Below the pieces are notes generated by a model. The model had not been told where the DNA came from and did not search any database. It saw nothing but the letters and a program-made list of their open reading frames with translations. This document shows positions 1 through 64,000 of a DNA stretch of 64,000 nt, piece by piece; the stretch's first letter is position 1, and each line of letters starts with the position of its first letter. A program made the translations under genes and the position numbers. Location: assembly GCA_036924085.1 (NCBI GenBank), contig JAVGWX010000011.1:15459608-15523607 (forward strand), given 5' to 3'. The stretch comes from Ariolimax columbianus (lineage: Eukaryota; Mollusca; Gastropoda; Stylommatophora; Arionidae).

Positions 1-410
1 CTAGGATGCGCATGATGACGTCACTTCAGGTGAAAACAGCACATACCAACCGTCAAGTTAAAAAAAATGTCATTATTCTCCCACTGATAATTTCCTCAGT
101 AGACCGTTGAAAACATGGCGGGTGTGATACGGAATCCGTCTAGAGTTGATCAGCAAGCGGTAATTCGGTTTGCTAGCAGCTGAAGGATGTCGACAAGCTG
201 ACATTTATCGCAGAATGCAGGCAGTGTATGGTGACAAAAGTGTGCCGAAGACAACAGTGAAGAACTGGAAAACGATTTCTAAAGAAGGACGTGAGATAAC
301 GAAAGATCTTCCGATACCAGGTCTGGGGCATATTGGTGCGTAAACTCACGTCCTTTGTTAAACATCGTTGTCCAGTTCTTCCCTGTTGTCTTATGCAAAT
401 TTTTGTGACG
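1..410 (+). mobile_element. Mariner-family relic (transposase N-terminus with inverted partner)
   Basis: The first 60 bases match the inner part of the terminal inverted repeat of the mariner-type MITE at 41792-42255 (shared GATGACGTCACTT and AGCACATACCAACCGTCAA). From about 115 the + strand encodes the start of a mariner transposase helix-turn-helix (MAGVIRNPSRVDQQAVIRF). After a frameshift near 172 a second frame reads like the rest of that domain (DIYRRMQAVYGDKSV, then KNWKTISKEGRE). Bases 345-410 carry part of the same region in inverted orientation (CTCACGTCC, AACATCGTTGT). This is a dead, rearranged fragment cut by the window edge or by decay. The family call rests on the domain pattern and the inverted repeat and is fairly secure; the outer boundary is not visible. 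Confidence 0.65.
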
Positions 411-429
411 AATAATTAGTAGTGTAGAA

Positions 430-900
430 TGAAACAAATAATTATCAAGAAGCCATCTCATATCAGTGTCAGATAAAACATGCTGATCAAGGTAACATCT
501 CATATCAGTGTCAGATGAAACATGCTGAACAAGGTGACATCTGATATCAGTGTCAGGTGAAACATGTTGATCAAGGTAACATCTCGTGTCAGTGCCAGGT
601 GAAACATACTCATCAAGATACTATATTGATCAAGATAACACCTAATGTCAGTGACAGTTGAAACATACTAATCAAGATAACACCTCATGTCAGTGTCAGG
701 TGAAACACACTGATAAAGGTAACCATATCATGTCAGTGTCAGGTGAAACATACTGATCAAGATATAATCTCATGTCAGTGTCAGGTGAAACATACTGATC
801 AAGATAATACCTCATGCCCCAGTCTGGGCTGTTGATGCTACGTTACGGCAGCCTGGCCAACGAGATGTAGATTAACAAGGTAATACTCATAGTAGTTGTC
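430..900 (+). repeat. Composite repeat family C, copy 1: minisatellite plus short core
   Basis: About nine degenerate units of 40-46 bp carry the words GTGTCAGGTGAAACATACTG and ATCAAGATAACACCTCATG, from about 455 to 822. A short core follows (GGCAGCCTGGCCAACGAG, about 848-867). The same order, a minisatellite with an AAACATACTGATCA word followed by a core with GGCAGTCTGNNTAACGAGGTG, recurs at 20543, 28636 and (inverted) 37918-38262. I therefore read this as a diverged copy of one mobile family and not as an independent satellite. Confidence 0.55.
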
Positions 901-914
901 CATCACAAGTGATG

Positions 915-1210
915 AAGACCACTCTCTTTGTTCAGCCGTGTGGACAGTCGTATCTCTTGCCTTGTCCGCTGAAATGGGTGACTTGCGCGGTGATTTGGAT
1001 TAAAGTGAGGAAGAAACTGCGCCTTTTGTCAACCTCACTCACAGAGCCTAAGCTACCTTTTGCCAGTGGCAAGACATTCATCGAGACGACTGGAGATAGC
1101 ATAGGATGCAGATTTTGCCTCAGGGTTTCCACCGAAGCCTTTCCGTAAACATGTAACCCGCAGGGTAGAAAGGTGGGATGGCATCTAACGCAGTTTGTCG
1201 TGCCTTTTCG
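915..1210 (+). repeat. Dispersed repeat family D, copy 1
   Basis: Roughly 200-300 bp are similar to 51640-51960. Shared words include GTGAGGAAGAAACTGCG (GTGAGAAAGAAACTGCG in the other copy), the TCAACCTCACTC region, AGCTACCTT, and CATTGGCAAAGA against CAGTGGCAAGACATTC. There is no intact ORF. The class is unknown; it could be a SINE or the untranslated end of a LINE. Confidence 0.45.
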
Positions 1211-2250
1211 ATAACCACAAGAGGTCGTATGCATAACACTCAGCGTGTGAGTGAGTCTGGCATCTCTCCCCAGCTGTATTCAGCTCATCATAGTAGCATC
1301 TAAAATTCCCACACGCCAAATTCGCGAAGGTGAACCGGCAGAACCAACCCGTGAAATACGACACAGGTATTAGCGTTGTTCCATTCAGCCGGCGTCCAGA
1401 CAAGGATAAACGGATGGAAGAAATCACAAAAAAAGAACGAAATAACAAGTCCAGACGGAAAACAACACCACGTTTCCGTGAACACAAGTGTAAGTCGTCG
1501 ACTAGTGTGAATTCCAGGCAAATCCGTGGTCTGGCGGCATCCATAATGATCCAAAACAGTAGAGACATGTAGACTCGCAACCAGTTATGGCGCCATCTTT
1601 GCCAGATATACGCATAGTTTATTAACGTGGGTAGTATTGCACTATAGTCATCACTACCTCGGTCCATCTTCTCAGGAACGTCTCTGGTTGGAACAAGAGC
1701 CGCTGTAACCTGCTACAAAAAAAACTTCATCATCAACAGCAACAACAAGAACATCACCAATTTCTCCTTCATCTTACCCGTTTCCAACAGGAGGCAACAG
1801 AATATAATAGACCGCCAAATGATAATTTTATCCATGATGGAGACCTTAAAAACAAAACAAGAGTTTCATTACACCCAGTAAAACAATTTAATGAAAGTGT
1901 TACAATATCATGTCATTGATAATAATAGCAAAATAAGCTAGCAATAACATCGATAAAGAATTATGTTTTCATTATCAACATTCAGAAAACAGAATTGACT
2001 ATGACAACACAAGGAAAAACAAAAAAAGCCAAATGCATACATTACTTCGCATTAATTTACTCGTCAGATTTTCAGGTTCAAATTTTATCTTGAGCTGCTC
2101 GTGTATATAATTAAAATAGAAAAAATACCACTTTAACTTCCTGGTGTGTTGTCTCAAGTTTGATGTTATTGAACACATTCCCCACCATTTCCTTAGGTTC
2201 CCCAGTTGTTTAAAAAAAAATATCTTTCTGTATTTAAAAAAAAATAAAGA
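1211..2250. other. Unassigned, no gene seen
   Basis: Short overlapping ORFs of under 170 codons on both strands show no recognisable domain. From 1700 the sequence is AT-rich with short A runs. I see no splice-bounded exon, RNA gene or tandem array. Confidence 0.5.
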
Positions 2251-2253
2251 TTG

Positions 2254-2600
2254 TCAGACCAGCCCATTTCGGTTATAACTCGTAAAGGTCAGGTCATCCC
2301 GTAACCGTTGACGTCGTTGAAGCACAGCTGAAGACACCCTCGCAATCCCACACCATCTCTCTGCCATCGGCAGCTGCCTGTGCCTCTTTGGTCGAAAGTT
2401 GGTCCATGTTTTATGTTGTACTCCCACCTCTTTTTGGGGCGATCTAATCGTAGTCCGCTTTGCATCTTTCTGTGCAGGATCGTATTTGCAAGACCGTTTG
2501 ATCTCGATAGGTGTTCGTACCAAGCGAGTTTTTGTCTTTTGACTATTGCCAAGAGGTCTTCCGAAGGCCATATTGCTGGTTTAATTCTTTTTCGCATTTA
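2254..2600 (-). pseudogene. LINE ORF2 C-terminal fragment
   Basis: Minus-strand reading gives AIVKRQKLAWYEHLSRSNGL followed by TILHRKMQSGLRLDRPKKRW and EYNIKHG. This is the familiar C-terminal signature downstream of the RT in many animal LINEs: a K-R-x-K-L-x-W-x-x-H segment, then a basic G-R-x-R-x-R-P-K-K-R-W segment. The upstream RT is absent, and the frame is lost near 2330. The fragment is 5' truncated and non-functional. The clade cannot be assigned from this piece alone. Confidence 0.65.
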
Positions 2601-3056
2601 CTAATGTTCGCCTAGGCATCTAGATCCCGTTGCGTCGATCGATCAATACCATATCCAACAACTGAGACTTGTAGCCAAACCTCGTTCACTGCCGAAGGAG
2701 AGACTGCTATATGTCGGAGCCATGAGAAACGGGCTTCAGCCGGTCGGTGGGAGACCGTTGTAATTGGTCACTGTACGATGCGGAAAAACTGACTTTGTCC
2801 ATGTACCTGCAGACGGAGTGTAGCAATTCAGGAACTGATAATCTCAATTGAAAGAACATTTGGTAAATGGCGTCTGACAATAATGAATTCAACTCCCCCA
2901 ATGTGGTAGGGTCCTTCCTCCTGCACCAACGTGAATTTCACCTCCATTGTCGTACCAAGTATAGTGCGATTAGTGATGGGCGCGAGTTACGGATAGGCGA
3001 ATGAATTCATACCTACTATTTTTCAAATTAACCATGAAATGGTTTTGCTTGTGCAT

Positions 3057-3095
3057 TCTTCTTCTTCTTCTTTTTCTTCTTCTTCTTCTTCTTTT

Positions 3096-3127
<32 letters not shown>

Positions 3128-3206
3128 TTCGTACGCTGTCAAACGTCAACCTGTATTTTTTCGAAAAAAGCAGCGGTCATCATGAGGCTGTCGACACTGC
3201 CTGGAC
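3057..3206 (-). mobile_element. 3'-end fragment of the GAA-tailed I/Nimb-like LINE
   Basis: A (TTC)n run from about 3057 to 3130 is followed by CGTACGCTGTCAAACGTCAA and then by sequence matching the last ORF2 codons and 3' end of the LINE at 15352-19281, reversed. Only about 75 bp of non-tail element remains, so this is an extreme 5' truncation. The left junction is GTGCATTC against (TTC)n, like the other insertions of this family. A clear target-site duplication is not visible. Confidence 0.7.
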
Positions 3207-3209
3207 ATT

Positions 3210-4264
3210 GTAGACGTTATCTTTTCTAATGATACTAGCATCATTATCATCTACCATGTCGTCAAAATAGTTGTGCATTGGGTCCATAGACATTCAGACA
3301 CACATGGCAATGACGAGGTACACATCCCAGAAAAGATGGAATCCAGTCATGATAATCACAAACAAAAATAACTTTACAAACAGCCATGCATGTCAAAAGA
3401 ATAGTTGACATATGGCATACACCTGGATATTTCAATACCTTGTGTTTCAAGTAAACATACATCCCGTTCATCAAAACAAAAGTGCAATAGCTAATATTAT
3501 TATAATTAATCAAATAAAACTCTTTTTCAAGAGGAGAGATCTCTAGTGTCAACTGACTTACGATTACAAATCAAAACTGTCGTGCGAATTTGTTCCCATT
3601 GCTGGGGTAGTAGAGTGGTTTTAAAACTGAGGACTATAGACTGCGTAACCTCTACCATCGCCACGTCGTGTGCCGACTATGTTTGTTTATTTCACTCCCA
3701 ACAAACAAAACACATTTGCCTAATTTTAAGAAGTCGACTACAGATTATAATAATAATGACAAAGTTATTTTAAGCGTTATTGCACCGCTGCATCGATCGA
3801 CCACTGGCATGGTCACATGCTGTAGCCTGTCGTCAGACTCAGGTAGAGCTGAGGAATAGTCTGCCATCAGTCGAAACCGTGGGTTGCTGGAATGACCCAA
3901 ATGCCCAGAACCATGTGGTTTTAAGGCGAGTCGGGTACCGAGGTCCTTGCGAACTGCTTGAGGAGAATAGAGTACTCCGCTGCCTTGTTACGGGGGCTGC
4001 GAGAAGTGTGTTTAAATAGAAGTGTGTTTATCTTCCGCTAATTGGTCCGGGAAGAGGTGAGTGTCATCAGCCTAAGTAGGGAGGTCCTTTAGTATTTAGT
4101 AGGTTAACTGAACTTCATGCCACTGTCGGGCGAGGCGCTACCCAAAACTTTGTCCTGATTTCCCCCTCATGGAGATGGGAGCAGTATTCACTTTGCGCTG
4201 CGGAAGACACAAATGAGATGCTTTAAAGCGACACATTTGTTTACCTAAGTGCAGACAACTTACA
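3210..4264. other. Unassigned, no gene seen
   Basis: Mixed-composition sequence without a recognisable domain, RNA gene or array. Short ORFs near 3546-4019 carry no family signature. Confidence 0.45.
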
Positions 4265-4965
4265 CGGAATACATTCTTAAGTGCTATACATCAACTGGGT
4301 ACATACGGCCTTGAGTGCTAGCCGTCAACTGGGTACATACAACCTTGAGTGCTAGCCATCATCTGGGTACAAACGGCCTTGAGTACTAGCCATCAACTGG
4401 GTAGATACAGCATTGAGTGCTAGCTATCAACTGGGTACATACAACCTTGAGTGCTAGCCATCAACTTGGTACACAACACCTTGAGTGCTAGCTATCAACT
4501 GTGTAGATACAGCATTGCGTGCTGGCCATCAACTTGGTACATACAACCTTGAGCGCTAGCCATCAACTGGGTACATACAGCATTGAGTGCTAGCCATCAA
4601 CTTGGTACACACAACCTTGAATGCTAGCCATCAACTTGGTGCATACAACCTTGAGTGCTAGCCATCAACTTGATGCATACAACCTTGAGTGCTAGCCATC
4701 AACTTGGTGCATACCTTGAGTGCTAGCCATCAACGTGGTCCATACAACTTTGTGTGCTAGCCATCAACTTGGTGCATACAACCTTGAGTGCTAGCCATCA
4801 ACTGAGTACATGCAGCCTTGAGTGCTAGCCATCAACTGGGTACATACCTTTTTGAGTGTTAGCCATCAACTTGGTTTTTAATGCGGCCTTAAGTGCTAGC
4901 CATCAACTGGGTACATACAGCATTGTGTGCTATCCGTCGACTGGGTACATTTTAATCCGATTCAA
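4265..4965. repeat. Minisatellite, about 33-34 bp unit, about 20 copies
   Basis: Degenerate tandem units are built on CTTGAGTGCTAGCCATCAAC followed by TGGGTACATACA. Units vary by substitutions and small indels (CTTGG against CTGGG, GTACAT against GTGCAT). Its last unit fades near 4965. Confidence 0.85.
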
Positions 4966-5100
4966 AACTTGGGAACATCTGAAATGAGCACAAACACCGT
5001 AACGAGTCGTGAGCATAGCCTGCCAAACGCCATCTTACGCAATCCTAAAGAATAGCTCAAAATTAATGGAGTTTTTCCAAGCATATCGTCTAATTTGTTT

Positions 5101-5436
5101 GGCTTGGCCTAGGCTTCGTTCGTTCTCAATCTCCTGCTACCAAACCCTGAAACGGCTTAAGTAGCATAATGTAGTCCAGAGAACGGTATGCGTTGTGTCT
5201 TAGTTTACAGCTTGACTGCAATATTTGCACCTTTCGGTCCAACACATCCGACTTTAGCAAACCATTTTTCTAGTACCCGGTTAGCATTCCCTCGTCGATC
5301 CCTTCTACTTAGCCAGTCTGCTTTGTTGCAACCTGTTATCCAGGATCACCACGTGGAGGTGTAGAAGGGTCTTGGAAGCTCTCGTTCACTGGCCCTGTTA
5401 TGTATCGCTGACCACTGCTGCTCAGCATCTTGATCC
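5101..5436 (-). mobile_element. SINE1 family copy (full length)
   Basis: This is an approximately 340-bp dispersed element present at least eight times at full length in this window. Read in sense it starts GGGATCAAGATGCTGAGCAG and ends in GAACGAACGAAG plus a GAA or GAAGCCAAGCC tail. This copy is bounded by an 11-bp direct repeat CTAATTTGTTT (5090-5100 and 5437-5447), as expected for target-primed insertion. There is no ORF. I could not find convincing pol III A and B boxes at its 5' end. Confidence 0.8.
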
Positions 5437-5449
5437 CTAATTTGTTTAA

Positions 5450-6380
5450 TCTTCTTACTTTTGTAGTAATTGTCTTTGTTAGGAAGGGCTAGTAAAAATA
5501 TGTCTAGTCAAGACAAATAAACATTAACAAAATGCAATTGTCAATTGATCAAACGAGGCGATGTTCACGGGACAAAAAACCCGCATCAAAAAATTTTCAA
5601 AATATAAAACTGTTAAATATGAAACTGTACTTTTAATATATGTCCATGTGGCTGAGCATCTAAATTCCTAGACGCGTACTAAACTATTCTACCAAGATAT
5701 AAGTATACACCTTACCATGTACACATTAGCACAGAAGCAATGCAGCGATGGCAGAATCGTATCATTCTATAACTGAGCGATAAACATTGAAAACTACTTA
5801 AAACAATAAAAACTATTAGTACTGTGTCTATTTTTGTTGCTGGCGTTCTCCAGATTTACAGATTTTAACACATATCCCCGTGGTCAAAGACCAACATCTA
5901 AACACGTCGGGCAATCACTCCTCACAATAAAATAACCTCCTTCCTAATAGCGGTATCTGACATGGGACTATCGAATCTCTATTATATTTGAAAATTAAAA
6001 TCTCTGATAGGGTCTGTGCTTGGATATGACGTACACATACCCGGATGCATCTTATCTGTTTTAGGAAAGCCGTTAAAAACATCCCACTGCAGGAAATAAG
6101 CAATGACTTTCATATTTATCAGTATAAATTGATGCAACTAGCGCTATTATTATTGTTTTATTGTTTTTTTTTTGGTGCTATTTAATTATTATTATCAAAA
6201 GACAAATCGGAAAACACAGAAATAGTAATTTTGCCGATTGTTTGGCAAGAAATTGTACATTAAAAAATGTTTTATAACCTACAACTTGTATACACGTCTG
6301 TTTTTTGTTCTTTATTTGTTTTCGTAATAGTGTTCATTTCTAAAATTGTGTTTCATTCTGTCATTTATATAGAATAATGT
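5450..6380. other. Unassigned AT-rich sequence
   Basis: AT-rich stretch with no domain-bearing ORF, tandem array or RNA gene that I can identify. Confidence 0.5.
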
Positions 6381-6384
6381 AGGA

Positions 6385-6930
6385 GCATTAAAAGATAATC
6401 AGAAGTTGATTGACAATGGCAGTCCAGAGACTATGGAAACTGATGAACCTATTACAAATACCGGCAAATCAACAAAAGTTGAGATTTTGATAATTTTTGC
6501 TTATCCCATGGCAGCATACAGCTGTGAAACATGGATAGTTTCCAAAACCTCAAATAAGAGAAACGAGACCTTTGATTCGAAATGTTGAAGAATGGTCCTC
6601 AGAATAGCATTTCCCAAAAAAAAAAAAAAGAAGAATGCAGACATTCGACAAGAGTTGGGCACAGATGAGAACTGGTTCATAAACTTCATTATGATCAGAA
6701 CATAGAAATACTTTGGCCACATCAAAGAACACAACGCTTTTGAGATAACTGTAACAAAAAGCAGTGTGGGGATATGCAGATGTAGACCAAGAAGGTGATG
6801 TCAGCAAGATGGAAAGGAATGCTCTGGAGAAGGATATAAATTTAGCAAGAAATCGAGTTTCTTTAAGACGGGCTGTGATGAGAGTGACGTTCTGCAAAGC
6901 ACATGCCACATGATGGTGATGATGATGACG
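6385..6930 (+). pseudogene. LINE ORF2 C-terminal fragment with GATGATG tail
   Basis: Across frameshifts the + strand reads YPMAAYSCETWIVSKTS, then ADIRQELGTDENWFINFI and KYFGHIKEHNAFE, then CRPRRCQQDGK. This is the post-RT region of a common animal LINE type, in which ACETWT, a YFGHIKRH-like segment and a basic GRPRRRW segment follow each other. An A13 run at 6618 breaks the frame. The fragment ends in CACATGATGGTGATGATGATG, a simple-repeat tail. It is inactive. Confidence 0.65.
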
Positions 6931-7351
6931 ATTAATCATAAAGCAATGTGCCAACATTTTCGACCGGTATTTTGTTTTGACCTATAGCTTGTATTTACGC
7001 TGCATTTTTCTTGATTCTTTTTCACATTATTTATCATGTTTATAATTACGGTTTCACACTCCCATTAAAAAGGATAATATCTACGTATTAATCAGACAAT
7101 AATGCACCAACATTTTCAACAAGCGATTGTTTTATTTATTTAGGGTTGAATGTCTAAAACTTAAACGGGGTTATGTGAATATACTGTCCCAGTCATGTTG
7201 GAGGGGAAATGACAAAAAAAAAGGAATGCTATCTTTTTATGGTGGAGTCATTGGCTATGAATTTTAAGGACATATCGGAATTAATCCATTTTGCTCGTCA
7301 GATACTGATTCTGCAGTCGACCTACGACCGTTACAAATAATTTAGTAGTTT

Positions 7352-7710
7352 CTTCTCCGTCGCTCGTTCTCAAACTCCCACTACAAGTCCTGAAAACGGT
7401 TGTACAGGTAGCAGGAAATTGTCTGGAGAACGGAATGCGTTGTGTCGTAGTTTACACCTTGACTACGATATTTGCACCATTCAGTCAGACACATCCGACT
7501 ACAGCAGCCTTTTTTGGATATTGGGTTAGCCTTTCCTCTTCGATCCCCTCTCCTTAGACAAGCTGTCCTGTTGCAGCATGTTATCCATGATCACCGTAAG
7601 AAGGTGTAGAAGGGTCTTAACAGCTCTGGTTCTCTGGCCCTGAAGCTAGCAGTCAGTTTTGGGTCGCTGACCTCTGCCGCTCATGTACTGCTCAGCATTT
7701 TGATACCTAG
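7352..7710 (-). mobile_element. SINE1 family copy (full length)
   Basis: A full-length SINE1 with a 9-bp direct repeat TAGTAGTTT at 7343-7351 and 7711-7719. Sense runs on the minus strand, so the tail end (TTCTCCGTCGCTCGTTCTC) is at the left. It is more diverged than the copy at 40177 (CAAACTCCCACTACAAGTCC). Confidence 0.78.
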
Positions 7711-7797
7711 TAGTAGTTTGTCATCAAATATGTATTGATCATGGAGAGACGCTGAGGGCAGCTCAGGAATCTTCGTAAGTATTGAACTACATGGATC

Positions 7798-8396
7798 TTC
7801 TTCTTTTTCTTTTTCTTCTTCTTCTTCTTCTTCTTCTTCTTCTTCTTCGTACGCTGTCAGACGTCAACTTGAATTTGTTCGAAGAAAGCAGCTGTCATCC
7901 TGATGCTGTCGACACTGCCATAGAGCTTGTCTAGTGGTGCCACTGTTGATGGCCACATGTGCTTTCTCTGGTCCTCGTATGTATGGCAATTTTGCAGCAG
8001 ATGTTCAGCGGTCATTTTCCCGGTACCACATGTGCATTCGTTAGTGCCACCTATCTTCAGTTTATTGAATAGGTGGTACCTCAGTCTGTTGTGGCCTGTG
8101 CAGAGTCTGAAGACGACGACCTGCTCTCTTCTGTTCAACTGGTAATAGGCATCGCTTTTTGTGTGTAGCCAGTATGTTCTGTTTCCAATTTGGCCGTGTA
8201 TCTGGCCCGAATAAGCCGTTTGGACTCTTCGTAGGTCACACTAGAATCTGGTTGTGTTAGTCTTGCACCTTCTTTTGCCAGTCTGTCTGCCTCCTCGTTG
8301 CCTTGGATGTTACAATGGGACGGAACCCACTATACCACTACTCTTTTTGGTGCGGACTGCTGGCATAGTTGATAGAGTACTGCTATTAAATCATTA
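7798..8396 (-). mobile_element. 5'-truncated copy of the GAA-tailed I/Nimb-like LINE
   Basis: About 600 bp from the 3' end of the LINE whose fullest copy is at 15352-19281. It has a (TTC)n tail at 7798-7848, the 3' UTR, the zinc-knuckle region (ECTCGTGKMTAEHLLQNC), and part of RNase H up to the QQSAPK region. A perfect 14-bp target-site duplication GAACTACATGGATC flanks it (7784-7797 and 8397-8410). The ORF ends with the native-looking stop after QIQVDV at 7857. It is a textbook 5'-truncated retrotransposition product and cannot move on its own. Confidence 0.9.
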
Positions 8397-8410
8397 GAAC
8401 TACATGGATC

Positions 8411-9060
8411 GTTAGTATCCACACTCATCGAATTTGCTGATAGAAACTGATCACTCACGCATCTGTCAGAAGTGCAATTGAATCGGAACTTAATCAACTA
8501 CCACTGCGCTGATACACAGCGTGTTTAGAAATGTATGCACACTTTAAATATTAATTAATGCAGTTTGCAATTAAGGTAATGCAATATTTTTAGTTGAAAT
8601 GAAAGAGGAACACGCGTGATTATTTTGATCAATCGTCACTGCTCAAACTAACAGCTGTTCTGGTCAAGACGATTATGACAACGTCGTTGCACAGCTTTAT
8701 AAAACCATTCGTTTGGGATATGAGCATAGTGTCTCCCATTTACTAAGTTTAGTTCATCGATTCCTGCTGGTGTTGTCAGAAAAACATCATCTGTTATATA
8801 TCACTATGAGAAGGTCCAACAGCCTAAATTCAGATCAACGAGGGAAGCACTAAATGATGTAATAATATGTTCGCTTAGGCGTCTAAGGCCCTTTGCGTTG
8901 ATCAGCAACATTCATGACCCACTTTTGCGCATAGCTCCAGGCCTCATCCAGATCGAAGGTGGTGGCTGCTATCTGCTGAATTCCTAATGTTTGGAGACAG
9001 CTCCTTCGGGGCCTCCAACCGGTCGGGGGACGTCTTTTGGTGCTGGAGAACGATTTGTAA
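8411..9060. other. Mostly unassigned; family shared with 2600-2760 at its end
   Basis: No gene is seen in 8411-8860. From about 8868 the words TTCGCTTAGGCGTCTAAGG and TTGCGTTGATC resemble 2608-2645 (TTCGCCTAGGCATCTAGA, TTGCGTCGATC), which suggests another degraded dispersed repeat on the minus strand. Confidence 0.35.
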
Positions 9061-9640
9061 ACTATCTTGTGGCCATGTGTTTTCTGATCCACCAGTATGG
9101 CATGCTGAATGAAAGAAACTAGGCGGCGGTCCAGTGTTTTCTGATCCAGCCGTATGGCATGCTGAAACAAAGAAACTAGGCGGCGGTCCAGTGTTTTCTG
9201 ATCCACCAGTATGGCATGCTGAATGAAAGAAACTAGGCGGCGGTCCAGTGTTTTCTGATCCAGCCGTATGGCATGCTGAAACAAAGAAACTAGGCGGCGG
9301 TCCAGTGTTTTCTGCTCCATCCGTATGGCATGATTAAACAAAGAAACTAGGCGGTGGTCCAGCCATATGCATGATCAAACAAAGAAACTAGGCGGTGGTC
9401 CAGTGTTTTCTGGTCCATCCGTATGGCATGATCAAACAAAGAAACTAGGCGGCGGTCCAGTGTTTTCCGGTCCATCCGTATGGCATGATCAAACAAAGAA
9501 ACTAGGCGGCGGTCTAGTGTTTTCTGGTCCATCCGTATGGCATGATTAAACAAAGAAACTAGGCGGTGGTCCAGTGTTTTCTGGTCCATCCGTATGGTAT
9601 GATTAAACAAAGAAACTAGGCGGCGGTCCATTGTTTCCGA
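9061..9640. repeat. Minisatellite, 57-bp unit, about 9-10 copies
   Basis: Tandem 57-bp units begin GAAACTAGGCGGCGGTCCAG. Two subtypes alternate at the left end (CTGAATGAAAGAAA and CTGAAACAAAGAAA), which suggests a 114-bp higher-order unit. Later units carry CATGATCAAACAAA. Because 57 is a multiple of three, open frames with a 19-residue repeat (DQKTLDRRLVS core) appear on the minus strand, interrupted by a 21-bp deletion near 9360. I see no start context, splice sites or family match, so I do not call a gene. Confidence 0.85.
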
Positions 9641-9947
9641 GATTGGGTGGACGCCTGTTTTAGCATGCACGTTGTGGAAGTATTCAAGTACTCCGCTGGT
9701 TACGCATGTGAAAGTCCCTTGATTTTGATAAGTCATGTTTGAGTAATGTCCAGGTTTTAGAGCGGAAAGTAGAACTGGGGCAGGAAAGACTGCTATATGA
9801 TTTAAAAAAAAAATGTTTACCAAGATAGATACTTTCATCACGATGCTAAGTGGATAGGTGTTCCAATTTGCTGGAAATAAAATTCCTCTACGGGGACAAA
9901 CATGTCATAAATACGTGGCGTAACGGAATTATGCAACAAAGTTCATC
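9641..9947. other. Unassigned, no gene seen
   Basis: About 300 bases of unique-looking sequence with no domain, RNA gene or array. Confidence 0.45.
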
Positions 9948-10056
9948 TTCTTCTTCGTTCGCTCTCGCGCTAACAAGCCCTGAACAGTGCTTTGGAAGTA
10001 GTAGAATGTAGTCCGGAGAACGGAATGCGTTGTGTCGGTAGTTTACAGTTTTACTT
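9948..10056 (-). mobile_element. SINE1 fragment (3' part only)
   Basis: The TTC tail, the sequence TTCGTTCGCTCTCGCGC and the conserved GTAGTCCGGAGAACGGAATG block of SINE1 are present, and the rest is missing. The left junction is GTTCATC against TTCTTCTTC, matching the target pattern of the GAA-tailed elements. A 5'-truncated SINE copy is unusual for a SINE. Confidence 0.65.
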
Positions 10057-10371
10057 GCAAATGCGTCTTCGGCAGGACAACAAGTTCAATAAACGGATCA
10101 GAAATATGGTTTGAGACACCCTGCAATACAAGAAAATCAAGTTACATTTCTCGACAACAATCGATGGATAACTCAAATAACATAAATCCGACAACAACGC
10201 GATATAAAAAGACCAACGCAACGCACTTGACGCAAAAAAAAAAAAAAAAAAAATCATCAGTTTGACATGTCGCTCAAAGTATATGTACAGACACAAATAA
10301 GAAGGCACGAAAAGTATATGTATTCTTTCACTTTGAGATTTATACACTTGTTTATGTTTATAATAATAAAC

Positions 10372-10612
10372 CACGTAGCGGTGGTCCTGGGTTCATTTGC
10401 CAGTTGAGGCGAAAACGTTTTTTTAGACCGCAACAGCTCACAGGTCGACCCATCCTTAAATGGATACCAGTTCAGTCCAGGAAGTAAAAATGGCGAGGGA
10501 AAGGAGATGGCTACTGCTCTGATATAGCCTAAACTTTAAAAGATGAGATCCCTTCGCTAACACTTCACACCCCTACGGCAGCAATGCTATGGGCTACGTT
10601 AGTTTACTTTGT
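10372..10612 (+). mobile_element. SINE2 (tRNA-derived head), copy 1
   Basis: Homologous over its whole length to 32968-33236. It has ACGTAGCG then GTGG in the A-box position, CTGGGTTCA in the B-box position, GGCGAGGGAAAGGAGATGGC in the body, and the ending CACACCCCTACGGCAGCAAT. A probable 9-bp direct repeat ATAATAAAC flanks it (10363-10371 and 10613-10621). The promoter boxes are more decayed than in the second copy. Confidence 0.65.
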
Positions 10613-10724
10613 ATAATAAACACATTCTTGTGTTGGCTTTTATTTGTACTTTAAGGATGGATATGTGTGCTTCTCAATAAAGAAGCAATACAATTTGATC
10701 AAGCTCCCTGCGACGTCAACCTGG

Positions 10725-11550
10725 GAATGATGACGGTTATCGTGATGCTGATTATTGTGATGATGATGGTAGTGATGATAATGATGATGATGTTGTTGAT
10801 GATGATGGTGATTGTGATGATAATTGTGATCGTCATGATAATGGCGATGGTGATAATGAGGGTGTTGGTGACAGTGGTGATGATGATGGTGTTGATTATG
10901 GTGGTAGTGATGATGGTGGTGATCATGATGATGATGTCGATGCTGATGTTGATAGTGATGATTATGGGGGTTGTTATATTGATGGGGATGTTGATAGTGA
11001 TGATTATGGTGGTTATTATGTTGATGGGGATGTTGATAGTGATGATTATGGTGGTTGTTATGTTGATGGGGATGTTGATAGTGATGATTATGGTGGTTGT
11101 TATGTTGATGGGGATGTTGATAGTGATGATTGTTATGCTGATGGGTGATGTTGATAGTGATCATTATGGTGGTTGTTATGTTGATGGGGATATTGATGGT
11201 GATCATTATGGTGGTTGTTATGTTGATGGGGATGTTGATAGTGATCATTATGGTGGTTGTTATGTTGATGGGGATGTTGATGGTGATCATTATGGTGGTT
11301 GTTATGTTGATGGGGATGTTGATAGTGATTATTATGGTGGTTGTTATGTTGATGGGGATGTTGATAGTGATCATTATGGTGGCTGTTATGTTGATGGGGA
11401 TGTTGATAGTGATCATTATGGTGGTTGTTATGTTGATGGGGATGTTGATGGTGATCATTATGGTGGTTGTTATGTTGATGGGGATGTTGTTGGTGATCAT
11501 TATGGTGGTTGTTATGTTGATGGGAATGTTGATTGTGATCATTATGGTGG
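10725..11550. repeat. GAT-rich array resolving into a 42-bp minisatellite, about 14 copies
   Basis: An ATG/GAT-rich low-complexity stretch (10725-10940) grades into regular 42-bp units carrying GTTGATAGTGATCATTATGG and TGGTTGTTATGTTGATGGGG. Because 42 is a multiple of three, long frames occur on both strands (His-rich, Ile/Thr-rich, Met/Val-rich and YVDGDVDSDHYGGC repeats). These are composition artefacts. Its distal edge was the target of the rRNA-LINE insertion. Confidence 0.85.
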
Positions 11551-11892
11551 TTGTTATGATGATGGTAGTCGTGGTGATGATGAAGATGGTGGTGATGGTG
11601 ACAAAGGCGATGCCTATGGTAATTATCATGATGATGATGATGGTGATGATTAAGGGAATTATTATGATGATGTTGGTAATGATGATGATGTTGATGGTGA
11701 TGATGGTTATGCTGATGATGTTGATCAAGGTAAACATGGTGATGATGTTCATGATAATAACGACGATGATGATATTTGCGTCTCGCCGTTTCTCTCCAGG
11801 TGAAGCATATAGCTACCACTAAAGCTGGCACATTTATAGCAAGCAGGTTTTTGTGGTCATTTCGTAACAAATTCGAAGCATATTTCATATTT
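11531..11892. repeat. Left copy of the long direct repeat flanking the rRNA-LINE insertion
   Basis: 362 bp starting GATTGTGATCATTATGG and ending GCATATTTCATATTT. It is repeated at 19282-19589 with very few substitutions (for example ATTCGAAG against ATTGGAAG) and with a 54-bp segment present here (about 11650-11705) that is missing from the right copy. The missing segment is bounded by GGTGATGAT words, so slippage explains it. Position and junctions fit a target-site duplication. Confidence 0.85.
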
Positions 11893-12537
11893 CTGGGGTA
11901 GTTGTCTATCTGGGGTAGTTGTCTCGCCGCAGCGACTCAATTTCAACCAGTGTTCGTAAAGCGATCTCAGTCCCGCCAGGCGGAGCGATAGCGCGGGCTT
12001 GCGGAAAACGCTCGCCTGCCTTTCCCCGTAGTGCGAATTGGGTGCGGTTTGTGGTAGTGGCTCCTCCACCGAGGTGCCCTAGTCTGGTCCGTATCAGGAA
12101 ACGTGGTCCGTCCGTGGTGATTTCTCTAAGGCTTATAGCAGAGCTCGACAGTACGTCTCGCTGGTGGTCCGACTCTCGCAAAGAGCTTGTGACCGGCAAA
12201 TGGAAAGCAGGAATCGTTGCCTCGAGGCCCTGCGTTCTCTCCCTACGGAGAAGGGCAGGCCAAATGGTGTCTCTAGTCCCAGGGAAATTCGTCGCCGAGG
12301 TCGTTGGGATCCGTTCTGCACAGAGCGCTGCCATCCCTCCTCGAGCGAGCCCGGTCGGTCGGTCGTCTGGTGCGTGTGGGAGGCCCCTGTCAGGCGGTTC
12401 TAGGTCGACGGAGTGAGGGACGGGTGGAACAACCGTCCGTCCGTCCCGTCAGTCGGTCCCTGCGGCCGTCCCAGTGAGGCTTTTTACACACCCTTCCTCC
12501 GCCGACCGGTGTGCGCAGTACGTACGTCTCCGACAGA
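11893..12537 (+). other. Probable 5' external transcribed spacer of rDNA
   Basis: GC-rich sequence unlike its AT-rich surroundings, running directly into the first base of 18S rRNA. It contains GGTCGGTCGGTCG-type runs near 12353 and opens with a short tandem duplication (CTGGGGTAGTTGTCT at 11893 and 11909). Long ORFs on both strands reflect GC content. Identity as 5' ETS is inferred from position, composition and the seamless 18S junction; ETS sequences are too variable to recognise directly. If the left boundary is the transcription start, it would mark a full-length 5' end of a pre-rRNA. Confidence 0.65.
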
Positions 12538-13704
12538 TATCTGGTTGATCCTGCCAGTAGTCATATGCTTGTCTCAAAGATTAAGCCATGCATGTCTAAG
12601 TTCACACTGTCTCACGGTGAAACCGCGAATGGCTCATTAAATCAGTCGAGGTTCCTTAGATGACACGATCCTACTTGGATAACTGTGGCAATTCTAGAGC
12701 TAATACATGCTTACCAAGCTCCGACCCTCGCGGAAAGAGCGCTTTTATTAGTTCAAAACCAATCGTCGTTTCCCCTCGCGGGGTTGCGGCGTCCCCACTG
12801 GTGACTCTGGATAACTTTGTGCTGATCGCATGGCCTCATGTGCCGGCGACGCATCTTTCAAATGTCTGCCCTATCAAATGTCGATGGTACGTGACATGCC
12901 TACCATGTTTGTAACGGGTAACGGGGAATCAGGGTTCGATTCCGGAGAGGGAGCATGAGAAACGGCTACCACATCCAAGGAAGGCAGCAGGCGCGCAACT
13001 TACCCACTCCCGGCACGGGGAGGTAGTGACGACAAATAACAATACGGGACTCTTTCGAGGCCCCGTAATTGGAATGAGTACACTTTAAACCCTTTAACGA
13101 GGATCTATTGGAGGGCAAGTCTGGTGCCAGCAGCCGCGGTAATTCCAGCTCCAATAGCGTATATTAAAGTTGTTGCAGTTAAAAAGCTCGTAGTTGGATC
13201 TCAGGCGCAGGCGGGCGGTCCGGCTCGCGCCGGTTCACTGCCCGTTGTCTCCTGCCCTACCGTCTGCCGGCTCTCTCCCACGGGTGCTCTTCGCTGAGCG
13301 TCCTGGGTGGCCGGCGCGTTTACTTTGAAAAAATTAGAGTGTTCAAAGCAGGCCTCGGCTGCCTGAATAATGGTGCATGGAATAATGGAATAGGACCTCG
13401 GTTCTATTTTGTTGGTTTTCGGAACTGGAGGTAATGATTAACAGGGACAAACGGGGGCATTCGTATTGCGGCGTTAGAGGTGAAATTCTTGGATCGCCGC
13501 AAGACGAGCTACTGCGAAAGCATTTGTCAAGAATGTTTTCATTAATCAAGAACGAAAGTCAGAGGCGCGAAGACGATCAGATACCATCGTAGTTCTGACC
13601 ATAAACGATGCCGACTAGCGATCCGCAGGAGTTGCTTCGATGACTCTGCGGGCAGCTTCCGGGAAACCAAAGTGTTTGGGTTCCGGGGGAAGTATGGTTG
13701 CAAA

Positions 13705-13753
<49 letters not shown>

Positions 13754-13777
13754 GCGGCTTAATTTGACTCAACACGG
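12538..13777 (+). rRNA. 18S (SSU) rRNA, 5' two-thirds only (truncated copy)
   Basis: It begins with the universal SSU 5' end (CTGGTTGATCCTGCCAGTAG at 12541) and contains GTGCCAGCAGCCGCGGTAAT (about 13125) and the GAGGTGAAATTCTTGGATCG segment (about 13476). It follows a metazoan SSU with few visible changes up to TTAATTTGACTCAACACGG, where the next bases should be GAAACC but are CCAACACTG. About 1240 of the expected 1800-1900 nt are present. The variable-region sequence looks molluscan, probably gastropod. There is no 5.8S or 28S nearby, and it is embedded in a retrotransposon insertion, so it is an rRNA pseudogene and not a working rDNA unit. Its low divergence suggests a recent event. Confidence 0.95.
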
Positions 13778-14400
13778 CCAACACTGAAATGAGTGACATG
13801 CCGAGACCACTCTTCTGGGGTCTAATATAGAACTGGTGCTGGACTTAGACCCCCAGAATTCTGGGGTTATGCCCCTGTGGCTCGGTTCTGTCTGCATCCA
13901 GTGTGTGACAAAGGAATTGACGGAAGAGCACTATCAGGAGTGGAGCCTGAGACCTAAGTTAACTTACCACGCCAATACTGCAGAATGACTATCAAAAAGT
14001 ACACCCTCGCGGGGTCTAATAGAGAACATGTGCTGGAATTAGACCCTCGAAAATTTTGGGGCTACCCTCTAAGAAACTTGATTGTCTCGCTAAGGGAATT
14101 GACGGAAGGGCACCACCAGGTGTGGAACCTGCGGCTTAATTTGACTGAACACGCCAATACTGTAGAACAACTGACAAATCGAGAGCACTGCCGTTTGGGT
14201 CTAATAATGAACGTACGCTGGTATTAGACTCACGGATGACAAGTCAGCTCTCAAACACTCAAATGAAAGAACGCTACGGAAATCGTGTTTTAACTCTGCA
14301 GAAACCGCAGATTTCAAATACCTGGTCATTGACAAACAAAAGCCCTCAATAAATTCGTCTGACCAAATAGTGAACGGGTGCTGGAAATAGATCATCTGAA
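13715..14400 (+). repeat. Tandem monomers of about 160-195 bp, three carrying a 60-bp 18S segment
   Basis: The block AAGGAATTGACGGAAGGGCA to TTTGACTCAACACG of 18S occurs at 13715-13777 (contiguous with real 18S), at 13910-13970 (diverged) and at 14092-14153. After each comes a CCAATACTG- or CCAACACTG-type word, and then a second motif GTCTAATATAGAAC followed by GTGCTGGANTTAGAC at 13819, 14013, 14198 and (degenerate, without the 18S part) 14358. Spacings are 194, 185 and 160 bp. This looks like a LINE 5' UTR built of monomers, or a trace of repeated insertion at one 18S site. Confidence 0.8.
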
Positions 14401-15351
14401 GACAGGTCAGTTTTACCCTACAAATGACTCGGCGTTGCTACGGAAAACCAGCTCAAATCGAGAGGAGCCGCAGACACTTTGGTTCACGTACCAGGCTGAT
14501 AAGCCAAGGGCGCGAGGCTACCATGTGGGGGATAGCGGCCGAACCCTTGAAAGCCGCAATCCCGCCCAAAATCTCAGCACCACTGCAATGGGAGGCTCCT
14601 ACATGCTCGGGACCGGGGGCTTGCGCCCCAGCCCTATCAGGTAGAGCCACAGTAAGAGGCCCTTGCCGCCCGCAAGTCAAAGCGGGCGGACAACTGCTTG
14701 ATACTCACCCTATACGGCGATGGGGTGCGAAAAACACCAACCAAAGACTTAGTACCTGGTCGGGGTGTCGAAAACAGTAGAGCAGCCACCTCACTGTGAA
14801 CTGTAAAGACTCAACCACCGACCATGAGAGTTGTCCGCACACCAGGCGAACAACATCTCTGTGACATTACCAGGCTTGTCCTCTGGCTGAATGCACTCCG
14901 GCTACGATATCTACCTCTGTACGTTATCAGCCATATAACTATCATACTGGACGCAGAAGAGATGCAGACCAGCGGACATTGCACACCTGCCCCACTGTGT
15001 CAACACCCCAGGTGGCGGGGAATGCTAGGCGTACCATCCCTGCATAGAAGCCAAGAAAATAAAGGGAAAAAGAGATACCCCACTCAAATGCAAATGCTAC
15101 GTTTCTGGCAGGACGTGACGATCCTGGGATACAGACACACTGGACTGCCTCTCTTCCGGGTAAACCAGTCCATCTCATATATCACATATCATTGCACCCT
15201 ATAGACACGAGTAGTGAAGACTCGATAGTCTGGTAAGACAACTTCCATAGGAGAGAAAACTCTGATCGTAAACAACTGCTGCCTTGCAGATAGGCTGGGG
15301 ACAGCCAAAGGCTAAGGAGGGCATCCCTACAGAAACGCCTGTTGAAATCGG
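14401..15351 (+). other. LINE 5' leader without an ORF1
   Basis: GC-balanced sequence between the monomers and the ORF2-like frame. It contains no ORF with a CCHC zinc knuckle or coiled coil, so the ORF1 expected for most I-group LINEs is absent. Short frames at 14378-14780 and 14824-15204 have no family signature. Either this element type has a single ORF or ORF1 was lost in the chimera. Confidence 0.5.
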
Positions 15352-18300
15352 ATGCACGGGGCCGCAAGCCTAACAAAACAGTGCAACGTAAATCACAGTA
15401 TGATGGCAGTACAACCTATTCGAAAAACGTATGGCGCTCATCCTGAGGAGACCCGCCAGGCAGCGATAGCGCCGGGCCTCACGCCTCGAAGGGGCCCACC
15501 CTTGACTACTGGTGGTCACCCACCCATGTGTCGTGGAGTCAAGGCACATGGCTACGGGGCAACGTCTATTGGCCAAAACCTCAAGACCCTCAAAATATTA
15601 CAGTGGAATGCGGAGGGAGTCATTAACAAAAAACTTTCCCTAACACACCACCTGCATGAAGGTAAGATTGACGTGGCATGTATCCAGGAAACGCACCTCA
15701 ACAATAACCATAAATTCTCAATCAGAGGATACCAGACCTTCCGTCTAGACAGAGAAGGCCACAAAGGAGGGGTCCTGATACTGACCAGAAACAGCATACC
15801 GAGTAGCGCGGTACCTGTCAATCACACCGGACAAGCAGAAATTGTAGGAGTTGACATAATGGCTCAAGAGACGAAGCTCCGCATTTTCAATCTGTACGGA
15901 CCACCAAACAGAGACCTATCGCTCTCGAGTATGGAGGTCAGAGACTCCAACTGCATAGTAGTTGGAGATTTCAACAGCCACTCGGAGAGATGGGGCTACT
16001 CTGACACAGACAGCAGAGGTGACGAAGTGGAAGATTGGGAGATAGATGCAAATCTCTCCCTAATCAATAGGCCGGAGGATAGCCCTAGCTTCTATTCAAG
16101 AACATGGCATACCACCTCGATTCCAGATTTGGCCTTCTCCACACAGGACATACACTATAAAATAGACCGCCAGGTGCTAAACCAACTGGCAGGTAGCGAC
16201 CACAGGCCGATCAGGCTAACCATTGACATGGAAGTAGGCCCACAGGAAACAAAACCGCTCCCACGTTGGAATTACAAACGAGCCGACTGGGACAGATTTG
16301 CAATCCTGACAGATGGGCTGTGTGAAACCATCAACACACGAAACACCAAAATGAAGCACATGGTAGAGAGCCTAAGCAAGGCAATAATGCAAGCCGCCAC
16401 TGAAACCATCCCAAGAGGAGCTAGGAAAAACTATAAGCCCTACTGGAATGATGAGTTGCAGAAAGTGGAAGATGCAGTAACAAATGCTAGGAACGTGGCA
16501 GAACGAGAAAAATCCATGGAGGCAAACATTGCCCTCAAAGCCGCCACGGCGAAGTACAAACACACTCTCAAGCAAACAGCAAGAGAAAGTTGGAAAAATA
16601 AAACGGAAAGTTTAAACCTGGACAAAGAAGGGAACAAGCTATGGAAGCTAGTCAGAGCCATGAATGACGAAACCCCGTCAAATAAACAAATTACTATCAA
16701 GCAGGGCGAGAACTTGATCACAGGTAAGAAAGCCGCAAACGCCTTTGTCGATCACTATGCCAGAGCAAACCACATCGAGGTCCCTGCAGATAAGCATACA
16801 GACATTAGCGAAGAGCTAAAGGGACACGAAAACATAAATACGGCTCCTGAAGAGAACATGATGGCCAAACTAACCATGCGCGAAATGGAAGAGGCTATGA
16901 GAACACTAAAGAAAAGGAAATCTCCCGGAAAAGACGGGATAACAAACGAAATGCTGATGGGGCTGGGCCAAACAGCGAAGAAAAAACTACTATCAGTCCT
17001 GAACCAAAGCTGGAAAAGGGGTATTGTACCCCAGGCATGGAAAGATGCAATACTGGTACCAGTACCAAAAACAGGAAAGGACAAAACAGATCCGAATGGA
17101 TACAGGCCCATAAGCCTACTGAGCTGTGTCGGCAAGCTGATGGAACGGATGATAAACACCAGACTGATGTGGCATCTGGAAGAAAAACGAATACTAATTC
17201 CACAGCAAGCCGGCTTTAGACAGCACAGATCCACTGAGGACCAGGTCATCCTCATAGCCCAGGAGATAGAAGATGCCTACCAGGCACAGAAACACACAGT
17301 AGCTGTTTGGGTGGATCTGGAAAAGGCATTTGACAAAGTCTGGAAGGATGGACTTAGAGTCAAGCTAAGAAGAAGTGATGTCTGTGGGAAGATGTACAAG
17401 TGGATCAACGACTACCTCAAACAAAGAATGGCCAGAGTCCAAGTACAAGGGCAGATGAGCAAAAAGGTGACACTCGAGCAGGGAGTACCCCAAGGGGGAG
17501 TACTGTCACCCACACTCTTTCTGGTATATATAAACGATATTACAGAGAATATACCAAGAAGAGTTCATAGCTCAATGTTTGCAGACGATCTGGCTATGTG
17601 GACCTCTGAAAAGAATCTCACCATAGCAAGAAATCGGATGCAAACAGCCCTAACATCGCTGGAAGAGTGGGCGAACTCATGGCTGGTCAAAATAAACGAG
17701 GAGAAAACCACGTGCACAATATTCTCGCTCTCATTAAAACCCCAAAGTACCAAATTAAGCCTAAATGGCAAAATCCTGCAGCCAAACGACAACCCAAACT
17801 ATCTGGGAGTCACATTTGATCGGCGCATGACATGGAAAAGTCAGATTGAGAGAAACCGAATGAAAGCCAGAGAAAGAATGGCGATCATGAGGAAACTTGC
17901 TGGCACAAGCTGGGGAGCAGACGAAGGCATACTAAAGAAACTGTACACTGGAAGAGTGAGACCAGTTCTCGAGTATGGCATTGCGGCATGGACAACAGCA
18001 GCGAAGGCGAACTTCGATAAAGTTAACAAACTTCAAAACCAAGCCATGAGAATTATAACAGGTGGCATGAAGTCAACGCCAATTGTAGAACTTGAAAAGA
18101 TTACAAAACTGCAATCCATGACCGATAGAAGAGACTGCAGAGCCCAGCTGCAGTCAGAGAAACTCCGAAGACTGACGGACCATCCAATGTACCAGAGACT
18201 AAACAATTTGGGAAATGGGAAACTAAAGCGGAGAAACTTTGCAGAAATAGCCAAAGCAAAGATGCACGAAGATCCCATAAACGCACTAACAACACCAAAA

Positions 18301-19500
18301 CCCATCACTACTGTACGAAAACCTACTTGGAGGCAGGATATATTTCCAGAGGTGGTAGAAAATATACCAGGTATTGCAAACAAAAACTGCCAGAGTGAAA
18401 AAGAAAGGAGAGACACTACCCTAAGCTTCATAACGAAAAGCTACCCAAGCATGGACTGGACCCATGCATACACCGACGGTTCTGTAACAAACACTACACA
18501 GAACGGAGGGGCAGGAGCATTCCTGAACCTACCAAATGGCAGAAATATAACACTGTCATTCGCTACTGGTAAGTACACAAGCAATTTCAGAGCAGAGGCA
18601 GAGGCACTGAGGGCGGCAGTGGAAGAAATGGTAACACATAGTGAAAATGAGAGCCATATAGTCTTGCTGACAGATGCTCTCGAAGTAGTCACAGCGCTAA
18701 AAAGCCAGAAGAACACTGAGCTTAATGACTTAAGAGCAGCACTCTGCAAACTGTGCCAGCAGTCCGCACCAAAAAGGGTGGTGGTACAGTGGGTTCCGTC
18801 ACACTGCAACATCCTAGGCAACGAGGAGGCAGACAGACTGGAAAAAGAAGGTGCAAGGCTACCACAAACAGATACCAGTATGACGTACGAAGAGTCAAAA
18901 CGGCTTATCAAAGCCAGATACATGTCCAAATGGGAAACCGAACATACTGGTTACACCAAAAACGATGCCTATTACCAGTTGAACCGAAGAGAGCAGGTCG
19001 TTGTCTTCAGACTTCGCACTGGCCACAACAGACTGAGGTACCACCTATTCAACAAACTGAAGATAGGGTGTACCGACGAATGCCCGTGCGGTACTGGTAA
19101 AATGACCACTGAACATCTGCTGCAGAACTGCCCGACATACGAGGATCAGAGAGAGCAGATGTGGCCATTGCCAGTGGAACTGCAAGACAAGCTGTATGGT
19201 AGTGGCGAGAGTCAGGATGACCGCTTTTTTCGAGAAAATAATGGTTACTGTCTGACTGTGTACGCAGAAGAAGAAGAAGAAGATTGTGATCATTATGGTG
19301 GTTGTTATGATGATGGTAGTCGTGGTGATGATGAAGATGGTGGTGATGGTGACAAAGGCGATGCCTATGGTAATTATCATGATGATGATGATGGTGATGA
19401 TGGTTATGCTGATGATGTTGATCAAGGTAAACATGGTGATGATGTTCATGATAATAACGACGATGATGATATTTGCGTCTCGCCGTTTCTCTCCAGGTGA
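15352..19500 (+). CDS. LINE ORF2 polyprotein: APE endonuclease, reverse transcriptase, RNase H, zinc knuckle
   Basis: A 1382-codon open frame; homology starts at about residue 80, so the true start may lie after the first Met. APE endonuclease: QWNAEG (84), QETH (~111), GDFNSH (~205) and SDHRPI (~282). RT: KSPGKDG (~523), YRPISLLS (~584), VDLEKAFDK (~654), QGVPQGGVLSP (~710) and catalytic FADD (~743). RNase H: YTDGS (~1040), EAEAL (~1081), TDALE (~1107) and EEAD (~1158), all acidic residues present. A C-x-C-x(9)-H-x(4)-C knuckle lies near 1244 (ECPCGTGK...EHLLQNC). The domain order fits the I superfamily (I/Nimb/Ingi type). Other copies stop soon after the knuckle; here a frameshift near 19200 makes the frame read through the tail as EEEEE and into the flanking duplication, so the last 72 residues are target-derived. 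Catalytic motifs look intact, so it could encode active enzyme. Confidence 0.92.
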   Translation: MHGAASLTKQCNVNHSMMAVQPIRKTYGAHPEETRQAAIAPGLTPRRGPPLTTGGHPPMCRGVKAHGYGATSIGQNLKTLKILQWNAEGVINKKLSLTHHLHEGKIDVACIQETHLNNNHKFSIRGYQTFRLDREGHKGGVLILTRNSIPSSAVPVNHTGQAEIVGVDIMAQETKLRIFNLYGPPNRDLSLSSMEVRDSNCIVVGDFNSHSERWGYSDTDSRGDEVEDWEIDANLSLINRPEDSPSFYSRTWHTTSIPDLAFSTQDIHYKIDRQVLNQLAGSDHRPIRLTIDMEVGPQETKPLPRWNYKRADWDRFAILTDGLCETINTRNTKMKHMVESLSKAIMQAATETIPRGARKNYKPYWNDELQKVEDAVTNARNVAEREKSMEANIALKAATAKYKHTLKQTARESWKNKTESLNLDKEGNKLWKLVRAMNDETPSNKQITIKQGENLITGKKAANAFVDHYARANHIEVPADKHTDISEELKGHENINTAPEENMMAKLTMREMEEAMRTLKKRKSPGKDGITNEMLMGLGQTAKKKLLSVLNQSWKRGIVPQAWKDAILVPVPKTGKDKTDPNGYRPISLLSCVGKLMERMINTRLMWHLEEKRILIPQQAGFRQHRSTEDQVILIAQEIEDAYQAQKHTVAVWVDLEKAFDKVWKDGLRVKLRRSDVCGKMYKWINDYLKQRMARVQVQGQMSKKVTLEQGVPQGGVLSPTLFLVYINDITENIPRRVHSSMFADDLAMWTSEKNLTIARNRMQTALTSLEEWANSWLVKINEEKTTCTIFSLSLKPQSTKLSLNGKILQPNDNPNYLGVTFDRRMTWKSQIERNRMKARERMAIMRKLAGTSWGADEGILKKLYTGRVRPVLEYGIAAWTTAAKANFDKVNKLQNQAMRIITGGMKSTPIVELEKITKLQSMTDRRDCRAQLQSEKLRRLTDHPMYQRLNNLGNGKLKRRNFAEIAKAKMHEDPINALTTPKPITTVRKPTWRQDIFPEVVENIPGIANKNCQSEKERRDTTLSFITKSYPSMDWTHAYTDGSVTNTTQNGGAGAFLNLPNGRNITLSFATGKYTSNFRAEAEALRAAVEEMVTHSENESHIVLLTDALEVVTALKSQKNTELNDLRAALCKLCQQSAPKRVVVQWVPSHCNILGNEEADRLEKEGARLPQTDTSMTYEESKRLIKARYMSKWETEHTGYTKNDAYYQLNRREQVVVFRLRTGHNRLRYHLFNKLKIGCTDECPCGTGKMTTEHLLQNCPTYEDQREQMWPLPVELQDKLYGSGESQDDRFFRENNGYCLTVYAEEEEEDCDHYGGCYDDGSRGDDEDGGDGDKGDAYGNYHDDDDGDDGYADDVDQGKHGDDVHDNNDDDDICVSPFLSR
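19265..19281 (+). repeat. (GAA)n 3' tail of the LINE
   Basis: GCAGAAGAAGAAGAAGA-type run directly before the right flanking repeat. The same tail, reversed as (TTC)n, closes the copies at 3057, 7798, 23135 and 34354. Confidence 0.85.
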
Positions 19501-19589
19501 AGCATATAGCTACCACTAAAGCTGGCACATTTATAGCAAGCAGGTTTTTGTGGTCATTTCGTAACAAATTGGAAGCATATTTCATATTT
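19282..19589. repeat. Right copy of the long direct repeat flanking the rRNA-LINE insertion
   Basis: 308 bp matching 11531-11892, including the unique part CGCCGTTTCTCTCCAGGTGA and AGCATATAGCTACCACTAAA. It lacks the 54-bp segment found in the left copy. Directly after it begins a fragment of a different LINE, which should therefore have been next to the GAT array before the insertion. Confidence 0.85.
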
Positions 19590-19599
19590 TACCTCGAAT

Positions 19600-20490
19600 A
19601 AACAGAGATCATGTACCAACCAGCACCAGGCATGCCGTACACAAAACCAGAGACTACAGTCAGCGGGCAGACGCTAAATGTCGTAGACAAATTCACATAT
19701 CTGGACAGCACGCTGTCGAGATCTGTCAGCCTAGATGATGAGGTGGCAAGCAGAATAGCAAATGCCAGCACAGCTTTCGGTAGAATGCGCTCGATGGTCT
19801 GAGCACGTCGTGACATCAGCGTCAAAACCAACCTCAAAGTCTACCGTGCAACCATCATTCCAACCCTACAATACACTTGCGAAAGCTGAACTGTATAATC
19901 TGGACATGCAAGGAGGTTAAACCACTTCCACACAGGTTGCCTGAGGCGAATAATCCACATCCGATGGCAAATTCATATCACTGACATCGAGGTTCTCTCG
20001 AGGGCTAACATGCCCAGCATCCATGGACAGCTAGAAAAAGCACGACTAGGATGGGCCGGACACCTCGTCCGTATGTCAGACGAGCGGCTCCCAAAGAAGC
20101 TACTCTACGGCGAGCTGAGAGAGGGATGGCGCTAGAGAGGGCGCCCACAGAAACGATTTAAAGACAGTCTGAAGGACTCACTGGAAAGTTGCCAGATAGA
20201 CATCGACACCTGGGAATGTCTTGCGCAAAACAGACCTGACTGGAGAAGCGCAGTCAAGGTGGGTGTAGCTACCGGCGAAGACGACCGTGTTGTGAAAGTC
20301 CAGAGCAGACGCGAGACCCGGAAATCCCGAACAGCGCGAAAACCATCACCTTCTACAAACCTCGTGTGCCCGATATGTAGCATATGTTTTCGTGCCCGCA
20401 TTGGCCTGTTCAGCCACATGCACACTCACACTCAACACGGGAAATTGTGACAAGGATGACGTCGGCGGTCCTCATCGACAACGATGGACA
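19600..20490 (+). pseudogene. LINE family B, ORF C-terminal fragment (copy 1)
   Basis: Homologous to 26465-27315. It reads IMYQPAPGMPYTKPETTVSG, then the thumb region (VDKFTYLDSTLSRSVSLDDE), the AKARLGWAGH-type segment, and a terminal CPICSICFRARIGLFSHMHTH zinc-finger-like motif near 20370. An in-frame TGA at 19799 replaces the Trp present in the other copy, and a second stop lies near 19888. The RT core is absent. The 3' end GATGGACAGCTATTATTA is shared with copy 2. I assign it to the CR1/RTE-like type of endonuclease-RT elements; the clade is uncertain. Confidence 0.75.
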
Positions 20491-20542
20491 GCTATTATTA
20501 CCTCGATTAGAAACAAATGTATGTTTTTACTGAGGATTTGGG

Positions 20543-21005
20543 AAGCAATACTAATATCTGGTCACGCAAAACATACTGATCATACATGTTAGGGTCAGGC
20601 AAAATATACTGATCAGACATGTTAGCCAGGGTCAGGCAAAATATACTGATGAGACATGTTAGTCAAAGTCAGGCAAAAGATACTGATCAGACATGTTAGG
20701 GTTAGGCAAAATATATTGATCAGACTGGTTAGTCAAAGGCAAAACATACTGATGAGACATGTTAGTAAAAGTCAGACAAAATATTCTGGCCAATTCCCCA
20801 CCGCGGCTTCTTAGAAACCCTTCCTGGAAGCGTGATCCCTGTAGCAGTGAGCGACACGCAGATTGTCAAGCATTGCACAACCGACTTGAGGACCCCGGTG
20901 TACCTTCATCATCACGCTCGGGATCTGAGTAAAGCTACAACATACCACCATTTAACGTCATTTTCCGGGCTTGCAAAAGGGACAAAACTACCCATTGTGT
21001 GCATT
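20543..21005 (+). repeat. Composite repeat family C, copy 2
   Basis: About six units of roughly 35 bp (GTCAGGCAAAATATACTGAT plus CAGACATGTTAG) are followed by a core of about 210 bp with AAACCCTTCCTGGAAGCGTG, GTGATCCCTGTAGCAGTGAG and a CCACCATTTAACGTC-like end. The core aligns to 28741-28985, to 30374-30605 (inverted) and to 37918-38180 (inverted). Confidence 0.65.
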
Positions 21006-22178
21006 CCTTTAAAAATAACAACTGAGGGTTTGATTGGCTGATCCCTTGACAACAAACTTGTTATTCAAACCAGTTACTAGCTTAATTACTTGACATATAA
21101 GTATTCCACAATGGAAAGAAATTGAATAGGGGAGAAGGTAATATGACTTGCATATCAATAAAAAGAACACATTGGGAAGGTTCTTCCCTATAGCTGAGAC
21201 CCTAGCTCTTCAGAAACGGACGAGGTAACGCGTAAAGCGCAGCGTGGTTAGAATCATGTAAGTCGCAAGAGTTGTGCGATCGACGTTTAGTCATGTCGGA
21301 AATGAACGAAAAGCTTGGAGATCCCGTGTAAACGCTGAGCATATAAAAGAACCTTACACATGTGGAAATTGAAAACGCGGCTGGCTGTTGTCCGGGCACA
21401 CATTCTAACGAAAACAAATTTGCTATCCTATGGTTGCAGAAATGAATATCGAAACAGAATGCCCATCCATCCATCATGCAAAGATACAACAGGTTAATCA
21501 TCTGTTTGTCTGCGCATTAAAAATATAACACGATATTCTACACCAACACAGGGATAGAGGAGTAATGGCTATGTGGAGAGTGAGAGAGAGAAAGAGAGAG
21601 AGAGCAATTGGTCTCGGAGAAGTAAGGTTAACTACCCAAAAGATGCTTTAACGTGTTGGTTGTTTCGTTGTGTCCAGATCCAGAATTTTCTGTAGAATTC
21701 GTTTCGTTCTTTGTCTCCCCTAACCACAAGTAAGTTATTGGTGTACAGTTGGGTAGATTCTAGTCTGAAAAACTTAGAATTGAACCCAATCCCTTTGTTA
21801 ACAGACACAATCGCTACAACTAATCTGCTGTTGAGACGCTCTATTAAATTAACATTGGCTGATATTTGACAATGAAACGATATTCACAGAACGACAAACA
21901 CACCACATGCAAATATTCTTAACTGATATCTGCAACAAGGAAGTAACCATAATACGGTCACACACGTGTACTTGGATTATTCTTCGCATCATTTGGCAGA
22001 ATGGAACTGGTATCTGAATATTGCAGGGACAGCCAGTTTATCGGACCATGGGACCTACTTAAGGCTTGAAAACGATGTAATCTACAACTGCACACAAGAG
22101 TGTCACTTGAAAATTATACACGCCACCTCGTAGTTGGGTTTTGTAATTTTCTGTTGTCATTCACCTTTTTCAGCTCTG
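21006..22178. other. Unassigned, with a short (GA)n at about 21575-21605
   Basis: No domain-bearing ORF, RNA gene or long array. A GAGAGAGAG-type microsatellite of about 30 bp is the only clear structure. Confidence 0.5.
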
Positions 22179-22189
22179 ATTTGAAGTAT

Positions 22190-22548
22190 GGCTTGGATTG
22201 GCTTCGTTCATTCTCAATCTCTCGATACCATACCATAAAAGGGCTTAAGTAGCAGAATGTAGTCCAGAGAACGGAATCCGTTGTGTCGTAGTTTACAGCT
22301 TGACTGCGATATTTGCACCTTTCGGTCCAACACATCCGACTTCAGCAAGCATTCTTTTAGTACCGGGCTAGCATTCCCTTTTCGATCCCTTCTCGTCAGT
22401 CAGTCTGCCCTACTGCAGCCTGTTATCCAGGATCACCTCGTGGAGGTGTAGAAGGGTCTTGACAGCTCTGGTTCGCTGGCCCTGACGATAGCAGTCAGCT
22501 ATGGACCGCTGACCACTGCAGCTCATGCGCTGCTCAGCATCTTGATTT
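22190..22548 (-). mobile_element. SINE1 family copy (full length)
   Basis: A full-length copy flanked by an 11-bp direct repeat ATTTGAAGTAT (22179-22189 and 22549-22559). Its tail is the alternative GAAGCCAATCCAAGC type and not (GAA)n. All conserved blocks are present (GGAGGTGTAGAAGGGTCTTG, AGTCCAGAGAACGGAATCCG). Confidence 0.82.
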
Positions 22549-22957
22549 ATTTGAAGTATAAGACATCTTGTCGTTGGGTTTGGGTATTTTTTTCTTTTTC
22601 ACCTTTTGTCTTTCACCTTGCTGTGCTCCAATGTAAGGTATAGGACACTATCCCAGAAAGACAATTTTAAAGAGCACATGTGTTTTAGCTTTGGCTATGG
22701 TTAACTTTCTCTGCCCAATTTTAAGCTGTAGTTTGCGCCTTTCAAATAAACTCGTCTTCAAGTATTCTAAAGCGTTGTTGTTTTCTATTCAATGTAAAGA
22801 ACGCGTTTCAATAGCAAAAGTCCCTTTAAGGAAGTTTGTATCGGAGCTCTTGCAGTGGATGTTTATAAAGTTAATTGTTTTTGCATCGCCTGATAGTTCC
22901 AAGTACAACCATCTCGTGTCGTCATGATTCTAGTTTTGTATTCTGCTTCTTTGAGTT

Positions 22958-23100
22958 CGCCCTGAAATGGACGTTGTCACTTTCTAGCTGACTGAAACAC
23001 TGCGATATCTGCATCTTTGGGCCAGACACATCCGATTTCAGCATGGCATTGTCGGGACCTAGTTAGCATTCCCTCTTCGATACCTAACTTCTTTGCCAAC
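22958..23100 (-). mobile_element. Diverged SINE1-like fragment
   Basis: It contains CCCTGAAATGG, ACTGCGATATCTGCATC, GACACATCCGATTTCAGCAT and GTTAGCATTCCCTCTTCGAT in the SINE1 order, with the 5' part missing. It lies directly left of the LINE copy at 23135. Confidence 0.5.
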
Positions 23101-23134
23101 AGCGTGGTAAAAGTATGTTTTTATAGTGGCATAT

Positions 23135-25030
23135 TTTCTTTTTCTTCTTCGTACGCAGTCAGACATCAACCTTTATTTTTTCGAAAAAAAAACAACGGTC
23201 CTCCTGAGGCTGTCGACACTGCCATAGAGCTTGTCTAGTGTTGCCACTGGTGATGGCCACATCTGCTCTCTCTGATCCTCGTATGTCGGACAGTTTTGCA
23301 GCAAATGCTCAGCGGTCATTTTCCCGGTACCACACGGGCATTCGTCAGTGCCACCTATCTTCAATTTGTTCAATAGGTGGTACCACAGTCTATTGTGGCC
23401 AGTGCGAAGTCTGAAGACCACGACCTGCTCTCTTCTGTTCAACTGGTAATAGGCATCGTTTTTTGGGTAGCCAGTATGTTCGGTTTCTCATTTGGTCATG
23501 TATCTAGCTCTAATAAGCCGTTTTGACTCTTCGTATGTCATACTAGTATCTGGTTGTGGTAGTCTTGCACCTTCTTTTGCCAGTCTGTCTGCCTCCTCGT
23601 TGCTTTGGATGTTGCAGTGGGATGGAACCCACTGTACCACTACCCTTTTTGGTGCGGACTGCTGGCATAGTTCACAGAGTACTGCTCTTAAATCTTTAAG
23701 TTCAGAATTTTTCTGGATTTTACTATATGGCTCTCATTCCTTTTACCTGTCACCATTTCTTCCACTGCCGCCCTCAGTGCCTCTGCCTCCGCTATGAAAT
23801 TTGCTTGTGTATTTTCCAGTAGCGAATGACAGTGTTATTTTTCTGCCATTTGGTAGGTTCAGAAATGCTCCTGCCCCTCCGTTCTGTGTTGTGTTTGTTA
23901 CAGAATCGTCGGTGAATGCATGGGTCCAGTCCATGCTTGGGTAGTTTTCCGTTATGTAGCTCAGGGTAGTATCTCTTCTTTCTTTTTCAGTCTTGCAGTT
24001 TTTGTTTCCAATACCTGGTATATTTTCTACCACCTCTGGAAATATATGCTGCCTCCAGGTAGGTTTTCGTACAGTAGGGATGGGCTTTGGTGTTGTTAGT
24101 GCGTTCATGGGGTCTTCGTGCATCATTGCTTTGGCTATTTCTGCAAAGTTTCTCCGCTCTAGTTTCCCATTTCCGAGATTGTCTAGTCTCTGGTGCATTA
24201 GATGGTCATTCAGTCTTCTGAGTTTCTCTGCTTGCTGCTGGGCTCTGCAGTCTCTTCTGTCGGTCACGGATTGCAGTTTTGTAATCTTTTCAAGTTCTAC
24301 AATTGGCGTTGACTTCATGCATCCTGTTATAATTCTCATGGCTTAGTTTTGGAGTTTGCTAATTTTATCGAAGTTCGCCTTCGCTGCTGTTGTCCATGCC
24401 GCAATGCATTACTCGAGTACTGGTCTCACTCTTCCACTGTATAGTTTCTTTAGTATACTTTCGTCTTCTCCCCAGCTTTTGTCAGCAAGTTTCCTCATGA
24501 TTGCCATTCTTTCTCTGGCTCTCATGCCGTTTCTCTCGATCTGACTTTTCTATGTCATGTACAGATCTAATGTGACTCCCATGTAGTTTGGGTTGTCGTT
24601 TGGCTGCAGGTATTTGCCGTTAAGACTTAGTTTTGTGTTTTGGGGTTTGTTTGATAGCGAGAATATTGTACATGTCGTTTTTTCTTCGTTTATTTTGACC
24701 AGCCATGAGTTCGCCGACTCTTCCATCGATGTTAGGGCCTGCTGCATCCGATTTATTGCTATGGTGAGATTCTTTTCAGAGGTCCACATAGCCAGGTCGT
24801 CTGCAAACATTGAGCTATGGACTCTTCTTGGTATATTCTCTGTTATATTATTTATATACACCAGGAAGTGTGTGGGTGACAGTACTCCCCCTTGGGGTAC
24901 TCCCTGCTCAAGTGTCACCTTTTTGCTCATCTGCCTTTGTATTTGAACTCTGGCCGTTCTGTTTGTGAGGTAGTGACTAATCCATTTATACATTTTCCCA
25001 CAAACTTCACTTCTTTGTAGCATAACTCTA
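23135..25030 (-). mobile_element. 5'-truncated copy of the GAA-tailed I/Nimb-like LINE
   Basis: About 1.9 kb covering the 3' tail (TTTCTTTTTCTTCTTCG), the zinc knuckle (ECPCGTGKMTAEHLLQNC), RNase H, the region between RT and RNase H, and RT from SEVCGKMYKWISHYL through FADD. A 12-bp target-site duplication ATAGTGGCATAT flanks it (23123-23134 and 25031-25042). Stops and frameshifts split it into at least three frames (23173-23442, 23743-24339, 24550-25070). The open frame runs a few codons past the element into flanking DNA at the right. It is not autonomous. Confidence 0.92.
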
Positions 25031-25089
25031 ATAGTGGCATATAATCTTCGTAAGTTAAGGATCACTGAGCCTAACGTAACCCTCCAGCT

Positions 25090-25800
25090 ATTATTCACTA
25101 GCTGCTGTCAGCTTATTCGCAGCTGTCATCTCCATGTCCCTGAATGGAAGATAACAATGGACGTATTCTTTACATCCTGTGTACGACTGCGTTGAGTTTT
25201 TATATGCCCTATATAACAGCACATTTGTCAGATACGCACTGTATTGGCTCATGTATCCAAACCCATCCAGGAAGTAGAACTTAGCAGAACTAGCTTTGGT
25301 TTTATAAGTAAAGCTGGCATACGATATTCATCCGCCGATCTAACAGGGCCTTGTCGCTCCTATCAGTGCATAGGCCAGTGACAACATTCCGCCAGCGTGC
25401 ATAGTCAAGGACTGATCTTTCAGGCTCTTTCCATGTGTAATCATTTAATCTGAGTTCCTTCTCACATTTTCTTTTCAGTGTATTTTTAGGTTTACCTCTT
25501 TCTTTCTTTCTCTCTCTCCCTCTACCTCTCTCTCTTTCTCTCTCTCTATCTCTTTCTCTCTCTCCCCTTCAGGATTCAATGTAAGAACTTGTCAGAATTT
25601 GCTGTATGTTGCCTTCCGTAGTGTATGTTTTATCCAGCCCCATTATCTTCACTTAATTTCGTGTCCCACTGGATGTTGTTAGCTCCTGTCTAATAGGTCT
25701 TCATTTGTCGACATGTCCTATCACGTTATGCCCACTGTTCTTTGGAGCTGGTATGTAATAAAGACGAACTGTGATCTTTGTCGCAGGTACCTTTGCCAAA
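25090..25800. other. Unassigned, with a (TC)n tract at about 25490-25565
   Basis: No gene is seen. TTTCTTTCTCTCTCTCCCTC-type polypyrimidine repeats occupy about 75 bp. A KCEKELRLND-like minus-strand reading near 25435-25480 could be a trace of another LINE end, but it is too short to assign. Confidence 0.4.
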
Positions 25801-27320
25801 CTAATGAAAATATGGCAAGATCTTAACGCGCTTACTGCTAAACAGGCTCAACACACACTTTAACAAAGGCACCACCTCCCAGAAAGCAAATGTAGATTCA
25901 GAGCCGGAAGGAACAGCGCACGTGATTTTGGCCGCTCGCAAAGTACAAAACAAGTGTCGGGAACAAAATCAGGCCTTGTACACCACGTTTATTGATTTGA
26001 CAAAGGCATTTGATACACTAAACAGAGCAGGGCGGTGGATGATAATGTCCAAGTTTTGCTGCCCCAACAAGTTCATAACTATGATGAAACAGCTAAAGGA
26101 AGGCATGTGTGCTCATGTACTGGACAGAGGAGCAATCTCTGAAACGTGTTTAGTATCAAACGGAGTAAAACAAGGATGTGTACTCGCCCCGACCTTGTTG
26201 AGCATGATGTTCACGGCCACGATGACTGACGCCTTCAGATCACTGGAGCTTAATATACCCATAACGTGCAGCAAGGATCACAAACTACTCAAGCCCAGAA
26301 GATTGAAGGCCAAAACCAAAGTGGATGGTAATATAATCAGGGAACTTGTATTTGCTGACTACTGCGCTCTGATCAGCAACTCAGAACTGGACATGCAGGT
26401 TGGAATGGACCGCTTCTCGGCCGTATGCGAAAACTTTGGCTTAACCATCAATGCCAAGAAAACATAGATCATGTACCAATCAGCACCAGGCATGCCGTAC
26501 ACAAAACCAGAGAATACAGTCAGCGGGCAGACGCTGAATGTCGTAGATAAATTCACGTATTTGGGCAGCACGCTGTCCAGATCTGTCAGCCTAGACGATG
26601 AGGTGGCAAGCAGAATAGCAAAGGCCAGCACAGCCTTTGGTAGAATGCGTTCGATGGTGTGGGCACGTCGTGGCATCAGCGTCAAGACCAACCTCAAAGT
26701 CTACTGTGCAACCATCATTCCAACCCTACTCTACGCCTGCGAAAGCAGGACTGTATACTCTGGACATGCAAGGAGGTTAAACCACTTCCCCACAGGTTGC
26801 CTGAGGCGAATATTCCACATCCGATGGCAAGATCGTGTCACTGACATCGAGGTTCTCTCGAGGGCTAACATGCCCAGCATCCATGGACAGCTAGAAAAAG
26901 CGCGACTAGGATGGGCCGGACATCTCGTCCGTATGTTAGACGAGCGGCTCCCAAAGAGGCTTCTCTGCGGCGAGCTGAGAGATGGATGGCGCGAGAGAAG
27001 GCGCCCAAAGAAACGTTTTAAAGACACCTGGGAATGTCTTGCGCTAGACAGATCTGTCTGGAGAAGCACTATCAAAGCGGGTGCAGCTACTAGAGAGGAC
27101 CGCCGTGTTGTTAAAGTCCAGACCAGACGCGACACACGGAAATCACGAGCAGCGGGAACACCATCACCTTCTACAAAACTCGTGTGCCCGTTATGCAGCA
27201 CATATTTTCGTGCCCACATTGGCTTGTTCAGCCACATAAGTAACCACACCCAACAGGGACATCTGTAACAAGGCTGATGTTGGCGGTCCTCATCGACCAC
27301 GATGGACAGCTATTATTACC
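25800..27320 (+). pseudogene. LINE family B, RT to C-terminus (copy 2, nearly open)
   Basis: The frame begins degenerate near 25800 (MKIWQDLNALTAKQ, FRAGRNSARD) and becomes open at 25922-26467 with RT motifs: LYTTFIDLTKAFDTLNRAG, NGVKQGCVLAPTLLSMMF, and the catalytic box as FADY (about 26348), where the second Asp is replaced by Tyr. A single in-frame TAG at 26465, in KKT-stop-IMYQ, separates it from the next open frame 26471-27268 (YLGSTLSRSVSLDDEV, LEKARLGWAGHLVRM). That frame ends in a CPLCSTYFRAHIGLFSH zinc-finger-like motif. No endonuclease is present upstream. The FADY change should kill polymerase activity regardless of the stop. Confidence 0.85.
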
Positions 27321-27544
27321 AATACTCACATGTGAAAGTGAAGTTTGAAAAATAATAAAAGTATTGGAAAAGACACTAATCGTGTTTAAAAATTAATGTC
27401 TAATTTTAATTCGATTCAACTGCCATCTCCGAATATCCACGCAGGAAAGTTGACAAGTATGAGAAGAAATAAGAAATGTTTGAATCGAACCAAGTTTATA
27501 TTCAATAGTTGTATATAGAACGTGAAATTTACTTATCTACCAAG
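27320..27544. other. Unassigned AT-rich spacer
   Basis: No recognisable structure between the LINE B end and the 38-bp array. Confidence 0.4.
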
Positions 27545-28152
27545 GCAAAACTTACTGGGAGTCTTCATCTAAGCCAGCGTTGGCAAAACTTACTGGGAGT
27601 CTTCATCTAAGCCAGCGTTGGCAAAACTTACTGGGAGTCTTCATCTAAGCCAGCGTTGGTTCCACTTGCTGGGAGTCTTCATCTAAGCCAGCGTTGGCAA
27701 CACTTGTTGGGAGTCTTCATCTAAGCCAGCGTTGGCAACACTTGCTGGGAGTCTTCATCTAAGCCAGCGTTGGCAAAACTTACTGGGAGTCTTCATCTAA
27801 GCCAGCGTTGGCAACACTTGCTGGGAGTCTTCATATAAGCCAGCGTTGGCAACACTTGCTGGGAGTCTTCATCTAAGCCAGCGTTGGCAAAACTTACTGG
27901 GAGTCTTCATCTAAGCCAGCGTTGGCAACACTTGCTGGGAGTCTTCATATAAGCCAGCGTTGGCAACACTTGCTGGGAGTCTTCATCTAAGCCAGCGTTG
28001 GCAACACTTGCTGGGAGTCTTCATATAAGCCAACGTTGGTTCCACTTGCTGGGAGTCTTCATCTAAGCCAGCGTTGGCAACACTTGTTGGGAGTCTTCAT
28101 CTAAGCCAGCGTTGGCAACACTTGCTGGGAGTCTTCATATAAGCCAGCGCTG
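27545..28152. repeat. Minisatellite, 38-bp unit, 16 copies
   Basis: Highly regular head-to-tail units of CTTACTGGGAGTCTTCATCT plus AAGCCAGCGTTGGCAAAA, with a few alternating variants (AAAACTTACTG, AACACTTGCTG, TTCCACTTGCTG, CATATAAGCC). The ordered reuse of the same variants implies block duplication, and the low divergence suggests recent expansion. There are no unique spacers, so it is not a CRISPR array. Confidence 0.93.
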
Positions 28153-28299
28153 CTTTTCATGGGATCCCCGGGCAATAACTGTAATTGAATTTTATTTTTA
28201 ATATTTGTGGACATCTCATCACCCCCGCGTTGTGAACAATTGAAACTTTGATTGAAATGTTATTTGTGCTTACCCACTGATGATACGAGTACTTTCATG

Positions 28300-28510
28300 G
28301 GTGGCAAGACCAGAGTGTCTGCATTTTGAGGTACCTCCAGTCGTCTTGACCTATATCTTGTCACTGGCCCATGATAGCTCGGGACAACATAGTTAGGTTG
28401 ATTGCAAGCGCAGTTTCTTCATCACTATAGTCCAAATACAGGGCAGGCTTTACCATCGACACAAACCCATATGATGATCTTGCCATTGTTGCTTGCGATG
28501 GTAAACTAAC
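28300..28510 (+). mobile_element. SINE4 body, copy 1 (head not recognisable)
   Basis: Homologous to the two halves of the interrupted element at 61209-61395 and 61656-61790: AGAGTGTCTGCAT, CTCCAGTCGTCTTGAC, CTTGTCACTGGCC, GCGCAGTTTCTTCATCACTA and GATGATCTTGCC. This uninterrupted copy shows that the SINE3 at 61398 is an insertion. Confidence 0.6.
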
Positions 28511-28635
28511 GAACTCTTCTAAATTATGCAAAAATAGACAGCAAATTAATTTAACTGTAGGAGCTGCAGATGTGGCGGATTCATTCTAATTACACTGTAC
28601 AAGAAAATGTTTTTTTTTTCCGGTATTATTTTTGG

Positions 28636-29010
28636 GAGGAAGACTAACGTCTGGTCAGGCAAAATATACTGATCAGACATGTTAATCAGGGCCAGGCAAA
28701 ACATACTGATCAGACATGTTAATCAGGGCCAGGCAAAACATACTGGCTTCGATTCTCACCTCGATTTCCTAGTAGTAGTCCCTGGAAACGGGCTGTATTC
28801 ATGGCATTCTGGCTAACTAGGTGGGGTTTCGATGTGATCCCCCTGGTAGTGAGTAACAAGCAGATGAAGCCAGGCATGCCACAACCGCCCGGAGGACACC
28901 GGTCCACCTTCATCAGCATGTTTGGGATGTAAGGAAAGGTACTGCAACCCACCACTTAACGTCTTTTCAGTGCCGATAAATGAGTAAGCTACACATTATG
29001 GGTATTAACA
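28636..29010 (+). repeat. Composite repeat family C, copy 3
   Basis: It starts GGAAGACTAACGTCTGGTC, with AGAC and GTCT able to pair as a small hairpin. Two and a half units of GGCAAAATATACTGATCAGA plus CATGTTAATCAGG follow, then the core (CCCTGGAAACGGGCTGTATT, GGCTAACTAGGTGGGG, ATCCCCCTGGTAGTGAGTAA) and the end (CCACCACTTAACGTCTTTTC to CATTATGGGTATT). Flanks and order match copy 4 at 37918-38262. Confidence 0.7.
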
Positions 29011-29161
29011 AACAACAGATTTACATTCTCAATTACAAACATTGTTAGCCATTGTAACACACAGATAATTCATTCCTGAACATTTTTTTACATGGACTAT
29101 TTTGGGGGTCAGACGCAACACAATATATAATAAAAGGGGGAGGGTGGTGGTGGCAGGCGGT

Positions 29162-29177
29162 GGGGGGGGGGGGGGGT
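29162..29177 (+). repeat. Poly-G run
   Basis: About 14-15 consecutive G after GGTGGTGGTGGCAGGCGG. Similar runs occur at about 41189, 53992 and 59267. They could form quadruplexes but no function is evident. Confidence 0.8.
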
Positions 29178-29211
29178 TGTGGCGGCGTCCTCTGCACCGG
29201 TTAGCTAAATG

Positions 29212-29564
29212 GCTTGGCTTCGCTTCGTTAATTCTCAATCTCCCACTACCAAACACTGAAAGGGCTTAAGTAGCAGAATGTAGTCCAGAGAACGGAATGC
29301 ATTATGTCGTAATTTACAGCTTGACTGTGATATTTGCACATTTTGGTCCAACACATCCGACTTCAGTATTTTTTTAGTACCCTGTTAGCATTCCCTCTTT
29401 GATCCCTTCTCCTTAGCCAGTCTGCCCTGCTGCAGCCTGTTATCCAGGATCACCGCGTGGAGGTGTAGAAGGGTCTTGACAGATTTGGTTCACTGGCCCT
29501 GATACTAGCAGTCAGCTATTGGTCGCTGACCGCTGCAGGTCATGCGCTGCTCAGCATCTTGATC
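29212..29564 (-). mobile_element. SINE1 family copy (full length)
   Basis: Flanked by a 15-bp direct repeat with one mismatch, CCGGTTAGCTAAATG at 29197-29211 and CCGGTTAGCCAAATG at 29565-29579. The tail is the GAAGCGAAGCCAAGCC type. Confidence 0.85.
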
Positions 29565-29654
29565 CCGGTTAGCCAAATGAAATAAGTAGCTCATATTTAG
29601 TTTTTTCGGTAAACCTGTTTTTGTCGAATATATGCATCTTCTAACCACATTCAA

Positions 29655-30002
29655 ACTTGTTGGTTATGTCAGTTCTTCGTTATGTCAGTTGTTGGTTGTG
29701 TCAGTTGCTGGTTATATCAGTTGTTGGTTATGTCAGTTGTTGGTTTTGTCAGTTGTTGGTTATGTCAGTTGTTGTTTATGTCAGTCATTGGTTATGTCAG
29801 TTGTTGGTTATGTCAGTTGTTGGTTATATCAATTGTTGGTTATGTCATTTGTTAGTTAAGTCAGTTGTTGGTCATGTCAGTTGTTTGTTATGTCAGTTGT
29901 TGGTCATGTCAGTTATTGGTCATGCCAGTTGTTGGTTATGCCAGTTGTTGGTTATGTCATTGTTAGTTATGTCAGTTTTTAGTTATGTCAGTTGTTGGTA
30001 TT
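29655..30002. repeat. Minisatellite, 16-bp unit, about 21 copies
   Basis: Units of GTTATGTCAGTTGTTG with single-base variants and a few length changes. It stops exactly at the target-site duplication of the SINE1 at 30017. Confidence 0.9.
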
Positions 30003-30016
30003 GAATGCCCACAGCG

Positions 30017-30373
30017 GGATCAAGATGCTGAGCAGCACATGCGCTGCAGTGGTTAGCGACTCATAGCTGACTGCTAGCGTCAGGGCCAGCGAACCATAGC
30101 TACCAAGACCCTTCTACACCTCCATGCGGTGATTCAGGATAACAGGCTGCAGCAGGGCAGACTGGCTAAGGAGAAGGGATCGAAGAGGTAATGCTAACCC
30201 GGTACTAAAAAATGATTGCTGAAGTCGGATGTGTTGGACCGAAAGGTGCAAATATCGCAGCCAAGTTGTAAACTACGACACAACGCATTCCATTCTCTGG
30301 ACTACGTTCTGCTACTAAAGCCCTTTCAGGGTTTGGTAGTGGGAGATTGAGAATGAACGAAGAAGAAGAAGAA
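30017..30373 (+). mobile_element. SINE1 family copy (full length, long GAA tail)
   Basis: The clearest copy. It starts GGGATCAAGATGCTGAGCAG and ends GAACGAAGAAGAAGAAGAA, with a perfect 14-bp target-site duplication GAATGCCCACAGCG (30003-30016 and 30374-30387). The duplicated sequence is itself the terminus of the family C element at 30374-30605 (CGCTGTGGGCATTC reversed), so the SINE landed in the edge of an older element. Confidence 0.9.
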
Positions 30374-30605
30374 GAATGCCCACAGCGAGGAATATTATTA
30401 TTCTGTGCGTCGTGAGAACGGCGTTAGGTGGTGGGTCGCATTAGCTTCCCTTAAATCCAGAGCGTGTTTATGCAGTTGAGCTGCGGTCTTGCAGTCAGTT
30501 GTGCTGTGCTTGATTTCATATGTGTTTCGCTCACTACCACTGGGGTCACGTCAATCTCCCACCTCGTTATCCAGGCTGCCATGAAAACAATACGTTTCCA
30601 GAGAG
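30374..30605 (-). repeat. Composite repeat family C, copy 5 (core only)
   Basis: Minus-strand core with GGAAACGTATTGTTTTCATG, GCAGCCTGGATAACGAGGTG, AGTGGTAGTGAGCGAAACAC, CCACCACCTAACGCCGTTCT and the end GTGGGCATTC. The minisatellite half is absent in this copy. Confidence 0.6.
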
Positions 30606-31441
30606 ACCTTTGTGGAAAGGAGGTAGGTATCTTATGCAGTATGTTATATCTGACCAACCGTTAGTGTCCTTTTCCCATTTTACTTGTGTCAAAACAGTCT
30701 TCCAAATTCAAAGGTGTCCAATAGTTTCTCTCTTTGCCTCCCTCTGTCCGTCTTTCCTTACGTTTCTGTCCGTTGTCACCCCGTGTTACAGCACGCCTAT
30801 TTTCCTGACATGCACGAAAACGGATGACTGCTTGTCTTGATTTTTGTCAACAGCTATCTTTGTGTCTGTGCCTCCTGAAAAACCACGTTATTAGATTTAT
30901 TTACAGTCCTTGGGTTGTTCAACATTTTTCTGTAAAACCATATTTGTTTCGTTGCCAATGCTCACTGCACTGGCGTACTGTGTTTTCACAATTTACTGAC
31001 GTATGCCAGGTTCATCGTGTCATCCACTAACTCTCTTCCTTAAATGCAGTGATAGGTTTTTGTTGTGCATGATTCCGCTTGTGTTCCGAAAGACTGATTC
31101 TGCATACACTTTACAGATAAAACAGTTGTTTTTATTATTATCATCATTATTATGTTTTAAAGTATAACAATATTAAACAACGAGCTAATTAGAAATATAT
31201 AGAGTAAATTATGAAATTTAAAAATTATACAAACAATTACGTTGCTATGCAAGTTTTATCAAACGTAAAATTATATGTTGCAATTGTATTTGTACTCATT
31301 TCAACGAGTACATAAATAATTTTAACAAATATCGAAATGAAATACTTATGTTTTGAAACAATTTGTAACTATATTTATAATCCAGGCCTTAAAACTTCGG
31401 CAGCGCTAAAAACACACTTCATTAAAAGTATTGCAATGAAA
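30606..31441. other. Unassigned, AT-rich to the right
   Basis: No gene is recognisable. Cys-rich short frames at 30464-31030 lack family signatures. Confidence 0.45.
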
Positions 31442-31790
31442 CGTCTTCTTCTTCGATCAACTGATGCTATGTTTCTAGCCCGGTGAAGTTCACGAAGAAG
31501 ACTGTTTGCTTCAGGTCTTCTCCGGTTCTATATAGCATGATCGCCCCCGCTGGCCAAGCAGCCTCTCTTTGGGGGGTATAAGTAGGACAGTCTTGCAGGA
31601 TATGTTCTGGTGTTTGCATGGGTGCTCCTTAATCGAACGTGACAGTATATCTGAGACCCATTCTGTGGAGGTGGGCCTTGAGTCTGTAGTGTCCCGTTCC
31701 GAGATCTGTGTCTGCCCATCTCTGCAAAGTTTGTCTGTACTGGAATTTTATGGCTTGTGTGATTTGCGATCATCTCTCGATTTCGTCTTT
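31442..31790 (-). pseudogene. 3' end of a second GAA-tailed LINE (zinc-knuckle end of ORF2)
   Basis: On the minus strand, with one frame change, it reads ADTDLGTGHYRLKAHLHRMG, then PMQTPEHILQDCPTYTPQRE and AAWPAGAIMLYRTGEDLKQT, ending at a stop and a GAAGAAGAAG tail (31443-31455 reversed). This is the post-RNase H region (H-x-R-L-x-x-H-L, then EHILxDC) of an I/Jockey-type LINE. It is related to, but distinct from, the family at 15352. The first Cys pair of the knuckle is lost. No target-site duplication was found. Confidence 0.7.
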
Positions 31791-31799
31791 CGCTGAATA

Positions 31800-32960
31800 A
31801 AACTCGGTCACGTTATATGACTGAGGTGTTTAAAAATAATTCTGAGAACAAGGCTTGGGTATGGAATCCAAATATCGTGGATCATTCTGTAAATATGTCC
31901 CCTGATCTCTGAGTAGTGAGATCAGACACCCGTGTGCAGTGGCGCACATGTTACAAATATATTCTAATTATTTTAGGGATTCTCGCTCCACAGAGAATGT
32001 GTCGCAAAAAAGGGACTGTGTCTTGGTTATGTGGTTAGAGGAGCGACTTAGATGGCGCCTGACAGGCTGCTCTAATTTACGCTTCCACCTCCACCAGTCT
32101 CAAAAATAGGCGATCGTGTATTCCAGGGGCTAACAGATACTGGGATTGACCTGGCAAGTCACACGTTAATTTTTACGTGCCAAAAAAAAATGAAAAAAGG
32201 AGGTCACACCTTCCCACGACGTCTAACGACATAAGTGGACTGAAGATAGATAGATCAAAATATCGTCAATTTCTTTCATTTTGCTTGGCTAATATGTATT
32301 GACTTTTCCGTGGCAGTCGTTACTTTGTCTCCACTTTGATTTCAGGACACATCTCTGACTTGAACTAGAAAACTAACTATTCATCCACTTAAGGTTGCAC
32401 GTTTCCGGCTTATCTTCAAGTAGATTCTTCAATCGCCCGTTATCGTTTAAAAACGCCAAGTAATCTTTCCTGGAGTGGTCAATCCCATTATTTCGTACGT
32501 ATCCTCTTCTCATTACAGAAAAATAACTTCCTCCTATTTCCAAGAATTCTAGACACAAAAGGCGTTTAATAACATGTACACACGATTGAACATCGGATAT
32601 TTTTTTTAAATATTCGTGCATATACATTTGCTTGGATTATTTTTTAAATTGTGGTTATCGAACGTTATAACAATAGCAAATGTTGATGGATGTAAAAAAA
32701 AACATGGTCGTTATGTCTGCTTCGTGTATTTTCTGTTCCGGCTAGATTTCTCTTCTATTTGATAATGAGACAAAAGTTATGAAGAAAATTGAATTGATAA
32801 CAAAGGCCTTCAGGGAAATCTCGATGAATATCAGGAACGACAATAAGGAAAATAATAATGACTTCTTACATATGGCCAATTGAGCTGTGTGGGGGTGAAA
32901 CAAGGACTCTTGCGAGAAGAATGGAAAACGATTCAAATCGTTTTATATGGTTTGGCAAAA
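31800..32960. other. Unassigned
   Basis: No array, RNA gene or domain is visible. AT-rich with short ORFs only. Confidence 0.45.
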
Positions 32961-32967
32961 TACAATA

Positions 32968-33236
32968 GGGAGCCGCGTAGCGCAGTGGCTTAACATCTGA
33001 GTTGTCCTGGGTTAATTCCAAAGTTGGAACGGGAATGCTTTTTCTTACCGCAATGGCTCCCTGGTCGACCCAGTCTTAAGTGGGCAACGGTTCAGTCCGT
33101 GAAGTAAAAGCGGCGAGGGAGAGGAGATGGCTATCGCCCTCATATAGCATAGCCGTTGAAATGTGAGATCGCTTATACCTCACACCCCTACGGCAGTTAT
33201 GCTATGGGTTACTTAACTTACTTTAATACTTTACAG
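32968..33236 (+). mobile_element. SINE2 (tRNA-derived head), copy 2
   Basis: It begins GGGAGCCGCGTAGCGCAGTGG, where TAGCGCAGTGG is a good pol III A box, followed by GGGTTAATTCC as the B box at the expected distance. The body has CCCTGGTCGACCCAGTCTTA and GGCGAGGGAGAGGAGATGGC, and the end is CACACCCCTACGGCAG. The 8-bp word TACAATAG flanks it (32961-32968 and 33237-33244). The central block may be one of the conserved SINE domains known from molluscs, which needs alignment. Confidence 0.75.
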
Positions 33237-33244
33237 TACAATAG

Positions 33245-33950
33245 ATCGATTGAGTTTGACAGAAACAGATAAAATTACAGTGTCTTCACTGAAGTAAGCA
33301 CACAAAGACGAAATATTGCAAATGATAGAACCACGCAGATTGAGAACAGGGTGACACGAAAGTATTCTATAGAAGGTTCTTCAGGCCATGATTCAGGGTT
33401 CCGGGATAGGAGGAATGGAGCCATCAAGGTTCACCTTTACATCTCAGGCATGCGGAAACATTAACATACGAACCTATGCTGAAATTAAGAGAACTGCACA
33501 GTATAGAGTCACACCCACGGCTTGCGTAATTCTCAGAAGCAATATACGGTTTCTAAGACCTCTCAAGACAGTGGGCAAGGGATTCTGCCCCGGTTGATGT
33601 AAATCTGTGTTCTCATTTAATCGATGAAAACCATTTTTAGCTTGTGTGAATGACGGAACATCAAATATATTCGTTAGACAGTCCTCTACCACAGAAAGTT
33701 GTCTTTGTGTTGCATTAGTTATGTTACCTTTTTGTCTGATACTGGCCGCTCTCGAAAACAATTCGGATGACAAATCAAGTAAGCAAAGATGCCGTTAACA
33801 CGGCGTGTATGTGGCGTTTTGAAAATATGGGTTAGACCCGTATTCACTTGACCAACGGCACACTAGGGGGGATGTAGTCAACATCACGGCTGCTGCCTGG
33901 ACTTTCCAAGATGATCATCACCTCATGAGAAGGTTTGTGATTAGAAAAAA
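33245..33950. other. Unassigned
   Basis: No recognised domain. A 70-codon frame at 33388 and a 99-codon frame on the other strand overlap each other and have no family match that I recognise. Confidence 0.4.
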
Positions 33951-33957
33951 TCCTGCA

Positions 33958-34032
33958 CCAACTGGGAACTGAACCCCGATAGCACGGCTGGACGCCTGTG
34001 CACTGCCCACTGCGCTACCTTGGTGTACACTA
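33958..34032 (-). mobile_element. tRNA-like sequence (SINE head or tRNA pseudogene)
   Basis: On the minus strand: acceptor-like CACCAA pairing with TTGGTG, A box TAGCGCAGTGGGCAGTGC, and T arm GGGTTCAGTTCCC. The anticodon arm is poor, so a functional tRNA is unlikely. About 70 bp. The head of another tRNA-derived SINE is the most likely origin. Confidence 0.55.
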
Positions 34033-34341
34033 AAACATTTTCCCAGTCGCAAAATGTGGTTACCTGTAACATTTATTTCTGTCATCCCATACGTTAACAA
34101 ATTAGATCAACAACATATGCGGATAATAAGCGTCCTTAGTTATTCAAGTCACCTCGCTCTGTATTTCTGCACGTATTCATTGCTTCGTGGCAATATGTCA
34201 TAGTCGAATTGCCTTCTGTGGCATTCACATTCTCATACGTTTTATCCTGAAGCGCAGAGGTTTAGGGATTGTTTACGATACTGAGTATTAATAATCCTCA
34301 CGAAAACACAATCTTAGAATTGAGGTTACGCTTAATCGGGC
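34033..34341. other. Unassigned
   Basis: About 300 bases between the tRNA-like element and the LINE copy with no recognisable structure. Confidence 0.4.
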
Positions 34342-34353
34342 GTCAACATATTC

Positions 34354-37322
34354 TTCTTCTTCTTCGCACGCTGTCAAGCGTCAACCTGTATTTGCTGGAA
34401 GAAAGCAACGGTCATCCTGAGGCTATCGACACTGCCATAGAGCTTGTCTAGTGTTGCCACTGGTGATGCCACATCTGCTTTCTCTGGTCCTCGTATGTTG
34501 GGCAGTTTTGCAGCAGATGTTCAGCAGTCATTGTCCCGGTACCACAAGTGCATTCGTCAGTGCCACCTATCTTCAGTTTATTAAATATGTGGTACCTCAG
34601 TCTGTTGTGGCCTGTGCGAAGTCTGAAGACCACGACCTGCCTGTGTTTGCCTCCTCATTGATTTGGATGTTACAGTGGGATGGAACCCATTGTACCACTA
34701 CTCTTTTCGGTGCGGACTGCTGGCATAATTGACAGAGTACTGCTCTTAAATCATTAAGTTCTGTATTATTCTGGCTTTTTAGTGCTGTGACTACGTCCAG
34801 GGCATCTGTAAACAGGACTATCTGGCTTTCATTGCTTTCGTCTGTCAGCATTACTTCAACTGCACCTCTCAGTGCCTCTGCCTCCGCTCTGAAATTGCTT
34901 GAGAATTTTCCAGTTGTCACTGACAGTGTTATTTTTCTACCATTTGGTAGGCTCAGGAATACCCCTGCCCCTCCGTTCTGTGTTGTGTTTGTTACAGAGC
35001 CGTCGGTGTATGCATGGGTCCAGTCAATGCTTGGGTAGTTTTCCGTTATGTACCTCAGAGTTTTGTCTCTTCTTTCTTTTTCAGACTTGCTGTTGTTATT
35101 TCCAATACCTGGTACATTTTCTACCACCCCCGGAATTATATGCTGCTGCCAGGTAGGTTTGCGTACAGTAGGGATGGGCTTTGGTATTGTTACGGTGTTC
35201 ATAGGGTCTTCGCACATCTTTGCTTAGGCTATTTTTGCAAAGTTTCTCCTCGTTAGTTTTCAATTTCCAAATCTATTTAATCTCTGATGAATTGTATGGT
35301 CTGTCAGTCTTCTGAGTTTCTCTGCTTGCTGCTGGGCTCTGCAGTCTCTTCTGTCGGTCTAGGGTTGCAGATTTATAATCTTTTAAAGTTCTACAATTAG
35401 CGTTGACTTCATGCCTCCTGTTATAACTTTCATGGCTTGGTTTTGAAGTTTGCTAGTTTTATCAAAGTTTGCCTTTGCTGCTGTTGTCCATACCGCAATG
35501 CCATATTCGAGAGCTGGTCTCACTCTTCCAGTGTACAGTTTCTTGAGTATTCTTTCGACTGCTCCCCAGCTTGTGCCAGCAAGTTTCCTCAAGATTGCCA
35601 TTCTTTGTCTGGCTCTCATTCGGTTTCTCTCGATCTGACTTTTCTATGTCACGCGCAGATCAAATGTGACTCCCAGGTAGTTTGGCTTGTCGTTTTGCCG
35701 CAGATATTTGCCGTTAAGCTTTATGTTGGTGTTCTGGGGTTTGAAAGCGAGAATATCGTACATGTTGTTTTTTCCTCATTTATTTGGACCAGCAATGAGT
35801 TCGACCACTCCTCCAACGATGTTAGGGCCTGCTGCATCCGATTGTTTGCTATGGTAAGATTTTTTCAGAGGTCTACATAGCCATATCGTCTGCAAACATG
35901 GAGCTGTGGACTCTTCTTTGTATATTCTCTGTGATGTTGTTTATATACACCAGGAAAAGTGTGGGTGACAGTCCTCCCCCTTGGGGTACTCCCTGCTCAA
36001 GTGTCACCTTTTTTGCTCATCTGCCCTTGTACTTGAACTGTGGCTGTTCTGTTTTCGAGGTAGTGGCTGATCCATCTGTACATTTTCCCACAAACTTCAC
36101 TGCTTTGTAGCTTGACTTTAAGTCCCTCTATCCACACCTTGTCAAATGCCTTCTCTAAATCCACCCAAACCGCTACTGTGTGTTTTTTCTCCTGGTAAGC
36201 ATCCTCTATTTCCCGGGCTATGAGAGCGATCTGGTCCTCGTTGGATCTGTGCTGTCTAAAACCTGCTTGCTGTGGAATTAGTATGTGTTTTGCTTCTAGA
36301 TACCACATCAGTCTGGCGTTTATCATACGTTCCATCAGTTTGCCTACACAGCTCAGTAGGCTGGTAGGCCTGTATCCATTTGGATCTGTTTTATCTTTTC
36401 CTTTCTTTGGTACTGGTACAAGTACTGCGTCTTTCCATGCCTGGAGTACAATACCCCTTTTCCAGCTTTGGTTCAGGACTGATAGTAATTTCCTCTTTGC
36501 TGTTTGGCCCAGCCCCATCAACATTTCGTTTGTTACCCCATCTTTTCCGGGAGATTTCCTTTTCTTTAACGTTCTCATGGCCTCATCCATTTCATTCATT
36601 GTTAGTTTTGCCATCATGTGCTCCTCTGGTACCATCTTGATGTTGTCGTGGCTCTTTTGTTCTTCACTAATATCTGTATGCCTGTCTGTAGGGACATCAA
36701 TGTGGTTTGCTCTGGCATAATGTTCTATAAAGGCGTTTGCTGTTTTTTTTTTCCGGTAAGCATGTTGTCGCACTGTTTGATGGTAATTTGTTTATTTGAT
36801 GGTGTTTTGTCATTCATGGCTCTGACTTAATTCCATGGTTTGTTCCATTCTTTGCCTAAATTGAGGCTTTCTGTTTTGTTTTTCCAGCTGTCTCTTGTTA
36901 TTTGGTTAAGTGTTCTTTTGTATTTCGCAGTGATTGACTTTAGGGCGATATTGGCTTCCATAGATTGCTCTATCTCTGCCATGTTCCTAGCCTTTGAGAC
37001 TTCATCCTCCGCTTTCTGCAGTTCACGATTCCAATATGGCTTGTAGTTTTTCCATGCCCCTCTTTGGATGGTTTCGGTGGCTGCTTGCATTATTGCTTTG
37101 CATAGGCTTTCCACCATAGGTTTCATATTCTTATTTCGTGTGTTGACGGTTTCACACAGTCCATCTGTCAGCATTGCAAATCTGTCCCAGTCGGCTCGTC
37201 TATAGTTCCAACGTGGCAGCGATTTTATTTCCTGGGGTCCAACTTCCATATCAATTTCTAGCCTAATTTGCCGGTGGTCGGTACCTGCCAATTGGTCGAG
37301 CACCTGACGATCTATTTTGTTG
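34354..37322 (-). mobile_element. 3 kb 5'-truncated copy of the GAA-tailed I/Nimb-like LINE
   Basis: It covers the end of the APE domain (KIDRQVLDQLAGTDHRQIRL at the right edge), the linker, RT (KSPGKDGVTNEMLMGLGQ, VDLEKAFDKVW), RNase H (YTDGSVTNTTQ) and the knuckle (ECTCGTGTMTAEHLLQNC). It ends in (TTC)n at the left. A 12-bp target-site duplication GTCAACATATTC flanks it (34342-34353 and 37323-37334). A deletion at about 34637 removes the segment between RNase H and the knuckle. Several frameshifts exist, including one in KKGDT near 36000. It is non-autonomous and older than the copy at 15352. Confidence 0.93.
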
Positions 37323-37368
37323 GTCAACATATTCATTTCAACAGCAAGTGTGTGCTGACGTTTTCTGG

Positions 37369-37622
37369 CGCGTAATTTTTTCGTTCTTTGTTCGCCTTAT
37401 TTCTCGATTTCCTTCGGCGTTGTGCGTTACACTGTGGTTTTTATTTTTACGCCTGTCGGTCCAGTGCATCCATCTTCAGCATGCATTTTATGTAAAGGTC
37501 TGTTTCCTCCTGCATTTTCTAAGGGTTTGCTTCTCTGCGGTAACGGTCGATACTCTGATGGGGATCAACCTTCTGGTTGTGAACCGTGTCACCTAACCAC
37601 TAGCCCACGCCGTCCCGTGTGT
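37369..37622 (-). mobile_element. SINE3 (tRNA-derived head), copy 1
   Basis: Sense strand starts near 37622 with GGGACGGCGTGGGCTAGTGG then TTAGGTGACACGG (A box) and degenerate B-box sequence. The body carries AAAATGCATGCTGAAGATGG followed by ATGCACTGGACCGACAGGCG. It abuts the target-site duplication of the neighbouring LINE copy. Aligned to 61398-61655 throughout. Confidence 0.75.
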
Positions 37623-37917
37623 CTCTTGCGATTTTTTCTGCATTCGTAATTCCATCGTAGGCATAGGGTAATCTGTGATTTTGATCTTCTGGTAGCAAAC
37701 CTATTTTAAAGCATAGCTCTGCTTTCACAAAAAGTGGTTGTTTTAGCGCGTTTTTTTGCATAATGATGTTGCCAGTCTCATGAACACACATATGTCTGTC
37801 GTTTGTTGCGACATGCGTAGTAATGTTTACTGGCTGTGTTCACTCGTCCTGTAAATAATTTCCACGATCTAGAAAGCCAAATAAAAGAAGAACACAGACA
37901 GCTTTTTTTTAGTTGTT

Positions 37918-38262
37918 GTTTGCGAATGTCCGCAATGAGTAGATTACTCTTTTGTGCGCCCTGAGAAGGACGTAAAGTTGGGGGTTGCAGTAGCTTTACT
38001 CCCATTTTGAGCGTGTTGAACAAGGTGGACCGAGGTACTCTGGGTGGTTGGGCTGTGCCTGGCTTCTTCTGTGTATCACTCACTACTACGGGGATCACGT
38101 TGATCCTTCACCTCGTTAGACAGACTGCCATGTAAACAATCCATTTCCAAGGAGCGCTACTAGTAAGCCGAGGTGAAAGTCTTGGCCAGCATGTTTTGTC
38201 TAACCCTGACTAACATGTCTGATCAGTATATTTTTCCTGACCAGACGTTAGTCTTCCTCATG
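37918..38262 (-). repeat. Composite repeat family C, copy 4
   Basis: Read on the minus strand: GGAAGACTAACGTCTGGTC, about one and a half AATATACTGATCAGACATGT units, then the core (CTTGGAAATGGATTGTTTAC, AGTCTGTCTAACGAGGTG, ATCCCCGTAGTAGTGAGTGA, CCAACTTTACGTCCTTCTCA) ending CATTGCGGACATTC. With copy 3 it defines both ends of the family. Confidence 0.7.
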
Positions 38263-38344
38263 CATTTCTTTAGAAGATTGACATAAGCAATGTGATAAAA
38301 TAGTTGTTTGTGGATAAAGATATTCAATATTTTACGTAAGGGAG

Positions 38345-38640
38345 AAAGATGCAACACAGTGAATGAGCTGACATCAGCCTGCGACTCACAGTTAGCTGTT
38401 TGAATCCTTACCAGCGAACCGGAGCTAACCACGACCCTAACCAAGACCCTAACCCGCGTCCAAGTGGCCATCCTTAAAACGGATGCACTTGGGAAGTCTG
38501 GCTAAGAGAGTAGGAATCGCAGTGCGTCGACAAACCCGGTACCCAAAGGCGCCAGTTGAAGATGGATGTGCTCAGATATTGCAGCATCGATAAAAACAGC
38601 AACACAGCGTCCCAACGGCAATTTGAGCTCGAGCGCCGTA
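38345..38640 (+). mobile_element. Diverged SINE1 copy whose tail has expanded
   Basis: The sequence follows SINE1 in order: AATGAGCTGACATCAGCC, CCAGCGAACCGGAGCT, AAGTCTGGCTAAGAGAG, AAACCCGGTACCCAAAG, GTTGAAGATGGATGTGCTC and AGATATTGCAG. It then runs into AAAAGAAGAAGAAGAC, the beginning of the 570-bp polypurine tract. It is the most diverged SINE1 in the window. Confidence 0.55.
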
Positions 38641-39215
38641 AAAGAAGAAGAAGACGAAGAAGAGTTAGAAGAAGAAGAAGAAGACGAAGAAGAGTAAGAA
38701 GAAGACGAAGAAGGATAAGAAGAAGACGAAGAAGGATAAGAAGAAAACGATGAAGGATAAGAAAAGACGAAGAAGGATAAGAAAAGACGAAGAAGGAGAA
38801 GAAGAAGACGAAGAAGGATAAGAAGAAGAACAAAAAGGATACAAGAAGACGAAGAAGGATAAGAAGAAGACGAAGAAGAAGAACATAAAAAAAGAAGAAG
38901 ACGCAGAAGGATAAGAAGAAGACAAAGAATGATAAGAAGAAGAATAAGAAGTATAAGAAGAAGAACAAGAAGGATAAGAAGAAGAAAAACAAGGATAAGA
39001 AGAAGAATAACAAGAATAAGAAGAAGACGAAGAAGGAAAAGAAGAAGACGAAGAAGGATAAGAAAAAGACAAAGAAAGATACGAAGACTAGGAAGAAGAC
39101 GAAGAAGGATAAGAAAAAGACGAAGAAGGATAAGAAGAAGAATTTGAAGGATAAGAAGAAGATGTAGAAGGATAAGAAGAACACAAAGAATAAGAAAAAG
39201 AATAAGAAGAAGACT
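38640..39215 (+). repeat. 570-bp polypurine tract, (GAA)n with an 18-bp GAAGACGAAGAAGGATAA motif
   Basis: Nearly pure purine on the + strand, built from GAA triplets and a recurring AAGAAGACGAAGAAGGAT unit. Long Arg/Lys frames on + and Ser/Phe/Leu frames on - are artefacts. It starts exactly where the tail of a SINE1-like copy would start. Mirror-symmetric purine tracts of this kind can form triplex DNA. Confidence 0.85.
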
Positions 39216-39765
39216 ATTCTACAAACATTATTCATCATTGTTTAACAAAAACGTGCTGCTTATATTTCATTGCCCACTTTTGAGAACAGAAGTGGTTACT
39301 AGAAAGATAGAGCTTCAAAAATACTTAATTTTATTGGCTTCACATATGTATACCATTTTGCCAGGCTGCAGTTACCAGAAAGTTCTCTTCCATTTCAACA
39401 TTCATATCGTGAAAGACATGAGAAGAGAAGGTTGCTTAGGTCAGCACGGGCAATAGCCCAGTGCACCAAACGTTATTTGACTACATGCTTGATAACTTAT
39501 GTTCCGGATATCAACTGGACTTTTAACCCAAGGCTTTGTGAGGGTATCCATCATAATCCACGTGCTACATAGGCACATGCCTATTACACCAAAGGCTGCA
39601 TGAAATATCACGTCCTGCATGAGCATAGTACTATTTCACCAAAGGCTGTATGACATATCATGTCCTGCGTCCGCATAATACTATTGCACCAACGGCTGTA
39701 TGAAATATGTTCAGTAAGAGTACATAACTATTGCGTCAAAGGCTGCATGAAATCTTATTTGGGTA
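39216..39765. other. Weak tandem repeats, about 45-65 bp unit (39460-39750)
   Basis: Degenerate units with TGCACCAAAGGCTGTATGAA and ATATCATGTCCTGC recur about five times between 39460 and 39750. Nothing is recognisable in the AT-rich part before that. Confidence 0.45.
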
Positions 39766-39830
39766 ACGGCTTGGCTTGGTGGTTAAGTGATACGGCTCAC
39801 AATCCAAAGTTGCTGGGTGCTCTTTCTATA
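39766..39830 (+). mobile_element. SINE3 head fragment
   Basis: AACGGCTTGGCTTGGTGGTT followed by AAGTGATACGGCTCACAA and GTTGCTGGGT matches the tRNA-like head of SINE3, with the B box broken. The rest of the SINE is not present. Confidence 0.5.
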
Positions 39831-40176
39831 ACACACTCTATCCATTTTTTTCGTAGTCTTCTTCTTGCTCTGCGATCCTGTTTTCTGGTGTTGAATATCT
39901 GACCAAATGGTAATATTAGTTCCAATTTTGTCACCTTCCTAACCAATTTTAAACTCTGTATTGTCATGTATTTCATGCACGATGTTGCACACACCCTCTG
40001 CCTTATTTCTTCGTTTCGTTCTCAGTCAGGGCTAGTAGCCCAGACAGCTTTTCTCAATATTAATAATAGCCGCTGATAATAACAGAAGTCAGACATGTTG
40101 CATCTCACCACTGAGTTCGGAAGTCGCTGTATAGTTCGATTCTAGCACGGAAAATCCTTCCACATACGTAGCATTC

Positions 40177-40533
40177 TTCTTCTTCGTCGTTCGTTCTCAA
40201 TCTCCCGTTACCAAATCCTGAAATGGCTTAAGTAGCAGAATGTAGTCCAGAGAACGGAATGCGTTGTGTCGTAGTTTACAGCTTGACTGCGATATTTGCA
40301 CGTTTCGGTCCAACACATCCCACTTCAGCAAGCATTTTTTTAGTACCGGGTTAGCATTTCCTCTTCGATCCCTTCTCCTTAGCCAGTCTGCCCTGCTGCA
40401 GCCTGTTATCCAGGATCACCACGTGGAGGTGTACAAGGGTCTTGGCAGCTCTGGTTCGCTGGCTCTGACGCTAGCAGTCAGCTATGGGTCGCTGACCACT
40501 GAAGCTTATGCGCTGCTCAGCATCTTGATCCCT
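40177..40533 (-). mobile_element. SINE1 family copy (full length)
   Basis: A 12-bp perfect target-site duplication TACGTAGCATTC (40165-40176 and 40534-40545). The tail is (TTC)3 at the left. One of the least diverged copies. Confidence 0.88.
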
Positions 40534-40559
40534 TACGTAGCATTCGACGTCAGAATTGG

Positions 40560-40770
40560 ACATATGAGTGTCAGCTGTTTTGTCTTTTCGCAAAGTGCTT
40601 TTTTGTATGTGCTTCGGAGGCCTGGCGTTCTTCAGCAATGGATGTGCCTCTGGTGGTGGTTCTACCCCATGACTTGCGGTCTTGTGCAAACATCCCAATT
40701 GGCATACCATGGTCTTTCTTTCTTGTGCATTGGTTAATACTTTGTGTCTCACACTGGGAAAAAAACATGA
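40560..40770 (-). pseudogene. Possible LINE C-terminal fragment
   Basis: The minus strand gives QDRKSWGRTTTRGTSIAEE then RQASEAHTKKHFAKRQNS, which resembles the last residues of LINE ORF2 proteins (AEDRxxWR, then a basic tail). It is short and unsupported by an upstream RT, so the call is tentative. Confidence 0.35.
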
Positions 40771-40834
40771 ACAAAAACTTGTAAAAGTTGATTAAGGTTG
40801 AGTTTAATCAAAATTTAAAAATGGGTATGGTCAG

Positions 40835-40920
40835 ATACCGCACCGAGACGAGAACACAAACAAAACCTACGTTACGACCAATAGGCCTTCATCAGGCACA
40901 ACAATACTGAACTAACAAAT
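40835..40920 (-). other. Hammerhead-like CTGATGA motif element, copy 1
   Basis: Minus strand: CCTGATGAAGGCCTATTGGT then CGTAACGTAGG. The 13-nt core start CTGATGAAGGCC, an internal stem-loop and a following GTAAC recall the conserved core of hammerhead ribozymes carried by some Penelope-like and retrozyme elements. The usual GAAAC is GTAAC here. A related copy is at 62515-62600. Confidence 0.35.
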
Positions 40921-40999
40921 CAAAACAGAAGACAAAAATGGTCAACTCATCTGTTTCTGATAGTAGACCCAGTCTGTTTAAACGACCGATTGGGCCAGA

Positions 41000-41780
41000 T
41001 GCTTGATTGAAACTGAATCAGAGCGGTCAAACACAAAGTGGCCAAGAGAGGGCCAGCAATGTGGGGGAATGTGCCGGATAAGCCAATAGTGGCCAAATAG
41101 TTGTCCAGGTGGAGAACAAAGAGAAGGCAATATCAGCCATGATGGCGTGAGATTGATATAAGGGGGGTGGGACTGATAGAAGAATGGGATGGGGGGGGGG
41201 GGGGGGTGGGGAACGGAAGACATATATGGTGGCCAGTGTGACGGTTTAAGAAAAAGTATGGAAGATATTAATGCAATGTGGTTGGAGACAGCCCATACTA
41301 GAGATAAGTCTATTCTCAAGGGCGAATCGATGACGATCGTCAGAGAAGCACGAAACTAGACCAGTGACACTGATAGGTTGCTGTAAGTGTTTGTGTCATA
41401 ATAAAGCTGAAAGCTGACAGAAGATCCTATCGCTTTTACATTCACGTAAAAAGATTAATATTGAGTTTTTATAAAGAATTCTACAGAGCTCACAGTTCGG
41501 TGAATAAAGTTGAACAAAAATTGTGTTGTTCACCATAATACATTTTCTATTTTTAAACTGTGACTGCCACCTGGCTACTGTGCTTGTCAATTATGGGATG
41601 GGATGTGGGTTCTGTCGCTAGTCTAGATACGTTTGAGTTAGCCGGCTGTATATGGGTGCCATATTTGCAATTAGTTAAGGCAAGACAGCGGATAAAGTAA
41701 CTTGCCACAACATGGCATGAAGAAGGTGATAACATAGTACAATGAAATCTCTACCACTTGACCCTATACCGTAATGCTGT
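41000..41780. other. Unassigned, with a poly-G run at about 41189-41206
   Basis: No gene, array or RNA is visible apart from the G run. Confidence 0.45.
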
Positions 41781-41791
41781 TTAGAGGACTA

Positions 41792-42255
41792 CGAGGCGTA
41801 TTCAAATGAAATCGAACCAAATTGCAACAAGTGAACATACGTACGATACGCACGATGACGTCACTTTTGATGTAAACAGCACATACCAACCGTCAAATTT
41901 GCAAAATTCCATTACTCACGTCCGTCTTTAAACATCGTTGTTCATTTCTTCTCCGGTGTCTTCGACACACTTTTGTTACCATACACTGCCTGCATTCTTC
42001 AATGAATGTCAACTGATCGACATCCTTCAGCTGTTAGAAACCGAATCACCGCTCGCTGATCAACTCTGGACGGATTCCGTATCACACTCGCCATTTTTTC
42101 AACATTATGCTGAGGAAACTATGAGTCGGAGAATAATGACATTTTGCGAACTTACGGTTGGTCTGTGCTGTTTACACCAGAAGTAACATCATGATGCGCA
42201 TCGCACGTAAATTTACTTATTGCAGTTTGGTTCGGTTTCATTTGAACACGCCTCG
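41792..42255 (-). mobile_element. Mariner-derived MITE with long inverted repeats and TA duplication
   Basis: Termini CGAGGCGTATTCAAATGAAA and its inverted counterpart (TTTCATTTGAACACGCCTCG) are flanked by TA (41790-41791 and 42256-42257). The inverted repeats extend about 130 bp (GATGACGTCA, AGCACATACCAACCGT). The middle, read on the minus strand, is the first 50 or so codons of a mariner transposase (VIRNPSRVDQRAVIRFLTAE), so the element is an internal-deletion derivative moved in trans. One stop interrupts the residual frame. Confidence 0.88.
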
Positions 42256-42257
42256 TA

Positions 42258-43796
42258 GATTAGTTTGATTGATTGATTGATTGAATCGTCCATTTGATCT
42301 AAGTGAAAAATAGGGTTACTATAACAGCTGACCCTTTACACGAAGCATGTATAATACACATTTACAGACCGTTTGTCACATAATTGGTTTTGCATGAAGA
42401 GACTGTAAGCTCATCAACCTGCATCGTTAGCCCCATATTAGGACATGCTTTGGTACGTGTGCGCTAATTCACCCACGGATTATAATAGGTCAAATTTAGT
42501 AGAATGTAGCCACACGAAGCACCATACTTTTCAATTCGCACGTCTTCAATTCGCACGGTAAACCTATGTCCATGTCATTCTCAGATCTAACACCGTACGT
42601 GGAAGATGGATTTATTGCAGTTGTCACACTTGACACCCAAGAAAATAAATTGTGTGCAGTTTTTGCAGGAAAGACGAATTATACACACCGTCCGACTGTG
42701 TGTTAAAAATCATGTTATGACGTTGTCTCTCTCAGTTCGCCAAGATCGTTAGAGATGTCGCACATGTCAGCAGGACATTCCTGTTCGTTCTGGCACATTG
42801 TTAGAGGGCACCTAACCCTAACCCTAACCAAAATGGAACACACAGACACATGGTAGATTCCTACGTGTGTGAGTTTCTATGGCGACATCGGAATAAAGTC
42901 CGTCAGTTAGACCCGTTCGACAATATTCTGCAGGACATTACATACTTTTGGCTTCCTCTTTAAATTGTGCAGCTATGAACGAACAACATATGTATGTCCT
43001 GATATGTGCATAGCCTCAGCGATCATTGGTAATCTGTTCCCCTCACGGTCCTTTTCAGGGCCCACAAAACCCACAAACCAGCAACAAGGTCCTTTTTAGG
43101 GGCACAAAAAACAACAAAACTGCATCCTGATAGCTAGACACGTATAATTATTTTTGTACGGAAACCCGTGTGGTGATTGAATGGTATAAACATTTCAGAA
43201 TGGGTGAATTAACGCACAAGAACCCATGCCTTGAATGTTACAGTTGTCCTATTCCTATTTTCATTCTGGAGAAGACCCAACTTAACCTGGATTTAATGTT
43301 CTCATCAGTCTGGCATTGTTTGTTATTGTCGTTCACGAAAAAATTAAAAAACCTATGCCGAGTCTAACACTGCAAAACGAAATACTTTCATACCGCCTTC
43401 TATTGATATCAAGCCTCCTTACGTAATGTTTTTTCTACACCTACAAAAAGCTTTATATTACATGTCAACATTACTTGTATAGCATGTAGTACATGTCCTC
43501 AGGCATAAACCTTCGCATTGAGTTCGTAGCACAGCTGATGAGAGGAGATAGATTTGTGAACCTCGATATCACATTTACTATAGCTGATATCGCTGTACGA
43601 TACGGTTTAAAATCTAGATCTGGAGGTAAGGTGTTACTTTGAATAACTGTATGGTAAACTCCATCTTGTTTTAGGGTTGTAAAGTTTCAGTCGCGTAAAT
43701 TATTAAAATATTATAAAATATGTAATTACTACCAAGCTCAGTCAATCAAAACATTTCAAAAAGTAAGATACGTTCTTCACCCGTCTCACTGTATGA
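42258..43796. other. Unassigned
   Basis: No domain-bearing ORF. A short CCTAACCCTAACCCTAACC word at 42808-42828 is telomere-like but only three units long. Confidence 0.45.
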
Positions 43797-44128
43797 TTGT
43801 TTATTTATATCTGTAGATGAGTGTACATATAGTTTGTTTATTTATATCTGTAGATGAGTGTACATATAGTTTGTTTATTATATCTGTAGATGAGTGTACA
43901 TATAGTTTGTTTATTTATATCTGTAGATGTGTGTACATATAGTTTGTTTATTTATATCTGTAGATGAGTGTACATATAGTTTGTGTATTTATATCTGTAG
44001 ATGAGTGTACAGATAGTTTGTTTATTTATATATGTAGATGAGTGTACATATAGTTTGTTTATTTATATATGTAGATGAGTGTACATATAGTTTGTTTATT
44101 TATATATGTAGATGAATGTACAGATAGT
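43797..44128. repeat. Minisatellite, 37-bp unit, 9 copies
   Basis: Regular units of TTTATTTATATCTGTAGATG plus AGTGTACATATAGTTTG. Divergence is low, with one unit missing one base. Confidence 0.92.
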
Positions 44129-44314
44129 TATAAGATACAACTCCCGTCTGTAATCGGGGTAGAATATAATTCGTTATGCTTGTTATGTAAATCAAACATT
44201 GTGACGATGTGTGTTTTGGTAAAAGAATCAAGAGCTTGCAGCTTATCACTACATAAACAGTTATTGGTAGACATATTGGGACTTCACTTTGATCACCATG
44301 AAGCACAATATGTA

Positions 44315-45365
44315 TAGCGATAAACTTGCTTAGGTTATTATTAACCACGTTGTCTAGACCGAAACTTGCCTAGGTTACTATTAACCACGTTGTCTAGACC
44401 GATAAACTCGCCTAGGTTACTATTAACCACGTCGCCTCGACCAATAAACTCGCCTAGGTTACTATTAACCACGTCGTCTAGACCGATGAACTTGCCTAGG
44501 TTACTATTAACCACGTCGTCTAGACCGATAAACTTGCCTAGGTTACTATTAACCACGTCGTCTAGACCAATAAACTCGCCTAGGTTACTATTAACCACGT
44601 CGCCTCGACCAATAAACTCGCCTAGGTTACTATTAGCCACGTCGTCTAGACCGATAAACTTGCCTAGGTTACTATTAACGACGTCGCCTCGACCAATAAA
44701 CTCGCCTAGGTTACTATTAACCACGTCGTCTAGACCGATAAACTTGCCTAGGTTACTATTAACTACGTCGTCTAGACCAATAAACTCGCCTAGGTTACTA
44801 TTAACCACGTCGTCTAGACCGACAAACTTGCCTAGGTTACTATTAACCACGTCGTCTAGACCGATAAACTCTCCTATGTTACTATTAACCACGTCGTCTA
44901 GACCGATAAACTTGCCTAGGTTACTATTAACCACGTCGTCTAGACCGATAAACTCTCCTATGTTACTATTAACCACGTCGTCTAGACCGATAAACTCGCC
45001 TAGGTTACTATTATCCACGTCGTCTAAACCAATAAACTCGCCTAGGTTATTATTAACCACGTCGTCTAGACCGATAAACTCGCCTAGGTTACTATTAACC
45101 ACGTCGTCTAGACCGATAAACTCGCCTAGGTTACTATTAACCACGTCGTCTAGACCGATAAACTTGCCTAGGTTATTATTAACCACGTCGTCTAGACCGA
45201 TAAACTCGCCTAGGTTACTATTAACCACGTCGTCTAGACCAATAAACTCGCCTAGGTTACTATTAACCACGTCGTCTAGACCAATAAACTCGTCTAGGTT
45301 ACTAATAACCAACTAATACATTGCGATAACCTCATTTAGATTACCAATAACTACGTTGTCTAAAA
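44315..45365. repeat. Minisatellite, 42-bp unit, about 24 copies, open on both strands
   Basis: Units of TAGGTTACTATTAACCACGT plus CGTCTAGACCGATAAACTCGCC. Variants (GCCTCGACCAATAAA, CTCCTATGTTACT) recur in blocks. Because the unit is 14 codons and lacks stops in two frames, a 323-codon frame on minus (NSNLGEFIGLDDVV repeats) and a 316-codon frame on plus overlap. There is no signal peptide, splice signal or known family, so neither is called as a gene. Confidence 0.92.
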
Positions 45366-45443
45366 AGCACCTTACGGTCTGCTGCGAAGTAAAAACTGTA
45401 TCTGTTGTGATTCCTCACAATCTGCTTTCATCACCTAGTCTCA

Positions 45444-45494
45444 CATACATACATACACATACATACACACACACACACACATACATACATACAT

Positions 45495-45533
<39 letters not shown>

Positions 45534-45565
45534 TACATACATACACATACACACACACACACACG
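45444..45565. repeat. (CA)n / (CATA)n microsatellite
   Basis: Mixed ACACAC and ACATACATAC runs over about 120 bp, 90 bp upstream of the candidate signal-peptide exon. Confidence 0.9.
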
Positions 45566-45656
45566 GAGGCATTCACGCGGATCCATACCCGCAGAAGACA
45601 AGATATGAAACATTTTAAAACTATTGACATATGTATATTTCTTTTCCTTCAAACAG

Positions 45657-45727
45657 GATGCGATCACCACCACGAGCCTGGCTGGTCGGGCTATTATGTG
45701 TATATTTTCTGAACTTGATTCTACCAT
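45657..45727 (+). CDS. Candidate signal-peptide exon of a host Ig-domain gene
   Basis: A strong acceptor (TATTTCTTTTCCTTCAAACAG, ending at 45656) precedes G-ATG, and a canonical donor GTAAGT starts at 45728. The 23 codons read MRSPPRAWLV then GLLCVYFLNLILP, a typical secretion signal: a positively charged start followed by a hydrophobic core. The exon ends after one base of a codon (phase 1). Joined to 63258 the split codon becomes TGT (Cys). The upstream acceptor implies a 5' UTR exon further left. The link to 63258 is inferred from matching phase, strand and the logic of signal peptide then Ig; no transcript evidence is available. Confidence 0.55.
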
Positions 45728-45729
45728 GT

Positions 45730-46380
45730 AAGTTCAACCATGTGTTATTGTGTATGTAAGGAATGCTCCGAGTTTTTCAATGAATATCGAAAACACTGAC
45801 ACTGCTGGGTGTAGTTTAGTTGCTGAGGATCACATCGAAGGTTTATGGGGCTGAGGAAAAAAGGCCGCTTGCCTATGCAGTCGTGGCGCACTGTACATAC
45901 TTTTTATTTTAGATTTTTATTTTATCTTTGATAGAAAAGAAACACAAGCTATGCCTTTCCGATATTATTCAAAACATGTCTTCGCGATTTGACGACTGAC
46001 AACTGAAGTGATCGACGAACCGTTTCTAGCAGTATGATGTATAAATACCTCCAGAATGGTACACGAAGAAAAAAGAATGTGCCTCAGAATACACCTAAGC
46101 ATGTCATCAAGGCTGTGATAGTGGTTTGTGCAACATATCCACATGCAACATTACTATGTAGAATCTACTGCTAAAAACTCTCAGCGGGAACTTATATGCG
46201 TCAAAACGCACTTTTCTAAATGAGGGCCATCTTCAGCGGTGTATGTATACCTCATTTAATAATATAGAGCAATGACAAAGAAGACAAAGAAATGATTATT
46301 GTTTAAGTATCTTTGATGTGTTCTGCTGTTAAGTCCAGGTCAGACGCCTTTAGTTTTTCAAGTATCTTTCATTAGCTTAT
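45730..46380. other. Unassigned
   Basis: No structure recognised between the exon and the 32-bp array. Confidence 0.4.
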
Positions 46381-46384
46381 GCCA

Positions 46385-46585
46385 TGGGTTAGATATTTCT
46401 TGCTGGGAGCCGGTAGTAAGTTATATATTTCTTGCTGGGAGCCGGTAGTAAGTTAGATATTTCTTGCTGGGAGCCGGTAGTAAGTTAGATATTTCTTGCT
46501 GGGAGCCGGTAGTAAGTTAGATATTTCTTGCTGGGAGCCGGTAGTAAGTTAGATATTTCTTGCTGGGAGCCAGTAGTAAGTTAGA
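46385..46585. repeat. Minisatellite, 32-bp unit, about 6 copies
   Basis: Near-perfect units AGTTAGATATTTCTTGCTGG plus GAGCCGGTAGTA. Very low divergence points to recent expansion. Confidence 0.92.
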
Positions 46586-46589
46586 TGTA

Positions 46590-47405
46590 AACGTACGGAA
46601 ACTTCCAATTATTTCCGCTTCAAATTTTACATTATTTTGAAAATATCTAATTCGTGCGGTCAGGCGGGGACGCTGATATTTTTTTTAGATTTGCATTAGA
46701 ACTAAATCAAAGGCATAGCAATTGACAAAATAGCCCTTATGACTTACCACAGTGCGTCTCACAATGTTTGCCGCGGCTTAAAATTAAATTTCTAAGCATC
46801 CATTTGAAAAAAATTATTAAAATTGTGCATATAACCTGTAGATCACCATTTCCCAATGGTGAATTTTGTTTTCTTGTTCACAAACATATGGTATACAATT
46901 TTCTTTATTTATGGTATACAAAAACTAGCCCTCCTAATGAAACCAGTATTTTAAAATGATTACCCGTTCTTAACAGTGAATATTTTTTGAAGTAACATTT
47001 TCCGCGTGTTTCACGAAATCCTTCCAGCTACAACCCTTAGCGCACTGGTTTTGAACAGTTCTAATGAGCCTTCCAGTGTGTTCAATTTGTCGATACAAAT
47101 TATGTACGCTTGTGTAACACAGTGTAACTAATTGTTACCCTGTCTTAGAATGAGTCTGAAAGTCACGTTTCTCACACTCCGAATAATTGCATTGAAGATG
47201 TATCACTGTTTTTGAAAAGAAATTAATCGCGGTAAGCTGTATCGTAGTATTTGAAACACTGAAAACAGAACTATTCACGCTTTGGGTTTAATTAAATGGG
47301 CGTTTAATCAATTGCTCCAAGACTTTGGAAGTTCATGTTCCATCAAGGTCAGTACACCAGGACAAAAAATGGTAAATAGTTTTGACAGGGTTGTGATTAA
47401 AAAAA
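46590..47405. other. Unassigned AT-rich sequence
   Basis: No gene or array is seen. Confidence 0.45.
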
Positions 47406-47409
47406 TAGC

Positions 47410-48255
47410 CTTGTAGAATGGTTGATTTCAACGAAATAGTGACACTAAGGAAACTGAAGTTTCGTCTGAGAACACGCAATGACATTGATATATCGAAAAC
47501 TTCGTTGTGCAGAACTGTAAGGGGCAAAGATTTTACATTTAGAAAGTGCTAGCGGGAAAAACGTCATCTGTGAGAAGCCGCATCTAGTATCCACGAGAAG
47601 CAAGTATTTACGTGAAGTACAGGCAATGCTTAAACACAGTTATGATAAATGTGTATGAGGAAGAAACTTAGATAAATGCTCATCACACAAGTGAAAAGGA
47701 ATGGCAGTCAGCGGAAGGAACGATTAAAAGATTAGTACCAAGTGGAAAAGGACAGCGCTTGATAATAGCACATGCAGGTAGCATACATAATGGGCTGGTG
47801 AATAATGCAGAACTTGTGTTTCCTTCAGTTTTTACGGACAATTGGAACTATCATACCGAGATGCATAGTAACATATTTAGAGAGTGGATTGAAAAAAAAC
47901 ACTTTCTTCCCCCCATGGATAGAACCTCCTGTCTGAAAATGGACACTGCATTATACCACAACGCAGTTACACAAAACGACAACATTTCAACATCATCCAG
48001 AAAAAAGATGCATTAAAAATGCGGCTCAAAAAAGAATACATACCACTTACGAAGCGTATCTAAAACTTGAACTGCTTTCTCTTGTCAAGGAAACATGAAA
48101 CGAAACGATATTTCACATAGACACGTTGATCCAAGAGCATGGTCATATGTGTTTGAGACTGCAACCTTAACATTCCCACTTAAACCCAATTAATCTCGTT
48201 TGGGGAAAAGTGAAAGGACAAGTAGAGCTGAAAATAAAACTATCAAACTATGCGA
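47410..48255 (+). pseudogene. DDE_3-type (IS630/Tc1-mariner superfamily) transposase fossil
   Basis: Across frameshifts and stops the + strand gives DFTFRKC (about 47530; FRFRKC in the family), then RLIIAHAGSIHNGLVNNAEL (47757; family-typical RLIIVHAGG), DNWNYHTEMHSNIFREWIEK (47839, D-x-M-N), MDTALYHNAVTQ (47938, an IDNASYHN-like catalytic strand), and LNPINLVWGKVKGQ (about 48180, the HPDLNPIELIWA box). The order and spacing match DDE superfamily endonucleases common in invertebrates. At least eight stops make it dead. Terminal inverted repeats were not found. Confidence 0.65.
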
Positions 48256-48384
48256 TATGACAGAAATAAAATGTGCCGCCCTCTCATATTTAGAAACATA
48301 TTATTGGGCTGTAAATATGAGCTACAAACTGAGATAATTAAAATATCTATAACAGCCGGATACATTAATATTGTCTATATAAAA

Positions 48385-48960
48385 CAGTAAATCAAACAGG
48401 TGAACAATTCAACATACTTAGTGAGCACGTTATCAGCAAACGGAAGCATTACGGCAGAAATCCAAGAAAGATGCAACAAGGCAAATCAGATCATTGGACA
48501 ATTAACTCCTATACTTAATTGCTAGCACGTACAATAACTACCAAAAGAACTATATAGAACACGAATTTCGTCCCGACACTATGCTATCAAAATCAAAACT
48601 GGACACTAACATCAATTTAAAAACGCTACATCGTAATAACAGAAATGAAATGACTGCGAAAAAATATTGAGTGTAACAAGGAGAGACATAATCAGAAACG
48701 ATGACATCAGGAGACTGGTGGGAATAACACCAGTATTGAACTACATTAAAAGACAGCAACTAAAATGGTTTTGTCGCGTAACAAGACTACCTTCACACAG
48801 CGCACCCCCTCCCAACAAGCAATGCTATTTAGATACATCGGCTTCAAAGACAGTCAGACCACGAAAAAGGTGGCTTACAGAAATTTGTGAGGCAGTAAAG
48901 GCCATTGTGCATGAGGCACACCGACGGGCTCGTTCTAGAGATATGTTCATAAGCTGACGC
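48385..48960 (+). pseudogene. LINE ORF2 C-terminal fragment
   Basis: It reads NNSTYLVSTLSANGSITAEI then QERCNKANQIIGQL (the thumb region), then RDIIRNDDIRRLVGITPVLN and YIKRQQLKWFCRVTRL followed by a basic RPRKRW. It is frameshifted between 48530 and 48670. The same family contributes 58027-58970 (NYYIE, WFGHLTRL). Confidence 0.65.
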
Positions 48961-49795
48961 TGAAAGGCATTACAGAATTAACGAAAAGAAAGACGAAAGA
49001 TGTGAGTAACATGTCTTGAAAAAGTAAGATTGTTGTTGGAAAAAAAGATAGACTGTCGTTAAACACATGAGCTGCACAGAAAAGGACTTTATGTGGAACC
49101 TAATTTAGAAAATTTCATTCGATTTGGAGAGACACATTGGCTTACATACATACACTTTTAAAAAAATGTACGGTAAATTATTTTAGGCAGGGACAAAATA
49201 GATCATTTGCTAACAAAGTTCATAGGAACTAGCCGCTTTAAGAAAATGACACTATCTGATAATATGTAAATTATAAAGTCATTGGGACATTGGAAATATC
49301 AGACCACGTGCAAACAATCTCGTTTATCTGTAATTATTGAGATATTAGACGGCAACCATTGTGAAACTGACTATAGTGTTTCTTTTGTGGCCTTCATTTA
49401 AAGATCATTATTTGATCGAATCTTCTTCAGCTTCAGAACAAAAACATATTAGTCTAAAAAAAAGGACTTGACCTACAACATTTGGATTAACTCAAAAGAC
49501 CGCACCAAATGGAATACAAGACCGAACGCGGATTTATTGCCGAATGTTCTCCACGACTCTTATTCTGTATAATCGTCTCTCGATCTACGAGAAAGCAATT
49601 TGTCTATTATTGGTATCATAACCAGGTGTTGCTTCTACCATGTGCTGTCTGCTTGAGTGATTGTGTAAGTGCAACTAGAATCGGCTCACTGCCACACAGC
49701 GAGTGTATGTTGTTGGATGCATCTAAAAGTTGTGTCTAACTCAGTTTTAGTAGAAAACTCACCAATTCATACTATGATATGGCCAGTAGCGGCCT
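48961..49795. other. Unassigned
   Basis: No structure recognised. Confidence 0.4.
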
Positions 49796-49799
49796 TGAC

Positions 49800-50765
49800 T
49801 TACAAAGTGTGTAGATTCATGATAACAGTTAACAGACACATGCACATGTACAACGGCCTACATCAAATGAATGTAGCACCACATACCTGTGTGAAAATGC
49901 CGGATATTGAATCAAAACTAACAGATAATACAAGAAGAATTTCTGATCGAGCAAGTCTTATGAGAGCAAGGCAGATAATGATTGATTCCTACCCAGAAGA
50001 ATGGGTACATATCTATACTGATGAGTGTGCTTATAAGACCATCAGTAAAGCCGGCTGTGGAGTCTACATAGAGTATCCAGACAGAATATATGATGAGCTG
50101 CTTGGTGCCTGTGGGAGATGTGTTCTAACTGTAAGACAAAAGTAACTTCATTTGAAGTATCTCTGTACCACTTGAGGACTGTAAGTCCTGTCTGCCCATC
50201 AAAAGCCCATAATATCGTAATCTGTACATACTCATTAGCTGCCTTTTCAGTTCTGGAAAATGGTGGTCACTGTAAGCTTGAACGTACCCAAAATTACAGA
50301 AGCCAACCAACTTCTCACATCTCCTGAAGTCAAAACAGTTATGCAATGAGCTCCTGGTAACTCAATTACACCTGGGAATGACAAGACAGATGACAGATAG
50401 ACTGGTAATGAAGGGGTCAAGTCAATAATAACAATACACACCAACAACCGTACAGACAATCAAACAACTACAAAAGACTACGAACAAAGAGACTTGACTG
50501 AAAGGTGGCAATGAGGAATACTGGTAGAGAGGTCTAAAAACATATGGTCATTCCAAATCCCAAAGACAACATCAATTTCCCGAAAAGGACAGATAAAGTC
50601 GCCATTTTCCGTTTTCGCCCTCAGAGTACCATCTTTCTGAATGTATGGCGCTTGCCCGTGTTAGGAACGAGCTTTTTCCTCGGAGGCCAGAACGATGGAA
50701 GACTTTGTGCAGAACTAAACAATAGCTCACAAACACTTGCATATACCACTAAAAATGGCTAAAAG
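49800..50765 (+). pseudogene. RNase H-bearing LINE fragment (I/Ingi-like)
   Basis: RNase H signature WVHIYTDECAYKTISKAGCG then VYIEYPDRIYDELLGACGR, in which the usual TDGSA is TDECA. A shifted frame continues as CSNCKTKVTSFEVSLYHLRT and KAHNIVICTYSLAAFSVLEN, the third and fourth RNase H strands with key acids changed. Around 50544-50640 a KRTDKVAIFRFRPQ segment matches the post-RNase H region. It is inactive and carries several stops. Confidence 0.7.
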
Positions 50766-50952
50766 GCAGGAGCACTCAGGTTGCTGGATAAATAACCAAC
50801 AAACCAATCAACCAACCTACGTTACCAACAACGTTACCAACAAATCAACCAAAGCTACCAACCAACCAACCAACCAAGAACAGAACAATAAGTGAAGTAG
50901 TGGGCAACGCGGAATTTGAACATTGTACCTCCAGATATAGAAAATGCCTTGC

Positions 50953-50956
<4 letters not shown>

Positions 50957-51017
<61 letters not shown>

Positions 51018-51045
51018 AAGAGAAAGAGAGGGAGAGAAAAGCAGA
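50957..51045. repeat. (GA)n microsatellite
   Basis: About 50 bp of pure GAGAGA followed by interrupted GAGAAAGAGAGG. Confidence 0.95.
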
Positions 51046-51049
51046 TAAA

Positions 51050-51635
51050 GACAGAAAAAGATGAGTTAAGGTTATTGGCCAGCTGGACGCTTTCTTATTA
51101 CTTCACTTTCTTTTCTGTTATTGGTTGTAGTTGTATTTCAAGAGCAGAAAAAATGCATTTGTTGCTTACATCTCACTGTTTCGAAGTTTATGTATATTCC
51201 CGCCCTTAATTGGTTGACAAGGAAGCTCTGAAAACAGTGTACCAGTTACAGGAAGGAAATAGTGATTGACTTATTGTCCCAGGGACCAACAGAAGAATGA
51301 CAGTTTTAATTCAAACACAGCTAACATCTCTTATCACTACATTTATATAAACTTTGTAGATAACATTATTAACCGGATCAAGAGCTTAGAATGTAACCTA
51401 CCATACATCCTCCTATCTAGGTCAGGGATGTCCAGCTTTTAAATGCCCAGGGCCATATGATCAGTTTTAGGATTTTTTCACTAACAGAACTTTACAAAAC
51501 TGCGTCGACACACACACGTGATTGTGTAGTTATAATTACAATAAATGTGTACAACAAATAGTTTAAATAATTACCCAGCCGCCATTCTTCCAAACCTGTT
51601 GTTGTTAGTTAGTTAGTTAGTTGCCTATTGCAACC
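51050..51635. other. Unassigned
   Basis: No gene or array apart from a short TTAG run near 51606. Confidence 0.4.
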
Positions 51636-51639
51636 GATG

Positions 51640-51960
51640 ATGGCTACGTCAACAGGCGGCTGTTCTGTCTTGCTCATGTAACTTGCGATGCATTTGAATT
51701 ATTGTGAGAAAGAAACTGCGTTGGTCTTCAACCTTACTCTCTCGTTCATAGCTACCTTGGACCATTGGCAAAGATGATCAGTCGTCTCGAATCAGGATGC
51801 AGGCATCCTTTAAGTCACTAGAGGGTTGAAGCTTGCGGATTCGATCTCGCCCACCGTTTTGTTCATCGCTTTGAGAGACGAGTGCCTTACCTCAGGACTA
51901 CATAGAGAATCATGATATATGCATGAGAGACCGGACCATTTTCGTTGCCTACGTCAAGAG
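51640..51960 (+). repeat. Dispersed repeat family D, copy 2
   Basis: Matches 915-1210 in several blocks (GTGAGAAAGAAACTGCG, CAACCTTACTCTCTC, AGCTACCTTGGACCATTGGC, ATCAGGATGCAGGC). This copy looks less damaged and also includes GATGGCTACGTCAACAGGCG upstream. Confidence 0.45.
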
Positions 51961-51964
51961 GTCG

Positions 51965-52525
51965 AATCACTTGTATACAACTTGTTTGAGAAGCAAACTA
52001 TATATTCCCTGGTAGGACCATATGACATATACCGAGGACCTATCCCGATCTAGCATGTCCAACTTTCATGTACATTTACATAAAGCGTACATCAGATAGA
52101 CTAGTCGCATTGCTCGAATGTCAAGCGAAATGCTAACAAAAGAAGCTTCTGTACAGCGATCTTAGTAAAAGAAAGAGGTAAAGGGAATCTCCCAAAAAGT
52201 GAACCATAATAGTCTGAAGGGTTCCATTAAATGCTGTCAAACGTACCGTAAAACATACACACATCTAGCACAAAAGCCGTTCAGACTGAAAAAGGGTAGT
52301 AAAAAGTACAGTGAAGCAAGTAAGGGCCTCATATGAAGGAAGACAATGATAGACGGGCAATTAGAAAGTATAGGCCGAGGGAATACCAGTACAAGCAGCA
52401 GACAAAGTTTGACAGTCATGCGCTTAAACTTTTAGCGATCGCATTACCTTGGTCAATAACAAGCGATCCCACTGTCGCAAAGATGTTATGCCACAGGTCT
52501 CTGACGGCGGACCTCATCGACTACG
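51965..52525. other. Unassigned
   Basis: No structure recognised. The 87-codon frame at 52333 has no family match before the LINE begins near 52530. Confidence 0.35.
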
Positions 52526-52529
52526 AGAG

Positions 52530-53092
52530 GCTATTTATAATTATTATAATAATGTACATCAATAAAAGTAACATCAGATGGAAGATGCAATTATGAAATA
52601 AAAGGCAGAATAGCCCAAAAAGTGGTCATCCAGACCAAGAAAGGCATCTTCAGCAAGTCTTTGGATGCTGATTGGAAGAAGTTCTAACATATGGTAGTGA
52701 ATCATTGACAAAAAGCAAGCAAGAGCATATATCGTTGGAAGCAACGGAGATGTGGATTTACAGAAGAATGTTGCGGATTCGATGGACTGCAAGAACGGCT
52801 AATTATACGGTACTCGAAGAGGCACACACACAAAGACAACTCATGCAAAGATCAGACGAAGGCAGTCATTATTTTTCGTGCATGTTATGATAATAGGCTG
52901 TTTGGAGCACGTTGTGGCCACCATAGCAGGAAATAGAGGCAAAGGTATGCACAGAGAGATGTTGGTCAGACTAAAAGGCTGGCACGGACGACAATCGGAA
53001 ACAGAGTTTGTAAACGACGCATGTGATAGAAGCGAATAGAGGTCCATGGTCGCCAACACCAGTCGGCAAGGCGCCTGATAATGATAATAGGT
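52530..53092 (+). pseudogene. LINE ORF2 C-terminal fragment
   Basis: LTYGSESLTKSKQEHISLEA then TEMWIYRRMLRIRWTARTAN at 52683-52800, followed in shifted frames by HTQRQLMQRS and VIEANRGPWSPTPVGKAPDN. This is the thumb and C-terminal tail of a common LINE type (YGSESWTLTK, EMWxYRRMLRI), with an ATAATGATAATAG tail. The basic GRPRR segment is missing or scrambled. Confidence 0.7.
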
Positions 53093-53104
53093 TTTTTTAT
53101 ACAC

Positions 53105-54480
53105 AATATATATGATAAGGAACTTGATAAGGGAGCTATACAAGAACACTGGTGTCAGAGTCCGCATAGGTGGCACTCTCTCGGACAGATTCCCAACATC
53201 TTCCGCGGTTAAGCAGGATTGCGTCCTTGCCCCTGACCTTTTATGTCGAGCCATCGACTGGATTCTACACCCCCTTAAATCCCTCCATCCGGGCATTGTC
53301 ATGGATCAAACGCATGTCACAGACTTCGCCTATGCTGATGACATAGTCCTTGTCGACCTAGACAATGAAGCTCTGCAACAGTCTCTCGAGAAACTGGATC
53401 TCGAAACATCAAACCTGGGTCTATCAATCTCCTGGGTCAAGACGAAATTTCAGAACCTTTGCGCGGACACTGGTCCTTACAGCATCGTTGTCCATGGTCA
53501 CACGGTGGAGTGGGTCACACCGTGGAGTGGGTCACACTGTGAAGTGAGTTACACGGTGGAGTGGGTCACACGGCGAAGTGGGTCACACCATGGAGTGGGT
53601 TACACGGTAAAGTGAATCACACGGTGGAGTGGGTCATACGGTGGAGTGGGTCATACGGTGGAGTGGGTCACACGGTGAAGTGGGTCACACCTTGGAGTGG
53701 GTCACACAGTAGAGGGGATCACACGGTGGAGTGGGTCATACAGTGGAGTAGGTCACACGGTGGAGGGGGTAACACGGTGGAGTGGGTCATACGGTGGAGT
53801 GGGTCACACGGTGAAGTGGGTCACACCTTGGAGTGGGTCACACAGTAGAGTGGATCACACGGTGGAGTGGGTCATACGGTGGAGTAGGTCACACGGTGGA
53901 GTGGGTCACACGGTGAAGTGGGTCACATGGTGAAGTGGGTCACACGGTGGAGTGGGTCACAAGTTGGAGTGCACTAACGAATTCACATACTGGGGGGGGG
54001 GGAGTTCTTTTTCATCCGATGGACGCAGTATGCCTGGCATGTTAAAGCGGATTGGGGTTGGGGTTGCCGCCTCCGGTATGAGCGACCTTCACCGGGTGTG
54101 GAATAATGGCAAACTCTCTCTCGGATAAAAATTCGTAATTAACAGACGTGTGTGATTCCTGTCCTCATGTATGTTTCAGAAGCTTGGACTCTACTTAAAC
54201 ATGACTTATCACGACTCGTTGCTTTTCATATGCGGAACCAGTGACCCATCCTCGGTATCCAGTGGTTCGATCTCGTACGTTTTGTCGAGGTGTCTGTAAA
54301 GACGAGTCTTCCCTCCATCTCGGAAACTCTGATCTGCCGATGCCGCCGCCTGTCTCTGTTTGATCACGTGGTTCGACTGGACCAGGAAGTACCGACGAAC
54401 CAATCAATGTTCACGTCTGTTATGTTTAACAACAGTTTCCCACCAGCTGGTGATAGGCGTTGGAGGTCCGTTCCCGTTCT
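53105..54480 (+). pseudogene. LINE RT fragment interrupted by a minisatellite born from its own coding sequence
   Basis: RT motifs VRIGGTLSDRFPTSSAVKQD then CVLAPDLLCRAIDW (motif B, with G to D in KQG) and FAYADDIVLV (catalytic YADD intact, 53323-53352). The frame reaches VHGHTVEW at 53489-53512, passes into a 17-bp tandem array (53495-53970), and resumes at NEFTYWGG (53976) with SSDGRSMPGMLKRIGV, MSDLHRVWNNGKLS and later EVPTNQ. YLGS-type and RxxxxNIGV-type segments normally follow directly after the HTVE-like strand, so the array sits inside the ORF. The element is dead. Confidence 0.8.
53495..53970 (+). repeat. 17-bp minisatellite, about 27 copies, inside a LINE ORF
   Basis: Units of CACGGTGGAGTGGGTCA with variants (GTGAAGTGGGTCACAC, CATACGGTGGAGTGGGT, ACCTTGGAGTGGGTCAC) and one repeated block that recurs almost unchanged at about 53640-53745 and 53780-53890. 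The unit equals the LINE codons for H-T-V-E-W-V plus overlap. Confidence 0.92.
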
Positions 54481-54484
54481 ACCT

Positions 54485-55080
54485 GGGTCCAACAGATAGC
54501 AGTCACTCCTTCAACACTAAACGAAGCTTGGCTTTAAGCCTCAGCGGTTAGACACTACATGCCTATGCGAACATTATTATTATTTTTATTAATATATATG
54601 GACCGTCTGAACATCCCTGTGATGGCGCACTTTTTTTGCACGACAAAGATATCTGTTATCAGCACGTGTCAGTCAAAATGCAGCACGAAAATACAGCGAC
54701 AAAGAAATTGGACACGTCCCCTCATACACACACCTTATGGTCTACTGCAATACCGTATCTAGCATTTAATCTCGACAGGAGTGTCTGCTTTGAGAAAACC
54801 TCTATATTTTTAAATAGATCGTCACACAGTCGGCTTACATCACGTTGATTTTTTAGTAGTGGTGATATAATACTGCTCAAAGGTCAATGTATCTGAATTA
54901 CAGTATCATGTTTATCCGTGTTCCCGCACTTTGTTTAAGTGATTGACATGTCTGGGTAACACTTTGAATCGTCTGAATTTGGCACACATCCAAAATTCGC
55001 GGTTGATACTATGCAGTGTCTCATCTAAAGTAGAGGTGGATATATTCAGGTCGGATTTAAATACAATTCAAGAAGGGTTT
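54485..55080. other. Unassigned
   Basis: AT-rich with no recognised structure. Confidence 0.4.
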
Positions 55081-55084
55081 GGCA

Positions 55085-55880
55085 GATGTAGTTTAATGTA
55101 GATAGATGTAAGTCATCCCCATGGTTTATTTTACCAGTATGAAATATAGTTACAGGATGGGAGGTAACGATATTAGCGAGTTAGAAAAGGAAGGGGACCT
55201 AGGTATTATAATAGATCACACAGGTACTGTGAGTGCAAAAGTTCCGGCAAAAGAGACAAAGGCAAATGCAATGTCAGGTATGAGAAAAAGAAATATTAAA
55301 CAAAGAAGCAAAGAAGTGTAAAACAGTGTATAACTGTATAACGCATTAATTAGACCTAGATTGGAGTACTGTTTTGAGGTGTGGAGTTCTTATCCTAAAG
55401 AAAATGTAATCATGCTGGAAACGATTTTTAAAAAGAGCTATCAAACCATGTGGATTCTGGAATAATAGTTATGAGGAAAGAGACACTGGCCTACAGTGTC
55501 TAGAAAAGAGAAGAATTCGAGGTGGTGTAATACAGGTCTAGTGTCTAGAAAAGAGACGAATTCGAGGTGATTAACACAAGCCTTTACGAAAAACAAGGAT
55601 AAGGATACATTAGACTTTAACAAGTTTTGTCCAAGTACAGCCGGACTGCAAGAACAAAAGGGCATAGATACAAATTAAATGCAGAAAGTTCTACATTATA
55701 TATTATTTTACATTTCTTTAGTCAGATAGTGGTACTTTCGTGGAAAGCATTGTCACAAGAAATAGAAGCGCAGGGTTAGTTAATGCATTCAAGAACAGAT
55801 TAGGCAGATATAGTAACTTTTCGATCAAGTTATGTAAAAGAAAATGGTTGAATACAGACTATGCAGTCTTCTAAATCAGA
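55085..55880 (+). pseudogene. CR1-like LINE, RT thumb to 3' end
   Basis: YRMGGNDISELEKEGDLGII (about 55149) followed by SKEVxxxLYNALIRPRLEYC with frame breaks, QKRRIRG-like segments (EKRRIRGG at 55504), KDTLDFNKFC and a final VNAFKNRLGRYS (55784). This order (Y-x-M-x-x-x-x-L-x-x-x-x-x-E-x-D-L-G, LEYC, LEKRRIRGDL, NxFKxxLD) is typical of the CR1-group RT C-terminus. A local duplication (TGTCTAGAAAAGAGAAGAAT at 55496 and again near 55542) is present. It is inactive. Confidence 0.75.
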
Positions 55881-56032
55881 AAATTTACGTTAAGCCTGTG
55901 CATTAGACACCCATGGTGTATGTGTTATATCACGTATCACGTCTAAGGCGGATTGTCCTTTACAGTAATATCAGACCGTGTTGAAATACAGAAGACAGAG
56001 CTACACCAAACTCACTGGGCGCCACTCGCATA

Positions 56033-56125
56033 TACTATATATATATATATATATATTTATACACACACACATACACATACACACACATACATACACTTGC
56101 ACACGCATACTCACACACAGGCACA
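56033..56125. repeat. (TA)n then (CA)n compound microsatellite
   Basis: TATATATA for about 25 bp grading into ACACACATACACATACAC. Confidence 0.9.
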
Positions 56126-56129
56126 TACC

Positions 56130-56500
56130 CGTGCGACAGAGAACTGTAGTTAATTATTCCAAATTTTCATATTTGAAAATAAGAAATCCAGTAAAGCGAT
56201 TTTTTTAAAAAATCTTAATGATCTGTAACAATTTTTTATTAAATAATTGATATTTGTGGAATTTGAATCAGAACAAAGTAATTTGTACGATTTATAAATA
56301 TAAGATCTTTTCACCACGAAACATTAAGACGTCGTGTAGTTTTTTATAGAATGCAAAATATCTTCAAGAGAAGCAATACGATTTTCTGAACATCTGAGTG
56401 GCGCTCAATACGGGGATCAAATCGATCCACATCTCGTCAGCGATGCTGCCTTGAAGATATTATGTTTCAAGGGAACGCTACATAGAAGAGATGTTTACTA
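56130..56500. other. Unassigned AT-rich sequence
   Basis: No structure recognised. Confidence 0.4.
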
Positions 56501-56504
56501 CATT

Positions 56505-57135
56505 GTTCCTGAGCCTGACGCCACGTCCTGGAGAGTATGTTGTGTCTGAGACTGACGCCACGTCCTGGAGAGTATGTTGTGTCTGAGACTGACGCCACGT
56601 CCTGGAGAGTATGTTGTACCTCAGCCTGACGCCACGTCCTGGAGAGTATGTTGTACCTCAGCCTGACGACACGTCCTGGAGAGTATGTTGTACCTCAGCC
56701 TGACGACACGTCCTGGAGAGTATGTTGTACGTTAGCCTGACGACACGTCCTGGAGAGTATGTTGTGCCTGGGTCTGACGCCCCGTCCTGGACAGTATATT
56801 GTGCCTCGGTCTGACGCACGTCCTGGACAGTATGTTGTGCCTGGGTCTGACGCCACGTCCTGGACAATATGTTGTCCCTGAGCTGACGCCACGTCCTGGA
56901 CAGTATGTTGAGCCTGAGCCTGACGCCACGTCCTGGACAATATGTTGTGCCTATGTCTGACGCCACGTCCTGGACAATATGTTGTGCCTATGTCTGACGC
57001 CACGTCCTGGACAATATGTTGTGCCTATGTCTGACGCCACCTCCTGGACAATATGTTGTGCCTGAGTCTGACGCCACGTCCTGGACAGTATGTTGTGCCT
57101 GGGTCTGACGCAACGACCTGGACAGTATGATGTGT
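56505..57135. repeat. Minisatellite, 37-bp unit, about 17 copies
   Basis: Units of CTGACGCCACGTCCTGGAGA plus GTATGTTGTACCTCAGC. Two subfamilies are ordered: GGAGAGTATG units at the left and GGACAATATG or GGACAGTATG units at the right. Confidence 0.92.
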
Positions 57136-57177
57136 CTGACTCGATCAGCATCTCTGTTCCCTTGCTTTCTATAGCAG

Positions 57178-57320
57178 ACAGTGGTGTAACGAACGTGAAA
57201 ATAAAAGAAATTTGTTTGGGCGGGAATTTGTTTATAGGAAATGTGAGTTGCGCAAGTCAACCTCACTGTGTTGTCCTCAACTATCCTGCCTCAGTGGAAA
57301 GACAAAGTGAAGAAAACTGA
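57178..57320 (+). other. Possible cryptic or decayed exon
   Basis: An acceptor-like TTCCCTTGCTTTCTATAGCAG ends at 57177. A phase-1 open stretch follows (SGVTNVKIKEICLGGNLFIG then NVSCASQPHCVVLNYPASVE), ending in TGA at 57318 without a convincing donor. Its Cys/Gly pattern is vaguely Ig-like. It could be an alternative last exon of the gene starting at 45657, a decayed exon, or chance. Confidence 0.22.
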
Positions 57321-57324
57321 GGGC

Positions 57325-57650
57325 AGAAGAGGATGAATATTTTTCTAGTTTTTCTCCCACAACCTTTTCTTTGATCATGTATCCCACAATACAGTGAGGA
57401 CAGAAAACGAACAACTGAAAGCATAGTTTTCTAATCATTCTTATCATACATAGATAATTCGGCTTATCCGAAACCAACAGGAGACAGGTTGTACCCCTAG
57501 AACATGAGACAGAGGACAGTGAAGATGCACTGCAGATGACCTTCAATAAAGATATAGTAGCGTACATATTAAATACGGTCATTTGAACTATATGGTATTC
57601 GTATATGATGTCAAGGTATGTTAAGCGGTTTTGAATACACATGGCATAAG
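57325..57650. other. Unassigned
   Basis: No structure recognised. Confidence 0.4.
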
Positions 57651-57667
57651 TATTGATTGATGGACAG

Positions 57668-58026
57668 GGATCAAGATGCTGAGCAGCACATGAGCTGCAG
57701 TGGTCAGCGACCCATAGCTGGCTGCTAACGTCAGGGCCAGCTAACCAGAGCTGCCAAGACCCTTCTACACCTCCATGCGGTGATCCTGAATAACAGGCTG
57801 CAGCAGGGCAGACTGGCTAAGGAGAAGGGATCGAAGAGGGAATGTTAACCCGGTACTCAAAAATGCTTGCTGAAGTCGGAGTGTTGGACCGAAAGGTGCA
57901 AATATCGCAGCCAATCTGTTAACTACGACACAACGCATTCCGTTCTCTGGACTACATTCTGCTACTTAAGCCCTTTCAATGTTTGGTAGCGGGAGATTAA
58001 GAACGAACGAAGAAGAGGAAGAAGAA
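57668..58026 (+). mobile_element. SINE1 family copy (full length)
   Basis: A 13-bp perfect target-site duplication GATTGATGGACAG (57655-57667 and 58027-58039). The tail is GAAGAAGAGGAAGAAGAA. Confidence 0.9.
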
Positions 58027-58039
58027 GATTGATGGACAG

Positions 58040-58970
58040 AAAGATAGTAAAGAGAATCCTAAAAAGTAAACACAGTGCCCCACCAATTGGCAACGATACT
58101 GAAACATCTAATTGTAGTTATGTCCACTAAACAGACGCTGATAAACACATTGATCATTCCTACATTATGGTATCAGTGTCAAACATGACCACTACTAGAA
58201 TGGCACAAAGGTAAGATCGAGACTTTTAGGAATCTAGGTAAGAAATGCAGCAGGAAAAACAATTCGAGACATAATCCTTAACAGTGCGCGTAGGAATATA
58301 GTGGGGACTACACCGGTTAACTACTATATTGAAGCACAGTGAGTAGAGTGGTTTGGTCATTTGACAAGATTGCACTATGAACAATCTGGAGTTAAATCAT
58401 TCTACGGGATCAAGATGCTGAGCAGCGCATGAGCTGCAGTGGTCAGCGACTCATAGATGACTGCTAGCATCAGGGCCAGCGAACGAGAGCTGCCAAGACC
58501 CTTATACACCTCCTTGCGGTGATCTTGGATAGCAGGCTGCAGCAGGGCAGACTGGCTAAGGAGAATGGATCGAAGAGGGAATGCTAACCTGTTACTCAAA
58601 AAATGATTGCTGAAGTCGGATTTGTTGGACCGAAAGGTGCAAATATGACAGTAAAGCTGTAAACTACGACACAACGCATTCCGTTCTCTGCACTACATTC
58701 TGCTACTTAAGCCAGTTCATGGTTTGGTAGCTGGAGATTGAGAACGAACGAATCGAAGCCAAGCCAAATCATTCTACATGAAGGTATCAGGTTCTTGAGC
58801 AAGGGGTCGGCCACGGCCGTGTTGGGTTGAGGGGAACAAGGAAACACTTCAAAAGTCCAACATGTCGACTACACAAGCCTCGCATCTAGCGCAAACCAAC
58901 ATCTACGCATACCTCCTTTCTGTGACACTATGACAAGTAGGACAAATAAAAGAGAAGATAAGGGCTAGTC
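58040..58970 (+). pseudogene. LINE C-terminal fragment split by a SINE1
   Basis: The left part (58040-58405) carries INTLIIPTLWYQCQT, then a shifted NYYIE and WFGHLTRLHYEQ-like frame. The right part (58766-58970) carries the basic end of the ORF (RARGRPRxxWVEG-like, here heavily frameshifted) and SNMSTTQASHLA. The SINE at 58406-58765 interrupts it. Same family as 48385-48960. Confidence 0.6.
58406..58765 (+). mobile_element. SINE1 family copy (full length), nested in a LINE
   Basis: A 12-bp target-site duplication AAATCATTCTAC (58394-58405 and 58766-58777). The tail is CGAATCGAAGCCAAGCC, the non-GAA type. Inserted inside the LINE fragment at 58040-58970. Confidence 0.9.
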
Positions 58971-59320
58971 TTATAATTCTGATGTTATTTATTCTTCGCC
59001 ACAAATAAAGCCCATAGATATAGCACGCACACACATAATTCTTTCCGTTTCAGTTAGCTCGGCAGTTAAAATATGGCGTGCTTGTCAAATGCCGGTTTGC
59101 GTGCACATCGCCATGTCAACCTTTGGGACAACTATGTAGGATAATGATAAAGGCATATTTATCCGTTTAATAGTCACATTTTTTGTTATCTGGAAAAAAT
59201 AAAATTGCATTTGTCAGATAGTGCGGTTGAGAAAACATCGCTTGAAACGTCGTTGATGAGGACGGGGAGGGGGGGGGGGGTAGGGGGGTGGATATGGAGT
59301 AGGATACTTTCTTTACTTGT
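58971..59320. other. Unassigned, with a G-rich run at about 59260-59290
   Basis: GGGGAGGGGGGGGGGG followed by TAGGGGGGTGG; otherwise no structure. Confidence 0.5.
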
Positions 59321-59725
59321 TGTCTATTAATCCCTATATATAACTACAACAGCTGTTTCCTAGATTTGTATTCTCTATTTTTAACTACATCAACTGTTTA
59401 CTAGACTATTATTCCCTATCTATAACTACATCAACTGTTTACTAGACTATTATTCCCTATCTATAACTACATCAACTGCTCACTAGACTATTATTCCCTA
59501 TCTATAACTCCATCAACTGTTTACTAGACTATTATTGCCTATCTATAACTACATTAACTGCTCACTAGACTAGTATTCCTTATCTATAACTACATTAACT
59601 GTTTACTATACTATTATACCTTGTCTATAACTACATGAACTGTTTACTAGACTATTATTCCTTATTTATAACTACATTAACTGTTTACTAAACGTTTATA
59701 CCCCATCTATAACTGTGCAAACTTT
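59321..59725. repeat. Minisatellite, about 41-bp unit, 9 copies
   Basis: Units of CTATCTATAACTACATCAAC plus TGTTTACTAGACTATTATTCC, with moderate divergence. Confidence 0.9.
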
Positions 59726-59795
59726 GTACCAATCATGCTACCGTAGCATTAACAATGTCAACTCTTATTCATTCAACCTTGTCTACCTGATCTCT

Positions 59796-60870
59796 AGAAA
59801 TGTCATTTATTCACCAACGATGTCTGTCCTAACCTTATGGATATAAACTATTCACCATGTCTGTCCTAACCCTATGGATATAAACTATTCACCAACCATG
59901 TCTGTCCAAACGCTATCGATATAAACTATTCACCAACCATGTCTGTCCTAACGCTTTCGATATAAACTATTCACCAACCATGTATATCCTAACCCTATGG
60001 ATATAAACTATTCATCAACCATGTCTGTCATAACGCTATCGATATAAACTATTCACCAACCATGTCTGTCTAACCCTATGGATATAAACTATTCACCAGC
60101 CATGTCTGTCGTAACCCTATCGATATAAACTATTCACCATGTCTGTCCTAACCCTATCGATATAAACTATTCACCAGCCATGTCTGTTCTAACCCTATCG
60201 ATATAAACCATTCACCATGTCTGTCCTAACCCTAGCGATATAAACTATTCACCAGCCATGTCTGTCCTAACCCTATCGATATAAACTATTCACCATGTCT
60301 GTCCTAACCCTATCGATATAAACTATTCACCATGTCTGTCCTAACCCTATCGATATAAACTATTCACCAACCATGTCTGTCCTAACACTATCGAAATAAA
60401 CTATTCACCAACCATGTCTGTCCTAACACTATCGATATAAACTATTCACCAACCATGTCTGTCGTAACCCTATAGATATAAACTATTCACCATGTCTGTC
60501 CTAACCCTATGGATATAAACTATTCACCAACCATGTCTGTCCTAACGCTATCAATATAAACTATTCACCAACCATGTCTGTCCTAACGCTATCGATATAA
60601 ACTATTCACCAACCATGTCTGTCCTAACGCTATAGATATAAACTATTCACCAACCATGTATATCCTAACCCAATGGGTATAAACTATTCACCAACCATGT
60701 CTGTCCTAACGCTATCGATATAAACTATTCACCAACAATGTCTGTCCTAACCCTATAAATATAGACTATTCACCAACCATTATTTCCTAACCCTATGTAT
60801 ATAAACTATTTACCAACCATGTCTGTCCTAACCCTATGGATGTAAACTATTTACCAACCCCGTCTACTTT
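59796..60870. repeat. Minisatellite, 42-bp unit (with a 38-bp variant), about 26 copies
   Basis: Units of TAAACTATTCACCAACCATG plus TCTGTCCTAACCCTATCGATA. A recurrent variant lacks the AACC or AGCC before ATGTC, making 38-bp units. The CCTAACCC word is part of the unit and not telomeric DNA. Confidence 0.93.
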
Positions 60871-61205
60871 AACACCAACATCATCAACAGCTTAACAAAC
60901 ATGAATACCTTTAACCTATCAATGACAACATTTGAACCGTAACAATGTCAACTATTAAAAATATTTGAAGCCTAACGCTGCCAAGTTCTTGCAAAAAGGA
61001 GTTAATCCTACATTATTTATATTGTATCCTGTTCTTGCTAATAGAGGCCACTCGTACTGAGGTAATTTAACGTTTCTTTCGTGATGGGTTAAATTTGCTC
61101 TATTTACATCTTAAGAAGTACTTTACAAAATGTGCCAGGATCGTTCTGGCTGCAGTGCAATGCAATACTTCTCTGTAAGCTCATAATTGTAGTACCACCA
61201 TTCAG
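60871..61205. other. Unassigned
   Basis: No structure recognised. Confidence 0.4.
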
Positions 61206-61208
61206 TTG

Positions 61209-61790
61209 AAATGTCGGTGTGGTCGAACGGTAATGCACTCTTCTCTCAAAGGGATGAACGAAACGGCCGGCAATCGAATCCCTCAAGTTTCAAGCGACAC
61301 AAGATCTCAAGGGAATTAGGATCAGAGTGTCTGCATCATGATTTATCTCCAGTCGTCTTGACTTATTTCTTGTCACTAGGCCAAAGAAGATCGAGACTAG
61401 AATTTTTTTTTTTTTTTGTGTTCGCGTTATTTCTCTAATCCCAAAGGCGGTGTGCGTTGGACTGCGGTTTTTATTTTGCGCCTGTTGACCCAGTGCATCC
61501 GACTTCAGCATGCATTTTATGTACGTTCCTGCTTCCTCCTACATTTTCTAAGGGTTTGCTTCCCCAGGGTAACAGCCGGTGCTGTGATGGGGATCGAACC
61601 CAGCACCTTCTGGTTGTGAGCCGTGTCACTTAACCACTAGCCCACGCCGTCCCCTAGACAGTGAGGTTGATGACCCGCGCAGTTTTTCCTCACTATAATC
61701 CAAATTCAGCACAAGGTACATCATCAAGTCCAAACCGTCTGATGATGTCCCGATCATCACACGCGATGGCAACCTACTAATGCATGTGTT
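61209..61790 (+). mobile_element. SINE4 (tRNA-derived head), interrupted by SINE3
   Basis: The head GTCGGTGTGGTCGAACGGTA has an A-box-like TGGTCGAACGG. GGCAATCGAATCCC fits a B box about 55 bp later. The body matches 28300-28510 in two pieces, 61310-61395 and 61656-61790, with the SINE3 between them. Confidence 0.65.
61398..61655 (-). mobile_element. SINE3 (tRNA-derived head), copy 2
   Basis: Sense strand from 61655: GGGGACGGCGTGGGCTAGTG, A box TGGGCTAGTGG, B box GGTTCGATCCC, both close to consensus. Body: AAAATGCATGCTGAAGTCGG then ATGCACTGGGTCAACAGGCG. It ends in an A-rich tail (T14 at 61399-61414 on the + strand). The best preserved copy, nested in SINE4. Confidence 0.88.
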
Positions 61791-61794
61791 ATTG

Positions 61795-62190
61795 AACACC
61801 CAAGTGAATCATAATAGACGACTGAAGATGGTTGTCCTAGTAGTCTAGCAAACACCAACATTTTTAACAACTGCAATGAAAGCTCTTCAAATTGTTGCTT
61901 GCTTGTTTCCTGTAAAAAGAATGGTAATTTTGACCGTATGCTATATTTCATGCAAATAGACGAATCAGTTTATTAGTCATTCAATCAAAAAATAAATAAT
62001 TAAGTACATAAAAAAATAAATCAGTCAAGCAATCGATCAATCATTCAATGTCATTCAATCATTCAAAGTAATAATTGGGGGAAATGAACGAGAGATAGTT
62101 CGGTAATCAGTATTTAATTCGTTCAGTTTCAATGTACAAATAGTATATGGAAAAAAAAATATTGACTTAGCTATATCTTTTCCTGCACAT
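61795..62190. other. Unassigned, short CAATCATTCAAT words near 62030-62060
   Basis: AT-rich; nothing else is recognisable. Confidence 0.4.
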
Positions 62191-62199
62191 CTTTTTATG

Positions 62200-62320
62200 C
62201 ACGTGGAAGTAAGCTGTGTTACAGCAGCCTGATCAACGAGGTGGGGTTCAACACTTTATCCTCAAAGCAGTGAGCCAATTAGAAGTCTCGCATTTTACTA
62301 TATCCAGGAAAAGTAATGCC
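62200..62320 (+). repeat. Composite repeat family C, core fragment
   Basis: CAGCAGCCTGATCAACGAGG then TGGGGTTCAACACTTTATCC and AAGCAGTGAGCC aligns to the middle of the family C core. Confidence 0.4.
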
Positions 62321-62514
62321 CACATTATAGTACGCTTCTGGATAAGGAAGAGCCACATTTAATTCGATACTGCTTCGAATATTATATGCAGAGGCGAACC
62401 TACGCATCCACAGAAATAACACTGGAATCGGGCCTGCATATGAACTACACAAGAGTGAAGTTTATACAAGACAATATTGTAGATATAGACATTGGTTTAA
62501 TAACAAGCATTTAT

Positions 62515-62600
62515 AGGTACGGTCAGATACCTTACTTATACGAAAACAGAAACGAAAACTTCGTTACGACTAAAAAGCCTTCATTAGGGGAAACGAACAA
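62515..62600 (-). other. Hammerhead-like motif element, copy 2
   Basis: Minus strand CCTAATGAAGGCTTTTTAGT then CGTAACGAAG, with ...GGTATCTGACC further on as in the 40835 copy. It shares the order of words but has CTAATGA in place of CTGATGA, so it is more decayed. Confidence 0.3.
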
Positions 62601-62819
62601 AAAAAATATGATATAGATGAAGGGATGAACACAAGAAATACAGATAAGAACACATGAAGGTGTAACAAAATGTACTAAGCTGGGTAACACTGGTCTTCTC
62701 ACCTGTGGGCACGTATATAAATATATATACATTACTATGGCAACAAATAAACCAAAAAACGATACTGAATGACATAATACCTTGCAACAGAAGGAGACCG
62801 TAGAGATGATGAACAAGAG

Positions 62820-62950
62820 AAATTACAGAGGTTCAGAGGAAGATAGTGACAGAGGCGGGAGAGCTAGTAAGGGATCGAGTGTCTTACAGATTGACTGTAA
62901 TGAGACCGTCGTCCTGCAATGGGCATGCTACATGATGATAGTAAGGATGC
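62820..62950 (+). pseudogene. Possible LINE 3'-end remnant
   Basis: The stretch GTAATGAGACCGTCGTCCTG then CAATGGGCATGCTACATGAT resembles the 3' end at 6880-6920 (GATGAGAGTGACGTTCTGCA, CACATGCCACATGATGGTG), suggesting the same family. Too short for a firm call. Confidence 0.35.
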
Positions 62951-62955
62951 AGATG

Positions 62956-62956
<1 letters not shown>

Positions 62957-63041
<85 letters not shown>

Positions 63042-63042
63042 T
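62957..63042. repeat. (TA)n microsatellite, about 40 repeats
   Basis: ATATATAT over roughly 85 bp with one G interruption. Confidence 0.97.
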
Positions 63043-63257
63043 TTCAAACGTTTGTTCAATCTGCTTTCTGTGATGGAATGGAATTTCTAAAAAAAAAACG
63101 AAATACAGTCCAATAGCAGTTTCGTTAATCATATTTTCCATGTGGTTGTATGAGAAGTAGTTCGATGAAAATAAATGTGAGAAGATGATAAAAAGACACG
63201 ATTTATTGACATGTTATCCGGTTTAATAAACATATTTTCATCCACTGACTTTCCCAG

Positions 63258-63569
63258 GTGACAGCAATGTATGTGATGTGCCCCCTATTGAGGAAGGGCA
63301 TCAAGGAACAATAGTTTGCAATGCGCCAAGTTCTGCCAGCAGCCTGATTTGGTTCTTGGTAAAGGACGGGAAAGAGATTGCTATATCCTCCTGCAGCGTC
63401 CAGTCGGGATGTACAGATCTGATTGCAGGGTTCCAAGCTACCAATAGCAGTTCTGCAACATTCTACATTAGTGTGCTCAAGATTCTTAACGCTAGTAGAA
63501 CAGATAGCCTTTTCAAGTGCGTCGCCAATGGAGGTGTGGCCGACTTAACATGCAGTATAGAGATTTATG
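63258..63569 (+). CDS. Ig-like domain exon of a secreted or membrane host protein
   Basis: 312 nt, acceptor TGACTTTCCCAG before 63258 and donor GGTAAGTAC at 63570; both ends are phase 1, the symmetrical pattern typical of extracellular Ig exons. The 103 complete codons include DSNVCDVPPIEEGHQGTIVC (first Ig Cys), SLIWFLVKDGKE (core Trp), SFxCxVQSGC (an extra Cys pair), NSSSATFYISVLKILNASR (N-glycosylation sites NSS and NAS) and SLFKCVANGG (second Ig Cys). With the exon at 45657 it would follow a signal peptide directly. Gastropod proteins with an N-terminal Ig region include the FREP family, but nothing here shows a fibrinogen domain; the rest lies beyond the window. Confidence 0.75.
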
Positions 63570-63599
63570 GTAAGTACATTCAATGAGGGGACTGGTTTC

Positions 63600-64000
63600 G
63601 CACATGAGAGGGTGTGAGACAGGGTTGTAAACTCTCCAACTCTTTTCAATATATTCCTTGAGCGAATTATGAGTGAGGCACTTGGAAGTCACGTTGGTAC
63701 TGTCAAGATAGGGGGCCGAACGATTACCAACCTTCGCTTTGCAGATGATATCGACGGGTTGGCGGATTCAGAAGCAGAACTCCATGAATGGGTCAGAAGT
63801 CTCAATGAAACAGCTCTTGACTATGTATAGAGATAAACCCTGGAAAGAAACAATTAATGACCAACAACGTCGAGGGCTTCAACAGCAGGATAGGAGCTAA
63901 TGGTCATCAACTCGAAGTGGTTGACCGTTTTAAATATCTAGGGTCGATTGTCAGTGATGAAGCATCAAAATGTGAGGTGTTGGCCAGAATAGTACATAAA
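63600..64000 (+). pseudogene. LINE RT fragment (continues past the window)
   Basis: VRQGCKLSPTLFNIFLERIM (with one frame break near 63635; motif B) then SHVGTVKIGGRTITNLRFAD and DIDGLADSEAELHE (catalytic FADD, about 63739), then NPGKKQLMTNN and a YLGSIVSDEASKCEVLARIV segment. This is a widespread endonuclease-RT type (RTE/L1-like in my reading). The catalytic pair is intact, but a frame break occurs near 63825. It lies about 30 bp downstream of the Ig exon, in the next intron of the host gene. Confidence 0.75.

Follow-up and report, generated by a model that had tools for sequence, protein, structure and literature searches.

How does the front part of a ribosomal RNA precursor come to stand ahead of a LINE retrotransposon at a site outside the rRNA genes? 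The question is raised by a 64,000-nucleotide stretch of the Ariolimax columbianus genome (the window; contig JAVGWX010000011.1, positions 15,459,608 to 15,523,607). The initial annotation described, at 11893-19281, one retrotransposed insertion joining a probable 5' external transcribed spacer (ETS), 18S rRNA, 18S-bearing monomers and a LINE. Two origins were offered. Either a LINE within 18S was co-transcribed by RNA polymerase I (Pol I) and the whole RNA inserted elsewhere, or the reverse transcriptase jumped from LINE RNA to pre-rRNA. The parts of the window copy are as follows.

11531-11892, forward strand: left flanking direct repeat (308 bp aligned to 19282-19589, 1 mismatch, 54-bp indel)
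11892-11907, forward strand: partial duplication of ETS bases +2 to +17, with comparable 5' duplications in copies L022 and L024
11908-12537, forward strand: pre-rRNA 5' ETS, from the presumed first base (+1) up to the 18S start (common 5' boundary of the copies; alignment with native rDNA from L047:2370)
12538-13777, forward strand: 18S rRNA positions 1-1240 (Rfam profile; native-unit alignment)
13715-14229, forward strand: three 18S-tract monomers with LINE-specific spacers between them (tract at 13715, 13910 and 14092)
14429-14832, forward strand: decayed 28S rRNA 3' end within the LINE 5' region (RF02543, 62.7 bits, model 3005-3399 of 3401)
15352-19281, forward strand: LINE ORF (APE ~15598-16215, RT 17074-17817, RNase H 18466-18855)
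19267-19283, forward strand: (GAA)n 3' tail, read from the sequence
19282-19589, forward strand: right flanking direct repeat, paired with 11531-11892

The composition first described holds, including the three enzymatic domains, the repeated 18S tract, the tail, the bounding direct repeats and the single shared orientation. The start needs correction, as the element begins at 11908 and not at 11893. The 18S segment scores 943.5 bits against Rfam SSU_rRNA_eukarya (model 4-1116, from 12541) and differs from native 18S at 2 of 1,239 compared bases. The first 18S tract belongs to this 18S head, and the second and third share 81% and 90% identity, respectively, with native 18S. The LINE ORF of the window copy carries a frameshift near its C-terminus and reads on into the tail. 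The flanking direct repeats far exceed those of other copies in length; the left one is either an unusually long target-site duplication or a pre-existing duplication. The decayed 28S end, probably an older rRNA capture, had been overlooked, as had shorter pieces of the same LINE elsewhere in the window and the membership of this copy in a family.

The structure had been taken for a single event. It is instead the product of a repeated process, as the exact 24-nt junction between 18S and LINE has 4,676 matches by pattern search in the window's own 2.29-Gb genome, where the reversed pattern has none. All 17 full-length relatives compared share the starting base and the (GAA)n end, and short target-site duplications flank 17 of 19 inspected copies, at unrelated sites. 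The best-scoring matches to the element are spread over many contigs. The 100 junctions listed (of 4,676) all lie on contig C1, and for 46 of these first-listed junctions the exact first 20 nt lie in the same orientation at an upstream distance of 1,803-1,895 nt. Among the ETS matches listed other than the window, 39 of 39 begin at query bases 13-29, base 29 being window position 11908. Three begin at base 13, and both of those fetched (L022, L024) carry a short 5' duplication. Assembly of ribosomal DNA is difficult, and a large share of it consists of N in this genome, which would favor an assembly artefact or a chance collage. Against this stand the 17 full-length copies on many contigs, with different flanks and mostly short duplications, and the empty reversed-pattern control. 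Misassembly as the sole cause is thus ruled out in practice, and we give such readings a negligible chance.

In 10 of 18 copies the ORF stays open for 1,304 codons and ends in a stop ahead of the tail, and in 7 of 18 it is interrupted. The notion of a family ORF without a stop was dropped, given these ten copies. Upstream of the main ORF, two short frames tried as ORF1 gave no Pfam match, and no Rfam ribozyme family was found in 13700-15400 at E up to 1.

The head of the element is native pre-rRNA. The 630 nt preceding 18S match the native 5' ETS, which begins directly after promoter-like sequence in tandem rDNA units. An 18-copy consensus head aligns to native unit L047 with 99.3% identity over 1,877 columns; the two are identical across 18S 1-1240, and all 4 mismatches and both gaps fall in the ETS. 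The suspected ETS is thereby confirmed, and the native unit was inspected for a non-ETS stretch 5' of 18S, which did not occur. Copies with 23-31% divergence in the monomer region are merely 0.5-2.3% from native in 18S. Parsimony-informative sites number 0 of 1,239 in 18S, 72 of 3,925 in the ORF, and 11 of 639 in the ETS (Fisher p 4e-9 for 18S against the ORF, 7e-6 for 18S against the ETS). The 18S head tracks native 18S without drifting alongside the LINE. Variants of the ETS are weakly linked to body subfamilies, with a Mantel r of 0.22-0.34, as against 0.79-0.85 within the body.

These counts bear on a vertical origin, in which rRNA was captured once and headed, dispersed copies have been the sources ever since. 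The 4,676 identical junctions would fit such descent, as would the 43 synonymous and 27 nonsynonymous changes shared among ORFs, an excess which argues that the sources form a selected lineage. However, bodies drift and 18S heads do not, so that the 18S counts strongly disfavor this origin, and the promoter is absent from nearly all heads. We hold it to be very unlikely.

The missing promoter is evident from genome-wide counts. The first 20 nt of the element have 3,697 matches, and the promoter end plus the first 16 nt have 122. Of the latter, 100 are listed, and 96 of these sit on 12 small rDNA-array scaffolds; on 11 of the 12, successive matches are spaced by about 12.15-12.3 kb. Dispersed copies are nearly all without the promoter, although two junction copies with a promoter (L075, L078) lie on chromosomes. 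In one copy (L016), ITS2 is fused exactly onto the first base of the ETS, as expected if that base is an RNA end.

Heads of this kind could also be made afresh for each copy by homology-guided template switching. LINE RNA would start in or near the 18S-tract monomers, and the 18S-complementary cDNA end would transfer to nascent pre-rRNA and be extended to +1, resembling retroviral strong-stop transfer. The occurrence of 18S tracts as monomers, the tracking of native 18S, the weak linkage of ETS to body, and the existence of other heads (5.8S/ITS and some 18S) joined at varied points all favor this route. Switching should nevertheless use mature 18S more often than pre-rRNA, but among 10 sampled copies there is none whose start coincides with the 5' end of mature 18S. 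Six of the ten reach +1 (L056 beginning at +3, and L058 lacking an internal segment), three are truncated elsewhere, and the start of L055 lies just outside the piece fetched. A single junction in 4,676 copies is also at odds with switching, which moreover leaves an array unit holding both promoter and LINE unexplained. We regard this route as unlikely for the main head, for which it is the chief rival reading. The template jump of the initial annotation probably made the rarer heads, namely those with 5.8S/ITS and those with 18S at differing junctions.

The array unit in question lies on scaffold C67. Its promoter is at 99031 on the reverse strand, with the 18S-LINE junction at +1848 (L059), and two other units of the scaffold (L062, L068) have an uninterrupted site at the same offset. 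The promoter of the resident unit equals that of L047 over the 104 nt read. The 111 bp read at the resident junction are identical, 111 of 111, in all 40 dispersed matches listed. The spacing at this unit is 18,554 bp against 12,150, and the extra 6,404 bp differ from the 5.5-kb LINE body of the window copy. Five array units are readable at the 18S site, with four intact (L047, L062, L068, L072) and one interrupted (L059); 12 of 16 array sites examined read wholly N. A 26-mer of the intact site has 185 matches with the species' own base and none with one other base. A pattern search of the genome for a LINE 3' end joined directly to the 18S sequence that should follow it gave 0 matches, with most array sites reading N. 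The C67 units with spacings of 16,303 and 29,118 bp had been suspected residents, but these are L062 and L068, in which the site is intact. On C86, a spacing of 31,938 bp corresponds to about two units plus 7.37 kb, and its site reads N.

The LINE could have reached the C67 array when a dispersed copy with a head recombined with rDNA, the true source being elsewhere. Head and rDNA share ~1.85 kb of homology, and the place expected for the resident 3' end reads N. In addition, a head of 1,878 nt, against 1,848 in the resident, is found in two dispersed copies that match the resident perfectly over 111 bp, so that the resident is not their direct parent. On the other hand, the resident junction falls at the array's own offset, and recombination requires an additional source of native heads. 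This account is highly improbable.

The first origin proposed for the window copy is the best supported, by the native ETS from the presumed +1, the promoter-free copies, and the one rDNA unit with a LINE at 18S position 1240. We give a probability of roughly two in three to a LINE in 18S rDNA that is co-transcribed by Pol I, with the entire unprocessed ETS-18S-LINE RNA being retrotransposed. Against this reading count the lack of matches to a LINE 3' end joined to 18S, the N at the place expected for the resident 3' end, the unread 1.8 kb between the resident promoter and junction, the extra length of 6,404 bp, the small number of readable array units, the 1,878-nt heads of two matching copies, the two chromosomal copies with a promoter and the weak linkage of ETS to body. 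An APE-RT-RNase H LINE would sit, sense-oriented, at position 1240 of some 18S genes. Pol I, to which the common start and the promoter-free copies point, would begin at the rDNA promoter and yield a single RNA of 5' ETS, 18S 1-1240 and LINE. The ETS would be kept because 18S is broken. Target-primed reverse transcription would then copy the unprocessed chimera into quasi-random sites, leaving short duplications, and new copies would span +1 to (GAA)n with the promoter left behind. Since they lack a promoter, most copies would be transcriptional dead ends, and the lineage would persist in rDNA. We infer +1 as the transcription start, processing failure, residents as parents, and translation of the chimeric RNA. 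The odds are about even for a broader picture, a LINE lineage that is a Pol I-driven passenger of host rRNA genes, whose mobile unit regularly opens with primary pre-rRNA, beginning at +1 and covering two thirds of 18S, each wave of retrotransposition spreading newly copied native 18S 5' halves over many sites and the ORF being translated from the Pol I transcript.

If this is true, pre-rRNA is regularly built into the mobile unit of a retrotransposon, and the findings suggest that whole rRNA-gene transcripts can become mobile DNA. The heads would be self-dating, each recording host rRNA at insertion, so that ETS history and insertion age are readable from thousands of fossils. The family lends itself to natural tests of the Pol I start site in this animal, of the fate of pre-rRNA with a broken 18S, and of the making of LINE protein from a Pol I transcript. 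Caution is due in 18S surveys and rDNA assemblies, as partial 18S copies that are mobile number in the thousands in such genomes. Searches of one open-access collection listed no paper whose title or opening abstract describes such a family, although absence is not proven.

APE, RT, RNase H, short target-site duplications and a simple-repeat tail make the element an I-superfamily-type LINE, a likeness in domain type to the gastropod LINEs Ingi and Nimbus. Ingi is reported as numerous in Batillaria and Elysia (PMC11203168), genera that are among the relatives of this LINE. Architecture and gastropod relatives suggest Ingi as a tentative name. The parts seen of the Ingi and Nimbus account (PMC11203168) have no mention of rRNA heads, unlike the family here.

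LINEs within rRNA genes are familiar from R1, R2, R7 and R8. R2 is transcribed together with its host rRNA gene, and R1 copies away from the usual site are known (PMC2718515); R7Ag and R8 reside in 18S (PMC6530143, PMC5035012). One C67 unit carries such a copy at a fixed rRNA-gene site in a tandem unit. Site specificity with most copies in rDNA, however, is contradicted by the 4,676 junction copies and by short duplications at unrelated sites. The family differs from R1, R2, R7 and R8 in its thousands of copies outside rDNA, with a pre-rRNA 5' end and at sites unlike 18S, and in the one resident unit seen among 5 readable. R2 RNA cleaves itself free by a ribozyme (PMC3774820), whereas the LINE start here matches no Rfam ribozyme family. 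While resident, the family behaves as an R element does, yet it is not classed as one.

Joining of rRNA to a LINE is also known from LINE-1 chimeras with 28S, U6, 5S and other RNAs, mostly sense for 28S and attributed either to template switching or to ligation of RNAs (PMC13174262). These chimeras are sporadic, with 18 cases for 28S and LINE-1 in that paper, of 50-482 nt. Here, in contrast, one junction recurs 4,676 times, with a head of ~1.87 kb from the presumed first base of pre-rRNA. Sporadic switching, with variable junctions and few copies each, does not describe the main junction but fits the 5.8S/ITS and some 18S heads. Acquired rRNA sequence is likewise reported in an actinopterygian R2 lineage, which gained a 28S-derived piece in its 3' UTR with a shift of insertion site (PMC5035012). 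In the Ariolimax family, the rRNA stands at the 5' end, tracks the native genes, and is dispersed.

The pre-rRNA-headed LINE is a family and not a lone copy. A 1,201-bp query spanning the boundary between 18S position 1240 and the LINE matched at 99–100% over its full length at 40/40 scored places, the best 40 of 2,336 first-look candidates. Exact-match counts across the genome searched (2.29 Gb, 401 contigs) are 4,676 for the 24-nt 18S–LINE junction, 3,697 for the first 20 nt of the headed unit, 14,404 for the LINE 3′ end, and 185 for the uninterrupted native 18S site; the reversed patterns, run as controls for these four, all gave 0. The window (G000:C11:15459608-15523607) holds one headed copy, and its features are arranged as follows.

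Features of the window
11908-19283: headed unit, 7.38 kb, all parts in the same orientation
11908-12537: 5′ ETS
12538-13777: 18S rRNA 1-1240
LINE 5′ region: 18S-tract monomers and, at 14429-14832, a decayed 28S 3′ end
Single LINE ORF: APE, RT, and RNase H domains, upstream of the (GAA)n tail
34351-37318, 23136-25031, 7829-8396, 3111-3201: minus strand, additional shorter fragments of this LINE family, 79-88% identity
4269-4950, 9077-9636, 10934-11565, 27544-28149, 43797-44129, 44318-45311, 53496-53971, 56503-57139, 59324-60859: minisatellite arrays, in which the 64 kb are rich, unit size 17-57 bp

Organism-named protein relatives among 120 listed are gastropods (Littorina, Elysia, Batillaria), which points to a probable snail host.

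Twenty places were fetched for copy comparison, and 17 hold full-length copies, each beginning at the equivalent of window 11908 and ending in the tail. The other three are L021 and L023, both altered by internal insertions or deletions, and L040, which runs off the edge of its fetched piece. Short target-site duplications are present in 17/19 inspected copies, with matching stretches of ~11-18 bp that may include tail bases (one mismatch in L037; L022 and L024 assessed by eye), and no clear duplication was found in the other two, L027 and L038. The direct repeats by which the initial annotation had bounded the window copy measure 362 and 308 bp and align over 308 bp with 1 mismatch and a 54-bp indel; being much longer than these duplications, they are atypical of the family. 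L038 has a 444-column direct repeat (96%; 5′ flank -842 to -414 versus 3′ flank -2 to 441) that recalls these long repeats and is set away from the copy's 5′ edge.

The 18S and the LINE differ in how they vary. Among 18 full-length copies, window included, informative sites number 0 of 1,239 positions in the 18S, 11 of 639 in the ETS, 72 of 3,925 in the ORF, 13 of 653 in the monomers, 13 of 405 in the 28S-like segment, and 7 of 521 elsewhere in the 5′ region (18S deficit: Fisher p 4e-9 versus ORF, 7e-6 versus ETS). With ten further copies added, half of the 20 picked at even steps among the first 100 junctions listed, the pool of 28 has 2 informative sites and 97 singletons in the 18S, 54 and 69 in the ETS, and 135 and 98 in 431 positions of the monomer region. 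Four copies (L049, L052, L053, L058) are 23-31% divergent across the monomer region, where their alignment is rough, yet their 18S, reduced to 96-616 bp in the last three, lies 0.5-2.3% from native. Near-native 18S amid divergent LINE bodies argues that the 18S is derived from, or held equal to, host rRNA while the LINE evolves, a tracking for which homology-guided template switching from LINE RNA to pre-rRNA would also account. ETS variants are only weakly linked to LINE body subfamilies. ORF changes are 43:27 synonymous to nonsynonymous when shared and 58:100 when private (Fisher p 0.0008), as would be expected of a selected source lineage with decaying copies.

The copies' consensus aligns to a native tandem rDNA unit (L047, on C222) from the first base through 18S position 1240, all 4 mismatches and both gaps being confined to the ETS. 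Directly upstream of the ETS start, the rDNA carries a promoter-like ...CCGGAATGTATATT, probably the Pol I core promoter, which is absent from the flanks of inspected copies. Joined to the first 16 nt of the unit, the end of this promoter occurs 122 times; 96 of 100 listed lie on 12 small scaffolds, spaced mostly ~12.15-12.3 kb or multiples, and 4 on chromosomes. Same-strand exact starts lie no more than 3 kb upstream of 49 of the first 100 listed junctions, at a distance of 1,803-1,895 nt for 46 of these; over the stretch that those 100 junctions cover, 23/72 starts are without a matching junction. Within the ten-copy sample, six extend to the presumed first pre-rRNA base (+1) inside the piece retrieved (L056 as far as +3; L058 internally deleted), one has its start just beyond it (L055), and three are truncated (L050, L052, L053). 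No copy among the ten begins at the 5′ end of mature 18S, a lack that template switching does not explain. Extra copies of the start, 16-19 nt, in 3/18 copies (window, L022, L024) and a fusion of ITS2 to exactly the first base of the unit in L016 look like template jumps off an RNA end. Two chromosomal junction copies (C5:86644616 and C13:24610908) have the 7-nt promoter end before the start, with ~0.2 expected by chance among 3,600; they may be stray rDNA fragments or may have started upstream of +1.

Other rRNA heads exist. All ten 5.8S matches inspected, of 40 scored, adjoin this or a related family, nine next to LINE sequence and L016 next to the ETS-18S head; two of the ten, L013 and L014, lie 86 kb from each other and are nearly identical. 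The joins of the ten vary (ITS2, near 28S position 100, or inside monomers), and several have, by eye, 5′ ends in common within ITS1, close to GGGTACCTGAGCG and GGTGGTTTTCGC, which may mark cleavage sites of the pre-rRNA. L043 and L044 exit 18S at one shared base near position 1711 and differ in LINE entry base; both may derive from a common 18S fragment with that 3′ end. In L045, an 18S stretch that runs to about position 1797 is followed by a repeat of 18S 911-1240. Such heads, for which template switching would account, resemble separate template jumps or processed-precursor ends. Monomer 18S tracts retain 81-90% identity, the head is native, and the decayed 28S 3′ end is the rRNA part nearest the ORF; the LINE 5′ region may thus have captured rRNA in successive layers, the most ancient lying closest to the ORF.

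Template switching, an unlikely origin of the headed copies, likewise leaves unexplained an interrupted rDNA unit on C67, an array scaffold of 12,150-bp units. Its promoter is at 99031, and at +1848 it reads ACACGGCCAACACTG... in place of the ACACGGGAAAACTC carried there by two other C67 units (L062, L068); 18,554 bp separate it from the next listed promoter. The sequence read from this unit comprises 104 nt of promoter, matching L047, and 111 bp at the junction, two pieces about 1.8 kb apart. Those 111 bp, which open on the final five bases of the unit's 18S portion, match 40/40 scored places at 100%, all chromosomal; two of the 40 have heads of 1,878 nt versus 1,848 in the resident, which argues against a direct parent-child link to those two. 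At the resident's 3′ junction, the pattern search gave 0 matches and the expected place reads N. Of 16 array sites fetched, 12 read wholly N; L047, L059, L062, L068, and L072 are the array units readable at the site, four of them intact and one interrupted. At C86:86566-118504, a promoter spacing of 31,938 bp approximates two rDNA units plus one 7.37-kb headed element, and the piece fetched there is N.

Co-transcription by Pol I from an rDNA-resident LINE, with the whole RNA retrotransposed, is thus the favored origin of the headed copies, at a probability of roughly two-thirds, because it explains jointly the ETS retention, common start, and missing promoter, and also covers the native-tracking 18S, single dominant junction, and resident unit. 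Export of the front end of pre-rRNA by the thousand is undescribed as far as our literature searches show; known R elements match the resident half of the model.
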